From: Bradyrhizobium australiense
GTDB lineage: Bacteria > Pseudomonadota > Alphaproteobacteria > Rhizobiales > Xanthobacteraceae
DNA length: 64,000 bases
Direction: 5' to 3'
Assembly: GCF_013114825.1 (NCBI RefSeq)
Contig: NZ_JAAVLX010000002.1
Span: forward strand, 558,001-622,000
Below, piece after piece: positions 1 through 64,000 of this stretch (position 1 is its first letter; each line of letters starts with the position of its first letter). The notes under the pieces were generated by a model that saw only the letters and a list, made by a program, of their open reading frames with translations, made no database searches and was not told the origin of the DNA. The translations under genes and the position numbers were made by a program.

Positions 1-1236
1 GAAAACCGTACCGTCGCTGACGACCTTGACAGGCGGCGAACCGTCGGGTCGGCGCGCGAACGCCAGCGCCCTGCCCGCCGCCCAGGTGCCGCCTTCCAGA
101 ATCTTTGCCAGCGGAAGAGAGACGGCATCAAGGCGAACGCGTTGCCGCACGAGATCCGCCAGCCGGTCCAGCAGCGCAACGGTCAGCGCCCTCCACTCGA
201 CCACGAGGGCAGACGCGACATCATGTTCGCGTTGGGCGTCCATGGAGTCGCGCAGCACCAGTACCCCGGCGTCGACGAACAATCCGCCGTTGCGGTATTC
301 CGCGAGACCCGTCAGGCCGTCGATATCCCTCACCTGCAGCCCCGCCCGCTGTATCGGCTCGATCAGCGAATACGACAGCCATTGCGAAAGCTTGTGCAGC
401 GGCACCAGCTCGCTGGTCGTGTCTTCGGTCTTGAGCGCCGGATGATGCCAGCAGTCTCCCAATGGAATTCTGCCGAGGGTTATGCGCGACGGCCAGATCG
501 GCCCCAGTTGGCGCAAAAGTTCCGACAAAATCGCCGTGGCCTCGATCAACCCCGGGCCGGCTATCCCTGTGAGGTGATCGAACAATCCGCCGGGCCGAGC
601 CGTATCGTCGCGGGCGAAAATCTGCGGTGAGGCCGATGCTACTTCGCCCAGCCGGCGAAGAAGGCTGATGCGGCCCTCGAGGCCAACCAGCGGATTGTCG
701 TCCGCAACCTGAAAGCCGGCCTGCAGGTCGGCAACGGTCAGTTGCTGAAGCACAGTGGCATCGGCCCTCAGCGGTTCGTCAGCCTTCGCCGAGAAGACGC
801 CGCTCGCAAACATGTCCAGGCTGGCAAGCGCCAGCCCCTCCGACCGGCCGACACTTGCGCCCGTCAAGGGATCGCAATAGCGCCACGACGGACCAGCTCC
901 GGCGTCGAGCAGCACGCTGGTCATGGCGAGATCAAATTCGGCGCGGGCGCGCTCTTTGTCGTCACGCCAGTTCTTGGAGTCGGCAAGTGCCGCCCAGCGA
1001 TCGACGCCGCCAACGACGAAATGGCGCCAGCGCGAATGAAAGGGAACATCGAACGTCGGATAGGCCTTGTGCGTTGTCGCAAGCACGAGATCAACCGCCT
1101 CGTCGAGCCGCCCAAGATCGACTTTGAAATGCTGAAGCCGGTCGTTCAAGCCGATTTCCAGCATTCGGTGGGCGCGACTGCGTACCGCTTCCGCATTTAA
1201 AAGAGATAAGCCGTCTGCCGTTGCGTCAGCTGTCAC
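1..1236 (-). CDS. URC4/DUF1688 family protein (3' end cut by window edge)
   Basis: The minus strand is open from a GTG at 1236 to the left edge (about 412 codons), with no stop. The reading contains runs typical of DUF1688 (URC4/urg3) proteins: FDVPFHSRWRHF near residue 65, YCDPLTGASVGRSEGLA near 120, FDHLTGIAGPGLIEATA near 220 and the C-terminal LEGGTWAAGRALA run, so only a short tail is missing. In yeasts URC4 is required, together with URC1, for using uracil as nitrogen source by a route distinct from the reductive and Rut pathways; its chemistry is unknown. It starts 20 bases after the stop of the URC1-type gene, so the two are one operon. The GTG start is inferred from spacing; another start slightly upstream or downstream is possible. 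Confidence 0.85.
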   Translation of the reverse strand, partial: MTADATADGLSLLNAEAVRSRAHRMLEIGLNDRLQHFKVDLGRLDEAVDLVLATTHKAYPTFDVPFHSRWRHFVVGGVDRWAALADSKNWRDDKERARAEFDLAMTSVLLDAGAGPSWRYCDPLTGASVGRSEGLALASLDMFASGVFSAKADEPLRADATVLQQLTVADLQAGFQVADDNPLVGLEGRISLLRRLGEVASASPQIFARDDTARPGGLFDHLTGIAGPGLIEATAILSELLRQLGPIWPSRITLGRIPLGDCWHHPALKTEDTTSELVPLHKLSQWLSYSLIEPIQRAGLQVRDIDGLTGLAEYRNGGLFVDAGVLVLRDSMDAQREHDVASALVVEWRALTVALLDRLADLVRQRVRLDAVSLPLAKILEGGTWAAGRALAFARRPDGSPPVKVVSDGTVF

Positions 1237-1256
1237 ATCAATGGCCCTGGCCCGCC

Positions 1257-2507
1257 CTAGTATTTTTCGAGCGGTCGACCGGAGGCGATCAGGTCCTCAG
1301 GCCTCGTCTCGGGCGAAAAATACCCCGCGGCTTTCTTGGCGGCGATTTCCACATGGGCGTCGGCTGGAATCATGTAATCGGGAATGGCCACGCGCTCGAC
1401 AATGTCGATACCCTGCCCCGTCAGTGCATCATACTTCATGTCGCTCATCGAGATGAAGCGGTCGATGCGTTTCAATCCCAACCAGTGAATGACATCCGGC
1501 ATCAGTTGCTGGAAACGCGCATCCTGCACTCCGGCAACGCATTCCGTTCGTTCGAAATAAGCGGATGCGTCGTCGCCGTCTTCCTGACGCTTGCGTGCGT
1601 TGTAGACCAGAAACTTCGTAACTTCGCCGAGCGCTCGGCCTTCCTTGCGGTTGTAGACGATGACGCCCAGACCACCCGATTGTCCGGCGCGCGCGCATTC
1701 CTCGATGCCCTGGATGAGATATGGACGGCAGGTGCAGATGTCGGAGCCGAACACATCCGAGCCGTTGCACTCGTCATGGACGCGGCAGGTGATTTTGGTC
1801 CGATGGTCCGGAAGTTTCGTGACATCGCCGAACAGATAGACGGTCGTTCCGCCGATCGGCGGAAGAAAGACTTTCAGATCCGGCCGCGTGACAAGCTCGG
1901 GAAACATGCCGGCCGTCTGCTCGAACAGCGCACGTCGCAGGCTGGTCACGCTCGTGCCGAAGCGTTGCGCAATCCCGGGCAGATGCCATACCGGGTCAAT
2001 CGCTATCTTGACGACAGAGACGGAGCCGCTGGCGTGAACGAATTGGCCATCAGCGACCAACCGCTTGGCGGCCAGAGCCGCCTGAATTTCGGGCAGATCG
2101 AGACGGGCGCGCGTGATCGCGATGCTCGGCCTGATATCGATGCCTTCCGCGATTTCGGCGCGGAAGTTTTCAGCAACGAGATGTCCCCACGGATCAAGCG
2201 CAACAATGCGTTCCGGATCGAACCATTGCTCAAATGGGCCGACGGTCGCCGCCGGGTATGTATTGGTCAGATCGGGCCGGCGGATCGGGTCCAAAGCGCC
2301 CGAAGAGACGGCAAGTGCGCGGTAGACCGCATAAGAGCCGCCGTGGGTGCCAATCACGTTACGATCCTGCGGACGCGATACCGTCCCGATGATCGGACCG
2401 CGTTCACGCGCGGTCGGCGCTCCCCACAGGATCGGAAATTCATGCGTCGCACCGGGCACCGGATGCGACGTCAGGCGAATATGGTCGGTACGGTTGGAAT
2501 GGTTCAT
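1257..2507 (-). CDS. URC1-type GTP cyclohydrolase II family protein
   Basis: 416 residues. The C-terminal half is a GTP cyclohydrolase II (RibA-like) domain with the zinc site motif CNGSDVFGSDICTC (around 275-290) and the RKEGRALGE run. The N-terminal half of about 200 residues is the extra domain of the URC1 branch, not found in riboflavin RibA. Family knowledge: URC1 proteins act in the URC uracil-catabolic pathway. The adjacent URC4 gene supports that role rather than riboflavin synthesis. I chose the ATG at 2507 (MNHSNRTDHIRLTSHP), because homologues begin near HIRLTSHP; the frame stays open upstream to 2717 but that stretch covers the promoter and a leader hairpin. Confidence 0.85.
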   Translation of the reverse strand: MNHSNRTDHIRLTSHPVPGATHEFPILWGAPTARERGPIIGTVSRPQDRNVIGTHGGSYAVYRALAVSSGALDPIRRPDLTNTYPAATVGPFEQWFDPERIVALDPWGHLVAENFRAEIAEGIDIRPSIAITRARLDLPEIQAALAAKRLVADGQFVHASGSVSVVKIAIDPVWHLPGIAQRFGTSVTSLRRALFEQTAGMFPELVTRPDLKVFLPPIGGTTVYLFGDVTKLPDHRTKITCRVHDECNGSDVFGSDICTCRPYLIQGIEECARAGQSGGLGVIVYNRKEGRALGEVTKFLVYNARKRQEDGDDASAYFERTECVAGVQDARFQQLMPDVIHWLGLKRIDRFISMSDMKYDALTGQGIDIVERVAIPDYMIPADAHVEIAAKKAAGYFSPETRPEDLIASGRPLEKY

Positions 2508-2532
2508 CGTTCGGTAGTCCCAAAACGGCAAC

Positions 2533-2553
2533 GGCCCGCCTGAATGACGGGCC
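2533..2553 (-). promoter_or_regulatory. GC-rich hairpin in the URC1 leader
   Basis: On the minus strand GGCCCG and CGGGCC pair around a nine-base loop, about 26 bases upstream of the URC1 ATG. It is followed by a mixed T-rich run (GTTGCCGTTTT). It lies inside the presumed 5' untranslated region of the URC mRNA, so it could act as an attenuator or mRNA stabiliser. The stem is only six pairs and the T run is imperfect, so this is tentative. Confidence 0.35.
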
Positions 2554-2598
2554 TGACCGGAGAACAAATGAATTATGCGGGTCAGCGACCCCTCCAAC

Positions 2599-2628
2599 AC
2601 TATATAGGGAAATTGTGTGTACTTACAA
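2599..2628 (-). promoter_or_regulatory. Promoter and overlapping palindromic operator of the URC operon
   Basis: On the minus strand TTGTAA (2628-2623) and TATAGT (2604-2599) stand 18 bases apart and fit a sigma-70 promoter firing toward URC1. A 16-base palindrome, TTGTGTGTACTTACAA at 2613-2628, matches in 6 of 8 pairs around GTAC and overlaps the -35 box. That position suits a repressor. No dedicated regulator of the URC genes is visible except possibly the LysR gene at 2897, whose site would normally be T-N11-A; a GntR-type regulator elsewhere is equally likely. Confidence 0.5.
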
Positions 2629-2896
2629 CAATCAAGGGAAGGAAATCCGACCTCTGGACGGCCGGTCGATCGCGATGCATGGATAGGACTACCTGCCGAC
2701 CAATGCAAAAGCGCCACTCGATCTTACCGACGGTCGAGACGCTGGCGGCGAAGCAATCAACATCGCCTGTTCTGCGAGCGCTTCATGATGCCTACGACCT
2801 CTCCGACTTGCTGAAATGCCTTATTTTTCAGCGATCAGCCTCCAAGCATGAAACTTGCTTGTAAGCTTCCGGCTTCAGAATCGCGGTGAGGGCTCA

Positions 2897-4015
2897 ATGA
2901 ACCTGATCAGCTTGGACATACGGATGCTTCGCTCGCTGATTTCGGTAGTCGAGACAGGCAGCATCACCGAGACCGCGAGGCGATTGGGCCGAACGCAACC
3001 GGCGATCACACTGCAACTCCAACGCCTTGAGGAGCTGACCGGAAAAGCCATTTTCATCCACGAGGGCCGGCGTCTTTTTCTCACTACCGAAGGTGAAACG
3101 GTCCTCAAATTTGCCCGCTCGATCCTGGGCCTCCACGATGAATTGCTGTCGCAACTCGCATCTCCGGATATCGAGGGAAATGTCGTGCTCGGCACGCCCG
3201 ATTTATATGCGGCGTTCATGTTGCCTTCGATCCTGAAGATCTTTCGAACGGCGTTTCCGCGCGTTCAAATCCAATTGAACTGCTCGCTTTCGACCCCCTT
3301 GGTCGGGTGCGTCAAACGCGGCGAAGTGGACATTGCCCTTGTGACCCGAATGAACGATTTCACCGGCGGCCAGGTCGTCAGGCAGGAACAATTGATCTGG
3401 ATGACGGGCGAGCAATCTACCGCCCACAATGAATCTCCCATTCCGCTGGCGCTGTTACCCCCCGGCAACATCTATCGCGATCACGCCATCGAGCGGCTGG
3501 AAGCGGCGCGCTTGCGATGGCGTATTGCGTGCATCAGCGACAGCGTCGGCGGATTGCAGGCGGCAGCCTTCGCAGGCATCGCCGTCACGGTGCTCGGCCG
3601 CAGCGCGCTGGTCCGCAACATGCGTGAACTTGGAGTCAAAGAGGGCTTGCCTCCACTTCCGAAAGTCGACCTACTGCTCTACAAATCGCCGGGCACAACG
3701 TCCAAAGCCGCGGGCGCCTTGCACGAATACCTCGCGCATTATCTCAATCTCGAAGACGAATTGCTGCTGGCAACGGAGTTGCCGTTAACGCCGGATGTCG
3801 AAGCGCGCACTGTTTCAGGACAAGGGGGGCCGAAACTGAACCCAGGGCCTCGCCCGCTCAAACGCGGCTGCGATGCGCAAGATCAAACCCTCATCCAGCC
3901 AGGGGGCAACAATCTGAAGTCCGATCGGCAATCCGCTGTCGTCAAATCCGCACGGAATGGTCACAGCCGGCAGTCCAGTCAGGTTTATCGGCCACGAGAA
4001 CGGCGACCAACCTAA
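2897..4015 (+). CDS. LysR-family transcriptional regulator
   Basis: 372 residues from ATG 2897 (MNLISLDIRMLRSLISVVETGS). Residues 1-65 are the LysR winged helix-turn-helix (TGSITETARRLGRTQPAITLQLQRLEE); the rest is a periplasmic-binding-type effector domain. Typical family members end near residue 300, here at about 3790. The last 67 codons run antisense through the conserved 3' end of the amidase gene and are rich in Gly, Pro and Arg, so the C-terminus looks like a read-on after loss of the original stop. It converges on the transporter-hydroxylase-amidase operon and is divergent from the URC operon, so either could be its target. Confidence 0.85.
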   Translation: MNLISLDIRMLRSLISVVETGSITETARRLGRTQPAITLQLQRLEELTGKAIFIHEGRRLFLTTEGETVLKFARSILGLHDELLSQLASPDIEGNVVLGTPDLYAAFMLPSILKIFRTAFPRVQIQLNCSLSTPLVGCVKRGEVDIALVTRMNDFTGGQVVRQEQLIWMTGEQSTAHNESPIPLALLPPGNIYRDHAIERLEAARLRWRIACISDSVGGLQAAAFAGIAVTVLGRSALVRNMRELGVKEGLPPLPKVDLLLYKSPGTTSKAAGALHEYLAHYLNLEDELLLATELPLTPDVEARTVSGQGGPKLNPGPRPLKRGCDAQDQTLIQPGGNNLKSDRQSAVVKSARNGHSRQSSQVYRPRERRPT

Positions 4016-5272
4016 ATGCCGGTCGACAGTGCAGTCCGCAATTTGATCGACGCCTAGTGCGCCCGCACAAAACGCCGTGACAGCTACCGTGGGCGTGACG
4101 AGAGCATCGACCTTTCCAAACAGTTCCAGAAACGACGCCCGCAAGCCTGCCCGCCGGTAACTTGCCTCGACGTAATCAATGCCGCTGTAACTGCGGCCTT
4201 TCGCGATGACATCGCGATAATCTTCGTCGGAAGCCGACAAGGCAATGGAATCGCGATTGGCGACAGCCGCCGCCTGTTCTGTATAGGCGATCGGCTTCAG
4301 AATGCGTTCCAGCATATCGGGTGCAAGTCTCGCGCAGTCCGGAACAATCTCGGCGCCGAGCGTCGCCAGCATTTTGCTTGCCGCTTCAAACGCGTCACGT
4401 ACCTGCGGATCCACGGCGGCATAACCGAAATCAACGCTGGTTCCGATTCTCAGACCGTCGAGACGATCAAGCGTTACCGTGAAGCTGCGGGAGGCGACCG
4501 GCAGGCTCGCCGCGTCGCGAATATCATGGGACGCAATCACCTCCAGCAACAGGGCAGCATCGGCAACCGTCCGCGCGATCGGTCCGGTATGGGCCAGCGA
4601 GGCCCACGATGGAGGCGAAAATCCGGGTGACCGCGGGACCAGTCCGAAGGTCGGTTTCAAGCCGACCACGCCGCAGAAGGAAGATGGCACGCGGATCGAT
4701 CCCACCCCGTCAGTGCCGATCGCAAGCGGGCCGCATCCGGCAGCAACCGCAGCAGCGGCACCGCCACTCGACCCTCCGCTTGTCCGGGCCTTGTTCCAGG
4801 GGTTGCGGGTGATGCCGGATACCGGGCTATCGGCCGTGAGCTTATAGCCGGACTCACATGTCGTGGTCTTGCAGGTGACGATGGCCCCGTCAGCCTCCAA
4901 CGCGGCGACGACCGCAGCATTGGCATCCGGTACGAATCCCCGGTTGGAGGGAGCGCCGCCAAGCGCCGGCACGCCTGCGACGAATACCAGATCCTTGATG
5001 GTGACCGGCACGCCGGCAAGCCGCCCCTGAGGTTGCCCTGCCCGCCAGGCTTCCGTCGCCCGATCCGCGGCGGCGCGCGCCTGTTCGTAAGTGGGCGTAA
5101 CCACGACATTGCACATCGCATCCGTTATCTCCAGCGCGGCAATGACGTCTTCGACAACGTCCCGTGGCGTAAAACGCCCGGACCTGTAGCCCTCCAGCAA
5201 ATCGGTAGCGGAGAGCTTGGCCAGATCGTGAAATCCCGCGGTCGGCGCGGTTCGAGCGCTGCTTGATTCCAC
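3815..5272 (-). CDS. Amidase signature family amidase
   Basis: 485 residues with the amidase-signature fold: catalytic Lys in VPVTIKD (about 93), the Gly/Ser loop TSGGSSGGAAAA (about 165) and the nucleophile region GTDGVGSIRVPSS (about 188), where the usual GTDTGGSIR is GTDGVGSIR. Members hydrolyse carboxamides to acid and ammonia. It is the last gene of a minus-strand operon after the molybdenum hydroxylase (8-base gap to the FAD subunit), suggesting it opens or deaminates the product of that enzyme. The substrate cannot be told from sequence. The 3' end overlaps the LysR gene by 201 bases on the other strand. Confidence 0.88.
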   Translation of the reverse strand: MESSSARTAPTAGFHDLAKLSATDLLEGYRSGRFTPRDVVEDVIAALEITDAMCNVVVTPTYEQARAAADRATEAWRAGQPQGRLAGVPVTIKDLVFVAGVPALGGAPSNRGFVPDANAAVVAALEADGAIVTCKTTTCESGYKLTADSPVSGITRNPWNKARTSGGSSGGAAAAVAAGCGPLAIGTDGVGSIRVPSSFCGVVGLKPTFGLVPRSPGFSPPSWASLAHTGPIARTVADAALLLEVIASHDIRDAASLPVASRSFTVTLDRLDGLRIGTSVDFGYAAVDPQVRDAFEAASKMLATLGAEIVPDCARLAPDMLERILKPIAYTEQAAAVANRDSIALSASDEDYRDVIAKGRSYSGIDYVEASYRRAGLRASFLELFGKVDALVTPTVAVTAFCAGALGVDQIADCTVDRHLGWSPFSWPINLTGLPAVTIPCGFDDSGLPIGLQIVAPWLDEGLILRIAAAFERARPWVQFRPPLS

Positions 5273-5279
5273 TGCGTCC

Positions 5280-6083
5280 TCACAAGCCCTGGATGGCGGC
5301 CGCGACGGCCTTCTTCGCCATGACGGTAATCAGATGCGCGCGGTACTCGGCATCGGCGTGGATGTCGGAGTTCAGCCCTGCGGCACCGATCTTGATGGAG
5401 GCAATCGCGGCCGGTTCGAAACTCGTTTCGAGCGCGGTCTCCATTTCCGGCACGCGAAAGACGCAAGGACCCGAACCCGTCACGGCGACGCGCACACTGC
5501 CGCCGGCTTTTGCAACACAGACCCCCACCACGGCATAACGCGACGCCGGCGATTTGAATTTGGCGTACCCGGCCGTGGACGGAATCGGAAAGCGTATGGA
5601 AGTGATGATCTCGCTTGGCTCAAGTGAGGTTTCGAATAATCCCGTGAAGAACGTACTCGCCGGTATTTCACGCCGATCGGTCACAATGATCGCGTCGAGC
5701 GCCAGCACCGCCGCCGGATAATCCGCGGACGGATCGTTGTTGGCGACCGAACCGCCGATCGTCCCGCGATTGCGCACAGCCGGGTCGCCGATGCCGGAAG
5801 CAAGATGGACCAGCATGGGGACCTTGCTCCGGACGAGCGCGGATGTAACGACGTCGACATGTCTGACCATCGCGCCGATCACCAGCGCGTCTTCGTCGAC
5901 GGCAATCTCGGATAGTTGCGGAATTTTCGCCAGATCGATCAACGCCGCGGGTTCCGCGAGCCTTTGCTTAATGGTCGGCAGCAGCGTCATGCCGCCGGCG
6001 AGTAACTTGCTCTCGGAGACGTCGTTCAGTAATGCAAACGCATCCGGCACGGTCTCGGGACTGTGAAATGCGAATGACTTCAT
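5280..6083 (-). CDS. Molybdenum hydroxylase FAD-binding subunit (CoxM-like)
   Basis: 267 residues. This is the medium, FAD-binding subunit of the xanthine dehydrogenase/CO dehydrogenase family. The FAD-binding runs LLAGGMTLLPTIKQR (about 30) and RNRGTIGGSVANNDPSADYPA (about 107) are clear. It carries electrons from the 2Fe-2S subunit to the final acceptor. Nine bases separate it from the large-subunit gene upstream and seven from the amidase downstream, so it is in the same transcript. Confidence 0.9.
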   Translation of the reverse strand: MKSFAFHSPETVPDAFALLNDVSESKLLAGGMTLLPTIKQRLAEPAALIDLAKIPQLSEIAVDEDALVIGAMVRHVDVVTSALVRSKVPMLVHLASGIGDPAVRNRGTIGGSVANNDPSADYPAAVLALDAIIVTDRREIPASTFFTGLFETSLEPSEIITSIRFPIPSTAGYAKFKSPASRYAVVGVCVAKAGGSVRVAVTGSGPCVFRVPEMETALETSFEPAAIASIKIGAAGLNSDIHADAEYRAHLITVMAKKAVAAAIQGL

Positions 6084-6092
6084 CTCATTCTC

Positions 6093-8480
6093 CTATTCTG
6101 CGGCCTGCGGTATCGCGGCATTTTGAATGATGCGCCAGATCCGGTTCGGGGTCGCAGGCATGTCGACGTGATGAACGCCGAGATGCGAGAGCGCGTCGAC
6201 GACGGCGTTGATGACTGCAGCGGGTGACCCGATGGTGCCAACCTCTCCGCACCCCTTCACGCCCATGGGCGTGTGCGTGCAGAACGTGGAATGGGTCTCG
6301 ACCGTCATGTTGGGAAGATGATCGGCGCGCGGCATGCAGTAGTCCATGAACGAGCCAGACAGGAGCTGGCCCGAGACCTCGTCATAGACTGCGTTCTCGA
6401 ACAGCGCCTGCCCGACGCCCTGAACGATGCCGCCGTGCAACTGCCCCGCGACAATCATCGGATTGATAACGGTGCCGACGTCGTCGACCGCGGTGTACTT
6501 CTCCAGCGTCACGATGCCGGTTTCCGGGTCGATCTCGACCTCGGCAATGTGGCAGCCGCCGGGATAGGTGAAGTTGACCGGATCGTAATAGGCCTGCTCC
6601 TCCAGGCCCGGCTCCAGAATCTCGAGCGGATAATCATGCGGCACGTAGGCAGCGCCGGCGATTTCCGCGAACGACTTGCGGCGATCGGTACCGGCAACGG
6701 AAAACACACCAGTCTCAAACTGGATATCGTGCTCACCCGCCTCGAGCAGATGTGCCGCGATCTTCTTACCCTTCACGATCACTTTGTCGCTGGCCTTCGA
6801 GAGCGCAGCACCGCCGACTACGAGCGAGCGCGAGCCATACGTGCCCATGCCGAACTGGACCCGGTCGGTATCGCCAAAGACGATATCGACGCTGTCGAAG
6901 GGCACACCGAGCTTGTCCGACACGATCTGCGCGAACGTCGTCTCGTGGCCCTGGCCATGATTGTGAGTGCCAATCAGCACAGTGACTTGCCCTGTCGGGT
7001 GGACGCGGACAGTCGCGCTTTCGTAAAGTCCGCCACGCGCGCCGAGGCGTCCTGCAAAGCGCGACGGCGCCAGGCCGCAGGCTTCGACATAGGTGGAAAA
7101 GCCGAGACCTCGGAATCTTCCCGCCCGTTCAGAGGCAATCTTGCGCGCGCCGAACCCGGCGGCATCTGCGGCCGTCAATGCGCCCTCGAGGCACCCGAGC
7201 GGATCTCCCGAATCGTATTCCACCAGCACCGGCGTCTGGTAGGGATAGGCATCCCTTGCGATCATGTTGCGCCGGCGCAGTTCGATGCGGTCGATCTTCA
7301 TCTCGGCTGCCGCGACGTCAACGATGCGCTCAAGCACAAAGGTTGCTTCCGGCCTCCCCGCGCCGCGATAGGCATCAACCGGGACGGTGTTGGTAAAGAC
7401 CACCTTGACGTTGCAGTAAATCGCCGGCGTGGTGTAGACGCCGCTGAGCAACGGCCCGTACAGGTTTGTCGGAATGTTTGGTCCGAAGGTCGATAGATAG
7501 CCGCCCATATTGGCCAGCGTTTTCACCTTGAAGGCCAGGAATTTTCCGTTTTCGTCGAGCGCCAGTTCGGCTTCCGTCACATGATCGCGGCCATGGCGAT
7601 CCGAGACAAAGCCTTCCGAGCGGTCGGCCACCCATTTGATCGGCCGCTCCACCTTCTTCGCCGCCCAGGTGATGACGGCTTCCTCGCCATAGTGGAACTG
7701 CTTGACCCCAAAACCGCCGCCGACATCGGGCGCCACGACTCGCACTTTTTGCTCCGGCAGCTTGAGCACCAGCGCCGCCATCAGAAAGCGCACCACGTGG
7801 GGAAACTGGCTCGTGGTCCAAAGCGTGTAGTGATCCCTGCCCCTGTCATATTCGGCGATCGCCGCCCGCGGCTCCATGGGATTGCCGATCAGACGATTGT
7901 TGACGAGGCTGAGACGGGCGACATGTGCTGCTTTCCGAAACCCGGCTGCGACGGCCGCCTTGTCGCCCAGTTCCCAATCGCAGCACAGGTTGTTCGGCAC
8001 GTCGTCGAACAAGAGCGGCGCGTCGGCGCGAACGGCTTCGAGTACGCCGACCACGGCGGGCAGAACCTCGTAATCAACGGCCAGCAGTTCGGCCGCAGCC
8101 CGCGCCTCCTTCAGGGTATCGGCGACGACAAAAGCCACCATGTCGCCAACGAAACGCACTTTGCCCTGCGCCAACATCGGGAACGGCGGCTCCTTCATCG
8201 GAAGCCCGTCAGTGCCATGAATGCCCCAGCCGCAGGGTAGCGATCCCAGGCCGTCGGCCGCGACATCCTTGCCGGTCAAAATAGCCTGAACGCCCGGCGA
8301 TGCCAGTGCGTGGGTCTTGTCGATGCCTCTGACAATCGCATGCGCATGGGGCGACCTGACGAACACGCCAAAAGTCATGTCTGGCCGCTTCATGTCGGCG
8401 ACGTAACTGCCGCGCCCGGTGAGAAAGCGGAAATCTTCCTTCCGGCGCGGCGCCTTGCCAATTCCAATAATGCTCGACAT
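6093..8480 (-). CDS. Molybdenum hydroxylase large subunit (form II CoxL-like)
   Basis: 795 residues, the molybdopterin-cytosine-dinucleotide subunit. The Mo-cofactor glycine run VGGGFGVK lies near 254, the active-site loop AYRGAGR at 370-376 and the catalytic Glu in GCGEVG near 735. True aerobic CO dehydrogenase has AYxCSFR in that loop; this protein has no Cys there, so it belongs to the form II group, which hydroxylates organic substrates. It sits between the 2Fe-2S and FAD genes. The ring or aldehyde it attacks is unknown; the linked importer and amidase point to a nitrogen compound taken up from outside. Confidence 0.9.
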   Translation of the reverse strand: MSSIIGIGKAPRRKEDFRFLTGRGSYVADMKRPDMTFGVFVRSPHAHAIVRGIDKTHALASPGVQAILTGKDVAADGLGSLPCGWGIHGTDGLPMKEPPFPMLAQGKVRFVGDMVAFVVADTLKEARAAAELLAVDYEVLPAVVGVLEAVRADAPLLFDDVPNNLCCDWELGDKAAVAAGFRKAAHVARLSLVNNRLIGNPMEPRAAIAEYDRGRDHYTLWTTSQFPHVVRFLMAALVLKLPEQKVRVVAPDVGGGFGVKQFHYGEEAVITWAAKKVERPIKWVADRSEGFVSDRHGRDHVTEAELALDENGKFLAFKVKTLANMGGYLSTFGPNIPTNLYGPLLSGVYTTPAIYCNVKVVFTNTVPVDAYRGAGRPEATFVLERIVDVAAAEMKIDRIELRRRNMIARDAYPYQTPVLVEYDSGDPLGCLEGALTAADAAGFGARKIASERAGRFRGLGFSTYVEACGLAPSRFAGRLGARGGLYESATVRVHPTGQVTVLIGTHNHGQGHETTFAQIVSDKLGVPFDSVDIVFGDTDRVQFGMGTYGSRSLVVGGAALSKASDKVIVKGKKIAAHLLEAGEHDIQFETGVFSVAGTDRRKSFAEIAGAAYVPHDYPLEILEPGLEEQAYYDPVNFTYPGGCHIAEVEIDPETGIVTLEKYTAVDDVGTVINPMIVAGQLHGGIVQGVGQALFENAVYDEVSGQLLSGSFMDYCMPRADHLPNMTVETHSTFCTHTPMGVKGCGEVGTIGSPAAVINAVVDALSHLGVHHVDMPATPNRIWRIIQNAAIPQAAE

Positions 8481-8481
8481 G

Positions 8482-8970
8482 TCATTCTCCGATGGCGGGC
8501 GCGTTCATGGCTACCGCACCGGCCATGATCGACGCGACGATGTTCTGATATCCAGTGCAGCGGCACAGGTTTCCTTCCAGGCCGTGACGTATTTCCGCTT
8601 CAGTCGGCACCGGATTCCTTGTCGCCAAGGCAACCGCTGTCATCACCATGCCGGGCGTGCAGAAGCCGCATTGCAGGCCGTGGTTCTCGTGAAACGCCTC
8701 CTGCATCGGATGCAAACGGTTGGAACCTGAGGTAGCCGACAATCCCTCGATCGTCGTCAATGCAGCGCCGTCGAGACTGGGCGCGAGCAACGTGCAGCTC
8801 TTCACCGCATCGCCATTGAACAGCACCGTGCAGGCGCCACACTGGCTGGTGTCGCACCCGACATGCGTACCGGTCAGATTCAGCGTCTCGCGAAGCAGCT
8901 CGGAGACCAGAGTCGCAGGCTCGACATCCATCTTGCGGGGCCGGCCGTTGAGCGTGAAGTTGATGATCAT
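8482..8970 (-). CDS. Molybdenum hydroxylase 2Fe-2S subunit (CoxS-like)
   Basis: 162 residues with a plant-type 2Fe-2S site (CDTSQCGACTV, about 39-49) and the second site CGFCTPG...CRCTGYQ (about 101-143). It passes electrons from the molybdenum centre to FAD. The stop codon is one base from the start of the large-subunit gene. Order S-L-M is as in many Cox-like operons. Confidence 0.92.
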   Translation of the reverse strand: MIINFTLNGRPRKMDVEPATLVSELLRETLNLTGTHVGCDTSQCGACTVLFNGDAVKSCTLLAPSLDGAALTTIEGLSATSGSNRLHPMQEAFHENHGLQCGFCTPGMVMTAVALATRNPVPTEAEIRHGLEGNLCRCTGYQNIVASIMAGAVAMNAPAIGE

Positions 8971-8994
8971 CGTGACCTCCAGGGCTATGGGACT

Positions 8995-10101
8995 TCAGGC
9001 AAGTATGCGGGCGCGTCCCGCCGACCAGGTGGCCAGCAGGACATCGCCGACATTGAACGGGTCCTGGAAGAACGTTCGTTCCGGGACATAGGCGATGAAT
9101 TCCTCGTCGGGAATCGTGTCGAGCATCACCTTGACGAAGGATCCCTGGTACTCGATCGCCAACACGCGACCGGGCAACGCCGTCGCGCCGCCGCCCGGTT
9201 CACCCGAGGTCGCCCGCATCAGCTCGATGTCGTCGCGCCGTACCGCCAGATCGATCCGGTCGCCGATGCCGACCCGCCGATCCGCTTGCACGCCGACGTG
9301 AATGCCGGTGCGGTGGGGTTGCGATATCACGAGGTGATCCGAGCCGACTTGCTCAACCTTGCCCGAAAAGATGTTCTGCCCGCCGAGAAATTCCGCCACG
9401 TAGCGGTCGCGCGGATAGGCATAGACATCGCGCGCCGGGCCGGACTGCTTGATCTTGCCTTTCTCCATCACGACAACGATATCCGCGAGTGCGATGGCCT
9501 CGAGCTGGGTGTGCGTGACATGGACGAAGGTGATGCCGAGCTCGCGCTGCATCCGCCGCAGCTCCTGGCGCATCTGCACGCGTAGCTGCTCGTCCAGCGC
9601 CGATAGCGGCTCATCCAGCAACAGTACCCGCGGCTCCGTGATTGCCGCGCGCGCAAGCGCCACGCGCTGCTGCTGGCCACCGGACAAATTGGCTGGCAAG
9701 CGGTCGGCCAGTTCGGTCAGCCGGACCTTTTCCATCATCAGGTCGACGGCCTTGTAGCGCTCCAACCTGGATTGGCCCCGCACCCGCAGCGCAAACGCGA
9801 TATTGTCCCTGACGGTCAAATGCGGAAACAGCGCGTAGGACTGAAACATCATGGCCGTACGGCGCTCGACCGGCGCAAGACCGAGCACGTTCTCGCCGCC
9901 GATTACGATTTCGCCGGCGGTCGGGTCTTCATGCCCCGCGATCATCCGCAAAATCGTGGTCTTGCCGCAGCCCGACGGCCCAAGGAAGCAGCAATAGGCG
10001 CGATCCGGTATCTTCAGATTGACGCCATCCACGACGTTCGTGATGCCGTCGTAGCTCTTGCAGAGACCTGCCAGTTCGATATCGCCGTGGCCGGGACGCA
10101 T
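8995..10101 (-). CDS. Polyamine-type ABC transporter ATP-binding protein (PotA-like)
   Basis: 368 residues. Walker A GPSGCGKTT (about 40), signature LSGGQQQR (about 137), Walker B VLLLDEPLSALD and a C-terminal TOBE-like regulatory domain, as in PotA/UgpC proteins. The ATG at 10101 is preceded at good distance by GAGGAG, which itself overlaps the permease stop; a TTG at 10116 in frame is less likely. It energises the import system formed with the two permeases and the binding protein upstream. Confidence 0.92.
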   Translation of the reverse strand: MRPGHGDIELAGLCKSYDGITNVVDGVNLKIPDRAYCCFLGPSGCGKTTILRMIAGHEDPTAGEIVIGGENVLGLAPVERRTAMMFQSYALFPHLTVRDNIAFALRVRGQSRLERYKAVDLMMEKVRLTELADRLPANLSGGQQQRVALARAAITEPRVLLLDEPLSALDEQLRVQMRQELRRMQRELGITFVHVTHTQLEAIALADIVVVMEKGKIKQSGPARDVYAYPRDRYVAEFLGGQNIFSGKVEQVGSDHLVISQPHRTGIHVGVQADRRVGIGDRIDLAVRRDDIELMRATSGEPGGGATALPGRVLAIEYQGSFVKVMLDTIPDEEFIAYVPERTFFQDPFNVGDVLLATWSAGRARILA

Positions 10102-10112
10102 GCGTGAACTCC

Positions 10113-11006
10113 TCAACGGCTTGCTGGACCGGTGCCGCGGCGCCGGTTGATCAGGACGATCGCGCCGATACTGACGCCGATCGCGATGAACGAGACGATG
10201 GTGGTAACCGTGCCCAACGCATACAGCGAGGGCGACGTCACGTTGAGCGTCATGCTCCAGATCTCGAGCGGCAGCGTATTGAGCGATCCGGCCGTCTGCA
10301 GCGAGCGGGCGAACTCGTCATAAGAGAGCGTGAAACCGAACAGGGCGACGGCGACGAGACCCGGCGCGAGGATCGGAATCACGACGAGCCCGATGGTCTG
10401 CCAGCGGCTCGCGCCGAGGTCGCGCGCGGCTTCCTCCCAGGCACTGTTGAAGCGGGACATCACCGCGAACATCACGAGCACGCCGAACGGAAGCGTCCAG
10501 GACAGTTGCGCGCCTAGCGCCGAGGTGTACCAGCTCGCGTTGATTCCCAGCCATTGGAACAGCAACCCGATGCCGATGCCGAGCACGAGGCCGGGCGCGA
10601 CCAGGCTGCCGATCATCAGGTAGAATACGAAAGTGTCTCCGATGAACCGGCGGCGGAAGGCCAGCCCCGCCAGGAACGAGACCACCAGCGTGATAACGGT
10701 GACGAGCACAGCAAGCTTGATAGACCGGTCGAACGAGCCCTTGACGTCCCCGGTGCGGACCTGGGTGAACAGATCGACAAACCAGTGCAGCGAGCGGCCC
10801 TTCATTGGAAACACCAGGCCGCCACGAACATCCTGGAACGAAAGAATGTAGATGCAGATCATCGGCCCGTAGAGCGCGGCCACATACAGCGTGAAGACGG
10901 CCGCCAGCGCATAGAAGGTCCAGGGGCGGCGGTCGCTTCGCGGCGCCGCGGCGTGACGGCGGGATTTCACCATCGGGACATCGAGCCTTTCGAGGACAGC
11001 CGTCAT
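10113..11006 (-). CDS. ABC transporter permease (PotC-like)
   Basis: 297 residues, six predicted membrane segments, and the inner-membrane coupling motif EEAARDLGASRWQTIGLVVIP near 200. It is the second permease of a spermidine/putrescine-type importer. It overlaps the upstream permease by four bases (ATGA). The extended N-terminus (about 25 basic residues) before the first membrane segment is common in bradyrhizobial copies. Confidence 0.9.
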   Translation of the reverse strand: MTAVLERLDVPMVKSRRHAAAPRSDRRPWTFYALAAVFTLYVAALYGPMICIYILSFQDVRGGLVFPMKGRSLHWFVDLFTQVRTGDVKGSFDRSIKLAVLVTVITLVVSFLAGLAFRRRFIGDTFVFYLMIGSLVAPGLVLGIGIGLLFQWLGINASWYTSALGAQLSWTLPFGVLVMFAVMSRFNSAWEEAARDLGASRWQTIGLVVIPILAPGLVAVALFGFTLSYDEFARSLQTAGSLNTLPLEIWSMTLNVTSPSLYALGTVTTIVSFIAIGVSIGAIVLINRRRGTGPASR

Positions 11007-11863
11007 TGCGTGATTTCCCGGCGGATATTGACGGTGCGAAGAATGAGGGAAATGGCGACGATGAGGACAACCGTCAGCAGCACCGCGCTTGCAGCGGCGA
11101 TCGGGTATTGCAGCACGCCGACGTTTTCATAGAACGCGCTGACGACCGAGGCGGAGCCGCCGCCCGACATCACCTTGACGACGAAAAAGTCTCCCATCAC
11201 AATCGAGACGACGAAGATCGATCCGAGCGCGATGCCGCTCTTCGACATCGGGATGATGATCAGGCGCATGACATCGAGGCGGCTTGCGCCGGAATCGACC
11301 GCGGCCTCGACCACTCGCTTGTCGATGCGGGCCATCGAATTGAAGATCGGAACTACCATGAAGATCGTCAATTGGTGGACATAGGCGATGACCACCGCAA
11401 TTCCGGAATACAGCAGCACTTCAATCGGCTCGCGGATAAGCCCCGTTCCGAGCAACGCCGAATTGACCAATCCCTCCTTCCCGAGCAACGGGATCCAGGA
11501 AATCATTCGAATAATGTTGGAGGTCCAGAACGGCACCGTGCAGATCAGGAACAGGCTGATCGCCAGCAACTGGTTCTTGACGTGAAACACCAGGAAATAG
11601 GCAACGAGAAAGCCAATCACGAGCGTGAAGAGCCACGTTAATGTGGTGAACTTCAGCGTCGCCGAATAGAGATGAAACGTCTGCGCCGAAGTCAGCACAT
11701 CGACGTAATTTGCCAGCGTAAAGGTCGGGATCAGGCCACCGAAGCCGTCGGTCTCAAGGACACTCGCGACGAGCACCACGAGAATGGGGACCAGAAAGAA
11801 CGGCACGAGCACCAGCATCAGCGGCGTCACGTAGAGCCATGCAAACCAATTTTTCCGCGACAT
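11003..11863 (-). CDS. ABC transporter permease (PotB-like)
   Basis: 286 residues with six predicted membrane segments; begins MSRKNWFAWLYVTPLMLVL. The EAA loop is EAAVDSGASRLDVMRLIIIP near 190. First permease of the importer. A 93-base gap separates it from the binding-protein gene, long enough for a hairpin that would let the binding protein be made in excess, though I could not identify one clearly. Confidence 0.9.
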   Translation of the reverse strand: MSRKNWFAWLYVTPLMLVLVPFFLVPILVVLVASVLETDGFGGLIPTFTLANYVDVLTSAQTFHLYSATLKFTTLTWLFTLVIGFLVAYFLVFHVKNQLLAISLFLICTVPFWTSNIIRMISWIPLLGKEGLVNSALLGTGLIREPIEVLLYSGIAVVIAYVHQLTIFMVVPIFNSMARIDKRVVEAAVDSGASRLDVMRLIIIPMSKSGIALGSIFVVSIVMGDFFVVKVMSGGGSASVVSAFYENVGVLQYPIAAASAVLLTVVLIVAISLILRTVNIRREITQ

Positions 11864-11956
11864 CGCGTCTAGCCTGCCCCGATCTTGTCCGATGCTTCGG
11901 AGTTATGCATTCAGTGTGCCAACGCGGGTTACCGCATCGGCACACCCGATCTCGGA

Positions 11957-13303
11957 TCAGGCGACCTTGAAGTCATTCCACCGCTTGTTCATGTAAGCGG
12001 CTTCGTCCATCAGGGTATTCCAGCAGGAGATATTCTTGACACGATCCAGGAACGAGCCACCGTCCCGCTTGGTGCCGGCCTTTTCCATCGGCACACCGTA
12101 GGGATCGTTGATGACGGACGGCGCGGGCTTGCCGTCGTACCAGAAGTCCCACTCGGCCGCGGTCAGGAACTTCTTCGCCGTCGACGGCACCGGGCTGTAA
12201 TAGCCGTGGCGTCCGACAAAGCCGCCTTGCCAGCCCGAAAGGTACCAGTTTAGATACTCGTAAGCGGCGTCGAGCTTCTTGCCCGACAAATGCTTCATCA
12301 AACCCATGCCGTTGCACCAGCCGCGATAGCCTTCCTTGCCGTTCTTGACATTGACCGGCGCATAGACGCATGGAATTTCCTTGACCCGCACCGCGGCGAC
12401 CGCTGGCGACCACATCGACTGGATCACCACCTCGCCGGCTGCCATGAGCTGGACAGACTGATCGAAGGTGGTCCACGTCGCGCGGAACTGCCCGGACTTC
12501 TTCAACTCGATCAGCTTTTCGCAGGTGAAGTCGATCTCCTGCTTGGTCATATTACCCTTGTTGCCGTATTTGATCAGACCGGCGCTTTCGAAACTCAGGG
12601 CGGCATCCATGATGCCGATCGCGGGGACGTCGAGGATGGCCGCTTTGCCCTTGAATTTCGGGTCGATCAAATCCTTCCACTCGGTGACCTCATGCCCGAC
12701 GAGATCGGGCCGATAACCGATCGAGTCGGCATTGTAGACCTGCGGCAGGAAGGTCGCCCATTCGGTGACACCGTCATGCAGCTCGGTCGCGTTCGGCTTG
12801 GCGATATACATGGCCTCATACGGTGAAATGCCTTGCCGCGGGATCCTGTGACCGTCGATCTCTCCCTTGGTGAAGATCGGCAGGATATTGTCGAATTCCC
12901 TGATCTTCTTGACCTCGATGCCCTGGATCACCGAGCGCTTCGCCGCCAGCTTGGCTTGCCATCCCTCGAGGTCAGCGATGTCGACAGAGTCGGGTTGGCT
13001 GATGAAGCGGTTGATCGCGGCCGATGTGTCCAGGTTCTGCATCGTCACCTTGAAGCCGAGGTCCTTGGCGGCCTGGTCGCCGATCGCCTTGACCACCGAA
13101 TAGGACACGCCAACATGGCGCAGTTCGATGTCCTTGATCTCCTGCGCCCAAATAGTGGGAAAGCCACGGACGACATCGGAGCCGATCGCAGCCCCCGCAG
13201 CAGCGGCGCTCGCCTTGAGAAGAGAGCGCCTGGACAAGCTCCTCTTCACAGTCGAACGTTTCGCCGAAGATAGCTTGCAATCCGCCTTGTCAGCTTCAGA
13301 CAT
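11957..13303 (-). CDS. ABC transporter substrate-binding protein (PotD-like, Tat signal)
   Basis: 448 residues from ATG 13303. The N-terminus carries a twin-arginine signal, SRRSLLKASAAAAGAA, cleaved probably near a later Ala-Gln; the mature part is a family 1 extracellular solute-binding fold with WATFLPQVYNADSIGY-like runs typical of PotD/PotF relatives. A GTG at 13354 in frame would add 17 residues; the ATG is preferred because GGGGCGAG stands before it. The protein leads the importer, hydroxylase and amidase operon, so its ligand is probably the pathway's substrate. Polyamine is only the family name, not evidence. Confidence 0.88.
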   Translation of the reverse strand: MSEADKADCKLSSAKRSTVKRSLSRRSLLKASAAAAGAAIGSDVVRGFPTIWAQEIKDIELRHVGVSYSVVKAIGDQAAKDLGFKVTMQNLDTSAAINRFISQPDSVDIADLEGWQAKLAAKRSVIQGIEVKKIREFDNILPIFTKGEIDGHRIPRQGISPYEAMYIAKPNATELHDGVTEWATFLPQVYNADSIGYRPDLVGHEVTEWKDLIDPKFKGKAAILDVPAIGIMDAALSFESAGLIKYGNKGNMTKQEIDFTCEKLIELKKSGQFRATWTTFDQSVQLMAAGEVVIQSMWSPAVAAVRVKEIPCVYAPVNVKNGKEGYRGWCNGMGLMKHLSGKKLDAAYEYLNWYLSGWQGGFVGRHGYYSPVPSTAKKFLTAAEWDFWYDGKPAPSVINDPYGVPMEKAGTKRDGGSFLDRVKNISCWNTLMDEAAYMNKRWNDFKVA

Positions 13304-13627
13304 AACAATCTCGCCCCGTGTTGATGAACCAGCGTTTGCGTCCGACCGCTTCACTTGCGCAAGCCGCGTCGATGCGTGCAGGTAACGGGAGAGAATTCAG
13401 CTTGTAAAATTGGAAGTAACAATGCGCGGCATAAGTCGCGCTAATGAATCTGCGCCTGGATGCCTCGCATTCCGCGCGTAACAATTACCAAGTTCACCTC
13501 ACCGATCATCGGCTGCGCTCGATGCCATAATCGGCATCGGTCATACACGTTCGAGATCTTGAAAGAAAACCTCAGGTGCTGCGCTCACTATTGCCAGCTC
13601 CGAAAAGCTTTCCTAAGACATCTTGCG
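13304..13627. other. Intergenic region between the importer operon and hutU
   Basis: A 324-base stretch without a credible gene. It must contain the promoter of the importer operon (minus strand) and the end of the hut transcript flowing into it from hutU is impossible because hutU ends at 13628 and is read in the same direction; read-through from hut into the importer operon is therefore conceivable. One hairpin, CGATGCC-ATAATC-GGCATCG at 13520-13539, lies just after hutU and may end the hut mRNA, but it has no T run. Confidence 0.45.
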
Positions 13628-15298
13628 CTACGACGTCAGACCGGGCAGATCGAGCCCATTGGCGCGGGCACATTCAATCGCACTTTCATAGCCGGCGTCG
13701 GCATGACGCATGACTCCTGATGCCGGATCGTTCCACAACACCCGCTCAAGGCGGCGCGCGGCCTCCGGCGTACCATCGGCGACAATAACCATGCCGGCGT
13801 GCTGCGAATAGCCGATCCCGACGCCGCCACCATGATGGAGCGAGACCCAGGTGGCTCCGCTGGCACAATTGAGCAGCGCATTGATGAGCGGCCAGTCCGA
13901 CACCGCATCCGAACCGTCGCGCATCGCTTCGGTTTCGCGATTCGGGCTCGCCACCGAGCCGCTGTCGAGATGATCGCGCCCGATGACGATCGGCGCTTTC
14001 AGTTCGCCGCGCGTCACCATTTCATTGAACGCCATGCCGAGCCGGTGGCGGTCGCCCAGGCCAACCCAGCAGATTCGTGCCGGGAGTCCCTGGAACTTGA
14101 TCCGTGCCTTCGCCATGTCGAGCCAGTTGTGAAGATGCTTGTCATCAGGCATCAACTCCTTGACCTTGGCGTCGGTGCGGAAAATGTCTTCGGGGTCTCC
14201 TGATAGCGCCGCCCACCGGAACGGGCCGACGCCGCGGCAGAACAGCGGACGGATGTAGGCCGGAACGAAACCGGGGAAATCGAACGCGTTCTTCAGGCCC
14301 ATATCCTTCGCCATCTGGCGAATGTTGTTGCCGTAGTCGAGCGTGGGAATGCCCTGCGCGTGAAAATCCAGCATGGCCTGGACGTGGCCGACCATCGAGG
14401 TCTTCGCCGCGACTTCAACCGCCTTCGGATCGGCCTCGCGTTTCGACTCCCACTCGGCGAGCGTCCATCCCCTCGGCAAATAGCCGTTGATGGGATCGTG
14501 CGCGCTGGTCTGATCGGTAACGATGTCCGGCCTGACGCCACGGCGCACCAGCTCGGGAAAAATTTCAGCGGCATTGCCGAGCAGGCCGACCGAGATTGCC
14601 TCCTTGTTCTGCGCCGCCTCCGCCATGATCGCGAGCGCCTCGTCGAGCGAGCTTGCTTTCCGGTCGAGATAACCCGTGCGCAAACGCATTTCGATGCGGC
14701 TCGGCTGGCATTCGATCGCGAGCATTGACGCCCCGGCCATGGTGGCGGCAAGCGGCTGCGCGCCGCCCATCCCGCCGAGACCCGCCGTCAAGATCCACTT
14801 ACCCGCGAGGTTGCCGCCGTAGTGACGCCGCCCGACCTCGACAAATGTTTCGTACGTCCCTTGCACGATGCCCTGACTACCGATGTAGATCCACGATCCG
14901 GCCGTCATCTGCCCGAACATCATCAGCCCGGCCTTGTCGAGGGCATTGAAGTGATCGAGCGTCGCCCAGTGCGGCACCAGATTCGAGTTCGCGATCAGTA
15001 CGCGCGGCGCATCGGCATGGGTGCGGAAAATTCCGACCGGCTTGCCCGACTGAACGACCAGTGTCTGGTCGCCTTCGAGCTTGCACAGCGAGGCAACGAT
15101 CCGGTCAAAGCTGTCCCAGTCGCGGGCGGCACGGCCAATTCCGCCATAGACGACGAGCTCGCTCGGCCGTTCGGCGACATCAGGATCGAGATTGTTCATC
15201 AGCATTCGCAGCGGCGCTTCCGTCAACCAACTCTTGGCGCTGATCTCAGGCCCGCGGGGTGCCCGGATGATGCGTTCGTTGTCCAGTCGGCGGTTCAT
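13628..15298 (-). CDS. hutU: Urocanate hydratase
   Basis: 556 residues, full length for the family. It converts urocanate to 4-imidazolone-5-propionate with tightly bound NAD, the second step of histidine breakdown. Signature runs include [12 protein letters not shown] at the N-terminus, [20 protein letters not shown] near 130 and [16 protein letters not shown], the NAD-binding glycine loop, near 180. The ATG at 15298 overlaps the hutH stop (TGATGA); a GTG one codon earlier is also possible. Last gene of hutI-hutH-hutU. Confidence 0.97.
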
Positions 15299-16872
15299 CA
15301 CAAAGGGCCTCTCTCGGCAAGGATTGGAAACGGGTTACTCTCAAGCACCGACATCGCGGCGGCCGGCAATGCGCCGGCTTCAACCATCGCCGCTGCCTTG
15401 GCGAGATCGTCGGCCATGTAGCGGTCGCTACCCAGCGCCGGGACCTGCTCACGCAACGCTGCAATAACTGCCGCAAGTGCAGGACTGGTCGAATGCGGGG
15501 CGCGCAGCCCGATGCCCTGCGCCGCAACCAGTAGCTCGATACCGAGGATGGTGGCGAGGTTGTCCGCCATATCAGACAAGCGGCGCGCCGCGTGCGCGGC
15601 CATCGACACATGATCTTCCTGGTTGGCGCTGGTCGGCGTCGAATCGATCGAGCAGGCCGCAGCGCGCTGCTTGTTCTCGGCATATAGCGCGGCCGCCGTC
15701 ACTTCGGCGATCATGAAGCCAGAGTTGAGGCCGGGATCGGGAGTCAGGAACGGCGGCAGGCCGAAGTTGAGCGCGGGATCGACGAGGGTCGCGATGCGTC
15801 GTTCGCTGATCGCGCCGATTTCGGACAGCGCCAGCGCAATCTGGTCGGCAGCAAACGCGACCGGCTCCGCGTGAAAGTTGCCACCTGAGACGATCTCACC
15901 GGTCTCGACCAGCACCAGCGGATTATCCGTGACGGCGTTGGCTTCGATCGTCAGCGTGCGTGCGGCTTCCGTCAAAAGGTCGATCGCCGCGCCGGCCACC
16001 TGCGGCTGGCAACGCAGGCAATAAGGATCTTGCACGCGCTCGTCGCCCTCGAGATGCGACATGCGGATATCGCTACCCTCAAGCAGTGCCGTCAGGGCCA
16101 AGCCGGCGGCGATTTGCCCGGAATGCCCGCGCAGTTGCTGGATCTCCGGACGAAACGGCGCCGTCGACGCCATCGCCGCATCGACCGACAAGGCGCCGGT
16201 CACCACAGCCGCGGTGACGAGGCTATGGGCGCGCAGCAAGCCGGAAATGGCATAGGCCGTCGAAAACTGCGTGCCATTGATCAGCGCAAGACCTTCCTTC
16301 GGACCGAGCGCCACCGGCGCAACACCGACGGCAGCCAGCGCATCGCGGGCCGGCACAATGCTTCCGCCGACCAGCGCCTGCCCCTCGCCGATCATGACGG
16401 CGGTCATATGCGCAAGCGGCGCCAGATCGCCGGACGCTCCGACCGATCCCTGCTGCGGCACCAGCGGACAAATGCCCTTCGCCAGCATGGCCTGGAGTTG
16501 CTCGATGATTTCGCGGCGCACGCCCGATGCGCCCCGCCCGAGCGAGACGATCTTCAGCGCCATCATCAGGCGAACGATCGGCTCCGGCGTCGGCAGCCCT
16601 ACCCCGCAGCAATGCGACACGATGAGATTATGCTGCAGCCGCGCCGTCTGGTCGGCAGCAATCCGTTTCGACGCCAGTTTTCCGAACCCGGTATTGATGC
16701 CATAGACGGGAGCTTCCGCGCGCGCGGCTGCCGCAACAATCGCGGATGCAGCCTCAACGCGCGGCCAGAACGATGGATCGAGCACAACCGGCGCGCCGGC
16801 CAGGACTTGCGCCAGATCGTCGAGGCCGACCCTGCCAGGCGAAACCACAACGGAGGCGTCGGTGCGGCTCAC
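15298..16872 (-). CDS. hutH: Histidine ammonia-lyase
   Basis: 524 residues. It deaminates histidine to urocanate and ammonia. The Ala-Ser-Gly at about 146-148 in [14 protein letters not shown] forms the methylidene-imidazolone cofactor, and the YGINTGFG run near 57 is the substrate-loop signature. I placed the start at GTG 16872, which overlaps the hutI stop (GTGA) and follows AGAGGAC; the frame is open further up to 17046 but that part is antisense-like and unlike the family. Its N-terminus then matches usual HutH length of about 510. Confidence 0.95.
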
Positions 16873-18083
16873 TGTCCTCTCCAGACCCGGCTGCGCAAAG
16901 GATTGAAGCCTATCCGGTAAACGAGCTCGGCCGGCCGATCGATCTCCCAGATGGCGAGATCGCACCATTTCCCGGCCTGGAGCGTACCGGTCTCGCCGAG
17001 AATACCCAGTGCGCGCGCACCTTCCCGCGTTACACCGGCGAGGCATTCGGCGACGGTCAGCCGGAACAGGGTCGCGGCCATATTCATGACCAGCAGAAGC
17101 GATGTGAGCGGCGAACTTCCGGGATTGCAGTCGGTCGCTAGCGCCATGTTCACGCCGCGGGCGCGGAACAGTTCGACCGGCGGCTTTGTCGTCTCGCGAA
17201 GAAAATAGAACGCACCCGGCAGCAGCACGGCAACCGTTCCTGCCCGCCCCATCGCAGCGGCGCCGGCATCATCTGTGTGCTCCAGATGATCGGCCGACAA
17301 CGCCGAGAATTCCGCAGCAAGCGCGGCGCCGCCGAGGTTCGACAATTGATCCGCATGCAGCTTGACCGGCAATCCAAGCGCCTTCGCGGCGCGGAAAACC
17401 CGTGCCGTTTGCTCTCCCGAGAACGCAATGCCCTCCATGAAGGCATCGACGGCGTCGGCTAATCCGGCCTGCGCTATCGCCGGCAACATCTCGCGGCAGA
17501 CAAGATCGATATATCGATCCTTGTCGCCGTCAGCTTCCGGAGGCGTCGCATGCGCGCCAAGAAACGTCGCCTTGATGGCGATCGGCCGCTTGTCACCCAG
17601 AGCACGCGCGGCCGAGAGCTGACGCATCTCGGTTTCCGTATCGAGCCCGTAGCCGGACTTTATCTCCAGCGTCGTCACGCCCTCGCCGATCAGGGCGTCG
17701 AGCCTTAGCAGCGCGTCGGCAATAAGCTCGGCCTCGCTGGACGCCCGCGTCGCCGCGACGGTGGAGACAATGCCGCCGCCCGCGCGCGCGATCTCTTCGT
17801 AGCTTGCACCCTGCAGCCGCAACTCGAACTCATGCGCGCGGTTACCGCCAAAAACCAGATGGGTGTGACAATCCACCAGCCCCGGCGTGATCCAGCGTCC
17901 GGCGCAATCGATCCGCTCGGCCGCATCAGCGTCCGATGGAAAATCGGAACGGCTGCCCGCGAAGGCGATGCGGCCATCGCGCGCCGCGATCAGGCCGTCC
18001 TCGATCACGCCGAGCCCGGGCAGATCCTCCCGAACCGTGGCGAGCCGGGCGTTGAGCCAGATTCGATCGAAGCGCTCGGCCAT
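16869..18083 (-). CDS. hutI: Imidazolonepropionase
   Basis: 404 residues, an amidohydrolase that opens imidazolonepropionate to N-formimino-glutamate. The metal site [12 protein letters not shown] is near 75, and KLHADQLSN (near 240) supplies further ligands. The start ATG at 18083 is preceded by GAGGAGA seven bases away. First gene of the three-gene minus-strand hut operon, divergent from hutF across an 87-base control region. Confidence 0.96.
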
Positions 18084-18107
18084 GCAGCTCTCCTCAAAGG
18101 CAGGAGC

Positions 18108-18136
18108 TTGACGTATCGATATGTCTATACATAAAA
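18108..18136 (+). promoter_or_regulatory. Divergent hut promoter with HutC-type operator
   Basis: TTGACG (18108-18113) and an ATAAAA/CATAAA box (18130-18136) form a promoter toward hutF. The spacer holds the palindrome TATGTCTATACATA at 18120-18133, whose core GTCTATAC fits the GTnTAnAC site bound by the HutC branch of GntR regulators. A repressor here would block both hutF and hutI. The promoter puts the transcript start near 18143, which supports the hutF ATG at 18171 over the in-frame ATG at 18141. Confidence 0.65.
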
Positions 18137-18170
18137 TCGTATGGGTGTTCTGTCCAGCCGGTTTCGAAAT

Positions 18171-19529
18171 ATGCCAACACTGCATTTCGCATCAGCGCTG
18201 CTCCCCCCGGGGTGGGCCGATGACGTGCAGGTGGAGGTGACGGATCAGACCATCGCGAAGGTTACAGCCGGCTTGGCGCCGGGACCGCGCGACGAACGCC
18301 ACAGACTGGCAATTCCCGGCATAGCGAGCCTGCATAGTCATGCGTTTCAGCGTGGCATGGCGGGGCTCGCCGAAACCCGTGGCAATTCTGCCGATACGTT
18401 CTGGACTTGGCGCGAGACAATGTATCGCTTCGCGCTCGAAATGACGCCGGAAGACATCGAAGCCGTCGCCACGCTGCTCTATGCCGAGATGCTCGAGCAA
18501 GGCTATACGCGCGTCGGCGAATTCCACTATCTACATCACGACCACAACGGCACGCCCTACGCCAACCCTGCGGAAATGGCGACGCGAATTGTGCGGGCCG
18601 CCGAAATCACGGGCATCGGACTGACGCTGCTGCCGAGTTTCTACGCGCACAGCTCGTTCGGCGGCGCCGCGCCACACGCCGGCCAGCGCCGGTTCATCTG
18701 CTCGATCGACCAATTCGCCAAGCTGACCGACGCCACGCGGAGAGCCGTCCACGCGTTGCCCGGAGCCAATGTCGGTATCGCGCCGCATAGCCTGCGCGCC
18801 GTGACGCCGGACGAATTGGCAGCCATCGCGCCACTGGCCGAAGCCGGACCGGTGCATATCCATGCCGCCGAACAGATCAAGGAAGTCGAGGAATGCATCG
18901 CCTGGTCGGGCCGACGGCCGGTTGAGTGGCTGCTTGAACATGCACCGGTCGATCAGCGCTGGTGCCTCATCCATGCGACCCACATGATCGATACGGAAAC
19001 CACCGCGCTTGCAAGAAGCGGTGCGGTCGCCGGACTTTGCCCGGTAACCGAAGCCAGTCTTGGCGACGGCATTTTTCCGGCCCGCGAGTTCCTCGACGCC
19101 TGTGGGCACTTCGGTATCGGTACGGACTCCAACGTGCTGGTCGGCGTCACCGACGAACTGCGTCAGCTCGAATATGGTCAGCGCTTGAAACACCGCGAGC
19201 GCAACGTGCTGTCCGGCGGACCCGGTCTATCGACTGGCCGCGCACTATTCGATACCGCACTCAGCGGCGGCGCCCAAGCGCTCGCACAGCCGACTGTCGG
19301 CATCCAAGCCGGTGCACGTGCCGACATCGTGACCCTCGACGCCGCCCATCCCTCGCTCGCTGGACGCCGCGGAGACGCTATCCTCGACGGCTGGATTTTT
19401 GCAGCGGGCAAAGGTGCCATCGACACTGTTTGGGCAGGCGGCACCAAGATCGTCGAGGGTGGACGTCACAGGCTCCGCGAGAGCGCGCGTAACACGTTCA
19501 ATAACACGGTGCGGAGGCTCATGGCATGA
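18171..19529 (+). CDS. hutF: Formimidoylglutamate deiminase
   Basis: 452 residues of the amidohydrolase superfamily. It deaminates N-formimino-glutamate to N-formylglutamate and ammonia, the two-step alternative to direct HutG cleavage. Metal ligands appear in [13 protein letters not shown] (near 60) and HIHAAEQ, HATHMID further on. The start [15 protein letters not shown] fits homologues; an ATG 30 bases upstream lies in the promoter. hutC overlaps the end by four bases. The matching N-formylglutamate deformylase (hutG) is not in this window. Confidence 0.94.
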
Positions 19530-20269
19530 GCCTCGCCACCGATCGCGGCAAACTCCAACCGGCCGACAAGCCGACGCTGTACAAGCAGATCCGGATCGAC
19601 ATCGAGCGCCGCATCCTGACCGGAGAATGGCCGCCCGGTCACCGCATTCCGTTCGAGCACGAGCTGATGTCGCGCTATGGCTGCTCGCGCATGACGGTGA
19701 GCAAGGCGCTGTCGGAACTAGCGCAAGCCGATCTTATCGAGCGGCGGCGCAAGGCTGGCAGCTTTGTCCGCCGGCCCACATTTCTGTCGGCGGTGCTCAA
19801 GATCGCCGACATCCGCGCAGAGATAAGCGCGCTCGGCCGCAGTTACGGCTACGAGTTGATCCAGTGCTCGCGGCGGCCTGCAAACGCCACCGACCGCACC
19901 CGCCTTGGAGCAGGTAAATCCGGAAAGGTGATCGCGATTGCCTGCCGTCACAGCGCCGACAACGTGCCGTTCGCCATCGAGGACAGGCTGATCGATCTCG
20001 ACGCCGTGCCCGAAGCGGCTGCGGCGGATTTTGCGACCGAGCCGCCCGGCTCATGGCTGCTTCACCATGTGCCATGGACTGAAGCCGAGCATTCCATCAG
20101 TGCCATCGTGGCTGACGAGCAGGCCGCGGCGGCGCTGGATATCGCGATCGGCGCCCCTTGCCTGGTGATCGACCGACATACCTGGCGCAGCGCCCGGCCG
20201 CTGACGGCCGTGCGCCTGCTCTATCCGGGCGAGTCCCATAAACTGGTTGCTCGCTTCAGAGGCGGCTGA
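19526..20269 (+). CDS. hutC: Histidine utilisation repressor, GntR/HutC family
   Basis: 247 residues. N-terminal GntR winged helix (LYKQIRIDIERRILTGEWPPGHRIPFEHELMSRYG-type, about 17-80, quoted here only by its ends LYKQIRIDIE and MTVSKALSEL) and a C-terminal UTRA ligand domain ending VRLLYPGESHKLVARF. In characterised systems urocanate releases HutC from its operator. The GTCTATAC palindrome at 18123-18130 is its likely target. It overlaps hutF by ATGA and so is autoregulated with it. Confidence 0.93.
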   Translation: MSLATDRGKLQPADKPTLYKQIRIDIERRILTGEWPPGHRIPFEHELMSRYGCSRMTVSKALSELAQADLIERRRKAGSFVRRPTFLSAVLKIADIRAEISALGRSYGYELIQCSRRPANATDRTRLGAGKSGKVIAIACRHSADNVPFAIEDRLIDLDAVPEAAAADFATEPPGSWLLHHVPWTEAEHSISAIVADEQAAAALDIAIGAPCLVIDRHTWRSARPLTAVRLLYPGESHKLVARFRGG

Positions 20270-20382
20270 GAGGGATAACAATGCATGCAAGACCTGGCAC
20301 AAGCTATGCAGCAGTTTTGGCAACAGCTTCGCCGCAACGAGCAATGAAGACCAGTCGATGAACCAGCAAAAGGGATACAGCC

Positions 20383-21327
20383 ATGCGTAGTTTTGGAATT
20401 TTCGCGGCAACCGCCGCTCTCCTGTTGGCCGCCCCGGCCGCCGCCCAGGACGTGAGGGTCGGCATCGGCATTTCCGGATGGACCGGTTTTGCGCCGCTCA
20501 CGCTCGCAAATCAGGCGGGCATCTTCAAGAAGAACGGGCTCGATGTGACGATCAGGAAGATCCCGCAGAAAGACCGCCATCTGGCTATCGCGTCGGGCGA
20601 CATCCAGTGCGCGGCGACCACCGTCGAGACCTGGATATCCTGGAATGCCAATGGTGTCGCGACCAAGCAGATCTTCCAGCTCGACAAGAGCTACGGCGCC
20701 GATGGCATGGCGACGCGAAACGACATCGCCTCGATCAAGGACCTGAAGGGCAAGACGGTTGCCGCGTCCGCACCAGGCACCTCGCCCTATTTTGCCCTAG
20801 CCTGGATGCTCAAGAAGAACGGCCTCTCGGTCAAGGATGTCACAATCGTGAACCTGGAGCCGGCGGCGGCGGCACAGGCATTCGTTTCCGGCCAGAACGA
20901 TGCCGCCATGACCTATGAGCCCTACCTCTCGACGGTGCGTGCGGCACCCGATAAAGGCAAGATCATCGCCACCACGCTCGACTATCCGATGGTGATGGAC
21001 ACGTTCGGCTGCACGCCGAAGTTCCTCACCGAGAACCCGAAAGCCGCCAAGGCGCTGGCCGACAGCTACTTCGAGGCGGTCGCCTTGATCGAAAAGGATC
21101 AGGCCAAGTCCTATGAGATTATGGGCGCCGACGTAAAACAGTCCGGCGAGCAGTTCGGCAACTCGGCCAAATTTCTGCGCTGGCAGGACAAGGCTGCGAA
21201 CCAGACATTCTTCGCGGGCGAATTCCTGACCTTCAACAAGGAAGCTGCAGACCTGTTGCTCGAGATCGGCGTCATCAAATCGGTTCCGAAGATCGACGAC
21301 CTCTTCGACGCGAGCTTCATCAAGTAG
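20383..21327 (+). CDS. ABC transporter substrate-binding protein, nitrate/sulfonate/taurine type
   Basis: 314 residues with a cleavable signal peptide (LLLAAPAAAQ, cut near 22) and an NMT1/TauA-like binding fold; the run IGISGWTGFAPLTLANQAGIF is the family start. The gene follows hutC by 113 bases on the same strand and begins a binding protein-permease-ATPase set. By position it may import histidine, urocanate or a related imidazole, but the family also takes up sulfonates, nitrate and thiamine precursors, so the ligand is unproven. Confidence 0.85.
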   Translation: MRSFGIFAATAALLLAAPAAAQDVRVGIGISGWTGFAPLTLANQAGIFKKNGLDVTIRKIPQKDRHLAIASGDIQCAATTVETWISWNANGVATKQIFQLDKSYGADGMATRNDIASIKDLKGKTVAASAPGTSPYFALAWMLKKNGLSVKDVTIVNLEPAAAAQAFVSGQNDAAMTYEPYLSTVRAAPDKGKIIATTLDYPMVMDTFGCTPKFLTENPKAAKALADSYFEAVALIEKDQAKSYEIMGADVKQSGEQFGNSAKFLRWQDKAANQTFFAGEFLTFNKEAADLLLEIGVIKSVPKIDDLFDASFIK

Positions 21328-21412
21328 TTTTGGTGCGCGCCGCGTCAGTCTCGCTTTCGGTCATGAGAGCGGGACGACGGCGATCAGCGTACCGCTTTTT
21401 AGGATATGCCCC

Positions 21413-22189
21413 GTGATACGTCCCCTGGATCCCGTGACATCGAGGCAGCGTGCGGCCTATGGTCTGGCTTTTTTCGTGCTCTTCGTTGCCGTGTGGGCTT
21501 GGGCGACTTTCGGCGGCTACGTCTCCAAGACGTTTCTCGCCAACCCGCTGACCATGCTGCAGGAGGGTTGGGAGCTGCTGACAACTCACGGCTTCCTGTT
21601 CGACATCGGCATGACGATCTGGCGGGTCGTCGGCGGCTTTGTGCTGGCGACCATCATCGCGGTGCCGCTCGGCGTTTTGATGGGAGCCTACAAGCCGATC
21701 GAAGCGTTCATGGAGCCGTTCGTCTCGTTCGCCCGCTACTTGCCCGCCTCGGCCTTCATTCCCCTGCTGATCCTGTGGGCGGGTATTGGCGAACTGCAGA
21801 AGCTGCTGGTCATCTTCATCGGCTCGGTGTTCCAGATTATCCTGATGGTCACCGTGACGGTCGGAAACACCAGGCGCGACCTCGTTGAAGCAGCCTACAC
21901 GCTCGGCGCCGGCGACCGCGGCATCATCAACCGGGTGCTGCTGCCCTCTTCCGCGCCCGAGGTTGCTGAAATCCTTCGGCTCGTTCTCGGCTGGGCGTGG
22001 ACCTACGTCATCGTCGCCGAGCTGATCGGTTCATCGTCAGGCATCGGCCATATGATCACCGACAGCCAGGCCCTGCTCAACACCGGCCAAATCATCTTCG
22101 GCATCATCGTGATCGGACTGATCGGGCTCATATCAGACTTTCTGTTCAAGGCCTTCAACGCGTGGCTGTTTCCGTGGAAACTGGCATGA
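21413..22189 (+). CDS. ABC transporter permease, SsuC/TauC type
   Basis: 258 residues with about six membrane segments and the EAA loop VEAAYTLGAGDRGIINRVLLP near 160. The start is GTG 21413 after AGGA. It pairs with the binding protein upstream and the ATPase, which it overlaps by ATGA. Confidence 0.88.
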   Translation: MIRPLDPVTSRQRAAYGLAFFVLFVAVWAWATFGGYVSKTFLANPLTMLQEGWELLTTHGFLFDIGMTIWRVVGGFVLATIIAVPLGVLMGAYKPIEAFMEPFVSFARYLPASAFIPLLILWAGIGELQKLLVIFIGSVFQIILMVTVTVGNTRRDLVEAAYTLGAGDRGIINRVLLPSSAPEVAEILRLVLGWAWTYVIVAELIGSSSGIGHMITDSQALLNTGQIIFGIIVIGLIGLISDFLFKAFNAWLFPWKLA

Positions 22190-22971
22190 CCGAGTTAAAG
22201 ATCGATCAGGTCGCCCGCACCTTCCCCGCGCGCCAGGGCCATGCGCCGACCCGCGCGCTTGAACCGATCGACCTCAACGTCCGCAACAATGACTTCGTTA
22301 CCATCCTCGGCCCATCGGGCTGCGGGAAATCAACCTTGCTGCGCATCGTCGCCGGGCTTGACCGGCCGACCAGCGGCCGCGTCATTCTCGACGGGCAAGA
22401 GGTCACGGGACCTGGGGCGGATCGCGGCATGGTGTTTCAGTCCTACACGCTGTTTCCATGGCTCAGCGTGCGCGAAAACATCGCGTTCGGCCTGCGCGAG
22501 CGCGGTGTTTCCGAAGCGGATCGCGGCAAGATCGCCGACGGCTTCATCGATCGGGTCGGTCTGTCGGGCTTTGAGAATCATTGGCCGAAGCAACTCTCCG
22601 GCGGCATGCAGCAACGCACGGCGATTGCGCGAGCCCTCGCCAACGATCCAAAAATCCTGCTGCTCGACGAACCTTTCGGCGCGCTGGACAACCAAACCCG
22701 CGTGCTGATGCAGGAAATGCTGCTCGGCATCTGGGAGCGCGATCAGAAAACCGTGCTGTTCGTCACCCACGATATCGAAGAGGCGATCTTCCTGGGCAGC
22801 CGCGTCATCGTAATGAGCGCCCGTCCGGGCCGCATCAAGGCCGAGATCGCGGTCGATCTGCCCCACCCGAGATCCTACAAGATCAAGACCACGCCCGAAT
22901 TCGTCAGCCTGAAGGAACGGCTCGTCGAAGAGATCCGCGCTGAGGCATTGAAGGTCGCGGTCCATGCCTGA
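22186..22971 (+). CDS. ABC transporter ATP-binding protein, SsuB/TauB type
   Basis: 261 residues. Walker [10 protein letters not shown] (about 43), signature LSGGMQQR (about 140), Walker [13 protein letters not shown], and the switch His in FVTHDIEEA. The ATG at 22186 overlaps the permease stop; the same frame is open 63 codons upstream but that part is inside the permease gene. Completes the importer downstream of hutC. Confidence 0.92.
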
Positions 22972-23278
22972 CGATCATTCGCCTGTCGCCGTTGCTCGGG
23001 ACAGAAAAAACCTAAGCACCTAAATTAGACGTGATGTCCGCTCGGCGCCTGAAGAGGACAAAACGAGGTCTTCGTTTGCAGTTCCTGTCAACACGGCAAC
23101 GAGCAGCCCCGGACAAGAGTTCCGAACTCCCCTTCCGGTGAAATCGGTCCCGATTGTTGCTACGCTGGCGGCCTAACCGGAGCCGCTGGATGCCGTAGCA
23201 TCCATCACTCCCGATCGCCTCGTGATTGCGCACCTCCAACCCAATGCGACCTTCCGCATCCCGACAGGGAGACAGCCC
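22972..23278. other. Intergenic region before the PLP enzyme
   Basis: 307 bases without a gene I can support. I looked for a SAM-II riboswitch, common before methionine-related genes in this class, and did not see its conserved pairing or GCTAAA-type core. It ends with a ribosome site (GGGAGA) at about 23267. Confidence 0.5.
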
Positions 23279-24562
23279 ATGGTGAAACCGTTTCCGTCGA
23301 AGACCCACATCGGCAACCACATGCTGCACCCGGAAACGCTGATGCTGAACTACGGCTACGATCCGCAATTGTCGGAAGGAGCCGTCAAACCACCGGTCTT
23401 CCTGACCTCGACTTTCGTCTTCAGGACCGCCGAAGACGGACAGGACTTCTTCGATTATGTTGCGGGCCGGCGCGAGCCGCCCGAGGGAATGGGCGCGGGT
23501 TTGGTCTACTCACGTTTCAATCACCCCAATAGCGAGATCGTCGAGGACAGGCTCTCGGTCTACGAGCGCGCCGAGAATTGCGCGCTGTTCTCTTCGGGCA
23601 TGGCCGCGATTTCGACCACAATCCTGGCCTTCGTCCGTCCCGGCGACGTCATCCTGCACTCGCAACCACTCTATGGCGGGACGGAGACTTTGTTTGCAAA
23701 AACGCTTGCGCAACTCTCCATCGGCGCGGTGGGCTTTTCCGACGGCATTGACGAAGCGGCGGTCAGAGCGGCAGCGCAGGACGCCATGCGCAAAGGCCGG
23801 GTTGCGATGATTTTCATTGAGACGCCGGCCAATCCCACCAACGGCCTGGTCGACATAGCGATGGTCCGTCGCGTCGCCGAGATGATCGGGCCGGCCCAGG
23901 GAAATACACCGATCATTGCGTGCGACAATACGTTGCTCGGCCCGGTGTTTCAGCGACCAATCGAACACGGCGCGGATCTTTCGCTGTACTCGCTGACCAA
24001 ATATATCGGCGGACATTCCGATTTGATCGCAGGCGCTGCGCTCGGCTCAAAAGCACTCATGAAAGACATCAAAGCGTTGCGAGGCGCGATTGGCACCCAG
24101 CTGGACCCGCATTCATGCTGGATGATCAGCCGGTCGCTCGAAACGCTGGGCATCCGCATGGAGAAGGCTGACGCAAACGCGCGGCTCGTCGCGGATTACC
24201 TGCGCGATCACCCCAAAGTGGCAAAGGTCCATTACCTTGGTCACCACGATGAGCAATCCCCTGCCGGCCGCCTGTTTGCCAGGCAATGCACTGGTGCGGG
24301 CTCGACATTCTCGTTCGACATTCTCGGCGGCCAAGCCGCAGCATTCAAATTCCTGAACGCGCTGCAGATCCTCAAGCTGGCGGTGAGCCTGGGCGGCACC
24401 GAGTCGCTTGCCAGCCTGCCCGCAAGCATGACTCACTCCGGCGTTCCGGCTGATATTCGGCAAAAAATAGGCGTTCTCGACTGCACGATCCGGCTGTCGA
24501 TCGGCATCGAGCACCCATCCGATCTGATCGCTGATATCGCGCAGGCCTTGAACGCGGCATAG
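23279..24562 (+). CDS. Cystathionine gamma-synthase family PLP-dependent protein
   Basis: 427 residues of the Cys/Met-metabolism PLP family (fold type I). The Schiff-base Lys is in [11 protein letters not shown] (about 239) and the PLP phosphate site in [13 protein letters not shown] (about 100). Members split or form C-S bonds (cystathionine synthase/lyase, methionine gamma-lyase); this subgroup, starting [16 protein letters not shown], is common in bradyrhizobia and not clearly assigned. I preferred ATG 23279, preceded by GGGAGA, over the upstream ATG-like start at 23222. Confidence 0.85.
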
Positions 24563-24692
24563 CCGCACGCAACGCCTCGACGACAACGGGACGAACCGAC
24601 TGGGAGGCGGTTCCCATCTGAGGGCGCTGCAAGCAATTGCTAAGCAGGCAAGATCGACCTAACGTGCAATGAAAAGACCGGGTGGAAACACA

Positions 24693-25781
24693 ATGGCGCT
24701 TATCAAGTCAACCGAGGCCGGACTCTACCGGATCCCCCTGCCCGTCACCCTCTCCGACAGCACGCATGGCGAACTCAAAGCCTTCGAACTGCTGACATGC
24801 CGCGTCCGCGATTCCGACGGGGCCGAAGGTGTCGGCTATAGTTATACCGTCGGCCGCAACGGCGGCGCGATCGCCGACATCCTCCGGCGAGAGATTCCCG
24901 AACTGATCGAGGGCCGCGAAGCCGATGATACCGAAGCCATCTGGCATCACGTCTGGTGGGGCTTGCATTACGGCGGGCGCGGCGGGCCGCCGGTGCTGGC
25001 GCTCTCTGCCCTCGATATCGCCCTGTGGGACCTGAAGTCGCGCCGCGCCAATCTGCCGCTGTTTCGTATGTTAGGCGGCTTCGACGCCCGCGTGCCCTGC
25101 TACGCCGGCGGCATCGACCTCGATCTGTCTATCGACGGGCTTTTGAAGCAAACCGACGACAATCTCGCCAAGGGCTTTCGCGCCATCAAGATGAAGGTGG
25201 GCCGCCCCGATCTCGCATCCGACGTCGCGCGCGTGCACGCGATGCGCCAACATCTTGGCGACGGCTTCCCGCTGATGGCGGATGCCAACATGAAATGGAC
25301 GGTAGAGGAAGCCATCCGCGCGGCGGGCGCGCTGCAACCCTACGATCTCACCTGGCTCGAAGAGCCCATCATTCCCGACGATATTGCCGGCCACGTTCGC
25401 ATCTTAGCTGCCGGCGGCGTTCCGATCGCGGCCGGCGAAAACCTGCGCTCGCTCTGGGAGTTCAAGAACTATATCGCGGCCGGCGCGGTGTCCTATCCCG
25501 AGCCCGACGTCACCAATTGCGGCGGGGTTACGGCTTTCATGAAGATCGCGCGGCTGGCGGAAGCGTTCAATCTCCCGGTGACCAGCCACGGCGCACATGA
25601 CGTTACCGTGCATTTGCTCGCGGCCTGTCCGAACCGCTCCTATCTCGAAGCACACGGGTTTGGGCTCGATAGCTACATCGAGCAGCCACTTGTCCTCCGT
25701 GAAGGCATGGCATTGGCGCCGACGCGGCCCGGCCACGGACTCACATTCGACTGGGAAAAGCTGGCGCAGCTCGCAAGATAG
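24693..25781 (+). CDS. Mandelate racemase/muconate lactonizing enzyme family protein
   Basis: 362 residues of the enolase superfamily. The barrel carries KMKVG (Lys base, near 165), metal ligands in DANMKW, LEEP and GENLRS, and a His in SHGAHD near 300 as the second acid/base. It removes the proton next to a carboxylate; sugar-acid dehydration is the commonest function. ATG 24693 follows GGTGG; an ATG at 24669 is also in frame. It stands alone on the plus strand after the PLP enzyme, so the context gives no substrate. Confidence 0.85.
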   Translation: MALIKSTEAGLYRIPLPVTLSDSTHGELKAFELLTCRVRDSDGAEGVGYSYTVGRNGGAIADILRREIPELIEGREADDTEAIWHHVWWGLHYGGRGGPPVLALSALDIALWDLKSRRANLPLFRMLGGFDARVPCYAGGIDLDLSIDGLLKQTDDNLAKGFRAIKMKVGRPDLASDVARVHAMRQHLGDGFPLMADANMKWTVEEAIRAAGALQPYDLTWLEEPIIPDDIAGHVRILAAGGVPIAAGENLRSLWEFKNYIAAGAVSYPEPDVTNCGGVTAFMKIARLAEAFNLPVTSHGAHDVTVHLLAACPNRSYLEAHGFGLDSYIEQPLVLREGMALAPTRPGHGLTFDWEKLAQLAR

Positions 25782-26200
25782 CAGGAGAGGTCACCCGGCG
25801 ACGGTGCTGATCACAGCGGCCTTCTCGCAAATTCTTGCAAAACGGGTCCTGCATAACGGCCGCCAGGAAAAATTGGCAGCTCTGCGAGTGGCGGCCCAGC
25901 TTTCGTCCAAAATAGAGTGCAAAGACAACACGTTGTGAAGTCGATCCGGCGCGCATTCTGATAGCGTCCTCTAAGCGCCGTCTCGCCGCGCAGTCCTGTA
26001 CAATGAATGTTTAGGCAGGAGGATGGCCGCACACGAAAATTCAAAAGCAAATCGTACGATTCAGCCTGCGGTTTCCAAGCAAGGCCGGCTGGGACCGGCA
26101 TTGCGATCAAACTCGTAAAGCAACGGCGTTGAGCGGTTAGAAAAATGTTCTCGCTCACGTCGAAGAAACATCAGCAGCTTATGAAAAGCGAGGAACGATC
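25782..26200. other. Intergenic region before the Tat-exported molybdenum hydroxylase
   Basis: 419 bases with no gene I can support on either strand; the small open frames have no recognisable content. It should hold the promoter of the 26201 operon, but I see no convincing -35/-10 pair. A good ribosome site (GCGAGGA) precedes 26201. Confidence 0.45.
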
Positions 26201-26653
26201 ATGATCAAGGTGAAGATCAATAGCCAGGAGCATAGCTGGGACGGCGACCCGGATCTTCCATTACTCTGGTTTCTGCGCGATGAGGCCGGCTTGACAGGCA
26301 CGAAATACGGCTGCGGTCAGGCTTTGTGCGGTGCATGCACCGTGATCGTCGATAAACAGGCCGTCCGCGCCTGCATCACCTCCGTTTCCGACGTGGTCGG
26401 CCGGGAGGTCACGACAATTGAAGGCCTTCATCCCACCGGAGACCATCCGGTCCAGAAGGCCTGGCGCCAACTGAATGTCCCGCAATGCGGTTTTTGCCAA
26501 GTAGGCCAGATCATGCAGGCCGCCGCCCTTTTGATTGAAAATCCAAAACCCAACCACGACCAAATACGCGAAGCGATGGCCGGCAACATCTGCCGCTGCG
26601 GCTGTTACCAGCGCATCGAAAATGCAGTCCATCTCGCTTCGACGGGGGTCTGA
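26201..26653 (+). CDS. iorA: 2Fe-2S subunit of periplasmic molybdenum hydroxylase (IorA-like)
   Basis: 150 residues. Two 2Fe-2S sites: CGQALCGACTV near 40 and CGFCQVGQ...CRCGCYQR near 98-135. This is the small subunit of the isoquinoline 1-oxidoreductase/aldehyde dehydrogenase branch, which lacks an FAD subunit and hands electrons to a c-type cytochrome or quinone. It lacks its own signal peptide and would be exported with the large subunit, encoded two bases downstream. The symbol is by family resemblance; isoquinoline is not implied. Confidence 0.85.
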   Translation: MIKVKINSQEHSWDGDPDLPLLWFLRDEAGLTGTKYGCGQALCGACTVIVDKQAVRACITSVSDVVGREVTTIEGLHPTGDHPVQKAWRQLNVPQCGFCQVGQIMQAAALLIENPKPNHDQIREAMAGNICRCGCYQRIENAVHLASTGV

Positions 26654-26655
26654 CC

Positions 26656-28974
26656 ATGAACATTCACACAAATCCCAAAAAGCTTCGTGGCTTTGAGCGG
26701 TACGTCAAAGTCGACAACGTTTCACGTCGCAGCATCCTGAAGGGCCTCGGGCTGGCCGGCGGCTTCGTTTTGGCCGCCCCCGTGATGTCGCGCCCTGCCC
26801 TTGCCGCGTACCAGACCGGCGCAGACAAGATGCCGCACGGTACCGTGGTGGATCCACGCGTGTTCGTCGCCATCGCACCTGATGGCATTGTCACGATCGT
26901 TGCACACCGTGCCGAGATGGGAACCGGCGTGCGCACCAGCCTGCCGATGATCGTTGCCGAAGAGATGGAGGCCGACTGGTCGCGCGTTCGCGTCCAGCAG
27001 GCGCATGGCGACGAGGTCAAATTCGGCAACCAAGACACCGACGGATCGCGCAGCACGCGTCACTACCTGATGCCGATGCGTCAGATCGGCGCTTCGGCCC
27101 GCACGATGCTCGAAGCCGCAGCGGCGAAGCGCTGGGGCGTGCCTGCGACCGAAGTGAAGGCGGTCAATCACGAGGTCGTCCACGGTGCCAGCGGACGCCG
27201 CATCGGCTTCGGTGATTTGGCAGCCGACGCCGCCAAGGAGTCGGTACCGAGTGTCGAAGGCCTGAGGCTGAAGGATCCAAAGGACTTCCGCTATCTCGGC
27301 AAGGGTCAGATCAGCATGGTCGACCTCCGCGATATCACGGTGGGAACCGCGCGTTACGGCGCCGACGTCCGTCTGCCCGGCTTGAAATACGCCGTCATTG
27401 CCCGGCCGCCAGTTACCGGCGGCAAGGTCGTGTCGTTCGACGGGGCGGAGGCCATGAAGGTTTCCGGCGTCGAGAAGGTGATGGAAGTCAAGGGCTGGCC
27501 GTGGCCTTCTAAATTCCAGCCGCTCGGCGGCGTCGCAGTGATTGCGCGCAACACCGGGGCTGCGATCAAGGGGCGCGACGCCCTGAAGATCGTCTGGGAC
27601 GACGGCGCCAACGGCAAATACGACTCCGTCGCCTACCGGGCCGAACTCGAGGAAGCCGCGCGGAAGCCCGGCCTGGTGGTACGCAAGGAGGGTGACGTAG
27701 AAGCCGCCTTGAAGGGCGCCGACAAGGTGATCGTCGGTGAGTACTATCTGCCGCATCTCGCCCACGTCGCCATGGAGCCGCCGGTTGCGGTCGCGGATGT
27801 CAGGGGCGACAAGGCAGAGATCTGGGCCCCGGTGCAAAGCGCAGGCGGAACCCGCGAGGACGTCGCCAAGACGCTCGGCATTCCCCAGGAGAATGTCACC
27901 GTCAACGTTACCCTGCTCGGCGGCGGCTTCGGACGCAAGTCAAAGTGTGATTTCGCCATCGAAGCGGCCCTGCTTTCAAAGGAGCTCGGCGCCCCCGTAA
28001 AGGTGCAATGGACCCGTGAAGATGACGTTCGCAACGGCTTCCTGCACACCGTCTCGGTGGAACGCATCGAGGCCGGTCTCGACAAGAGCGGCAAGGTCAC
28101 GGCCTGGCGGCACCGCAGTGTCGCACCCAGCATCGCCTCGACATTTGCCGCCAACACGGTGCATCAGGCGCCGTTTGAACTCGGCATGGGGCTGGTCGAC
28201 ATGCCGTTCGAGATCGCTAACGTCCAGTGCGAGAATCCAGAAGCGGCGGCGCATGCCCGCATCGGCTGGTTCCGCTCGGTGTCCAACATCCCGCGCGCCT
28301 TTGCGGTGCAATCGATGGTGGCCGAACTGGCACACGCCACCAAACGCGATCCAAAGGACATGCTGCTGGAGCTGATCGGCTCTCCGCGGATCGTCAAGCT
28401 CGATTCCGTGAAAGACCTCTGGAACTATGGCGAGCCCTACGACAGCTATCCGATCGATACCGCGCGTCTTCGCAAGGTCGTCGAACTGGTCGCAGACAAG
28501 GGCGGCTGGGGGCGGTCGGTCGCCAAGGGTCACGGGCTCGGTATTGCCGCGCATCGCAGCTTCGTCAGCTATATTGCGACGATCGTCGAAGTGGCCGTTG
28601 ACGACAAGGGCAAGCTCACCGTGCCCCGGGTTGATACCGCGATCGATTGCGGAACCTACGTCAATCCGGAGCGGATCCAGTCGCAGATCGAAGGCGCCGC
28701 GATCATGGGCCTGAGCCTCGCCAAACATGGCGCGATTACCTTCAAGGACGGCAAGGTGCAACAGGGCAATTTCGACGATTTCCCGTTACTTCGGATCGAC
28801 GAATCCCCTGCCGTGACCAATGTCTACATCGTGCCGCCCGGTCCCGACACGCCACCGAGCGGCGTCGGTGAACCGGGCGTACCGCCCTTTGCGCCGGCGC
28901 TGATCAACGCGATCTTTGCCGCGACCGGCAAACGCATCCGCGCGCTGCCGATCGGCAAGCAATTGGAGGCATAA
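26656..28974 (+). CDS. iorB: Molybdopterin-binding large subunit, Tat-exported (IorB-like)
   Basis: 772 residues. The twin-arginine signal [20 protein letters not shown] lies near 23-45, so the complex works in the periplasm. Molybdopterin-binding runs LGGGFGRKS (about 420) and the catalytic Glu in [17 protein letters not shown] (about 735) are present. Relatives oxidise aldehydes or N-heterocycles. The neighbouring PQQ alcohol dehydrogenase suggests an aldehyde substrate, as an inference. No cytochrome gene lies in this operon. Confidence 0.87.
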
Positions 28975-29029
28975 GGGGGAACGCTAGGCCTCACCGGCCG
29001 TTTTCGTTGATCTAAGAGGAGCCAGATCG

Positions 29030-29293
29030 ATGAAACCCAACTCAACAGCGCTCGCGGTGTCGCTGCTGTCGAGCGCGCTCTTGTTGACTGCACAGGCGGC
29101 GATCGCTCAAACGACCTCGCCGCCGAGCACGACCGCAACGCGCCCGGCAACCACGCCTCCGGGACAATCTTCCATGCCAAACGAAAGCCCGCCGGCCACG
29201 ACAACCCAGACCACCGGCGAAGCCAGTCGCGATCCCGTCATCAAGCAGATGAACGAAGACGAGAAGCGGAAGGTCGAGACCAAAGGCAAGTAG
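29030..29293 (+). CDS. Small secreted Thr/Pro-rich protein
   Basis: 87 residues: a signal peptide (cut near AIAQ, residue 26) and a mature part rich in Thr, Pro and Ser with a short charged tail, [17 protein letters not shown] recognise no domain. It follows iorB by 55 bases with AGAGGAG before its ATG and ends just before a strong terminator, so it closes that operon. Composition resembles the secreted protein at 62289-62615 but without clear homology. Confidence 0.65.
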
Positions 29294-29318
29294 CCCGAAG
29301 CATCGACAGTCGGCAGTA

Positions 29319-29353
29319 AAAAAGGGCGGCGAACATTCGTTCGCCGCCCTTTT
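29319..29353. terminator. Bidirectional intrinsic terminator
   Basis: AAAAGGGCGGCGAA (29320-29333) pairs perfectly with TTCGCCGCCCTTTT (29340-29353) around a six-base loop. T runs on both sides make it active for the plus-strand iorAB transcript and the minus-strand PQQ dehydrogenase transcript, which converge here. Confidence 0.9.
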
Positions 29354-29393
29354 CTCATCTTGGTCCACACCAAGCAGACCTGAGGTTTGCCGA

Positions 29394-31124
29394 TCACTTC
29401 TTGACAGCGAACACCCAGACGACGCCGCCCTGCGGCACGTTGTTCTCGATGCCAACATTATTCTGGGTCGCCAAAGCATCCTGGATGCGTTGCGCGTCAA
29501 CGCCCCACCCGGACTGGACCGCGATGTATTGCGTGCCGTCCACTTCGTACGCGACCGGCATGCCCATGATGCCGGAGTTGGTCTTTTGCTCCCAGAGCAG
29601 TTCGCCGGTCTTTGCGTGAAAGGCTCGGAACATCCGGTCGTTGGTGCCACCGACCAGCACCAGATCGCCAGCGGTCACCGTTACTGAGCCGAACAGATGC
29701 GATTTGGGGAAGGTATGCGACCAGACCTTCTTTCCCGTGGCCGGATCCCACGCCTGTAGCTCGCCAAAATGCGTCGCGTCCGGCCGAACCTTCAGGCCGA
29801 TATCTTCAGGCTTGGTCCCGAGCCAGAGCTGACCTGGTACCAGCGGCACCTTTTCGCCGGTGAAGCCGCCGCAGAAATTCTCGTTGGCGGGAACGTAGAC
29901 GTAGCGGGTCTTTTGGCTGTAGGCCGCGGACGGCCAATCCTTGCCGCCCCACAATGAGGGGCAGAATTCAACCCGCTTGCCCATGACCGGTTTGTGAGCC
30001 GGATCGACGATCGGCCGGCCCGTCTCCGGCTCAATGCCTTTCCAGACGTCGGTATGAACAAAAGGCCAGCCGGCGACGTAGTTGATTTTGTCCGGCTTAC
30101 GCTCGAGCACCCAGAAGATCGCGTTGCGTCCGGGGTGGATAAGGCTTTTGAAGGTGCGGCCATCCCTTTGCAGGTCGACCAGCATTGGCGCATCCACCTC
30201 GTCCCAATCCCAGGCATCGTTCTGATGGTATTGGAAGTGGTGTTTAATCTTGCCGGTATCAGGGTCGAGCCCGAGCACCGAGGTGGTGTAGAGATTGTCG
30301 CCGGGGTGAGTGTCTCCCGGCCACGGCGCGGCATTGCCGACGCCCCAATAGACCGTCCTGGTCTCGGGATCATAGTTGCCCGTCATCCACGCCGATCCGC
30401 CACCTGATTTCCAGTCGTCACCGCTCCACGTTTCGTGACCGGGTTCGCCCGGCCCCGGGATGGTGAAGGTCCGCCACAGTTCCTTGCCCGTGTCGGCGTC
30501 GAACGCGACGACGTAGCCACGAACGCCGAACTCGCCCCCCGAGCCGCCGACGATAACCTTGCCGTCGACCACCAGCGGCATCAGGGTCAGGTACTGACCC
30601 TTCTTGTAGTCCTGGACCTTGGTATCCCAGAGCACTTTCCCGGTCTTCGCGTCGAGCGCCACCACGTGATCGTCTGTCGTGGCCAAATACAGCTTGTCCT
30701 GCCACAGGCCCACGCCGCGGTTGGTTGGATGCAGTTGGAAGAGGTCCTCGGGGAGTTGCCGTTTGTATCTCCAGTACTCATCACCCGTCTTGGCGTTAAG
30801 GGCGATTACCTGACCTTGCGGGGTCGTGACGAACATGACGCCATTGTTGACGATCGGAGGCGACTCGTGTCCTTCCACCACGCCGGTCGAGAAGGTCCAC
30901 ACCGGTACCAGGTTTTTGACATTCGAGGTGTTGATCTGGTCGAGCGGGCTATATCCCTGCCCGTCGTAAGTCCGGCGATAGAGCATCCAGTTGCCCGGTT
31001 CCGGGTTCTTGAGGCGATCAGCGGTCACCGGACTGTAATTCTCGATCGGGCCTGCACCGGCGGCGATTGAGAAAAGGCATGTTGACGCGAACAAGCTCGG
31101 CACCAGCCACTGCTTTATGGTCAT
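29394..31124 (-). CDS. PQQ-dependent alcohol dehydrogenase without vicinal cysteines
   Basis: 576 residues with a signal peptide (cut near AAGAG, 25) and an eight-bladed quinoprotein propeller. Cofactor residues by position: Glu198 in GGEFG, Asn264 in GNAAPW, catalytic Asp306 and an extra Asp308 in WDWDEV; the extra Asp marks lanthanide-using enzymes such as XoxF and ExaF/PedH. The Cys-Cys pair that XoxF has before DTVNRG is absent; the equivalent stretch reads QLHPTNRG. It is a periplasmic alcohol oxidase. Substrate and metal are unproven. A Rieske protein gene lies upstream in the same direction. Confidence 0.85.
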   Translation of the reverse strand: MTIKQWLVPSLFASTCLFSIAAGAGPIENYSPVTADRLKNPEPGNWMLYRRTYDGQGYSPLDQINTSNVKNLVPVWTFSTGVVEGHESPPIVNNGVMFVTTPQGQVIALNAKTGDEYWRYKRQLPEDLFQLHPTNRGVGLWQDKLYLATTDDHVVALDAKTGKVLWDTKVQDYKKGQYLTLMPLVVDGKVIVGGSGGEFGVRGYVVAFDADTGKELWRTFTIPGPGEPGHETWSGDDWKSGGGSAWMTGNYDPETRTVYWGVGNAAPWPGDTHPGDNLYTTSVLGLDPDTGKIKHHFQYHQNDAWDWDEVDAPMLVDLQRDGRTFKSLIHPGRNAIFWVLERKPDKINYVAGWPFVHTDVWKGIEPETGRPIVDPAHKPVMGKRVEFCPSLWGGKDWPSAAYSQKTRYVYVPANENFCGGFTGEKVPLVPGQLWLGTKPEDIGLKVRPDATHFGELQAWDPATGKKVWSHTFPKSHLFGSVTVTAGDLVLVGGTNDRMFRAFHAKTGELLWEQKTNSGIMGMPVAYEVDGTQYIAVQSGWGVDAQRIQDALATQNNVGIENNVPQGGVVWVFAVKK

Positions 31125-31190
31125 AGACGCTACCTCCCTGTTTGTTTTCTTTATCTCTTTTCAGTTGTGCGCATCCGCTGCAGGCCGCCG

Positions 31191-31784
31191 TCACCCTCCT
31201 TGCTGAGCTCCTGCCTTTCCGATGAATGTTCCAGCCACCGTGAGCGAACCGTCAGCCATCGCCAAGGGAAGCGCTGCGAGGCGCCGCGGCGCCGGACCGA
31301 ACACCACTTGCGCGCTTTGCCGGGGGTCGAACTCGGAATTATGGCAAACGCATTTAAGGACGTCTTTTTCGCCCTGCGCTGCTTTCACCCACGCCGTGAT
31401 AGGGCACCCGGCGTGGGAACAAATCGCCGAATAGGCGACGATGCCGTCAGCCGATCGCGGGCGCGTGTCGTCATCAAGTTCGGCCGGATCAAGCTTTACG
31501 ACCACCACCTCATTCAACCGCGAGCCTTTGCGGACCACCGAGGTTTTGGGATCCTTTGGCCAAGCGCGCACGGCTGGTCCGCCGGGTTTTAGATCCTGCG
31601 GCTGGATCACTTCACCCGCCCGGTCTCCCTCGGCGAAGACCAGGACGTCGGCTTTTTGAGGTCGCACGTCGCTGCCAGGGGCGTCCTCCTCCGCACCGGC
31701 CGACCGAGGCGCCGATGCGTGCACCGCAGTTGCGAGGGCGGTCAGGATGATTGTGCGTCGAGTCTGATCTGAAGGCGATGACAT
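31191..31784 (-). CDS. Tat-exported Rieske 2Fe-2S protein
   Basis: 197 residues from ATG 31784. A twin-arginine signal (QTRRTIILTALA) is followed by a Rieske domain with cluster ligands Cys122 and His124 (CSHAGC) and Cys145 and His148 (CVCHNS), the remaining Cys127 and Cys147 forming the usual disulfide. It lies 66 bases before the PQQ dehydrogenase, so it may carry electrons from that enzyme or from IorAB. A longer reading starting at 31907 adds an unlikely N-terminus before the Tat signal. It is not part of a full bc1 operon here. Confidence 0.82.
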   Translation of the reverse strand: MSSPSDQTRRTIILTALATAVHASAPRSAGAEEDAPGSDVRPQKADVLVFAEGDRAGEVIQPQDLKPGGPAVRAWPKDPKTSVVRKGSRLNEVVVVKLDPAELDDDTRPRSADGIVAYSAICSHAGCPITAWVKAAQGEKDVLKCVCHNSEFDPRQSAQVVFGPAPRRLAALPLAMADGSLTVAGTFIGKAGAQQGG

Positions 31785-32602
31785 TTTTGTCTCGCTTTCT
31801 GCATTGATGCCATCGAGTGATAGCGAATGCACGATGATTTTACAAACTGAATGGTTGAACTCGGCCAAAAAGAGGCGGCGTACAAATTTTGTTACGTGCG
31901 CCTCCATCTTTTCAAGAGCACTCGGTTCTGACGCAACCGCAGCAAATTGCAGTAGCCGCGTTCCCCGTCATGGGAGTGGCCGGCTCCAGACGTTGCTCGA
32001 CTCGGTGCCAGCGCCACCGCAGGCGTTCCTGCCGTCAGTGAGCGGCTGACGACGACAACAGCCATGCTCGCCGGAAGAGGAATGGACGTTTTGGCCGCCA
32101 GCCGGGCTGCCACGAGTCTATCGGCCCGGGGCCGTCACTGGTCAGTCCATCGTGATCGCCTTCGAGACGGCATTCAATGCGGTCGCCCTCCTTCCTGTAG
32201 TCGCCGCGCCGTGTTGGTCACGATCAGAATCGGATTCGTCCGACACACGAAAATGCGCGCGGCACGGTCACCCGTTGGGCGAGGCCGCATAACATTCGAC
32301 GTCTGAGGACCGTTGGACCGGCCTGGAAGCGAGGCCGGACGCTCGCACCAGCATCGTAATAGCGATCAGCAGGACCTTCGCTGATCCGAGCAGTTCAATC
32401 TCTGCGTCGCGGCTCTACACCTTTTACCATCAAACTTTAGTCGATGAGCCCTGCCGCCTCTCGCCTGCGTGACCACGTTTCGCAGCGACGAGCGACGCAT
32501 GGAGCGGGGGCGCCGGTTGACTTCTCGTCGTATTCTCCAAATACTTGACTGAAAACCGGAAGGACCAGTCCGGCGATAATAATAATTCAGTGGGAGGACA
32601 CG
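31785..32602. other. Long intergenic region with no recognisable gene
   Basis: 818 bases between the Rieske gene (leftward) and the binding-protein gene (rightward). Open frames of 60-80 codons occur on both strands but show no family resemblance, no ribosome site and skewed Arg/Ser/Ala content, as expected from frame shadows or decayed coding sequence. The last 90 bases hold promoter-like AT-rich DNA and the GGGAGG ribosome site of the 32603 gene. Confidence 0.5.
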
Positions 32603-33913
32603 ATGCCGACTTCACGCAGAACGCTGCTGAAGACTTCTGCGGCTGCCGCCGCTGCATTCAGTTTCGATTGGACCCGCGCGCAGGCACAAGCCGAGACGGT
32701 GCGCATCGGCCTGATCTATGACTTGACCGGCCCCTTTGCCGCCGGTGGGTCGGTCGCCTCCTCGATCGGCGCGCAGATTGCCATCGACCTCGTCAACGAA
32801 AAAGGCGGCATCGGCGGCAAGTACAAGGTGGCCCCTGTCGCCGCCGACTCTCAGAGCAAGCCGGATGTAGCGATCAATGAGGCCAATCGCCTGATCGACC
32901 AGGAGAAGATCGACATCATCAACGGCGTCTATGCGAGTTCGCACGCAGTCCCGCTCGCGGCCAAAGTCGAGCAGCAGAAAAAGATCCTCTGGATCACGAC
33001 CGCGGTTTCGACGGCCGTGTTCAAGGACAAGAACCTGCAATACGTCTTCCGCGCGCAGATTCATTCCGACCAATACGGCCAGGCCTTTGCGAGATTCATC
33101 AGCGAGCACGCCAAGGCCAAGCTCGGCATAGAGCCCAAGGACGTCAAGGTCGCGCTGATTCACGAGGATGGTCCTTATGGGGTCGGCGTTGCCGCGGCCG
33201 ACGAAGCCTACGCGAAGGAGGCCGGCCTGCAGGTCGTGCTCAAGGAAGGTTATTCCGCGTCCGCTCCCGACCTCTCGGTGCTGGTGACCAAGATCAAGCG
33301 CGCGAGGGCCGACGTGATTTCCCATGCCGGATACAATCCGGACATCACCCTGTTCCTGCGCCAGGCGCGCGAGAACGGCCTCAAGTTCAAGATGCTGTTC
33401 GGCGCCGGCGCGGGTTACAGCCAGCTCGACAAGTTGCGCGCGACATTCGGTGCGGACATCGACAATTTCTGCAATATCGATCCGGTTCCGGCGCAATTGC
33501 TCGATCCCTCGAAACTCGCGCCCGGGATCGGCGATCTCACCAAGACCATGGTCGCGCGCTACAAGGAGAAAACCAACGCGACCGATGTTCCGCCGCACTG
33601 CTCGATGGGCTTCAACCAGACCTGGGTCCTGCTCAATAATGTGCTGCCCGTGGCAAAGGAGAAATACGGCGGCTTCGATCCCGAGGCGGTTCGCAAGGCG
33701 GCGCTCGACGTGGATATCCCGCCGGGCGGCACTATCCAAGGCTACGGCGTGAAATTCTATCGGCCCGGAACGCCGCTTTCCGGCCAGAACGAGCGTTCAA
33801 CCCCGGTCGTCATGCAAAATGCCGGCGAGCATATCTCGGTGGTCTGGCCGACCGCCATAAGGACGCAGGACCCGGTGTTCCCGCTACCGAAGTCATCGGT
33901 CTACGCTGCGTAA
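32603..33913 (+). CDS. Branched-chain-type ABC substrate-binding protein (Tat signal)
   Basis: 436 residues. A twin-arginine signal, SRRTLLKTSAAAAAAF, precedes a LivJ/Peripla_BP_6 fold starting VRIGLIYDLTGPFAAGG. No permease or ATPase gene is beside it, so it works with a transporter encoded elsewhere. It converges on the oxidoreductase/FAH pair, which may use its ligand. GGGAGG stands six bases before the ATG. Confidence 0.87.
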   Translation: MPTSRRTLLKTSAAAAAAFSFDWTRAQAQAETVRIGLIYDLTGPFAAGGSVASSIGAQIAIDLVNEKGGIGGKYKVAPVAADSQSKPDVAINEANRLIDQEKIDIINGVYASSHAVPLAAKVEQQKKILWITTAVSTAVFKDKNLQYVFRAQIHSDQYGQAFARFISEHAKAKLGIEPKDVKVALIHEDGPYGVGVAAADEAYAKEAGLQVVLKEGYSASAPDLSVLVTKIKRARADVISHAGYNPDITLFLRQARENGLKFKMLFGAGAGYSQLDKLRATFGADIDNFCNIDPVPAQLLDPSKLAPGIGDLTKTMVARYKEKTNATDVPPHCSMGFNQTWVLLNNVLPVAKEKYGGFDPEAVRKAALDVDIPPGGTIQGYGVKFYRPGTPLSGQNERSTPVVMQNAGEHISVVWPTAIRTQDPVFPLPKSSVYAA

Positions 33914-33962
33914 GACATCGTTGTGCGAGCTGAATTTGCGGCCGCATCGACAAGTGTGCTCT

Positions 33963-34096
33963 CTCGCCCCACTCTTGCGGGGAGAGGACTGGGGTGAGGG
34001 GCTTCTCTCCGCGAGCGAGATCGTCGTGAGACCTGTACCCCCTCACCCGGATTGCATCTGACGACGCAATCCGACCTCTCCCCGCAAGTGGGCGAG
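33963..34096. repeat. Nested inverted-repeat element
   Basis: CTCGCCCCACTCTTGCGG... (33963-33986) is repeated inverted, with small changes, at 34076-34096 (ending GTGGGCGAG). Inside lie GGGGTGAGGG (33991-34000) against CCCCTCACCC (34039-34048), and the small hairpin ATTGC/GCAAT at 34051-34070. The whole could fold as one long stem. Such CCCTCACCC/GGGGAGAG palindromes recur in bradyrhizobial intergenic DNA, so this is probably a dispersed non-autonomous element; here it also sits between convergent genes. Confidence 0.7.
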
Positions 34097-34136
34097 GTAA
34101 GGACGCCGCCGCGCGCTCCTGAGCCGAGGACAATGC

Positions 34137-35306
34137 CTACAGCGCAACGCGCCGTCCGTCCTCGGCGGCCCAATAGCCGGCATAGTTGACCTTGATCGTC
34201 TCAAAGGCCAGCGCCAGATCCGAGAGCGGTTGCCGGCCGGTTGCAACGCACTCCATGAAGTCCTGGATTTCCTGCGTATAGCCGCGCGTCCATTCTTCCT
34301 CGAGGCAGACATATTGCCAGCCGGTCTTGCGGTCGACCTTCTCGGTGATATAGACACCGGCGAGCTTCTCGTCGCTGGTCTGGTAGCTCATCATGTGCGT
34401 GTTCGGCGTGATGTTGGCGAACAGCGAACCGCCGCTGGTGTAGGTCTCGATCAGATTGCGGACGCCGCCCATGATCATGTCGCCGGAGAACACCGTTGCC
34501 TTGGTGCCGTCGGCGAACGTCACCGTGAGCACGCCCCAATCCTCGACGTCGACCGGATTGGCCTTGATGTAGGTGCGCTCCTCCGGTTTGAGGATAGCCG
34601 TGACATTGCCGATGTCACACGTCACGCTCGCAACAGCGATCGTCTCGCCGCGGGCCTTCGCCTCGACCTGCTTGAGGTAGAGCACGGCCGAAAGCGGATG
34701 GCATCCCATCCGGATCAGCGAGCCGCCGCCGGTCATCGCCCATTGCGCGGCGTGGACCGCGTGCGAACCCGAGTGGCTCTCCTCCCCCTTCATGAACAGG
34801 ATCTTGTCCTTGGTCGCCTTGAGGATCTCGGCGGTCTTGGTCACCGCCGGCGCGTAAATCCAGTCCTCCGCATACATGAAGAGCTTGCCGGTCCTGTTGA
34901 TCGCCGCGCGGGTAACCGCCATTTCGTCCAGCACGCGCTCATACATCAACGCCTTCGGTACATGCTTTCCGATCGGCGCCTTGTCGCCATCCCGGCCGAA
35001 ATAGCCGGCGAACGGCTTTTCGCAGATGACGTGTTTGCCGGCCTGCATCGCATCGACAATCATTGAAGTGTGCAAATTGGGCGGCGTGCAGATGTCGATC
35101 ACATCGAGCTCGCCGTCGGCGATCAGGTCGCGGAAGCTGCGATACACCGTCGGGATCTGATGGCGATTGGCAAACTCGAGGACGTGATCACCCCTCGCCG
35201 CAACAGCCCTGACCTCGACGTCCACTCCATAAACGCGCCGGTAGGCATGCATGTGCAGCTCGGATACGAAGCCGCAGCCGGCCAGACCGATCCTGATTTT
35301 CGCCAT
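34137..35306 (-). CDS. Gfo/Idh/MocA family oxidoreductase
   Basis: 389 residues. The NAD(P)-binding glycine loop IGLAGCGFVSELH is at the N-terminus and the active-site EKP motif appears as CEKPFAG near 96. These enzymes oxidise or reduce sugars, inositols and related compounds. It follows the FAH-family gene by 17 bases on the same strand, forming a two-gene operon. Confidence 0.88.
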   Translation of the reverse strand: MAKIRIGLAGCGFVSELHMHAYRRVYGVDVEVRAVAARGDHVLEFANRHQIPTVYRSFRDLIADGELDVIDICTPPNLHTSMIVDAMQAGKHVICEKPFAGYFGRDGDKAPIGKHVPKALMYERVLDEMAVTRAAINRTGKLFMYAEDWIYAPAVTKTAEILKATKDKILFMKGEESHSGSHAVHAAQWAMTGGGSLIRMGCHPLSAVLYLKQVEAKARGETIAVASVTCDIGNVTAILKPEERTYIKANPVDVEDWGVLTVTFADGTKATVFSGDMIMGGVRNLIETYTSGGSLFANITPNTHMMSYQTSDEKLAGVYITEKVDRKTGWQYVCLEEEWTRGYTQEIQDFMECVATGRQPLSDLALAFETIKVNYAGYWAAEDGRRVAL

Positions 35307-35323
35307 TGCGGAGTATCTCCCGG

Positions 35324-36508
35324 TTATCGTCGGTCAAGACCCTTGCGGCGCATCAATGCGGCGAAGAGATCGCCCAAGCCGAACTGCCAAGGCTCGCAAT
35401 CGCCGCTGTGACGCATGCGGTTGGTCAGCCGGCCGAGTTTCGGCGTGGCGACCGTCACCAGATCGCCTTGGACATGGGTGAACCCCTGCCCCTTCGCGGC
35501 ACGATCCTGGATCGGAGCGAACATCGTGCCGAGGAACAGCACGAAGCCATCGGGATACTGATGGTTCTCATTGATGGTCTGCCCGACAATGTCGGCCGGG
35601 TCCCTGCTGATCTGGGTCAGCGAGGATGCGCCGTGCAGCACGAAGCCTTCCGGCCCCTTCACCTCCAGCGAGATCTCCATTCTCCTGATGTCGTCGAGCG
35701 TGAAGCTTCCATCGAAGAAGCGCACGAACGGACCGATCGCGCAGGACGCATTGTTGTCCTTGGCCTTGGACAGGAGCAGCGCCGAGCGCCCCTCGAAGTC
35801 GCGCAGATTGACATCATTGCCAAGCGTGGCGCCGACGATGCGCCCGTCGCGCGTCACCACCAGCACCACCTCCGGCTCGGGATTATTCCAAGTCGATTTC
35901 GGATGCAGGCCCGCATCCACACATGTGCCGACCGCGGACAGCACGGGCGCTTTGGTAAACACCTCGGCATCCGGCCCGATGCCGACTTCGAGATACTGGC
36001 TCCAGGCATTCTGGGAAACCAGCACGTCCTTGACATGCTGCGCTTCGGCCGAGCCTGGCTTCAATTGCGACAGGTCGGTGCCGACGATCCGCGTCACCTC
36101 GGCCCGGATCGCCTCGGCCGAATCCGGATTGCCGCGCGCCCGCTCCTCGATCACCCGCTCCAGCATCGATACGGCGAACGTGACGCCGGCAGCCTTGATC
36201 ACCTGTAGGTCGATCGGGGCAAGCAGCCATGGCCTGGTCGGATCACGGGTATCGGGCGGCGTGTTGTTCAACAGATCCTGCAGCGCGCCTACCCGCTCGC
36301 CACGCGCGGCACGCAGCGCTCCGGCCGGATCGGCAGCGGCGGCAAGCTGGCTGGCGGTGGGGAAGTCCTCGGTGATGTCGAACACGCCATTCTGGCGGAT
36401 CGCAACCACCGACGGGCCGGCGAGATCGGGACGCCAGGCGCGCCCCATCAGCGCGGCACCGGCGAAATCATCAGGCAGAATGAAGGCGGCGTCTGTGACG
36501 ATCGGCAT
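35324..36508 (-). CDS. Fumarylacetoacetate hydrolase family protein
   Basis: 394 residues. The C-terminal FAH fold has the metal-binding PEPEVVLVV run near 210 and GNDVNLRDFEGRS near 233. This long subgroup resembles 2-keto-3-deoxy sugar-acid dehydratases of pentose oxidation pathways. With the neighbouring Gfo/Idh/MocA enzyme it suggests sugar or sugar-acid catabolism. The exact reaction is not shown by sequence. Confidence 0.8.
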   Translation of the reverse strand: MPIVTDAAFILPDDFAGAALMGRAWRPDLAGPSVVAIRQNGVFDITEDFPTASQLAAAADPAGALRAARGERVGALQDLLNNTPPDTRDPTRPWLLAPIDLQVIKAAGVTFAVSMLERVIEERARGNPDSAEAIRAEVTRIVGTDLSQLKPGSAEAQHVKDVLVSQNAWSQYLEVGIGPDAEVFTKAPVLSAVGTCVDAGLHPKSTWNNPEPEVVLVVTRDGRIVGATLGNDVNLRDFEGRSALLLSKAKDNNASCAIGPFVRFFDGSFTLDDIRRMEISLEVKGPEGFVLHGASSLTQISRDPADIVGQTINENHQYPDGFVLFLGTMFAPIQDRAAKGQGFTHVQGDLVTVATPKLGRLTNRMRHSGDCEPWQFGLGDLFAALMRRKGLDRR

Positions 36509-36953
36509 CGTGGGAATCCTCGCGAGGCATCTGTGCGGTCAGGTCAGCACCGTCCATAGAAGGGAACTGCTCGATGGGTCAACACCTCCCGGGAATGTCC
36601 GCCCTCAGCACCGCGGCCGCCATGACGAGGTCCACTGCGCCGCAGCATACAAAATCGGACGATCGGTCAAGTGCAGCCCCGATTGCGCGTCCTGCAAACA
36701 ACCATCCGGCATGGCGATTGCGCGAAGACTTCGACGGGTTCTGATGTCTGAGAATTAGGCGGGATCGCGCAGGAATACCGCCGGCCCGGGATAGCTGGAC
36801 GACCAGCGGCCGGCCTTACTCACCTGTCGGTCTCTCGACGAAGGCATGGCACAGCCTCGTCGTGCTCTCAGCGGCTGCGCTGACGGCGACCACCGTCAGC
36901 GCAAGTTGGGTATCGCGCAAGCTCAGGCTGGTGCCCGCTTCAAGCCGCCTTGC
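36509..36953. other. Intergenic region between the FAH gene and gfa
   Basis: 445 bases without a supported gene. On the minus strand TTGACC (36670-36665) and TATGCT (36649-36644), 15 bases apart, are a weak promoter candidate for the FAH gene. The half nearer gfa shows no clear terminator for the methanol operon. Confidence 0.4.
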
Positions 36954-37523
36954 TCAAGCTGCTCTGGCCTTGGATTTTGCTACATGGCTCGAGATTGCAT
37001 CCATCAACGGCGGCGACAGGCAATCGTAGGGCTCCAGTCCGAGTTCCCTCAGCCGGGCCCTGATTCCATCCATCTCGCCCGGTTGGACGCCGGACTCCAG
37101 CACGGACGACACGAACGCGGCAAACCCCGGAGCTGCCCATCCGCCTTCCTGGAACAGTTCGGGATGGATGAAGTCGAGACCGTAGAACGGATGCCCCGTG
37201 TTCTCGATTCGCCCGTACATATGCGTTCCGCAGGCCTTGCAGGCATAGCGCTGAATCGCCGCCGCCGAGTCGACGATCTGCAGCTTGTCGCCGTTCTCGA
37301 TGACGTTCACGTTGTCGCGCGGGACCACGGCGACGACGGAGAAGGTCGCCCCCTCGGGCTTCCAGCATTTGGTGCAGCCGCAGGCGTGGTTGTGGGCCAC
37401 ATCGCCCTTGATGGCGACCTTGACCGGCCTGTCCGTGCATTTGCAAACCAGGGTGCCGCCGGCGAAATTGCCTGTCCCCTGCTTTACGCCGCTGTCAATC
37501 GATGGGTGGATATGAACAGTCAT
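36954..37523 (-). CDS. gfa: S-(hydroxymethyl)glutathione synthase (Gfa)
   Basis: 189 residues, near the 190 of Paracoccus Gfa. The zinc-binding cysteines are in CKCTD, CGCTKCW and CKACGTH. It speeds addition of formaldehyde to glutathione. ATG 37523 follows GGAGG at ideal distance. It lies 34 bases after the dehydrogenase that uses its product, at the end of the xoxF-xoxG-frmA-gfa row. Confidence 0.95.
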
Positions 37524-37557
37524 GGGCCTATCCTCCTTGTGTTTGAAGTTCCCCGAT

Positions 37558-38664
37558 TCAGAAGACGACAACCGAACGAATCGACTTGCCTTCGTGCATG
37601 AGGTCGAATCCCTTGTTGATCTCCTCAAGCTTGAGGACATGCGTGATCATCGGATCGATCTCGATCTTCCCGTTCATGTACCAGTCGACGATTTTCGGCA
37701 CGTCCGTGCGGCCGCGCGCGCCGCCAAAGGCCGTGCCCTTCCAGACGCGGCCGGTCACGAGCTGGAATGGCCGGGTGGCGATCTCCTTGCCGGCCTCCGC
37801 GACACCGATGATGACCGAGACGCCCCAGCCGCGATGGCATGCTTCGAGGGCCTGCCGCATGACGCCGGTGTTTCCGGTGCAGTCGAAGGTGTAGTCGGCG
37901 CCGCCGTCGGTGAGCCCGACCAGATGCTGGACGATGTCGCTGACCTTGGTCGGATTGACGAAATGCGTCATGCCGAAACGGCGGCCCCAATCCTCCTTGG
38001 AATCGTTGACGTCGACGCCGACGATCTTGTCGGCACCTACCATCTTCGCGCCCTGGATGACGTTGAGCCCGATGCCGCCGAGACCGAATACGACGACGTT
38101 GGCGCCCGGCGTCACCTTAGCGGTATTGACCACGGCGCCAACGCCCGTCGTCACCCCGCAACCGATGTAGCAGCTCTTGTCGAAGGGCGCGTCCTCGCGG
38201 ATCTTTGCCACCGCGATTTCCGGCAGCACGGTAAAGTTCGAAAACGTCGAGCAGCCCATGTAGTGGAAGATCGGCTTGCCCTGATAGCTGAATCGCGAGG
38301 TGCCGTCGGGCATCACGCCCTTCCCCTGCGTGGCGCGAATAGCCGTGCAAAGATTGGTCTTGCCGCTCAGGCAGCTTTTACACTGGCGGCATTCCGGCGT
38401 GTAGAGCGGAATCACGTGATCGCCGGCCTTGACCGACATTACGCCCGGCCCGACTTCGCGGACGATGCCCGCGCCCTCATGACCGAGTATCGAAGGAAAG
38501 ATTCCTTCACTGTCGAAACCGTCGAGCGTGTAGGCGTCGGTGTGGCAGATTCCGGTCGCCTTTATCTCGACGAGAACCTCGCCAGCTTTTGGACCCTCAA
38601 GATCAACCTCAACGATTTCAAGAGGCTTTTTGGCTTCGAACGCGACAGCGGCGCGGGTCTTCAT
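37558..38664 (-). CDS. frmA: S-(hydroxymethyl)glutathione dehydrogenase, class III alcohol dehydrogenase
   Basis: 368 residues. Zinc sites: GICHTDAY and HEGAG for the catalytic zinc, [15 protein letters not shown] for the structural zinc; the Rossmann motif is [12 protein letters not shown]. It oxidises S-hydroxymethylglutathione to S-formylglutathione with NAD, the second cytoplasmic step of formaldehyde removal. Start ATG 38664 follows GGAG; a GTG at 38676 is in frame. Also known as flhA or adhC in other species. Confidence 0.96.
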
Positions 38665-38736
38665 CTTAAGCTCCACATTTGCTTTTCAAGTCGCTGCACG
38701 GAGTTACCGAGACGATCCCCTCGGATATTCGTATGA

Positions 38737-39249
38737 TCATTTGGCTCCCATGCAGGCTTTTTCCGCCTGAGTGTAGGCGTCAGGTTTGTCTTCACGCTTG
38801 GCGGGCCGCACACGGCCAACCGCGTCATGCGCGCGGGCGCGCAGATAGACGTAGAGGTCGTCCATGTAGCAAGCGACATTCGGATTATCGCCAAACGCCG
38901 GCATGACGTTCTCTTGTGCGGTATTGACGTTCTTGCGACCGCTGGCGACCACCGCGAGGAAATCGCCGTAACTCATCGTCTTCAGTGATTCCTGCAGCGA
39001 CGGCGCGTAGGTCGATCCCATTCCGTCAGGGCCATGGCAGACGTGGCATTCGGAGTGATAGCGACGGTATCCGGAGTAGGTGTACCAATCGACCGTCCCG
39101 TCGGCCGCGACCTTGAAGGTCGGATTTCCTTCCTTGTCGAGATACTTGCCATCCTCGGACTTGACGGCGGTCGGATCGTCCGCAGCGTGGGCAACCGTTC
39201 CCGCCGCCACAAGCATGAGAGTGGCTGCAATCAAACAAATTCTACGCAA
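38737..39249 (-). CDS. xoxG: Cytochrome c of the XoxG type
   Basis: About 170 residues with a signal peptide (cut near AHA) and one haem site, CHVCHG, near residue 70, with MPAF as the likely distal Met. It takes electrons from XoxF. Its position between xoxF and the formaldehyde genes is the usual one. I placed the start at TTG 39249, seven bases after GAGGA; a GTG at 39255 is in frame but sits against that sequence. Confidence 0.88.
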   Translation of the reverse strand: MRRICLIAATLMLVAAGTVAHAADDPTAVKSEDGKYLDKEGNPTFKVAADGTVDWYTYSGYRRYHSECHVCHGPDGMGSTYAPSLQESLKTMSYGDFLAVVASGRKNVNTAQENVMPAFGDNPNVACYMDDLYVYLRARAHDAVGRVRPAKREDKPDAYTQAEKACMGAK

Positions 39250-39280
39250 GAGCACATCCTCGATATTGGATCTAGAGCAA

Positions 39281-39308
39281 CCGGCGCGTGGAGTGAGCCA
39301 CGCGCCGG
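39281..39308 (-). promoter_or_regulatory. Perfect hairpin between xoxF and xoxG
   Basis: CCGGCGCGTGG (39281-39291) pairs fully with CCACGCGCCGG (39298-39308) around six bases. It follows xoxF by 15 bases and has no long T run. Such stems protect the upstream mRNA or weaken read-through, which would give more XoxF than XoxG. Confidence 0.7.
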
Positions 39309-39323
39309 CGAGGTGGTCCTGCT

Positions 39324-41129
39324 TTACTGCGGCAGCGCGAATACCGTGAGGGTGCCGCCGAGTGCCGTGTAGTTGCTAAGCGCGGCATAGCCACCGACCG
39401 CGCCGAGGCCCGCAGTCGGGTCGGTCAGACCTGCGGCAAGGCCGATACCCGCCCAGCCGCCAACGCCGGAGAGCACCGCCACATACTGCTTGCCGCCGTG
39501 CTCATAGGTCGTGACGTTGCCGATGATGCCCGACGGAGTCTTGAACTTGTAAAGTTCCTTGCCCGTCTTGGCATCGACTGCCTTCAGATAGCCTTCCAGC
39601 GTGCCGTAGAACACCACGCCGCCGGCCGTCGCGAGCGCTCCCGACCACACCGAGAACTGCTCCTTGTTCGACCAGACGATCTTGCCGGTCTTGCCGTCCC
39701 AGGCAATGAAGTTGCCCATGTGACTCTCGCCTTGAGGCGGATACATCGAGAGCGTCGCGCCGACATAGGGCTGACCCGCCGTGTAGCTCACCTTGAACGG
39801 CTCATAGTCCATGCAGACGTGGTTCGTCGGCACGTAGAACAGTTGCGTGTCCGGCGAATAGGCTGCCGGCTGCTCGTCCTTGGTGCCGAGCGCGGCCGGG
39901 CAGATACCCTTGGTGTTCTTGTCTTCGCCACCCTTTTCCGTCGAATATTGATCCACGACCTTGGGACGGCCATAGGTCGGCGAGCTCTTGTTCATGTCGA
40001 CGCCAGTGGTCCAGTTGACCTTCGGATCATACTTCTCGGCGACCAGGAGTTCGCCGGTTGCACGGTCCATGGTGTAGGCCAAGCCGTTGCGGTCGAAATG
40101 CGTCAGCAGCTTGCGTTCCTGGCCGTTGATCTGCTGGTCGCTGAGGATCATTTCGTTGACGCCGTCATAGTCCCACTCGTCATGGGGTGTCATCTGATAG
40201 ACCCAGCGGGCCATGCCGGTATCCGGATTGCGCGCGAAGACGGTCATTGACCACTTGTTGTCGCCCGGACGCTGCTTCGGGTTCCAGGTCGAGGGGTTGC
40301 CCGAGCCGTAATAGACGAGGTTCAGACTGGGGTCATAGGACATCCAGCCCCATGTGCAGCCGCCACCAATCTTCCACTGGTCGCCCTGCCAGGTCTTGGT
40401 GCTCGAATCCTTGCCAACCGGCTTGCCGAGTTCGGTCGTCTTTTCCGGATCGACCATGATCTGATCGTCCGGCCCTTCGGAGAAGGCGCGCCATACCTGC
40501 TTGCCGCTCTTGAGGTCATAGGCCGTGACGTGACATTGCACGCCAAATTCGCCGCCGGAAATGCCGATCAGAACCTTGTCCTTGACGACCAGCGGCGCGG
40601 AGGTGCCCGTGGCACCCTTGCCCGGATCACCATTCTTGGTGCTCCACGCAACCTGCCCGGTCTTAGCATCGAGGGCGACCAGGGTGGTGTCAGCCTGATG
40701 CAGGAAGATCTTGCCGTCGCCATAGGCCAAGCCGCGATTGACGGTGTCGCAGCACATCACCGGGATGACGTTCGGATCCTGTTTCGGCTCGTACTTCCAG
40801 ACGATCTTGTTCTCCTGCGAAAGGTCAAGAGCATAGACCTTGTTCGGGAACGGCGTATGGACGTACATGATGTTGCCGATGATGAGCGGGCCGCCTTCAT
40901 GGCCACGCAGCACGCCGGTCGAGAAGGTCCAGGCGACCTGGAGCTTGCCAACATTGGATGCGTTGATCTGGTTAAGCTTCGAGTAGCGTGTATTGGCGTA
41001 GTCGCCGGCCGGCTGCACCCAGTCCTTTGGGTTCTGCGACATCTTGATCAGTTCTTCGTTGGCGTATGCGACGCCGACAACGAATGTCGCCATAGCGCCA
41101 AGACAGGCTGCGGATAGCACCTTGCGCAT
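39324..41129 (-). CDS. xoxF: Lanthanide-dependent methanol dehydrogenase
   Basis: 601 residues, the usual XoxF size, with a signal peptide cut near AYA (23). Vicinal Cys126-Cys127 (CCDTVNRG), Glu194, Asn278 and Asp320 are the PQQ/metal residues, and Asp322 in [10 protein letters not shown] is the extra ligand that separates lanthanide XoxF from calcium MxaF (which has Ala). It oxidises methanol in the periplasm. ATG 41129 follows GGAGGA. Its upstream region holds the 21-base-period direct repeat shared with pqqA. No mxaF is in the window. Confidence 0.97.
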
Positions 41130-41546
41130 AGTGGTTTCCTCCAAGATACGAGTTCTGGGTTTCCGCCGAAACGGCCCATTCTTCCATTGTTGGTCCCTAT
41201 TCCTATCCCGTCCAGAAATGGGAAACTTGCCCAAGAGCGAAGCGCGTTTGCTCAATAGCGAAACTCAATTGAATTTTTTAAATTTCGCGCCGGCGCGCTG
41301 TTTCGGTTCTGCCGAGATGCTGCGAAGCATCATGCCATCGGCGTGTTCCCACGACCGTCCCCGAGCGATTCTCGGTCTAGGTTTCCCTTGACGCCGCTGA
41401 AACTAAGTTAGAGGATTGTCAAAGGGATATTGGGAAAAATCTGCGCGACTTCCCTGACGACTGCCTAAATTGGGTCCAAATGTCGCAACCATCTGACCGA
41501 CGCCTCGGCGAAGGTTGCAGGCTGTTCTCAAAACGGTGGCTGGGCA
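41130..41546. other. Divergent control region between xoxF and the AraC gene
   Basis: 417 bases, unusually AT-rich near 41265-41290. It holds the direct repeat at 41228-41264 and a small hairpin GATGCT-gcga-AGCATC at 41316-41331. No gene is seen. I could not assign clear -35/-10 boxes for xoxF; the repeat lies 99 to 135 bases before its ATG. Confidence 0.6.
41228..41264. promoter_or_regulatory. Direct repeat, candidate AraC-type operator of xoxF
   Basis: TTGCCCAAGAGCGAAG (41228-41243) and TTGCTCAATAGCGAAA (41249-41264) match in 13 of 16 positions with starts 21 bases apart, two helical turns. The same unit with the same period occurs upstream of pqqA at 62120-62156 in the opposite sense relative to the gene. 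AraC-family proteins typically bind such direct half-sites; the divergent gene at 41547 is the obvious candidate. Confidence 0.7.
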
Positions 41547-42515
41547 ATGTCTGACATAGTTCGTTCACTCAGCACTTCCGGGTTAGCGCCAAAAAAGCAG
41601 ATCCAAACTTGGTCAGATGCACTGACGGATCTCTGCGGCCAGTTTGATATCGATCCCCTGGAAGGTTCCTCGCTCGAGGGACGGATAAATTACACCACCG
41701 TCTCGCAGCTGAAACTATGTCAGATCGAGGCGAGCCAGCATCGCATCGCACACACGGTCTCGGGCACAAAACTGAGCGAACATCCCTACGTCAAGATACT
41801 GTTCCAGACCTATGGCATCTCGCATTTCGAACAGGGCGGCCGCCGCATTGACATCATGCCTGGCGATTGCCTGGCCTATGACGTCTCCTGTCCGCACACG
41901 ATCGTCAGCCCCTCATTGACCCGGCACGAGGTCGTCATCGTCCCGAAGGAGCTGCTGCACGAGCGCGGCTTCCGTACGGCGAAGATGTTGCCTTGCAAGC
42001 TCTCCGCGCGGAACGGCACCGGCCGCATCGCCTACGACTTCGTACACACCGCGTTTGATGAAGCAAAGAGACTGTCGCCTCACAACGCCATCGGCGTCGC
42101 CGATTCGCTGATCGATCTCCTGCTGTTACCGCTGCGCGAAGCCGACACGATGTTCGATCGCGTCGGTCCCGAAGCGATGTACATTCGCGCGCAAGCCTTC
42201 ATCCGCGAACATTTGCGCGACCCGGATCTTTGCATCGACCAGATCTCGGCGGCATTGGGTTGCACCAAGCGCTATCTGCACATGCTGTTCAGCGACAAGG
42301 GCATGACCGTCAGCGATTACATCTGGCGGGCGAGACTGCTGCACTGCCGGCAGGAGCTGGAGACCCAGAACGGAAAGACGATCACGGATGTCGCATTTTC
42401 GTGGGGCTTCTCGAGTTCGTCGCACTTCAGCCGCGTGTTCCGGAAACATTTTGGGTTCGTTCCGTCCGCCATCCACAAGGCGCATCACGTCGATCCTTCG
42501 CCGGATGTTTCCTGA
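41547..42515 (+). CDS. AraC-family transcriptional regulator
   Basis: 322 residues. The N-terminal part (to about 200) is an AraC-binding-like sensor domain; the C-terminal 100 residues carry the two helix-turn-helix units (DQISAALGCTKRYLHMLF and ITDVAFSWGFSSSSHFSR) and the closing FRKHFGFVPS run. It is divergent from xoxF and likely controls it, and by shared repeats also pqqA. Its inducer is unknown. Confidence 0.87.
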   Translation: MSDIVRSLSTSGLAPKKQIQTWSDALTDLCGQFDIDPLEGSSLEGRINYTTVSQLKLCQIEASQHRIAHTVSGTKLSEHPYVKILFQTYGISHFEQGGRRIDIMPGDCLAYDVSCPHTIVSPSLTRHEVVIVPKELLHERGFRTAKMLPCKLSARNGTGRIAYDFVHTAFDEAKRLSPHNAIGVADSLIDLLLLPLREADTMFDRVGPEAMYIRAQAFIREHLRDPDLCIDQISAALGCTKRYLHMLFSDKGMTVSDYIWRARLLHCRQELETQNGKTITDVAFSWGFSSSSHFSRVFRKHFGFVPSAIHKAHHVDPSPDVS

Positions 42516-42593
42516 CGAAAAAATCCCGGTGGCGCGGCAAGCTGAACACTCTGCCGCGCATCATCGCTGAGCCGCCTTTACGCCTCCCGTTCT

Positions 42594-45026
42594 CTAGAAA
42601 GTTGCCTTCAGACCTGCGTAAAAGGCGCGCGGCCGAGCCGGACTGACCGAGCGGGCGTCCGTAAATTGCGCCCCGCCATTTGCGAAATTGGGCACGTTAT
42701 CGGTATCGAAGAACGTCCCGTAGGTCGCGTAGCGATTGTCGAAGATATTGTCGACGCGACCGTAGATCTGGAACGTCTTGTTGATCTGGTACGAGGCGTG
42801 CAGGTTGAAAACCGAATAACCTGGCAGCCTTGGTGCCTGATTGGACTCGTCGCCAACAAAATACTGGCTGCCGACGAACAACGCGTCGCCGCCGACCTTA
42901 AAGGCGTCGGTGACTGAATAATCGATGCCAAATTTGACCCGATTGCGCGGTATCGCAGGGATTCGGTTGCCGGGCAGGATCTGGACAACGTCGTCAACTG
43001 CGAAAGGACTATTCGAGCCTACCTGCAGGGTATCGAGGAAGCGCGCATCCACCAGCGCATAGCTGGCATAGAGCTGCAATGTCTTCGACGTCAGATTCAC
43101 TTGGGCCTCGATGCCCTGGCGCCGTGTCCTGCCCACGTTCTGGAAGTAACCAAAGCCTTGCAAGTCCGGGCTGGGAATCGCCAGGATGTCATCGGCATTG
43201 GTCGCGCGGAACGCGCCGACCTTCCACCCGAGCGTTCCGATGTTCAGCTCTTTGGTACCGCGCAAGCCGGCTTCAACGGTGCGGGATACAACCTGCTTCA
43301 GTGGCGGATCCGAGATCAGGAATGCCCCGATGATACAGGGGTGCGCGGGGTCGGCGCATGCGAGTTCGAGCGGGGTCGGCGCACGATTGGCCTCAGAATA
43401 CCCAGCATAGGCCGTCAGTTCCGGTGTGATCTTGTAAGTGCCGCCGATAGTCGGGTTAAAGCGGCTGAACGCGTGATTGCCGTTGAGGTCGGTACCGATC
43501 TGATCTTGAAGCACGACACTTGCATAGTTAAATCGGCCGCCGCCCGTTATCGAAAACGCGTCGGTCACGTCGAAGGTGTCGAGCGCATAGAGCCCGGTGT
43601 ACCGGTTGGTGGCCCGCAGCGAGACCGGGCCGATCGAAATCGGAGTGCCGGATGGCCCGAGAAATATGCCGCTGCCCGTGACGACGTAGTTTGGACCGAC
43701 CGTGCCCAGTTCCGCGGTTGCCCCGAAGCGGGTGACGCTGGAATCGAAGCTGGTGCCGACCATGAACTGGTTATTGTGTCCGAACACCTGGTCGGTATTG
43801 GTGGCCTGCAGGGTCGCACCTGTCGTGGTCGAACGGGTTGTTGTCCGATCGATCTGCCCGAGCACCGCGTCGGCGGGGAACGGATTTGCAAGCTGGACTC
43901 CGTTGAGTCCGTTTGCCGGCGCTCCCGGCGCGGTTTCTTCGTTGAAGCAGAGCAGTCCCGAATCGGCGGCACATGGCCTCGTCTCGGTCGGATTTCCGTC
44001 CACCGTCTTCTGCTGGAACGCGCGGACGCGCGCAGAGCCTTCGATTGTCCAGGTGGGTGTGGCCTCGACTTTCCCGGTAAAATTGAGGTAACCGACGCGG
44101 TTGGCTGTCGTCTGCGGCGTGGTGTAGGTCGCGCCCCAATAGTTCTGCAGCAATTCGACCGGCGCCGTCGCCGTCGCGCCGAAATTGTTGCTAGCCACAC
44201 CCATGTTGAGATGGAATTCGCTGCTGTCGGTCTTGTAGCCGACATCTCCGTAGAACCGGCGGACCTTCGATTCGGAAAAATTGCGAAAGCCCTGATCGCG
44301 CACTCCCTCCAGCGCGCCGTAGACGGCAAAGTTGTCGATCTGCTTGCCCCATTGGGCCGAACTCTGGATGCGCCCAAACGAACCGCCCATTGTGTTGATT
44401 TCGGCGCCTTGATAATTGAAACCGTTCTTCATCAGCACGTTGACCGCCCCACCCAGCGCATTGAGGCCGAACGCGGGATTATTGGTCACGACGGTGACCG
44501 ACCTGATCGCCGCCGTCGGGATCAAGTCCCAATTGACGGTGTCGCCGAACGCTTCGTTGATGCGCACCCCGTTCTGGTAAACCGCCAGCCCCTGTGGCGT
44601 ACCGGCGACGGGAGAAGCGACAAAGCCGCGAAATTGTATGTCGGGTTGAAATGGATTGCCGGTGGTGTCGCTGATGATGATGCCAGGGACCTGTTGCTGC
44701 AGCGCATCCGCAATGTTCAACGAGCCGGTGCGCGCGATCTGCCCTGCCCCGACCGCGTTGACGCTGGCCGGCACCTTATCGACATCCATTCCCGAACCGG
44801 CCGTCGGCGTGGGCGCAGTCGGATAGACAAAGACCCTGCGCAAGTTCCTGGCGGGCTGAGGCGCCGCCCTTCTGCTGCGGCTTGGCTTGGCTGCGGTAGT
44901 CGGCGCGACGACCTCGATGGCCGGCAAGACCTCGCTATCGCCGGTCGCAGTCTGGGCCTGAGCACAGTCGATCGCAGGAGCCAGGCACATCGAGATTGTC
45001 CCGATCGACAACAAGCGTGCTCTCAT
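42594..45026 (-). CDS. TonB-dependent receptor, possible lanthanide-chelate receptor
   Basis: 810 residues from ATG 45026: signal peptide, plug domain with PGIIISDTTGNPFQPDIQFRG near 115, and a 22-strand barrel ending in the C-terminal Phe (AGLKATF). Such receptors move metal chelates across the outer membrane. Placed between the XoxF regulator and the two-component genes, it is a good candidate for the lanthanophore receptor role of LutH in Methylorubrum, an inference from position. The frame is open upstream to 45203 but that part lacks a signal sequence. Confidence 0.85.
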   Translation of the reverse strand: MRARLLSIGTISMCLAPAIDCAQAQTATGDSEVLPAIEVVAPTTAAKPSRSRRAAPQPARNLRRVFVYPTAPTPTAGSGMDVDKVPASVNAVGAGQIARTGSLNIADALQQQVPGIIISDTTGNPFQPDIQFRGFVASPVAGTPQGLAVYQNGVRINEAFGDTVNWDLIPTAAIRSVTVVTNNPAFGLNALGGAVNVLMKNGFNYQGAEINTMGGSFGRIQSSAQWGKQIDNFAVYGALEGVRDQGFRNFSESKVRRFYGDVGYKTDSSEFHLNMGVASNNFGATATAPVELLQNYWGATYTTPQTTANRVGYLNFTGKVEATPTWTIEGSARVRAFQQKTVDGNPTETRPCAADSGLLCFNEETAPGAPANGLNGVQLANPFPADAVLGQIDRTTTRSTTTGATLQATNTDQVFGHNNQFMVGTSFDSSVTRFGATAELGTVGPNYVVTGSGIFLGPSGTPISIGPVSLRATNRYTGLYALDTFDVTDAFSITGGGRFNYASVVLQDQIGTDLNGNHAFSRFNPTIGGTYKITPELTAYAGYSEANRAPTPLELACADPAHPCIIGAFLISDPPLKQVVSRTVEAGLRGTKELNIGTLGWKVGAFRATNADDILAIPSPDLQGFGYFQNVGRTRRQGIEAQVNLTSKTLQLYASYALVDARFLDTLQVGSNSPFAVDDVVQILPGNRIPAIPRNRVKFGIDYSVTDAFKVGGDALFVGSQYFVGDESNQAPRLPGYSVFNLHASYQINKTFQIYGRVDNIFDNRYATYGTFFDTDNVPNFANGGAQFTDARSVSPARPRAFYAGLKATF

Positions 45027-45113
45027 ACGCCCCACCCCACTACATACCGGCTGCATTGTCCCCTGCCGGTTAGTGCCGACGATACCGGTGAGAGCCGACA
45101 ACGGGCTAGCCGC

Positions 45114-45131
45114 AAAAAGTCGGGTTCCCGA
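45114..45131 (-). terminator. Weak terminator candidate after the histidine kinase
   Basis: On the minus strand TCGGGAACCCGA is followed by CTTTTT. The stem is four to five pairs and the loop small. Beside it, at 45143-45158, CCCGG-aagaga-CCGGG forms another stem. Together they may end the kinase mRNA before the TonB receptor gene, whose ATG is about 90 bases further. Confidence 0.35.
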
Positions 45132-45199
45132 AATGCATTCATCCCGGAAGAGACCGGGAGAAGTTCCCGAACGGCACTTCGACTCCATCAATGAATCCG

Positions 45200-46552
45200 T
45201 CAATCGTGCGGTCCGTGGGGAACGACCGCCTCTACCGTGACGCCCCCGTTGCCGGAGACGACGTTCAGCGTACCGCCGAGCGCCAGTATTCTCTCGCGCA
45301 TGCCGATCAAGCCGAAACCGAACTTGTGATCCGGCGCCAAACCGCGGCCGTTGTCGCTGACGCGCACCAGGGCGCAGCCGCGACTTCCGTGCATTCCTGC
45401 GGCCTGCTCCACCGTGACCCTGACGGCGGTCGCGTCTGCGTGGCGGAAGGCGTTCGTCAGGGCTTCCTGGACGGTACGATAGATCGTCAGGTCTGCGACT
45501 TCTCCGGTCTCGGCCGGTGCGCAGGCAATGTTCGCATCGATCGTGACGTCGGGACGCGACTCACGCCACAAGCGCAAGAGCACGCCGAGGGCCTCGCGCA
45601 GTCCAAGCTCCGCGAGCGCGACAGGCCGCAGTTTTTCCAAAATCCTGCGGTTGAACTGCTGCAGCGCGTTTATCTGCTCCATGATCGCGGTGCTATGCTT
45701 GCGCAGTGCGTCCGCAGCGGGCGCGCGCTCGTCTTCCGACAGCCGCATCAGGGCGCCGGCGTGGGCGCGCAGCGTAAAGAGATAGGGCCCAAACTCATCA
45801 TGCAGCTCGCGCGCAATCTCCTTGCGCTCCATATCCTGCAGCGAGACCGTGCGTTCGGCGAGCCGGCGCTTGTCCTCGACAGCTTCGCCGAGGGCGCCCG
45901 CAAGGTGGTTCAGTTTGGCACAGATCGCCGCCAGTTCGGGCGTGCCGCCGGGCTCGACACGTGCCCCATATTGCCCGGCCTCGATGTTTGCCATGGTCTG
46001 CGAAAGCGCCTGCAGCGGCGCCAGTGCGCGGCCAACCACGACCATCGTAATCAGAAACAGCGCGATGGCGAGGGCAGAACTAACCGCTAGCTGGGTGACG
46101 ATCCCGTCCCAGATCTCGGCCATTTCGTCGTTCGGATGCGAGGTGATCAAGAGCGATTGCGGCGTTCCGTGAATCGTGATCGGTACGCTTACGGTGGTCG
46201 TTTCCGGATGCACGAGCTCAATAAACCATGCCGGTGGCGATCGTTCGTCGCCGCCGGCGCCCGGGCGCTCGGCCATGGTTGCATCGCCCTGACGCGTGAT
46301 ACTGACGTGCCGGAGCCGAGTGAGGTCGTGGACGATCTGATTCAGCCGCGCCTCCGGATCTGGCGCTTCATTCAGGCTTGGAACGATCGTCTCCACGAAT
46401 TCGCGCGCCAGCCGTATGACGCTTTGATCTTCGGCCCGGACGCGCGGCGCCGCTTCGACCACCAGCCGCGCGATGTTGATGGACAGGCCAAGCGTGAGCC
46501 CCAGCGCCACCAGCAAATTGATCCGCCCACGCAACGATAATTTCTGCCACAT
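45200..46552 (-). CDS. Sensor histidine kinase, NarX/HisKA_3 type
   Basis: 450 residues from ATG 46552. Two membrane segments (about 11-31 and 155-175) bracket a periplasmic domain of some 120 residues; a HAMP-like linker follows, then phospho-acceptor His251 in RELHDEFG and a GHKL ATPase domain with DNGRGL and GFGLIGMRER. Divergent from its likely partner at 46738. Resembles the FlhS/MoxY sensors of methylotrophs by position. The signal is unknown. Confidence 0.88.
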   Translation of the reverse strand: MWQKLSLRGRINLLVALGLTLGLSINIARLVVEAAPRVRAEDQSVIRLAREFVETIVPSLNEAPDPEARLNQIVHDLTRLRHVSITRQGDATMAERPGAGGDERSPPAWFIELVHPETTTVSVPITIHGTPQSLLITSHPNDEMAEIWDGIVTQLAVSSALAIALFLITMVVVGRALAPLQALSQTMANIEAGQYGARVEPGGTPELAAICAKLNHLAGALGEAVEDKRRLAERTVSLQDMERKEIARELHDEFGPYLFTLRAHAGALMRLSEDERAPAADALRKHSTAIMEQINALQQFNRRILEKLRPVALAELGLREALGVLLRLWRESRPDVTIDANIACAPAETGEVADLTIYRTVQEALTNAFRHADATAVRVTVEQAAGMHGSRGCALVRVSDNGRGLAPDHKFGFGLIGMRERILALGGTLNVVSGNGGVTVEAVVPHGPHD

Positions 46553-46737
46553 CACGTTCGCCCCAATCGCGTCGCAATCAGTTCCCCGTCGAGAGGACCG
46601 TTGACAGTCGAAAAACCGACGATCAGATTGAAGCGTACAGCAATCGCGTCGGCGTTGCATGATCGGCCTCGCGCCGAGGCCAGCGCAACCTGACGCGATG
46701 CAGCAACGCGACCGAAGCAGTATCGGGGATCGATGTA

Positions 46738-47394
46738 ATGCGTGTTCTGATCGTCGACGATCATCCCATCGTTGCTTCGGGCTGCCGCACCGTGTTTGCC
46801 GATGAGCCGGAGATCGTGCTGCTCGAGGCCGCCGACGCGGAGAGCGGCGAACGCGTGTTCGTCGCCGAACGCCCCGACATCTGCGTCATCGATATCAACC
46901 TGCCGACGGTATCGGGGTTCGAACTGGCGCGGCGCATTCTTGCGCGCATTGCGTCGGCACGAATCATCATGTTCAGTATGAACGACGATCCGGTGTTCGC
47001 GGCGCGCGCCATTGAAATCGGCGCCAAGGGCTATGTCGCGAAGACGGGCGATCCGCAGGATCTGGTCGAGGCCATCCGCGAAGTCGGCAAAGGCGGGGTC
47101 TACCTGCCCTCTGCGATGGCGCGAAGCATCGCATTCGCCGGACCCGCATTCGCCCGCAGCCCGCTTGCAAAACTCACCTCGCGGGAGATGGAGATCCTGC
47201 GCCTGCTCAGCGCCGGCAAGAGTCTTTCCGAGATCGCGTGGCTGGTTCACTCCTCCTACAAAACCGTTGCCAACACATCGTCGATCATGCGCCAAAAGCT
47301 CGGCGTGCGAACTTCCGCCGAACTGGTGCGGCTGGCAATCGAAAGTGGCATTGGCGTAAGCGTGCCGCACGGCGCCGGAGTAGCAAGACCATGA
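46738..47394 (+). CDS. LuxR/NarL-family response regulator
   Basis: 218 residues. Receiver domain with phospho-acceptor Asp52 (CVIDINLP) and a C-terminal LuxR helix-turn-helix (LTSREMEILRLLSAGKSLSEIA). It is overlapped by fghA through ATGA, so regulator and formaldehyde enzyme are made together. FlhR/MoxX of Paracoccus control the same pathway, which supports a role in formaldehyde or methanol response. Confidence 0.9.
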   Translation: MRVLIVDDHPIVASGCRTVFADEPEIVLLEAADAESGERVFVAERPDICVIDINLPTVSGFELARRILARIASARIIMFSMNDDPVFAARAIEIGAKGYVAKTGDPQDLVEAIREVGKGGVYLPSAMARSIAFAGPAFARSPLAKLTSREMEILRLLSAGKSLSEIAWLVHSSYKTVANTSSIMRQKLGVRTSAELVRLAIESGIGVSVPHGAGVARP

Positions 47395-48236
47395 GCATGC
47401 AGACGGTTTCACTCAACAAGGCATATGGCGGAACGCAAGGCGTCTATCGACACGCCAGCCACCAAACGCGGACCGACATGACGTTCTCGGTGTATGTGCC
47501 TCCGCACACCGCCGGCACCAAGCTGCCGGTGGTCTGGTATCTTTCCGGCCTGACCTGCACCCATGCCAACGTGACGGAAAAGGGTGAATTTCGCAGCGCC
47601 TGCGCCGAACTCGGCCTGATCTTCGTTGCGCCCGACACCAGCCCGCGCGGCGAAGGGGTGCCGGGCGATCCTGCCAATGCCTACGATTTCGGGCTTGGCG
47701 CCGGCTTCTATGTCGATGCGACGCAGGAGCCGTTCGCCCGCAATTACCGCATGTGGAGCTATGTCACGGAGGAACTGCCGAAACTGGTCGCCGAAAGCTT
47801 TCCTGTCGATACAAACCGGCAATCCATTCTTGGCCATTCCATGGGCGGCCACGGCGCACTGACGGTCGCGCTGCGCCATCCCGGCCGCTACCGCGCGGCC
47901 AGTGCCTTTGCGCCGATCGTCGCACCTTCGCAGGTGCCATGGGGCATCAAGGCGCTCGGCGGTTATCTCGGCAGCGACCGGCAAACATGGCGCAAGCACG
48001 ATGCAGTGGCGCTGATCGAGGACGGCGCCAGATTACCCGATCTGTTGGTCGATTATGGCGATGCCGATCAGTTTCTGACCGAACAGCTTCGCCCGGAACT
48101 ACTGCAAGGGGCATGCGAGAAGGCCAAAATCCCCCTCACTTTGCGCCGGCAGCCTGGCTATGACCACAGCTACTACTTCATCTCCACTTTCATGGGCGAT
48201 CATCTGCGTTGGCACGCCGCACGCCTGAAGGGCTGA
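47391..48236 (+). CDS. fghA: S-formylglutathione hydrolase
   Basis: 281 residues of the esterase D family. Catalytic Ser150 in GHSMGGHG, with Asp in DYGDADQF and His in GYDHSYYF. It splits S-formylglutathione to formate and glutathione, closing the pathway begun by gfa and frmA on the other side. ATG 47391 overlaps the regulator stop. The frame is open further up inside the regulator gene. Confidence 0.96.
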   Translation: MSMQTVSLNKAYGGTQGVYRHASHQTRTDMTFSVYVPPHTAGTKLPVVWYLSGLTCTHANVTEKGEFRSACAELGLIFVAPDTSPRGEGVPGDPANAYDFGLGAGFYVDATQEPFARNYRMWSYVTEELPKLVAESFPVDTNRQSILGHSMGGHGALTVALRHPGRYRAASAFAPIVAPSQVPWGIKALGGYLGSDRQTWRKHDAVALIEDGARLPDLLVDYGDADQFLTEQLRPELLQGACEKAKIPLTLRRQPGYDHSYYFISTFMGDHLRWHAARLKG

Positions 48237-48346
48237 AACCAGCCGAAGCCGCGCAACAGAATTGAGTTGCAAGCCAAGACAATTCGGTCATGGTTCAAGC
48301 CAAAGGTCTTCCACACCAAGTCGAAAAGACCTGTCAGGGAGAAGGC

Positions 48347-49528
48347 ATGATCCGATGGTTGGTCGCTGCGATCGGCTTGAGCGTCGCGGCTAGCCCCGTG
48401 CTTGCGGCCGACCCCGTCGAGATCGGCATCGGTTATCTCGGCCGTGCCGGCGTCAAGGCAAAATTGTCGCTGGTCGAACTGTCGGCAGAGAACGACGGCG
48501 TTGCCGGCGCGCGCCTTGCAATCGAGGACAACAACACCACAGGCAAGTTCCTCAATCAGCGCTTCACGCTGGAAGAGGTTCGGCTCAATGACAACGACGA
48601 CGTCGCGAAGGCGGCCACGGCGCTTTCCGAGCGCACCGGCTTCATCATTGCCGATCTTCCGGCCGACGATTTGTTGAAGGCGGCCGACGCGCTTCGCGAC
48701 CGCAGGACGCTGCTATTGAACGCCGGCGCGATCGACGATCGCCTGCGCGAGCAGGATTGCCGCGCCAACGTGATCCATGTCGCGCCGACGCGCTCGATGC
48801 TCGCGGATGCGCTCGCCCAGTATCTGGTGTGGAAGCAATGGAAGCGCTGGCTGTTCGTCGTCGGCTCGCATGATCAGGACAAGCTCTACGCCGACGCACT
48901 GCGGCGCGCGGCCACGCGCTTTGGCGCCAAGATCGTTCAGGAGCGAACCTTCGAAGACACCGGCGGCGCCCGACGCACCGACAGCGGCGTCACCCTGATC
49001 CAGCGGCAAATGCCGGTATTCACCCAGCAAGCACCGGCCTATGACGTCCTCGTGGCAGCCGACGAAAGCGAGGTGTTCGCGTCCTATCTGCCCTACCGCA
49101 CCTGGGATCCGCGCCCGGTCGCGGGCTCGGCGGGCCTCGTTCCGACCAGCTGGCACGCCGCGCAGGATCAGTGGGGCGCAATCCAGATTCAGAACCGGTT
49201 TGCCAAACTGAACTCGCGGCACATGACCGCATTGGACATGCAGGCCTGGACGGCAGCGCGCATGATCGGTGAAGCGGCGTCGCGCACCAAGTCCGGCGGT
49301 CCAAAGGCGGTATCGGATTTCCTCAAGGGACCCGACTTTTCCATTGCAGCGTTCAAGGGCCGACGGCTGACGCTGCGGGACTGGAATTTGCAGCTTCGTC
49401 AGCCGATCCTGCTGGTCGATGGCCGCATGGTGGTCTCGGTTTCGCCACAGGAAGGATTCCTGCATCAGGTGTCGGAGCTCGATACGCTTGGCGTCGATCG
49501 GCCGGAGACCAAATGCAGGCTGCAATGA
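48347..49528 (+). CDS. Periplasmic binding protein of the PQQ-dehydrogenase-associated ABC system
   Basis: 393 residues with a signal peptide (cut near VLAA) and a branched-chain-amino-acid-type binding fold, of the subgroup linked to PQQ alcohol dehydrogenases. ATG 48347 follows AGGGAGA. First gene of a five-gene overlapping run. Comparable sets in Methylorubrum (lut) and Pseudomonas putida (ped) are needed for lanthanide uptake, so this may bind a metal complex. Confidence 0.83.
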   Translation: MIRWLVAAIGLSVAASPVLAADPVEIGIGYLGRAGVKAKLSLVELSAENDGVAGARLAIEDNNTTGKFLNQRFTLEEVRLNDNDDVAKAATALSERTGFIIADLPADDLLKAADALRDRRTLLLNAGAIDDRLREQDCRANVIHVAPTRSMLADALAQYLVWKQWKRWLFVVGSHDQDKLYADALRRAATRFGAKIVQERTFEDTGGARRTDSGVTLIQRQMPVFTQQAPAYDVLVAADESEVFASYLPYRTWDPRPVAGSAGLVPTSWHAAQDQWGAIQIQNRFAKLNSRHMTALDMQAWTAARMIGEAASRTKSGGPKAVSDFLKGPDFSIAAFKGRRLTLRDWNLQLRQPILLVDGRMVVSVSPQEGFLHQVSELDTLGVDRPETKCRLQ

Positions 49529-50517
49529 AGGAGGATGGATTGCGTACGCGGCTTCATTGCCTGCTTTTTGGGATGGCTGCCTGGCTCGCGGCGGCGACAC
49601 CCGCATCGGCCTTCATCGCCTATGTATCCAACGAGAAGGGCAACACGGTATCGGTGATCGATACGAACAGTTGGGCGGTCACCAAGACCATCAAGGTCGG
49701 CCAGCGGCCGCGCGGAATCGAGTTCACCAGGGACGGCAAGCTTGTGTTCGTGGCGGTCGGCGACGACGACAGTATTCAGGTCATCGACGTAGCCAAACAG
49801 GAAGTCGTCGACACCCTGCCCTCGGGCCCGGACCCCGAACTGTTCGCACTGGATCCTGACGGCAAGCTCCTCTACGTCGCCAACGAAAACGACAACACGG
49901 TGACCATCATCGACGTCGAGAAGCGCGCCCGTCTCGGCGAAATCCAGGTCGGCGTCGAGCCGGAAGGCATGGCCATCAGCCCGGACGGCAAAATTCTGAT
50001 CAACACTTCCGAAACGACCAATATGGCGCATTTCATCGACACCGCGACGCGCCAGATCGTCGCCAACGTGCTGGTCGATGCGCGCCCGCGCTTTGCCGAG
50101 TTCAAGCGTGACAAATCCGAAGTATGGGTATCGTCCGAGATCGGTGGCACCGTATCGGTGATTGACCCGGAAAAGCGCGAGGTGACCGACAAGATTTCGT
50201 TCCAGATTCCGGGCTTGCGGAGCGAAGCCATCCAGCCGGTCGGCATCGGCATGACCAAAGACGGTAAGACCGCTTTCGTCGCGCTCGGCCCTGCCAATCG
50301 CGTGGCGGTCGTCGATGCCACCAGCCACAAGGTCACGAAATATCTGCTGGTGGGCCAGCGGGTCTGGCACATGGCGTTCACACCGGACGAGAAATATCTG
50401 CTGGTTACCAATGGCGTGTCGAACGACGTCTCGGTGATCGACGTGGCCGCGCAAAAGGTCATCAAGACGATTCAGGTCGGCGAACTGCCCTGGGGTATCA
50501 CGATTGCACAGCCATGA
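49525..50517 (+). CDS. Secreted YVTN beta-propeller protein, PQQ-associated
   Basis: About 330 residues: signal peptide, then six or seven propeller repeats of the YVTN kind (YVSNEKGNTVSVIDT, YVANENDNTVTIIDV, LVTNGVSNDVSVIDV). Found with PQQ-dehydrogenase ABC systems. ATG 49525 overlaps the stop before it; a TTG at 49540 with AAGGAGG five bases ahead may be the true start and gives a better signal peptide. Its precise role is unknown. Confidence 0.87.
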   Translation: MKEDGLRTRLHCLLFGMAAWLAAATPASAFIAYVSNEKGNTVSVIDTNSWAVTKTIKVGQRPRGIEFTRDGKLVFVAVGDDDSIQVIDVAKQEVVDTLPSGPDPELFALDPDGKLLYVANENDNTVTIIDVEKRARLGEIQVGVEPEGMAISPDGKILINTSETTNMAHFIDTATRQIVANVLVDARPRFAEFKRDKSEVWVSSEIGGTVSVIDPEKREVTDKISFQIPGLRSEAIQPVGIGMTKDGKTAFVALGPANRVAVVDATSHKVTKYLLVGQRVWHMAFTPDEKYLLVTNGVSNDVSVIDVAAQKVIKTIQVGELPWGITIAQP

Positions 50518-51332
50518 CAGCCACTGACGCTTTTTCCGCCGATCAGAACACGCAGGGTTTCCCTCCTCGGCCCGATGCCGCGGAGACGTCTGCGCTGTCG
50601 ATCGAACGCGTCAGCCATGCCTATGGCACCCGGCGCGCCCTGATCGACATCGGCTTTTCCGTCGCACCGGCAAGTTTCACCGCGTTACTTGGCCTGAACG
50701 GCGCCGGCAAGAGCACCCTGTTCTCGCTGATCACGCGGCTGTTCGGAATCCAGCGCGGACGTATCGGTATTTTCGGCCATGACGTCGCGCGCGCGCCTGG
50801 CGAAGCATTGCGGCTGCTCGGCGTGGTGTTTCAGCCGCGCACCCTCGATCTCGATCTCTCCGTGACGCAGAATCTGCTTTATCACGCCGCTCTGCATGGC
50901 ATCGGCAGGCGCGATGCCCGCGCGCGCAGCGGTGAAGTGCTGGTGCGCATCGGCCTTGCCGACCGCGCCGGCAGCAAGGTGCGCGACCTTTCCGGCGGCC
51001 AGATGCGACGATTGGAGATCGCGCGAGCGCTGCTGCACCGCCCGCGCCTGCTCCTGCTCGATGAGGCAACCGTCGGCCTCGACGTCAAGGCGCGCGCCGA
51101 TATCCTCAATCACGTCCGTCAACTCGTTGCCGAACAGGGAATAAGCGTGCTGTGGGCGACCCATCTGTTCGACGAGATCGGTTCAAACGACGATCTCGTC
51201 GTACTGCATCAGGGCCGGATATTGGCCCAGGGCAAGGTGGCGCGCGTTATCGCCGATGCGGGCGCCAGCGACATCAACACGGCGTTCATGCGGTTGACCG
51301 GCTCCAGCGCACAAAGCGGGAGCCCGACGTGA
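50514..51332 (+). CDS. ABC transporter ATP-binding protein, PQQ-associated
   Basis: 272 residues. Walker A GLNGAGKST near 62, signature LSGGQMRR near 160, Walker B LLLLDEATVGLD, typical of ABC-2 type systems. Overlaps the propeller gene and the permease gene by four bases each. Corresponds by order to the ATPase of lut/ped lanthanide-uptake sets. Confidence 0.9.
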   Translation: MTATDAFSADQNTQGFPPRPDAAETSALSIERVSHAYGTRRALIDIGFSVAPASFTALLGLNGAGKSTLFSLITRLFGIQRGRIGIFGHDVARAPGEALRLLGVVFQPRTLDLDLSVTQNLLYHAALHGIGRRDARARSGEVLVRIGLADRAGSKVRDLSGGQMRRLEIARALLHRPRLLLLDEATVGLDVKARADILNHVRQLVAEQGISVLWATHLFDEIGSNDDLVVLHQGRILAQGKVARVIADAGASDINTAFMRLTGSSAQSGSPT

Positions 51333-52180
51333 CGACATCGGCTACCATAACGCCAACCCAGCGCGGCCTCTCGCTCGCCGAATATCTCATCTGCCTGAAC
51401 GGCATCGTGTGGCGCGAGGCGCTTCGCTTCCTGCATCAGCGCGAACGCTTCATCTCGGCGCTGGTGCGGCCCTTGGTGTGGCTGTTCATCTTCGCCGCCG
51501 GCTTTCGTCAGGTACTCGGTCTCTCAATCATCCCGCCATACGAGACCTACATTCTGTACGAGGTCTATATCGCGCCCGGGCTGATGGCGATGATTCAGCT
51601 CTTCAACGGTATGCAATCCTCGCTCTCCATGGTCTACGACCGCGAAATGGGCAATATGCGGACATTGCTGGTGAGCCCGCTACCGCGATGGTTTCTCCTT
51701 TCCTGCAAGCTTCTGGCGGGAACCGCGGTCTCGCTGCTTCAGGTCTACGCATTCTTGCTGATCGCCTGGTTCTGGGATATCGCACCGCCCCTGGCCGGCT
51801 ATCTCACGGTGCTGCCGGCGCTGGTCCTCTCAGGCCTGATGCTCGGCGCGCTGGGTATGCTGATCTCTTCCGGCATCAAGCAGCTCGAGAACTTTGCGGG
51901 CGTGATGAACTTTGTCATCTTTCCGATGTTCTTTGCTTCCTCGGCGCTCTATCCGCTGTGGCGCATCCTGGAGAGCAGCCCGATGCTCTACTATGTCTGC
52001 CTCTTCAACCCGTTCACGCATGCGGTGGAGCTGATACGTTTTGCGCTGTATGGGCAAGTGAACTGGATCGCGCTCGCGGTCGTCGGAGGCTGCACGGTCG
52101 CCTTCATGATCGGCGCCATCTTCGCCTACGATCCATCGCGCGGTCTGATCCGCCGCGGGCCGGCCGGAGGCGAGACATGA
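51329..52180 (+). CDS. ABC-2 type permease, PQQ-associated
   Basis: 283 residues with six predicted membrane segments and the ABC-2 run REMGNMRTLLVSPLPRW. The GTG at 51329 overlaps the ATPase stop (GTGA); the frame is open further up inside the ATPase gene. Family members usually export, although the cluster is tied to metal uptake, so the direction is open. Confidence 0.9.
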   Translation: MTTSATITPTQRGLSLAEYLICLNGIVWREALRFLHQRERFISALVRPLVWLFIFAAGFRQVLGLSIIPPYETYILYEVYIAPGLMAMIQLFNGMQSSLSMVYDREMGNMRTLLVSPLPRWFLLSCKLLAGTAVSLLQVYAFLLIAWFWDIAPPLAGYLTVLPALVLSGLMLGALGMLISSGIKQLENFAGVMNFVIFPMFFASSALYPLWRILESSPMLYYVCLFNPFTHAVELIRFALYGQVNWIALAVVGGCTVAFMIGAIFAYDPSRGLIRRGPAGGET

Positions 52181-52788
52181 GGTACAAGACTGCGATCGCC
52201 GTATTTCTCGCCATTACGGCCATCAGCCGATATGGCCATGCGGCCGATCCACGCTATCCGGACTGGCCGTGCACGCAGGCCAAGGTGCCCGAAATTTCGC
52301 TTGCCGCGGTATGGGCCGGCCCGCCACTCGACGACATCTCGGGCAAATGGAAGGACGACGCCAAGGTCAGCGCGTTGGTCGCGAAGCTCGCGGCAAGGCG
52401 GACGCCGCTCGAGGAGGCGCAAAAGGCAATTGAAGAATATCTGAGTAGTGCAGCCGACAAGACCGCAAGCGGGAAACTGTTGTTTGCCGGCCTTTTCGAA
52501 TCCCTCAATGCCCAACGCTCCCAGGTTTTGAACGGCTTGGAGCGCGTCACCCGCAAGCAGCGCGAAGCGGCGGATAAAATCCGCACCGACACACTTACCT
52601 TGCAGGCTCTGCAGGGCGAAACCCCGCGGGACCAGGCGAAGATCGACGAGCTCGGCAATCAACTGGTGTGGGAGACCCGCATCTTCGAAGACCGGCGGAA
52701 CGTCATCAAATTCGTCTGCGAGGTGCCGACGGCGATCGACCAGCGGCTGTTCGCCCTCGGACGAACGATTCAGCAGGAGATCGAATAG
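52177..52788 (+). CDS. Periplasmic protein of the PQQ-associated ABC cluster
   Basis: 203 residues: signal peptide (cut near GHA) and a helical, charged mature part with two Cys (PCTQ and KFVCEV) that could form a disulfide. No domain recognised. Overlaps the permease gene by ATGA, so it is the fifth gene of the run. An exported protein occupies the same place in lut clusters. Confidence 0.8.
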   Translation: MRYKTAIAVFLAITAISRYGHAADPRYPDWPCTQAKVPEISLAAVWAGPPLDDISGKWKDDAKVSALVAKLAARRTPLEEAQKAIEEYLSSAADKTASGKLLFAGLFESLNAQRSQVLNGLERVTRKQREAADKIRTDTLTLQALQGETPRDQAKIDELGNQLVWETRIFEDRRNVIKFVCEVPTAIDQRLFALGRTIQQEIE

Positions 52789-52791
52789 TCG

Positions 52792-53367
52792 CTAACGCGG
52801 CGATGCGGTCTTCTCACCGGTCCGCGGCTCCGGCTGCGATTCCGCCAGCGCCAGACCGGCGCGTTCCCATCCATCGGTCCCGTCGGGGTACCACGCCACA
52901 TTGGAATAGCCGTAGCCGAGAATGCGCTTCGCCGCATTCCAGGACATCCAGCAATCGGCCAGACAGTAGACCACCACCACCGTCGCATTGTTGCCCGCCG
53001 TCGCGCGGACGAGCCCGCGCCGCAGATAGTCTTCCGTCACGGCCGCGAGCTTTCCGTAGCCGGTGTCCGGCAGCCACACGCTGCCGGGAATGTTGAGCCG
53101 CGGCTTGTCGCGCCAGATCGTACCTTCGGGAAGATTTGGCGGCTTCGGGGCCCGCGGCAGTACATCGATGAATACGCCGGCCTTGGCTCGCCAGATCGCC
53201 TCGGCCTCCGCGGTCGTGAGAACACGTGCGCCGGCAAGACTCGCGGGAACCGGCGCGCGATAATCCTCGATGCGGTAGCCGTCGGGTTCGGGAGGTCTTT
53301 CCTGCGCGAAAGTCGAGACGATAAATGGGAATGCCGCAAGGATCAGGCCTGCGAGCGTTTCTCTCAT
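52792..53367 (-). CDS. Rhodanese-like PQQ-associated CXXCW protein
   Basis: 191 residues with a signal peptide (cut near FAQ, 22) and a rhodanese-like fold. The motif YCLADCW at 134-140 gives the CXXCW signature of a family linked to PQQ-dependent catabolism. Converges on the ABC cluster with three bases between the stops, and overlaps xoxJ by four bases. A thiol or persulfide role is likely, inferred from the two Cys and the fold. Confidence 0.88.
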   Translation of the reverse strand: MRETLAGLILAAFPFIVSTFAQERPPEPDGYRIEDYRAPVPASLAGARVLTTAEAEAIWRAKAGVFIDVLPRAPKPPNLPEGTIWRDKPRLNIPGSVWLPDTGYGKLAAVTEDYLRRGLVRATAGNNATVVVVYCLADCWMSWNAAKRILGYGYSNVAWYPDGTDGWERAGLALAESQPEPRTGEKTASPR

Positions 53368-54248
53368 GGCGTTTTGGTTGCCGTCTCCGCACCGATCGGC
53401 CGGTCATTCTCGTCGAGCAAGGGAACGCCGAAGTCCAAGAGTATCTTGTTGATGGCAGGCTGGTTCTCCTGGATCAGGCGATTGAGCAGCCGCTTCCAGT
53501 TCTGGTCAGCCCCCCGGACCCCCATGCCGATGCGATATGCCAGTCGCGGGCCAGTCTTTTCCTTCACGAGAGGCGTGACGTGGAGCGGCGGATTCGCTTT
53601 CCGCGCATAGTATCCCGCCATCGGTCCCCACAGGATGCCGGCGTCGATCTGCCCCGACACCAGGTCGCCGATCATGGCCTCCGCCGACGAATCCAGGCGG
53701 GTATCGACCATCAATTGATAGGGCTTGGCATTCGCCATCAGGCCGTTGACTGCCATGTTGGTGGCAGGCGGCGTGCCGGCGACGATGCCGACATGCTTGC
53801 CCTTCAGGCGCTCGTCTTCCAGCGTTGCAACGTCTTCAAGGCCGCTACCCTGCTTGGCAACCAGCGCATAGGCAGTGCGGTAATAGGGATTGGTGCCCTG
53901 GACCAGGTCGTCGCCCTGCGGAAAGCCCATGATGACGTCGCAACGATGGGCGCCCAAGGTCATGCGGACGAAGCCGGTCGCCTGCGGGAAGTACGTGTAG
54001 TCCAGCTTCTTGTGCAGCTTCTCGGCGAATAGTTCAGCAAGCTTGTTCTCGAATCCCTCGCCCTTCTCGTTGGAGAACGGCAAATTGTGCGGGTCGGCGC
54101 AGACGCGCAGCACTTTGGGATCGACGAGTTCGATCGATACATCGCCGGTATCGTTGATCTGCGCGCGGGCGGGGGTATGACCGAAAAACGCGGCGATGAT
54201 CGCCACGAGGAAAATCGACAGCCAGCACTTTCGCCCGGCATTTGTCAT
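53364..54248 (-). CDS. xoxJ: XoxJ-type periplasmic binding protein
   Basis: 294 residues from ATG 54248: signal peptide, then a family 3 solute-binding fold (LRVCADPHNLPFSNEKGEGFENK). This is the MoxJ/XoxJ group that helps methanol dehydrogenase activation. The frame is open upstream for 1,155 bases, but that stretch is antisense to the zinc hydrolase gene and is not coding. Operon with the CXXCW protein downstream. Confidence 0.9.
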   Translation of the reverse strand: MTNAGRKCWLSIFLVAIIAAFFGHTPARAQINDTGDVSIELVDPKVLRVCADPHNLPFSNEKGEGFENKLAELFAEKLHKKLDYTYFPQATGFVRMTLGAHRCDVIMGFPQGDDLVQGTNPYYRTAYALVAKQGSGLEDVATLEDERLKGKHVGIVAGTPPATNMAVNGLMANAKPYQLMVDTRLDSSAEAMIGDLVSGQIDAGILWGPMAGYYARKANPPLHVTPLVKEKTGPRLAYRIGMGVRGADQNWKRLLNRLIQENQPAINKILLDFGVPLLDENDRPIGAETATKTP

Positions 54249-54470
54249 CGAAAGCTTCTGCACTTCCGGCCCGCCTTGTTGCCATTTCAACTGGTATCGG
54301 CAACCTCGACGAACCGAAGTTCTATAGAAGCCGCAGACACGCAAAATGCTATGCTTGTCAATTGGAGGCTGCAACAGGAATAATCCTCGAGGTGAATGGC
54401 CGTTTGTGCTGCGATGCAAACGATAAACGGAATTGCCGATCGCGCTTCGTGGTGAGACGGAGGCCGAAAT

Positions 54471-55394
54471 ATGGCTCATCCCGCAGTGACGCTTGCCGCG
54501 ATAGCGATGCTCGCGGCGGCGACAGCCTCGCAAGCACAGCAACAGGAGTTGCCGGTGAATTCCGTTGCAGACGGCGTATTCGTGTACAACGGCCAAACCG
54601 CGCAGATGACGCGCGAGAATGACGGCGCGATCGCCAATGTCGGGTTCATCGTTGGCCGGGATGCCGTCGCGGTGATCGATACGGGCGGCAGCCTCCGCGT
54701 GGGACGACAATTGCTGGCAGCCATTCGCGCCCGGACCAATAAGCCAATCCGGTACGTCATCAATACGCACGGCCATCCCGATCACGTCTTCGGCAACGGC
54801 GCTTTCGTTCAGGACGGAATGATTTTTGTCGGCCACGCGAACCTGCCGCGCGCGCTGGCGGCGCGCGGACAATTCTATCTCGACGCCTTTCGCCGCACGA
54901 TGGGCGATCAATTGATCGACGAGATACGCATCGTGCCGCCAACGCTGCTCGTCAGCGGCACACTCAATCTGGATCTCGGCGGGCGAATGCTCGTCTTGCG
55001 GGCGTGGCCTGCCGCGCATAGCGATTGCGATCTCACGGTGTTTGACGAAAAATCCGGAACTCTGTTCGCGGGCGATCTGGTGTTTCTCGCCCACACGCCC
55101 GTGCTGGACGGCAGCATCCGCGGCTGGCTGGCCGTCATCGGTGAACTCGGCGCCTTGCCTGCGGAGCGCGTGGTTCCCGGTCACGGTCCCGTGAGCGAAT
55201 GGCCGGCGGCCCTCGCGGACGAACGTCGTTATCTCGAAACGCTGGCCACAGATGTGCGTGGGCTCGTCGCCCGCGGCGCGCCGATCGCGGCGGCAGGCAC
55301 GGCTGCGAGCGCCGAGCGATCCCGTTGGGAATTGTTCGACGACTACAACACCCGCAACGCAACCGCGGCATTTTCGGAAATTGAATGGGAATAG
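54471..55394 (+). CDS. Zinc metallohydrolase of the quinoprotein relay system
   Basis: 307 residues: signal peptide (cut near SQAQ) and a metallo-beta-lactamase fold with HGHPDH at 100-105 and further metal ligands (AAHSDCD, GHGP). SoxH-like. Found beside SoxYZ-like carriers in PQQ clusters. Divergent from xoxJ. A hydrolytic step on a carrier-bound thioester or persulfide is possible but unproven. Confidence 0.86.
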
Positions 55395-55450
55395 CCCGCG
55401 CATTGCCCTATATTGCGCGTGTTGCTTCCATCCGCGTGAAGGTCGTGACC

Positions 55451-56269
55451 ATGTCCGGATATCTGTTCCGCCTGTTCAGCGTCGCTTGCTTTCTGCTGTT
55501 CGGCGCGCCGCTGGCGCCGGCGGCAGAGGCAAATGACCCCTGGCCCGGCCTGGTGCAGGACATCTTCAACAATCGTCCGATGAACGATGGCAGCGAGGTG
55601 ATCGGCATTGAAATGCCCGCGCGCGCCGAGGATGCCGCAATCGTCCCGGTGACCTTGCGAACGAAGCTTTCGCCCGGCGATGGCAGGCAGGTACTCAGCA
55701 TTACGCTTGTGATCGACCAGAACCCCGCCCCGATGGCGGCAAAATTCCAGCTCGGGCCGGACGCCAAGGTCTCGGAAATCTCCACCCGCGTCCGCGTCAA
55801 CAATTATACCGATGTCCATGCGGTGACCGAACTCAGCGACGGCAAACTTTACATGATCAAAACTTATGTGAAGGCCTCCGGCGGCTGTTCGGCGCCCGCC
55901 GCCAAGAATGCCGACGAGGCCAAGGGCAGGCTCGGCCAGATGCGCTATCGGCAGTTCGCGAAAGCCGGTGAAGGCCCCGCCAGCGGCATCCGCGAGGCGC
56001 AGATAATGATCGGCCATCCCAACAATTCCGGCCTGCAGATGGACCAGGTCACCCACCTCTATGTCCCGGCATTTTTCGTCAACGAACTGCGGCTTTGGCA
56101 GGACGACAGCCTGGTGTTGACGATGGAAGGCGGCATTTCAATTTCGGAAGATCCCAATATCAGATTCACCTATGTCTCGAATGGCGCTAAACGTTTCCGC
56201 GCCGAGGCGAAGGATACAGAGGGGCACGTCTTCCAGCGCGAATGGAAGATGGATGATTCGGGGACTTGA
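55451..56269 (+). CDS. SoxYZ-like carrier protein of the quinoprotein relay system
   Basis: 272 residues: a SoxY-like half with the carrier Cys146 in the GGC motif (KASGGCSAP), fused to a SoxZ-like half from about 180. In sulfur oxidation SoxY carries a sulfur chain on the Cys of GGCGG. Here it sits with a rhodanese-like and a SoxH-like protein, with no sox genes. ATG 55451 gives a good signal peptide; the frame starts at 55385, overlapping the hydrolase. Confidence 0.86.
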   Translation: MSGYLFRLFSVACFLLFGAPLAPAAEANDPWPGLVQDIFNNRPMNDGSEVIGIEMPARAEDAAIVPVTLRTKLSPGDGRQVLSITLVIDQNPAPMAAKFQLGPDAKVSEISTRVRVNNYTDVHAVTELSDGKLYMIKTYVKASGGCSAPAAKNADEAKGRLGQMRYRQFAKAGEGPASGIREAQIMIGHPNNSGLQMDQVTHLYVPAFFVNELRLWQDDSLVLTMEGGISISEDPNIRFTYVSNGAKRFRAEAKDTEGHVFQREWKMDDSGT

Positions 56270-56286
56270 CACCGCGCGCGTAGCGC

Positions 56287-56646
56287 TCAGAAGCAGCGCA
56301 CCTCCGCTTCGGCCTGGGCCCGCCTGAGCTCGTTGAGCGCGCCTGCCGCCTGCTCGGAGGTGCGGAACTGGCTGCCCAGATTTCCCCGGACCTGCGACAT
56401 GCTGAGCACGGTTTCGGCCGTGACATAGCGCTCATACGGCACGAGCGAAGCGATAACGTCGATTGAACAGGAGCATTGCTCGATCGCTTGCCGCGTCTCG
56501 CCATTCGCTTTCAGACAGCCAAAAGCGTATTCGACGCGTGCCGCCGTCGGATAGTCGTTAAGGTCCTGGGCACGCGTGATCCCTGTCATCGCCATTAGCG
56601 CCGTCAACGCGGCGACAATAGGTCGTACCGATCCGACAAACGTCAT
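56287..56646 (-). CDS. Small secreted conserved protein of unknown function
   Basis: 119 residues: signal peptide cut near TRAQ (26), then a helical part with four Cys (FGCLK, CSC, RCF) that could make two disulfides. No domain recognised. It lies between the SoxYZ-like gene and the ABC importer, read the other way. Confidence 0.7.
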   Translation of the reverse strand: MTFVGSVRPIVAALTALMAMTGITRAQDLNDYPTAARVEYAFGCLKANGETRQAIEQCSCSIDVIASLVPYERYVTAETVLSMSQVRGNLGSQFRTSEQAAGALNELRRAQAEAEVRCF

Positions 56647-56732
56647 CGTCTTCCTCCCGCTGCTAATGGTGAAAGCTATGCTATGACTGGTCCGCTGAAA
56701 AGCAGACGTCGGAGGAAATGGCTCGAGGCACC

Positions 56733-57707
56733 ATGACGCATTTTGTACGCGCGCTTCTTGTTACGGTTGTCTTGATCTCGCTCGGCACGTGCTGCAGCGC
56801 CGACGCGTTGCGCATTGCGGTGCAGAAGACCGGAACATTCGCCTGGGAACTGGCGGTGATCCGCGCCCATGGCCTCGATAAGCAGGCTAACCTTTCGGTC
56901 GAAGTTCTCGAACTGGCGAGCCCCGAGGCGGGCAAGATCGCGCTTCGCGCCGGGAATGCCGACATTGTGGTCACCGATTGGCTATGGGTGTCGCGCGAAC
57001 GCGGGCTTGGCGCCAAACTGACCTTCTACCCTTATTCGAGCGCGCTCGGCGCTGTGATGGTCCCTGCCTCATCACCGATCCAGACCTTGGCCGATCTCAA
57101 GGGCCGCAAGCTCGCCATCGCGGGCGGGCCAATCGACAAGAACTGGCTGCTGCTTTTGGCATGGTTGAAACAGGGCGGCATCGACCTGAAGTCGGACGCG
57201 AAAATCGCTTACGGCGCGCCACCGCTGCTGGCAGCGAAGACGCTCAGCGGCGAAATGGATGCGACACTGAACTACTGGAATTTCAGCGCGGCACTGGAAG
57301 CAAAGGGGTTCCGCCGCATCGCCGGCATTGAGGATCTGCTGCCGAAACTAGGCGCTAAAGGCCGCACCGCGATGCTCGGCTACGTCTTCGACGAAAAATG
57401 GGCGAACACAAACCAGGACAAAATTGCCCGCTTCATCGCAATGACTCGCGCGGCGAAAGAGATCCTGTCGACCTCGGATGCGGAGTGGCAGAAAATTGCG
57501 CCGCTGACCGGCGCTCCCGACGCCGCAACGTTGCGCGCCTATCGTGATCGGTATCGGGAGGGAATTCCGCGTCGCCCGATCGCCGACGAAGAAGCCGACG
57601 CGCGCATTCTCTACCGCGTGCTGGCTGAAATCGGCGGCCACGAACTTGTCGGGCCGGCGCCTGAACTGGATGCCGGAACATTCTATCACGCGATCCCGGG
57701 AGATTGA
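56733..57707 (+). CDS. ABC transporter substrate-binding protein, NMT1/TauA type
   Basis: About 324 residues: signal peptide (cut near CSADA) and an NMT1-like binding fold (LRIAVQKTGTFAWELAVIRAHG). I chose ATG 56733, which has GAGG five bases before it; the ATG at 56718 is only two bases from GGAGG. Leads a binding protein-permease-ATPase set placed among PQQ accessory genes, so the ligand may be linked to the quinoprotein system. Confidence 0.85.
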   Translation: MTHFVRALLVTVVLISLGTCCSADALRIAVQKTGTFAWELAVIRAHGLDKQANLSVEVLELASPEAGKIALRAGNADIVVTDWLWVSRERGLGAKLTFYPYSSALGAVMVPASSPIQTLADLKGRKLAIAGGPIDKNWLLLLAWLKQGGIDLKSDAKIAYGAPPLLAAKTLSGEMDATLNYWNFSAALEAKGFRRIAGIEDLLPKLGAKGRTAMLGYVFDEKWANTNQDKIARFIAMTRAAKEILSTSDAEWQKIAPLTGAPDAATLRAYRDRYREGIPRRPIADEEADARILYRVLAEIGGHELVGPAPELDAGTFYHAIPGD

Positions 57708-57708
57708 G

Positions 57709-58446
57709 GTGGCGCGCCTGCTGTCATTCGCCGTGTTCCTTGTAACCTGGTGGGTCGCCTCCCTGTTTGCCGGTGACGCAAAGCTGCCACCTCCGCCCAC
57801 CGTGCTCACGGCCATGATTGCGGAAGCCAGGTCGGGTAACCTGTTTTTCCATCTCGGCGCGACCTTGGCGCGGGTTACGCTCGCCTTCACGCTAGCGATG
57901 GCGCTGGGCGCGGCGATCGGATACCTGATGGGCCGGGTACGGCTTGCCGATCGGCTGGGCGACCCCTGGTTGATCCTGCTGCTCAATCTGCCGGCGCTCG
58001 TGGTCATCGTGCTCGCCTACATCTGGGCCGGACTGACTGAAGTCGCCGCCATTGCGGCAATCGCCATCAACAAGCTCCCGACCGCCGTCGTTACCCTGCG
58101 CGAGGGGGCACGTGCCCTCGACGCCGCGCTTGACGAAATGGCGACGGTGTTCGCATTGCCCCGCTGGAGCAGATTTCGACACGTCATTTTGCCGCAACTG
58201 TCGCCCTATATCGCTGCCGCCGCACGGTCAGGACTTTCCCTGGTCTGGAAGATCGTACTGGTTGCGGAATTGCTCGGACGCCCGAACGGTGTCGGTTTCG
58301 AGATCGGCGTGGCGTTCCAGCTATTCGACATTCCGCTATTGCTTGCCTACTCGTTGAGCTTCGCCGCGGTCGTGCTCCTCATTGAAACCTTGTTTGTGCA
58401 GCCGTTTGAGGCCCGGTCATACCGGTGGCGTCCTCGTGCGGCTTGA
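57709..58446 (+). CDS. ABC transporter permease, SsuC/TauC type
   Basis: 245 residues from GTG 57709, just after the binding-protein stop; six predicted membrane segments. EAA-type loop near LDEMATVFALPRWSRFRHVILP. The frame is open upstream to 57544 within the binding-protein gene. Confidence 0.87.
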   Translation: MARLLSFAVFLVTWWVASLFAGDAKLPPPPTVLTAMIAEARSGNLFFHLGATLARVTLAFTLAMALGAAIGYLMGRVRLADRLGDPWLILLLNLPALVVIVLAYIWAGLTEVAAIAAIAINKLPTAVVTLREGARALDAALDEMATVFALPRWSRFRHVILPQLSPYIAAAARSGLSLVWKIVLVAELLGRPNGVGFEIGVAFQLFDIPLLLAYSLSFAAVVLLIETLFVQPFEARSYRWRPRAA

Positions 58447-59164
58447 GGTCGAAATCGCCAGCAAGACATTCAAGAGCGCGGCGGGCGAACAGCACGACGT
58501 GATCGCGGGCGTAGCCTTTGCACTTGGTGCGGGAGAGGTTGGTGTATTGGTCGGCCCATCCGGCTGCGGCAAGAGTACGATGCTTCGGATCCTTGCCGGC
58601 CTCGACCAAGATTTTCAAGGGCGCATCTCGCGTCCGGCCGGCGCGCGGATCGGCTTCGTGTTCCAGGAGCCGCGGCTGTTGCCGTGGAGGTCGGTCGAGG
58701 AAAATGTGCGACTTGCCGCGCCTGGGGCCGATGAAGCGAAGCTTTCAGCACTCTTCGAAATTCTGGAGTTGAAGGCACATCGCAACCATTTTCCCGGTGA
58801 ATTGTCGCTCGGCCTCGCGCGGCGCGTTGCGCTCGCCCGCGCGTTCGCTGTCGAACCGGAGTTGCTCATTCTCGACGAACCGCTCGCCTCGCTCGATGCC
58901 GCCCTTGCGAGCCGCCTGCGCGATGAGATCGCCATGTTGGTCAACGGTCGCTCCGTGATAACGTTGCTGGTCACCCATGATGTAGACGACGCGGTTCGAC
59001 TTGGGGATCGCGTGATCCTGCTGTCGCCGCGCCCGGCCCGGATTCTCGCGGACCTGCCCATCCGCACGCCGCGAAGCGCACGCGGAGACGCTGAGACCGC
59101 CGCAATCAAGTCGGACATCATGCGGCGGATCAATGGCTGTCCCACCAAGCGGGATGCGTCATAG
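58436..59164 (+). CDS. ABC transporter ATP-binding protein, SsuB/TauB type
   Basis: 242 residues from GTG 58436, overlapping the permease end. Walker [10 protein letters not shown] near 40; the signature is LSLGLARR, with Leu where the usual SGG has Gly; Walker B LLILDEPLASLD; switch His in LVTHDVDDA. The changed signature is unusual but is seen in some SsuB-type subunits of PQQ clusters. Confidence 0.86.
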   Translation: MRLEVEIASKTFKSAAGEQHDVIAGVAFALGAGEVGVLVGPSGCGKSTMLRILAGLDQDFQGRISRPAGARIGFVFQEPRLLPWRSVEENVRLAAPGADEAKLSALFEILELKAHRNHFPGELSLGLARRVALARAFAVEPELLILDEPLASLDAALASRLRDEIAMLVNGRSVITLLVTHDVDDAVRLGDRVILLSPRPARILADLPIRTPRSARGDAETAAIKSDIMRRINGCPTKRDAS

Positions 59165-59211
59165 GCAGTGCCGGAAGCCGGTGCTAGGATGCGTGATCGG
59201 TTAGGTGGACG

Positions 59212-60006
59212 ATGAAACGCTCGATCGGAACTGCAGCGCTCAGTCTTGCTCTTGTGGCTATGACGGCAACAGCCCAGGACATGATGCGTCACGTTGACTT
59301 ATCGTCGCCCGATATGGTCTCGGCCGAATTGACCCGCGGAGAGGTCGAGGCCGCGCTCGCTGCGTCAACCACCGCCGCACCCGCGGATTTCACGGGAAAG
59401 AGATTATCCGGCCTCGACCTGTCGGGACTCAACCTGTCCGGCGCAATTTTCCGCGCGGCCAAGCTCAACAAGACGAGGTTTGCGGGCGCCAAACTCGACC
59501 GCGCCATCCTCGACCAGGCATGGCTACTGGAAGCGGACCTGACCGGTGCAAGCCTGAAGGGCGCAAAACTGTTCGCTTCGCAAATGGCTCGCGCCCGCCT
59601 CGACGGCGCCGATCTTTCGGGAGCACGCGTCGCGGCCGATCTAACCGGCGCGAGCCTCGTCGGAGCGTCGATCACGGAAGCAAATCTGGGCGCCGACATG
59701 CGTAATCAATCGATGGGGTTGATGCGAGCGGTGCTGAAATCGGCCAACCTGGAACGGCTGAACGCGCGCGGCGCCGACCTGTCTCGTGTCGATCTCGAAT
59801 TTGCGGTGCTGAAGGGCGGCGACCTCACCGGTGCTTCTCTCAAGGGTGCCCAACTCGGCGGGGCCGACCTGACCGGCATCACGGTCGTCGACACCGATTT
59901 CGAGGGTGCCGATCTCGATACGGCCCGGTTGATCGCCCCAATCGGCCTCGATCGGGCGAGAAACTTCGATAAGGTAAAGAATCGAGACCGTCTGATCAGG
60001 CAATGA
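59212..60006 (+). CDS. Secreted pentapeptide-repeat protein
   Basis: 264 residues: signal peptide (cut near ATAQ, 22) and about 20 pentapeptide repeats of A(D/N)LxG type from residue 60 to 240, which would form a right-handed quadrilateral helix. Two blocks are separated by a non-repeat stretch near 160. Function unknown; periplasmic by its signal. Confidence 0.87.
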   Translation: MKRSIGTAALSLALVAMTATAQDMMRHVDLSSPDMVSAELTRGEVEAALAASTTAAPADFTGKRLSGLDLSGLNLSGAIFRAAKLNKTRFAGAKLDRAILDQAWLLEADLTGASLKGAKLFASQMARARLDGADLSGARVAADLTGASLVGASITEANLGADMRNQSMGLMRAVLKSANLERLNARGADLSRVDLEFAVLKGGDLTGASLKGAQLGGADLTGITVVDTDFEGADLDTARLIAPIGLDRARNFDKVKNRDRLIRQ

Positions 60007-60040
60007 CGGCTCAAGGCGCCCGCGACGAAAGGATGACCCG

Positions 60041-60385
60041 ATGCGATGGATACTGGCTTTGGTGACACTGCTGTCAACAAGCGCCAACGAGGTGACCGCG
60101 CAGGGAAAAGGCATCCGATTGTGGAATCTTACGACGGCTACCATTTCGGAGTTTCAGCTTTCCCCGCCCGGCAAGAACGACTGGGGTCCCAACCAGACCC
60201 TCAACGACAAGGACAAGGAAGTCGACCACGACGAGCGCCTTCGTATCACGGGCGTGGCGCCGGGGCGCTATGACGCCAAGATCGGCTACCGCGGCTCAAA
60301 GCACTGCTTTGTTCGCGACATCGAAATCAAGGCCGACGCCGTGTTTTCGATCGCGGACAAGGATCTGAAAGACTGCAACAAGTAG
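60041..60385 (+). CDS. Small secreted protein of unknown function
   Basis: 114 residues: signal peptide cut near VTAQ, then a beta-rich part with ITGVAPGRYDAKIGY, a pattern seen in small Ig-like or carbohydrate-binding folds. Two Cys (HCF, DCNK) may pair. It follows the pentapeptide-repeat gene by 34 bases, so is probably co-transcribed. Confidence 0.7.
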   Translation: MRWILALVTLLSTSANEVTAQGKGIRLWNLTTATISEFQLSPPGKNDWGPNQTLNDKDKEVDHDERLRITGVAPGRYDAKIGYRGSKHCFVRDIEIKADAVFSIADKDLKDCNK

Positions 60386-60406
60386 CCGCCACTGCCGGAC
60401 GAATAT

Positions 60407-60643
60407 TCAACCGGCCGACCACACGGCGTCGCCGGAGGCCTTTCGATTGGCGCCCGGATATTCGCAGCGCCACTTGACCGCAGTCCATTTCGGATGTTCG
60501 CCCACCCATTGTGCGATGTAGGGCTGCGCAGCCATGACGCATTGCCGCAACGAAACATCTGAAGAAAAGACCAAATGGGTTTCCTCGCAAGTGGCTGGCG
60601 AGAGCACCGCACAGACGGTCACGACCAAATCTATTGGAGTCAT
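60407..60643 (-). CDS. Small conserved hypothetical protein
   Basis: 78 residues from ATG 60643. Hydrophobic start (IDLVVTVCAVLSP) and four Cys, with the C-terminal KWRCEYPG. No domain known to me. Converges on the 60041 gene with 21 bases between. A longer form from 60715 would lack a proper signal. Confidence 0.6.
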   Translation of the reverse strand: MTPIDLVVTVCAVLSPATCEETHLVFSSDVSLRQCVMAAQPYIAQWVGEHPKWTAVKWRCEYPGANRKASGDAVWSAG

Positions 60644-60759
60644 ATCTGCTATCCCTTGAATTGTTCCCAAACCGATAACGCAAGAGCTACGGCAATGGGC
60701 GGCCTGACGTTTCACTACACCGTGAAAAGCCGGAACCGGGCCGCGCGCGGCCGCCAGTT

Positions 60760-61632
60760 CTAAAAGTTAACGCCAAATACCAGCCGCGCCTGGTGGCGTT
60801 CGAAATTGACGAGATCAAGGCTGGAAGTCGACCCCGCCGAACGCCCCCAGGCTTGCAAGCTCCAACTCGCGGTCAGCCGCGAGCTTTTCGACAACTGGAA
60901 ATATGCGGTAGGACCGACAAATAACGCCTGCCCGGCAAGTTCGTCCAGACCGATCCCCTCATATTTTCGCAGGTAACGCGCCTCGCCGCCGAACAGGAAG
61001 CCGGGACGTAACTGCGCCATGATCCCGAGCGCCGCGCCTGCGGTGGATTCCCGCTCCATCACGCCGCTGCCGATCAATCGCGTCCATTCCGGTTCGTAGA
61101 TCAGGTTGAACGCCGCGACGACGCGGTTCGGCACGAGCTCCCGATCGAATGCCAGCCTGAATTCGGTCCCGAAACTACGGACCGCCTCAGCCGTGGTCTC
61201 ATCGATACGATGCGCGTGCGCTTCTGTCGCAAAGGTGAGCCCAAATGGCGCCGTTTCCCGATCGAGAAAGCGGTAGCGCAAATCGATCGACCCACCCTGC
61301 CATGACAGCCTGCGCTGGTCGTCAAGGCCTGGCACGCCGCTGATCAGGTGCGATGCAAACGTGCTTCCCACCTCGATTCGAAAATTCCGGACCGGCACAA
61401 GCTCCAGTTCGAACTCCTGGCCGACCGCCCGGTAAGTACCCCCGTTTCTGCCGAAGCGCCCGGTCGTCTCGCTCTGAAACTCCCGTTCGCCGACGGTGCC
61501 GACATCGGCCCCGATCATGAAGCCGAACAGATGCTCGGTATCGATGCCCTCGGCGCAGGCGCAAGCCGGCAGCAGCGCAGCAAAAGACACAACCGCCGCT
61601 TGGAAGGTCTTTGCACGCGTCAATTTTCGCAT
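60760..61632 (-). CDS. Predicted outer-membrane beta-barrel protein
   Basis: 290 residues: signal peptide (cut near CACAEG) and alternating beta pattern with aromatic C-terminus (ARLVFGVNF), typical of outer-membrane barrels. No conserved name. It lies downstream of pqqA in the same direction, 282 bases away. Confidence 0.75.
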   Translation of the reverse strand: MRKLTRAKTFQAAVVSFAALLPACACAEGIDTEHLFGFMIGADVGTVGEREFQSETTGRFGRNGGTYRAVGQEFELELVPVRNFRIEVGSTFASHLISGVPGLDDQRRLSWQGGSIDLRYRFLDRETAPFGLTFATEAHAHRIDETTAEAVRSFGTEFRLAFDRELVPNRVVAAFNLIYEPEWTRLIGSGVMERESTAGAALGIMAQLRPGFLFGGEARYLRKYEGIGLDELAGQALFVGPTAYFQLSKSSRLTASWSLQAWGRSAGSTSSLDLVNFERHQARLVFGVNF

Positions 61633-61914
61633 TCAGCGGGTCATTGGGTTGAACGGGTGATTCCCGGAGGTGTCGGCCGAAGGCATACCCTAGCATGACG
61701 CGGCGACCGTCCGCGAGCCATCGAAAGACAGAGAATGCAGGTGCGGCAGCGCAGAAACTGGGCCGGATCGGTACTTCGGCCGTCTACAGGGATCCTGCTG
61801 GCTTTGGCAGGATCCGCAGCTCACTCTTGGTGCAAGCAATGGTGGGAATTGAGCAGTTTGCCCGGCCCGCGGCAACAGGCCGTTGCCGGAGCCGGGCAGA
61901 CCGTTTCGACGCGT

Positions 61915-61995
61915 CTATTTACGCGCCGCGCAGGCGTACATGTTGATTTCCATGCCCACCGGCACTTCGACGATCTTCGGAGTTTTCCAACTCAT
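61915..61995 (-). CDS. pqqA: PQQ precursor peptide PqqA, orphan copy
   Basis: 26 residues: MSWKTPKIVEVPVGMEINMY, then ACAARK. The Glu and Tyr that become PQQ are in GMEINMY, three residues apart as in all PqqA peptides. GGAGGA lies six bases before the ATG. It is too short for many gene finders. No pqqB-E follows; the next gene downstream is a barrel protein, so the biosynthetic genes must lie elsewhere. Confidence 0.96.
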   Translation of the reverse strand: MSWKTPKIVEVPVGMEINMYACAARK

Positions 61996-62040
61996 CAGGG
62001 TCCTCCCAAGCAGTGCTGGCACGACGTTCGTGCCGCATCA

Positions 62041-62069
62041 AAAGTAGGTTGACCTCGAACAGAGCGCAA
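62041..62069 (-). promoter_or_regulatory. pqqA promoter candidate
   Basis: On the minus strand TTGCGC (62069-62064) and TACTTT (62046-62041) are 17 bases apart, giving a transcript start about 40 bases before the pqqA ATG. The direct repeat at 62120-62156 lies upstream of it, in position for an activator. Confidence 0.55.
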
Positions 62070-62119
62070 GCGCGGAAGATCGAGTGCTGCAGATATCCGC
62101 ACGCGCACGACGCACCGCA

Positions 62120-62156
62120 CTTCTCTCTTGGACAAGGCTACTTCGCTCTTGGACAA
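62120..62156. promoter_or_regulatory. Direct repeat, candidate AraC-type operator of pqqA
   Basis: On the minus strand TTGTCCAAGAGCGAAG (62156-62141) and TTGTCCAAGAGAGAAG (62135-62120) match in 15 of 16 positions with starts exactly 21 bases apart. The unit is the same as at xoxF (41228-41264). It lies 125 bases before pqqA. Confidence 0.7.
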
Positions 62157-62288
62157 AGGCGGGTCAAGCAGCGGATCGACGCGGCACCGCGTCGGTGACA
62201 GTTGCTCGCTCCGCTGGCATGCCCAGGCCGGCGAGCGAAGAGCCGGACCGAAGCGATGGCAATCCGACATCGCTTCGGCTCTGCGTGT

Positions 62289-62615
62289 TCAGCAGTCCTT
62301 GTCTGCGGTCTTGCTCTCAGCCTTGGCCCCTTCGGCCTGCTGTGCCGCCGTCGGTTCGCCCTGCATCTGGCGCTGCGTATCCTGCGACGATGCTGCAGTA
62401 TCTCCAGTCGTCCGGTTCATGGTGCCCGTCGGCGGATGTTCGCTGGTGCTGCTGCTACTCATACCCGTTGTTTGGCTCTCGCCCATCTTGGCCGGTCCGG
62501 AGCCTGCGTCCTTCAGGTTGGCGGCGCGTCCCGTATCGCAGGGACCTGCCAGTGCTGCGCCGGTGCTCAAGACCAGGATGGAGCAACCGGCAAGAATGAG
62601 CTGTTTCATTTTCAT
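62289..62615 (-). CDS. Small secreted Ser/Thr/Gln-rich protein
   Basis: 108 residues from ATG 62615 after GAGAGG: signal peptide cut near ALAG, then low-complexity Ser/Thr/Gln/Ala sequence with two Cys at the ends (GPCDT, KDC). Longer upstream reading to 63023 is not credible. Unknown function. Confidence 0.65.
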   Translation of the reverse strand: MKMKQLILAGCSILVLSTGAALAGPCDTGRAANLKDAGSGPAKMGESQTTGMSSSSTSEHPPTGTMNRTTGDTAASSQDTQRQMQGEPTAAQQAEGAKAESKTADKDC

Positions 62616-62750
62616 CTGCCTCTCCTCTTCTTCTCGTGAAGCGCGACAACACGATGAGAGGCAACCGAACCGTTGTCTGCAGGTTCCGGGTGGCGGCTTG
62701 AATATCGACAGGTTTAATCTGATGGCACGATTTCTGGTGAGGACAATCCA

Positions 62751-63014
62751 ATGGAACCGATTCACCAAGGGTTGATCAGTTTTCTTCTCGCGCTCTGCCT
62801 TGCATCGGCGGCCTTTGCGCAGGACAGGCAGCCTGACCAAACCGCACCGAATGCGGAGACCGCCCTGCCCGCTGACAGACCGTCGTTGACTGGAAAAGAG
62901 CGCCTCGGAAAAAAGTGGATGGACGAGCAACGGATTGACAATTGCAACGTGCCCATCGACAAGCGCGGAAGCAGGGCACGGCCAGGCGACTGCCCGTATT
63001 CTCCGTCGGGATGA
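62751..63014 (+). CDS. Small secreted protein of unknown function
   Basis: 87 residues: signal peptide cut near AFAQ (24), then a charged part (LGKKWMDEQRIDNCNVPIDK) with two Cys likely paired. GTGAGGA precedes the ATG. Divergent from the 62615 gene with 135 bases between. Confidence 0.65.
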   Translation: MEPIHQGLISFLLALCLASAAFAQDRQPDQTAPNAETALPADRPSLTGKERLGKKWMDEQRIDNCNVPIDKRGSRARPGDCPYSPSG

Positions 63015-63152
63015 CGCGATCACCAGTGACGAAATGCTAGAGATTCGGCTTGCGAGCCACCTCTTCCACGATGGTTTTCGCGGCGACTGGAAGCATCGTC
63101 TCAGTGCATATGAACGCTCAAGCGCACCCCACTGAACGCAGACGCCACCGCC

Positions 63153-63764
63153 CTACCACATGGTCTGCCGCGCCCGTTCCGGCCATTCCCGATCGTATTT
63201 CTCGCCGCCGACGGTGTTGTCGCTCATTTCGGCAAGGATCTGGCCGGGCGTGGGCAAGTTCCTCGGATCGACGCGCCTGTCGGGATTCCAGAGATCGGAA
63301 CGCACGATGGCGCGCGCGCACTGGAAGTAAACCTCCTCGACCGTCATGACGATAACGGTGCGCGGCGCCTTGCCCTCCATCTTGAACGACGCGAGCAGGT
63401 CCGGATCGGCCGAGACGTGCGCGCGGCCGTTGATACGCAGCGTGCTGCCGGAGCCCGGAATGAGAAACAACAGCGCCACCCGCGGATCGCGCACGATATT
63501 GCGCAGTGAATCGCAGCGATTGTTGCCGCGGCGATCCGGCATCATCAGCGTCTTCTCATCGTGGATGCGCACGAAGCCCGGCAGGTCGCCGCGGGGCGAG
63601 CAGTCCAGCCCCTCCGGCCCGCAGGTTGCCAGCGCCGCGAACGGCGACTTGTCCATCAAGGCGCGGTAGGCCGGCGTGATCCCGTCCGCGACCTTGACGG
63701 TCGAGGCGTCGTTGGGAAAGCCGTAGATCGCCTCGAGTTGCTCGATGGTCGCGACAACAGTCAT
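63153..63764 (-). CDS. Pyridoxamine 5'-phosphate oxidase family protein
   Basis: 203 residues from ATG 63764, after GGAGA. The split-barrel flavin fold is shown by SPFAALATCGPEGLDCSPRGD near 38 and IPGSGSTLRINGRAHV near 110. This is the MSMEG_1061-type subgroup often annotated so; the substrate is unknown. Upstream frame to 63944 overlaps phnN and is not used. Confidence 0.82.
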   Translation of the reverse strand: MTVVATIEQLEAIYGFPNDASTVKVADGITPAYRALMDKSPFAALATCGPEGLDCSPRGDLPGFVRIHDEKTLMMPDRRGNNRCDSLRNIVRDPRVALLFLIPGSGSTLRINGRAHVSADPDLLASFKMEGKAPRTVIVMTVEEVYFQCARAIVRSDLWNPDRRVDPRNLPTPGQILAEMSDNTVGGEKYDREWPERARQTMW

Positions 63765-63777
63765 TTTAGGTCTCCTG

Positions 63778-64000
63778 CTAATCGTCCCACTTCCCGCCCT
63801 TGATGACGCGGACGAGCTGGCGGGAATGATATTCGGCGCTGCCGGTGTTGACGACGGTGACATCGGGCGCGGCCGCGGCATCCTCCACCGTGCGACCCAA
63901 GCGCGCTTCGAGCCTGCCATCGCTACTCCGCTGCCGCATCGCAAGCCGTTCGGCCAGCACGTTCGGCGGCGCCGTGATCGAAACCACCACCACGTCGGCG
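63778..64000 (-). CDS. phnN: Ribose 1,5-bisphosphate phosphokinase PhnN (5' part beyond the window)
   Basis: The last 74 codons of a gene entering from the right edge: VVVVSITAPPNVLAERLAMR, then an Arg-rich helix and NTGSAEYHSRQLVRVI. This matches the C-terminus of PhnN, a guanylate-kinase-like enzyme making PRPP from ribose 1,5-bisphosphate in phosphonate use. Thirteen bases separate it from the PNPOx-fold gene downstream. Confidence 0.8.
   Translation of the reverse strand, partial: ADVVVVSITAPPNVLAERLAMRQRSSDGRLEARLGRTVEDAAAAPDVTVVNTGSAEYHSRQLVRVIKGGKWDD

Follow-up and report, generated by a model that had tools for sequence, protein, structure and literature searches.

The window analysed here, a stretch of 64,000 nucleotides from Bradyrhizobium australiense (assembly GCF_013114825.1, contig NZ_JAAVLX010000002.1, positions 558,001 to 622,000 of the forward strand), carries a PQQ alcohol dehydrogenase cluster in which genes for a rhodanese-fold protein, a metallo-beta-lactamase-fold hydrolase and a fused SoxY-SoxZ-like carrier are packed around a gene for a XoxJ-like binding protein (Table 1). 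From their N-termini, read by eye, the three proteins are predicted to be exported. XoxF-type lanthanide dehydrogenases provide a main route of methanol oxidation, and the helper proteins of these enzymes are poorly understood.

Table 1. Genes of the dehydrogenase cluster, in coordinates of the window
Feature	Position	Strand	Family or marks
XoxF-type PQQ methanol/ethanol dehydrogenase	39324..41129	-	TIGR03075; vicinal CC; HDEWDYDG (lanthanide-type Asp)
Cytochrome c adjoining XoxF, termed XoxG by position	38737..39255	-	
FghA, S-formylglutathione hydrolase	47391..48236	+	TIGR02821
PedA1-A2-B-C type operon: binding protein, beta-propeller, ATPase, permease	48347..52180	+	TIGR03863, TIGR03866, TIGR03864, TIGR03861
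203-aa protein without family name, closing the ABC operon	52177..52788	+	recurs in related clusters
CXXCW protein, rhodanese fold, active-site loop C135-L-A-D-C139-W140	52792..53367	-	TIGR03865
Periplasmic binding protein, XoxJ/MoxJ-like	53364..54248	-	TIGR03871
Metallo-beta-lactamase-fold hydrolase, SoxH-like	54471..55394	+	TIGR04559
SoxY-SoxZ-like fused carrier, arm KASGGC146SAP	55451..56269	+	TIGR04557
119-aa protein without family name, four invariant Cys (C44, C58, C60, C118)	56287..56646	-	

The trio and the XoxJ-like gene lie where a preliminary description of this DNA had placed them, and their products exceed the curated cut-offs of the respective profiles with matches too strong for chance: 237.6 bits for the CXXCW protein (cut-off 128.05), 311 bits for the XoxJ-like protein (cut-off 212), 398.4 bits for the hydrolase with the profile 'quinoprotein relay system zinc metallohydrolase 2' (cut-off 280) and 275.5 bits for the carrier with the quinoprotein-associated 'SoxYZ-like carrier' profile (cut-off 140), which is covered from position 1 to 226 of 226. 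The three profiles of the trio, along with zinc metallohydrolase 1 (TIGR04558), constitute the NCBIfam 'quinoprotein relay' set, of which the window trio, situated inside a PQQ alcohol dehydrogenase cluster, is an ordinary member with no distinguishing feature found.

While the match of the first protein to TIGR03865 is firm, the family name misfits its residues: the loop CLADCW, earlier read as CXXCW, is C-x3-C-W, a spacing present in 96 of 96 members of a redundant set, and the literal C-x2-C-W occurs in none of the 96. The designation as rhodanese-like, on the other hand, is borne out by the AlphaFold model (pLDDT 86.7), which places C135 directly after strand 131-134 and finds its best PDB matches among rhodaneses; the 13 matches with E of 0.001 or less are named rhodanese, sulfurtransferase, beta-lactamase plus rhodanese domain protein, or uncharacterised. 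A PDB search by sequence returned weak matches only, those to rhodaneses at E 0.17 to 0.63, and sulfurtransferase activity is a prediction. Beside the CXXCW gene, an exported thioredoxin-fold protein is encoded at five loci in three genomes of one genus.

In the SoxYZ proteins of thiosulfate oxidation, the carrier arm is a terminal GGCGG. Both domains and the carrier cysteine of such proteins (PDB 4uwq, 2ox5, 2oxg) align with the window carrier, in which SoxY and SoxZ (Pfam, 1.7e-32 and 2.5e-23) are fused in a single chain, so that the GGC arm, usually continued by S/T-x-P, becomes internal. The carrier cysteine is indeed residue 146, as described before (codon 55886-55888, numbered from the ATG at 55451), and is invariant in 151 of 151 carrier ORFs, a redundant set with several near-copies from Bradyrhizobium in which some loci may share one genome.

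Among 299 sampled genomes of the phylum, counted uncorrected for relatedness, 54 exceeded the carrier cut-off; 21 of these, whose matches contain stop codons and were read as adjacent soxY and soxZ, were excluded as carrier genomes. The one-frame fused carrier of the other 33 is confined to the 67 genomes with a PQQ dehydrogenase over the cut-off (0 among the remaining 232), which supports the recurrence with such dehydrogenases stated in the preliminary description. All 33 also encode a relay-type hydrolase homologue, and each of the 30 genomes (of 299) with a CXXCW protein over the cut-off belongs to the carrier set. The invariance of the cysteine and the presence of a quinoprotein dehydrogenase in every carrier genome fit a covalent carrier. 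The Asp in HDEWDYDG, which we take to be the lanthanide-type mark, is found in dehydrogenases of 32 of the 33 carrier genomes versus 18 of the 34 genomes that have a dehydrogenase but no carrier (because of overlapping stretches, four dehydrogenases from carrier genomes entered this count twice; the duplicates were removed afterwards). As the window XoxF carries this motif, a partner of the lanthanide type is present in the genome. The module is absent from many dehydrogenase genomes, including these 18 of the lanthanide type, and the trio is probably a side-system, optional and devoted to sulfur handling or protection, and not an essential part of the enzyme. A module tied to lanthanide dehydrogenases yet dispensable, with an invariant carrier cysteine, leaves fewer hypotheses and indicates which residues are worth testing.

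The kinship of the parts with SoxY, SoxZ and SoxH might mark the trio as an offshoot of ordinary thiosulfate oxidation by Sox, placed near xox genes by chance. In searches that covered SoxY and SoxZ among the sox genes, the carrier profile had no match in the window besides the carrier, but SoxY- and SoxZ-like matches occur at two other loci of the genome (C6:29691-30348 and C1:598060-598649); the earlier statement that sox genes are missing holds for SoxY and SoxZ in the window and fails genome-wide. These two loci would suit a Sox branch, but SoxY/SoxZ matches beyond the fused carriers are absent in 18 of the 33 carrier genomes. The thiosulfate pathway therefore need not be present, and other SoxY/SoxZ proteins are not obligatory alongside the fused carrier. 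How further soxYZ genes are spread over genomes with and without the carrier, viewed by eye, is confounded by relatedness, and nothing is claimed from it. On this count membership in ordinary Sox oxidation was rejected as largely refuted; since, in addition, the association is with PQQ dehydrogenases throughout the carrier genomes and PMC11237559 argues against it too, we regard it as highly improbable.

The tie to PQQ dehydrogenases would also be expected if the trio served to form, repair or proofread the dehydrogenase's vicinal disulfide or to aid PQQ insertion, a role which is put forward in PMC12997753 and to which the two-cysteine motif of the rhodanese-fold protein and the thioredoxin neighbour at the five loci could be added. 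However, 49 of 50 dehydrogenases from genomes without the carrier retain the vicinal cysteine pair, so that the trio is not required for disulfide formation, and this was rejected as the core function in the sense of a general need. The count weighs against formation and not against repair under stress, but the metallo-hydrolase would have no obvious role, which makes maturation or repair a rather unlikely function.

The hydrolase of the window surpasses the TIGR04559 cut-off and keeps every metal ligand (H100, H102, D104, H105, H183, D202 and H238), and zinc binding and hydrolysis, as claimed before, are predicted for it. This does not extend to all relatives. In an alignment of 147 hydrolases, 137 of them within 3 kb of a carrier, and in a tree of the 87 sequences left after near-copies above 0.8 similarity, hydrolases of carrier-less stretches and ORFs shorter than 250 aa had been dropped, two clades have lost zinc ligands and their carriers retain the cysteine; one degenerate form of the site reads N-x-H-x-D-Y. 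These clades still bear the names of zinc enzymes, and recognising them likewise narrows the hypotheses. One family has no CXXCW protein over the cut-off in any of its 19 carrier genomes, and the same family is home to all 27 degenerate hydrolases adjacent to a carrier. A strict coupling of CXXCW loss with loss of the zinc site, which looked strong initially, was rejected because Azospirillum thermophilum combines a degenerate hydrolase with a CXXCW gene and five genomes of the CXXCW-poor family encode an intact hydrolase beside the carrier, with CXXCW not over the cut-off. The sub-threshold CXXCW proteins and the two ligand-losing clades mean that a three-step relay cannot be universal; from the covalent relay suggested previously, the covalent carrier is retained, but hydrolysis as its universal last step is weakened.

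The same data bear on an aldehyde relay, a periplasmic parallel of the glutathione/FghA route, in which a thiohemiacetal of formaldehyde or of some other aldehyde would form on Cys146, be oxidised to a thioester by the quinoprotein or by a partner, and finally be cleaved by the metallo-hydrolase. FghA is encoded in the same cluster, in Sinorhizobium medicae the genes for the PQQ dehydrogenase and the carrier enclose fghA and a gene for S-(hydroxymethyl)glutathione dehydrogenase, and the metallo-beta-lactamase ligand set of the window hydrolase is complete. Yet the rhodanese-fold protein is left without a role, two clades keep the carrier cysteine but not the ligands for cleavage, and the hydrolase finds its top two PDB matches in a superfamily member that is not further specified and in a hydrolytic dehalogenase, not in named thioesterases, the nearest solved relatives giving no distinction between a sulfur and an acyl substrate. 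We consider such a relay improbable.

The trio has already been named by NCBIfam and treated in print, and the assertion that its chemistry is undescribed appears right, but hypotheses have been published, and the idea of the preliminary description is not novel. As possible roles, PMC12997753 puts forward the formation of disulfides, stabilisation of the cofactor or the shielding of PQQ from sulfur nucleophiles, and PMC11237559 the shielding of methanol dehydrogenase from thiosulfate; both cite that in Hyphomicrobium thiosulfate hinders growth on methanol and not on formate. According to PMC12997753, the Pseudomonas putida ped cluster likewise encodes a rhodanese-domain protein, a SoxYZ-like carrier and a SoxH-like hydrolase (PP_2666, PP_2677, PP_2678), with PedA1-A2-B-C, a pentapeptide protein and quinoprotein dehydrogenases alongside as here; the window hydrolase is of type 2. 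The SoxYZ-S2 and SoxYZ-S4 proteins of lucinid symbionts, SoxY-SoxZ fusions beside a PQQ dehydrogenase or xoxF and near soxH, are similar in make-up and setting according to PMC11237559.

Tentatively, and with somewhat less than even confidence, we favour the trio as a dedicated, dispensable periplasmic sulfur-carrier module for PQQ alcohol dehydrogenases, mainly those of the lanthanide type (XoxF/ExaF/PedH). Cys146, as swinging-arm thiol, would covalently take a reactive sulfur species such as sulfite, thiosulfate or a persulfide, which if left uncaptured would add to PQQ; the C-x3-C-W protein would shift sulfane sulfur onto or off the carrier, with C139 resolving C135, and the SoxH-like hydrolase, where its metal site is intact, would free the oxidised part. 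Sulfur as the cargo, the direction of transfer and a protective purpose are inferred. The module as a whole draws support from the sulfur-transfer folds of two of the three proteins, SoxY/SoxZ and rhodanese, and from the hydrolase scoring in the SoxH-related TIGR04559/TIGR04558. The co-occurrence of the trio with the dehydrogenase, the invariant cysteines of the carrier and of the C-x3-C-W loop, the enrichment of the lanthanide Asp, the thioredoxin-fold neighbour and the harm of thiosulfate to Hyphomicrobium on methanol, as cited in the two papers, point the same way. Against a sulfur-carrier module stand the 18 lanthanide-type genomes without carrier, the 18 of 33 carrier genomes without other SoxY/SoxZ and the minimal effects in RB-TnSeq without rare earths noted in PMC12997753.

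A doubtful but conceivable variant places the carrier thiol at the heart of the system, with the hydrolase turned into a metal-poor docking or clamp protein in the two clades, the exported four-cysteine protein as an unrecognised partner of lanthanide dehydrogenases and the module as a thiol-redox or adduct-holding device and not a hydrolytic relay. For the fold of the four-cysteine protein, a search of the PDB yielded a best match at E 1.1. In the count of neighbours downstream of the carrier, 3 of 80 loci, with less than 1 kb downstream, were excluded; a clustering of adjacent ORFs produced mainly shadow ORFs and was set aside. This family without a name is an additional, fresh candidate partner for lanthanide dehydrogenases; its gene is convergent with that of the carrier, and C44, C58, C60 and C118 are invariant among its members.

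Three protein families of the window, a CXXCW protein, a metallo-hydrolase and a fused SoxY-SoxZ-like carrier, all scoring well over their NCBIfam cut-offs, are already labelled as quinoprotein-associated in NCBIfam, and their recurrence with PQQ dehydrogenases, asserted in the preliminary description, is borne out in 299 genomes sampled from the phylum Pseudomonadota, the same draw being searched with the carrier, CXXCW, hydrolase and dehydrogenase families. The carrier exceeds its cut-off in 54 of them and forms a single open frame in 33 (the carrier genomes); in the other 21 the matches are interrupted by stop codons, are taken for neighbouring soxY and soxZ genes and do not count among the 33. 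With the best first-look candidates scored per genome (up to 11 CXXCW, seven hydrolase and four dehydrogenase; absences are not certain), a PQQ methanol/ethanol dehydrogenase exceeds the cut-off in at least 67 genomes, including all 33 carrier genomes (33/67 versus 0/232, Fisher p 1.6e-25, kinship uncorrected), and the CXXCW protein in at least 30, every one a carrier genome (30/33 versus 0/266 among candidates scored, Fisher p 3.5e-38, kinship uncorrected). The hydrolase passes TIGR04559 in at least 22 carrier genomes and the remaining 11 have a homologue (135-207 bits) beside a carrier, which gives a relay-type hydrolase or homologue in 33/33, both groups combined; hydrolases from four of these 11 genomes were scored against TIGR04558, and each of the four genomes has one that passes (350-421 bits, cut-off 300).

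Within 38.7-60 kb of the window, an AraC-type regulator, a TonB-dependent receptor, a sensor kinase and a response regulator, the latter two named by eye, lie between XoxF and FghA, followed by a PedA1-A2-B-C type operon, the 203-aa protein, the CXXCW protein with a XoxJ-like protein on the same strand, the hydrolase and the carrier, whose nearest relatives (91-92% identity) are found in Bradyrhizobium. Downstream come the 119-aa protein and the ABC transporter with the pentapeptide-repeat protein, a pair adjoining the module in many Bradyrhizobium loci. Profile searches with the 203-aa protein gave weak matches below cut-offs and nothing stronger.

Features of the window and of fetched loci of related clusters
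Feature	Position	Strand	Remark
Second PQQ-dehydrogenase-family protein	29394-31124	-	NDAWDWDEV context; QL, without vicinal Cys pair
Cytochrome c and XoxF-type dehydrogenase	38737-41129	-	
203-aa protein	52177-52788	+	end of PedABC-type operon; 71 homologues among fetched loci
CXXCW protein	52792-53367	-	TIGR03865
Metallo-hydrolase	54471-55394	+	TIGR04559
Carrier	55451-56269	+	TIGR04557
119-aa exported protein	56287-56646	-	no family name; four invariant Cys, 81/81
ABC transporter with SsuA/NMT1-like binding protein, then pentapeptide-repeat protein	56718-60006	+	
234-aa protein	L053:10555-11259	-	neighbour of four-cysteine gene
234-aa protein	L306:10158-10850	-	neighbour of four-cysteine gene
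Azospirillum hydrolase	L303:8941-9870		N-x-H-x-D-Y and Asp-to-Gly replace metal ligands
Azospirillum hydrolase	L304:8917-9867		N-x-H-x-D-Y and Asp-to-Gly replace metal ligands

In these dehydrogenases the residue two past the catalytic Asp marks the metal, WDxD being the lanthanide and WDxS/T/A the calcium type. Scored in all 67 dehydrogenase genomes, on every listed over-cut-off dehydrogenase of the 34 carrier-less genomes and on some of those from carrier genomes, the lanthanide type is found in 32/33 carrier versus 18/34 carrier-less genomes (p 3.4e-5), several of the 18 with an atypical context around the Asp; the sole exception among carrier genomes, G054, had the best four of its eight candidates scored. 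Because of these proportions, we infer that the module leans to lanthanide enzymes, yet that such enzymes can do without it. Action on the disulfide of the quinoprotein had been suggested earlier; 46 of 49 dehydrogenases of carrier genomes have the vicinal Cys pair (two of the three others read QL, and the third, a partial sequence, has a gap there), as do 49 of 50 from carrier-less genomes, which speaks against such a role as a need. Repair or maturation by the trio is a less likely reading.

The CXXCW protein had rightly been called rhodanese-like, the spacing of its motif excepted: C-x3-C-W occurs in 96/96 members of TIGR03865 and C-x2-C-W in 0/96, the motif being inspected also in 51 dereplicated sequences of the family. 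In the structure model (pLDDT 86.7) the first motif Cys, C135, follows strand 131-134 and precedes helix 140-151, which we take to be where rhodaneses have their catalytic Cys, and rhodaneses and sulfurtransferases make up most of the top PDB matches, two of which are chains of a single protein that has a beta-lactamase as well as a rhodanese domain. On account of motif, placement and matches, the protein is a rhodanese fold whose active-site loop holds a second Cys and a Trp, and not a thioredoxin-type CXXC protein. An exported thioredoxin-fold gene adjoins the CXXCW gene in five loci (L045, L046, L048, L051, L052) from three genomes of one genus, with a CPIC motif in L046.

Both halves of the carrier match solved SoxY and SoxZ structures, as expected of the fusion described before, and the carrier Cys at 146 is kept in 30/30 diverse carriers and in 151/151 carrier frames of a larger, redundant set. 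The carrier appears independent of Sox, since in 18/33 carrier genomes each SoxY/SoxZ match of its profile is the fused carrier itself. The sulfur-transfer folds of two of the three proteins, with the SoxH-like character of the third, are the grounds for tentatively favouring an optional sulfur-carrier module that may protect PQQ, its cargo putative; an aldehyde relay is a less likely reading.

Related proposals exist in the literature, as far as the accessible parts of the sources go. SoxYZ fusions have been tied to soxH and to PQQ dehydrogenase or xoxF, with the suggestion that they guard methanol dehydrogenase against thiosulfate (2024, PMC11237559), and a review from 2026 on the ped cluster groups PP_2666, PP_2677 and PP_2678, reports that RB-TnSeq in rare-earth-deficient medium showed minimal effects, and names as candidate roles disulfide formation, cofactor stabilisation or shielding of PQQ from sulfur nucleophiles (PMC12997753). 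The accessible portions of PMC12423496, PMC12875217 and PMC3797975 contain no direct test of the trio, and an open-licence literature search returned no trio experiment other than that RB-TnSeq.

The metal ligands expected of the zinc hydrolase named earlier are complete (H,H,D,H,H,D,H, seven residues) in 110 of the 137 hydrolases that lie no more than 3 kb from a carrier. They are degenerate in two groups, N,H,D,Y,H,G,H (18) and a variable form around an R-E-F pattern (nine), all 27 from one family of genomes, f33. In a tree of 87 hydrolases (root unknown, bootstrap not fully settled, two R-E-F rows long) the N-H-D-Y and R-E-F groups are separate, each set off by a branch of its own (support 95/98 and 100/98, respectively), with a minimum of two changes for the ligand loss. 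N-H-D-Y proteins pass the 'zinc metallohydrolase 1' cut-off of 300 (406, 407 and 429 bits, three tested); the single R-E-F protein scored passes neither hydrolase cut-off. Both Azospirillum records in the table annotate the degenerate hydrolase as a zinc enzyme, and A. lipoferum likewise has the N-H-D-Y form. In f33 the CXXCW protein is below cut-off in 19/19 carrier genomes, five with weaker matches (best 51 bits). A tight link between the two losses is contradicted by the alphaproteobacterium A. thermophilum, with N-H-D-Y hydrolase and CXXCW gene in one cluster, and by five f33 genomes with an intact hydrolase beside a carrier. That the carrier Cys outlives the hydrolase metal site still stands.

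The 119-aa protein gave zero matches in Pfam and NCBIfam and, against the PDB, sequence matches at best E 0.98 and fold matches at best E 1.1. A 234-aa protein neighbours its gene in several lineages, without a Pfam match for the L053 and L306 copies. With up to 15 best candidates scored per genome, the 119-aa family occurs in at least 26 of the 299 genomes, all 26 with a lanthanide-type dehydrogenase and 22 of them carrier genomes; in the four carrier-less ones the gene lies 0.3-15 kb from that dehydrogenase. In 68 of 77 named loci, most from Bradyrhizobium, the gene and the carrier are no more than 1.5 kb apart, but in other genomes the two are separated. The protein is best regarded as associated with Xox and not as a strict member of the trio.
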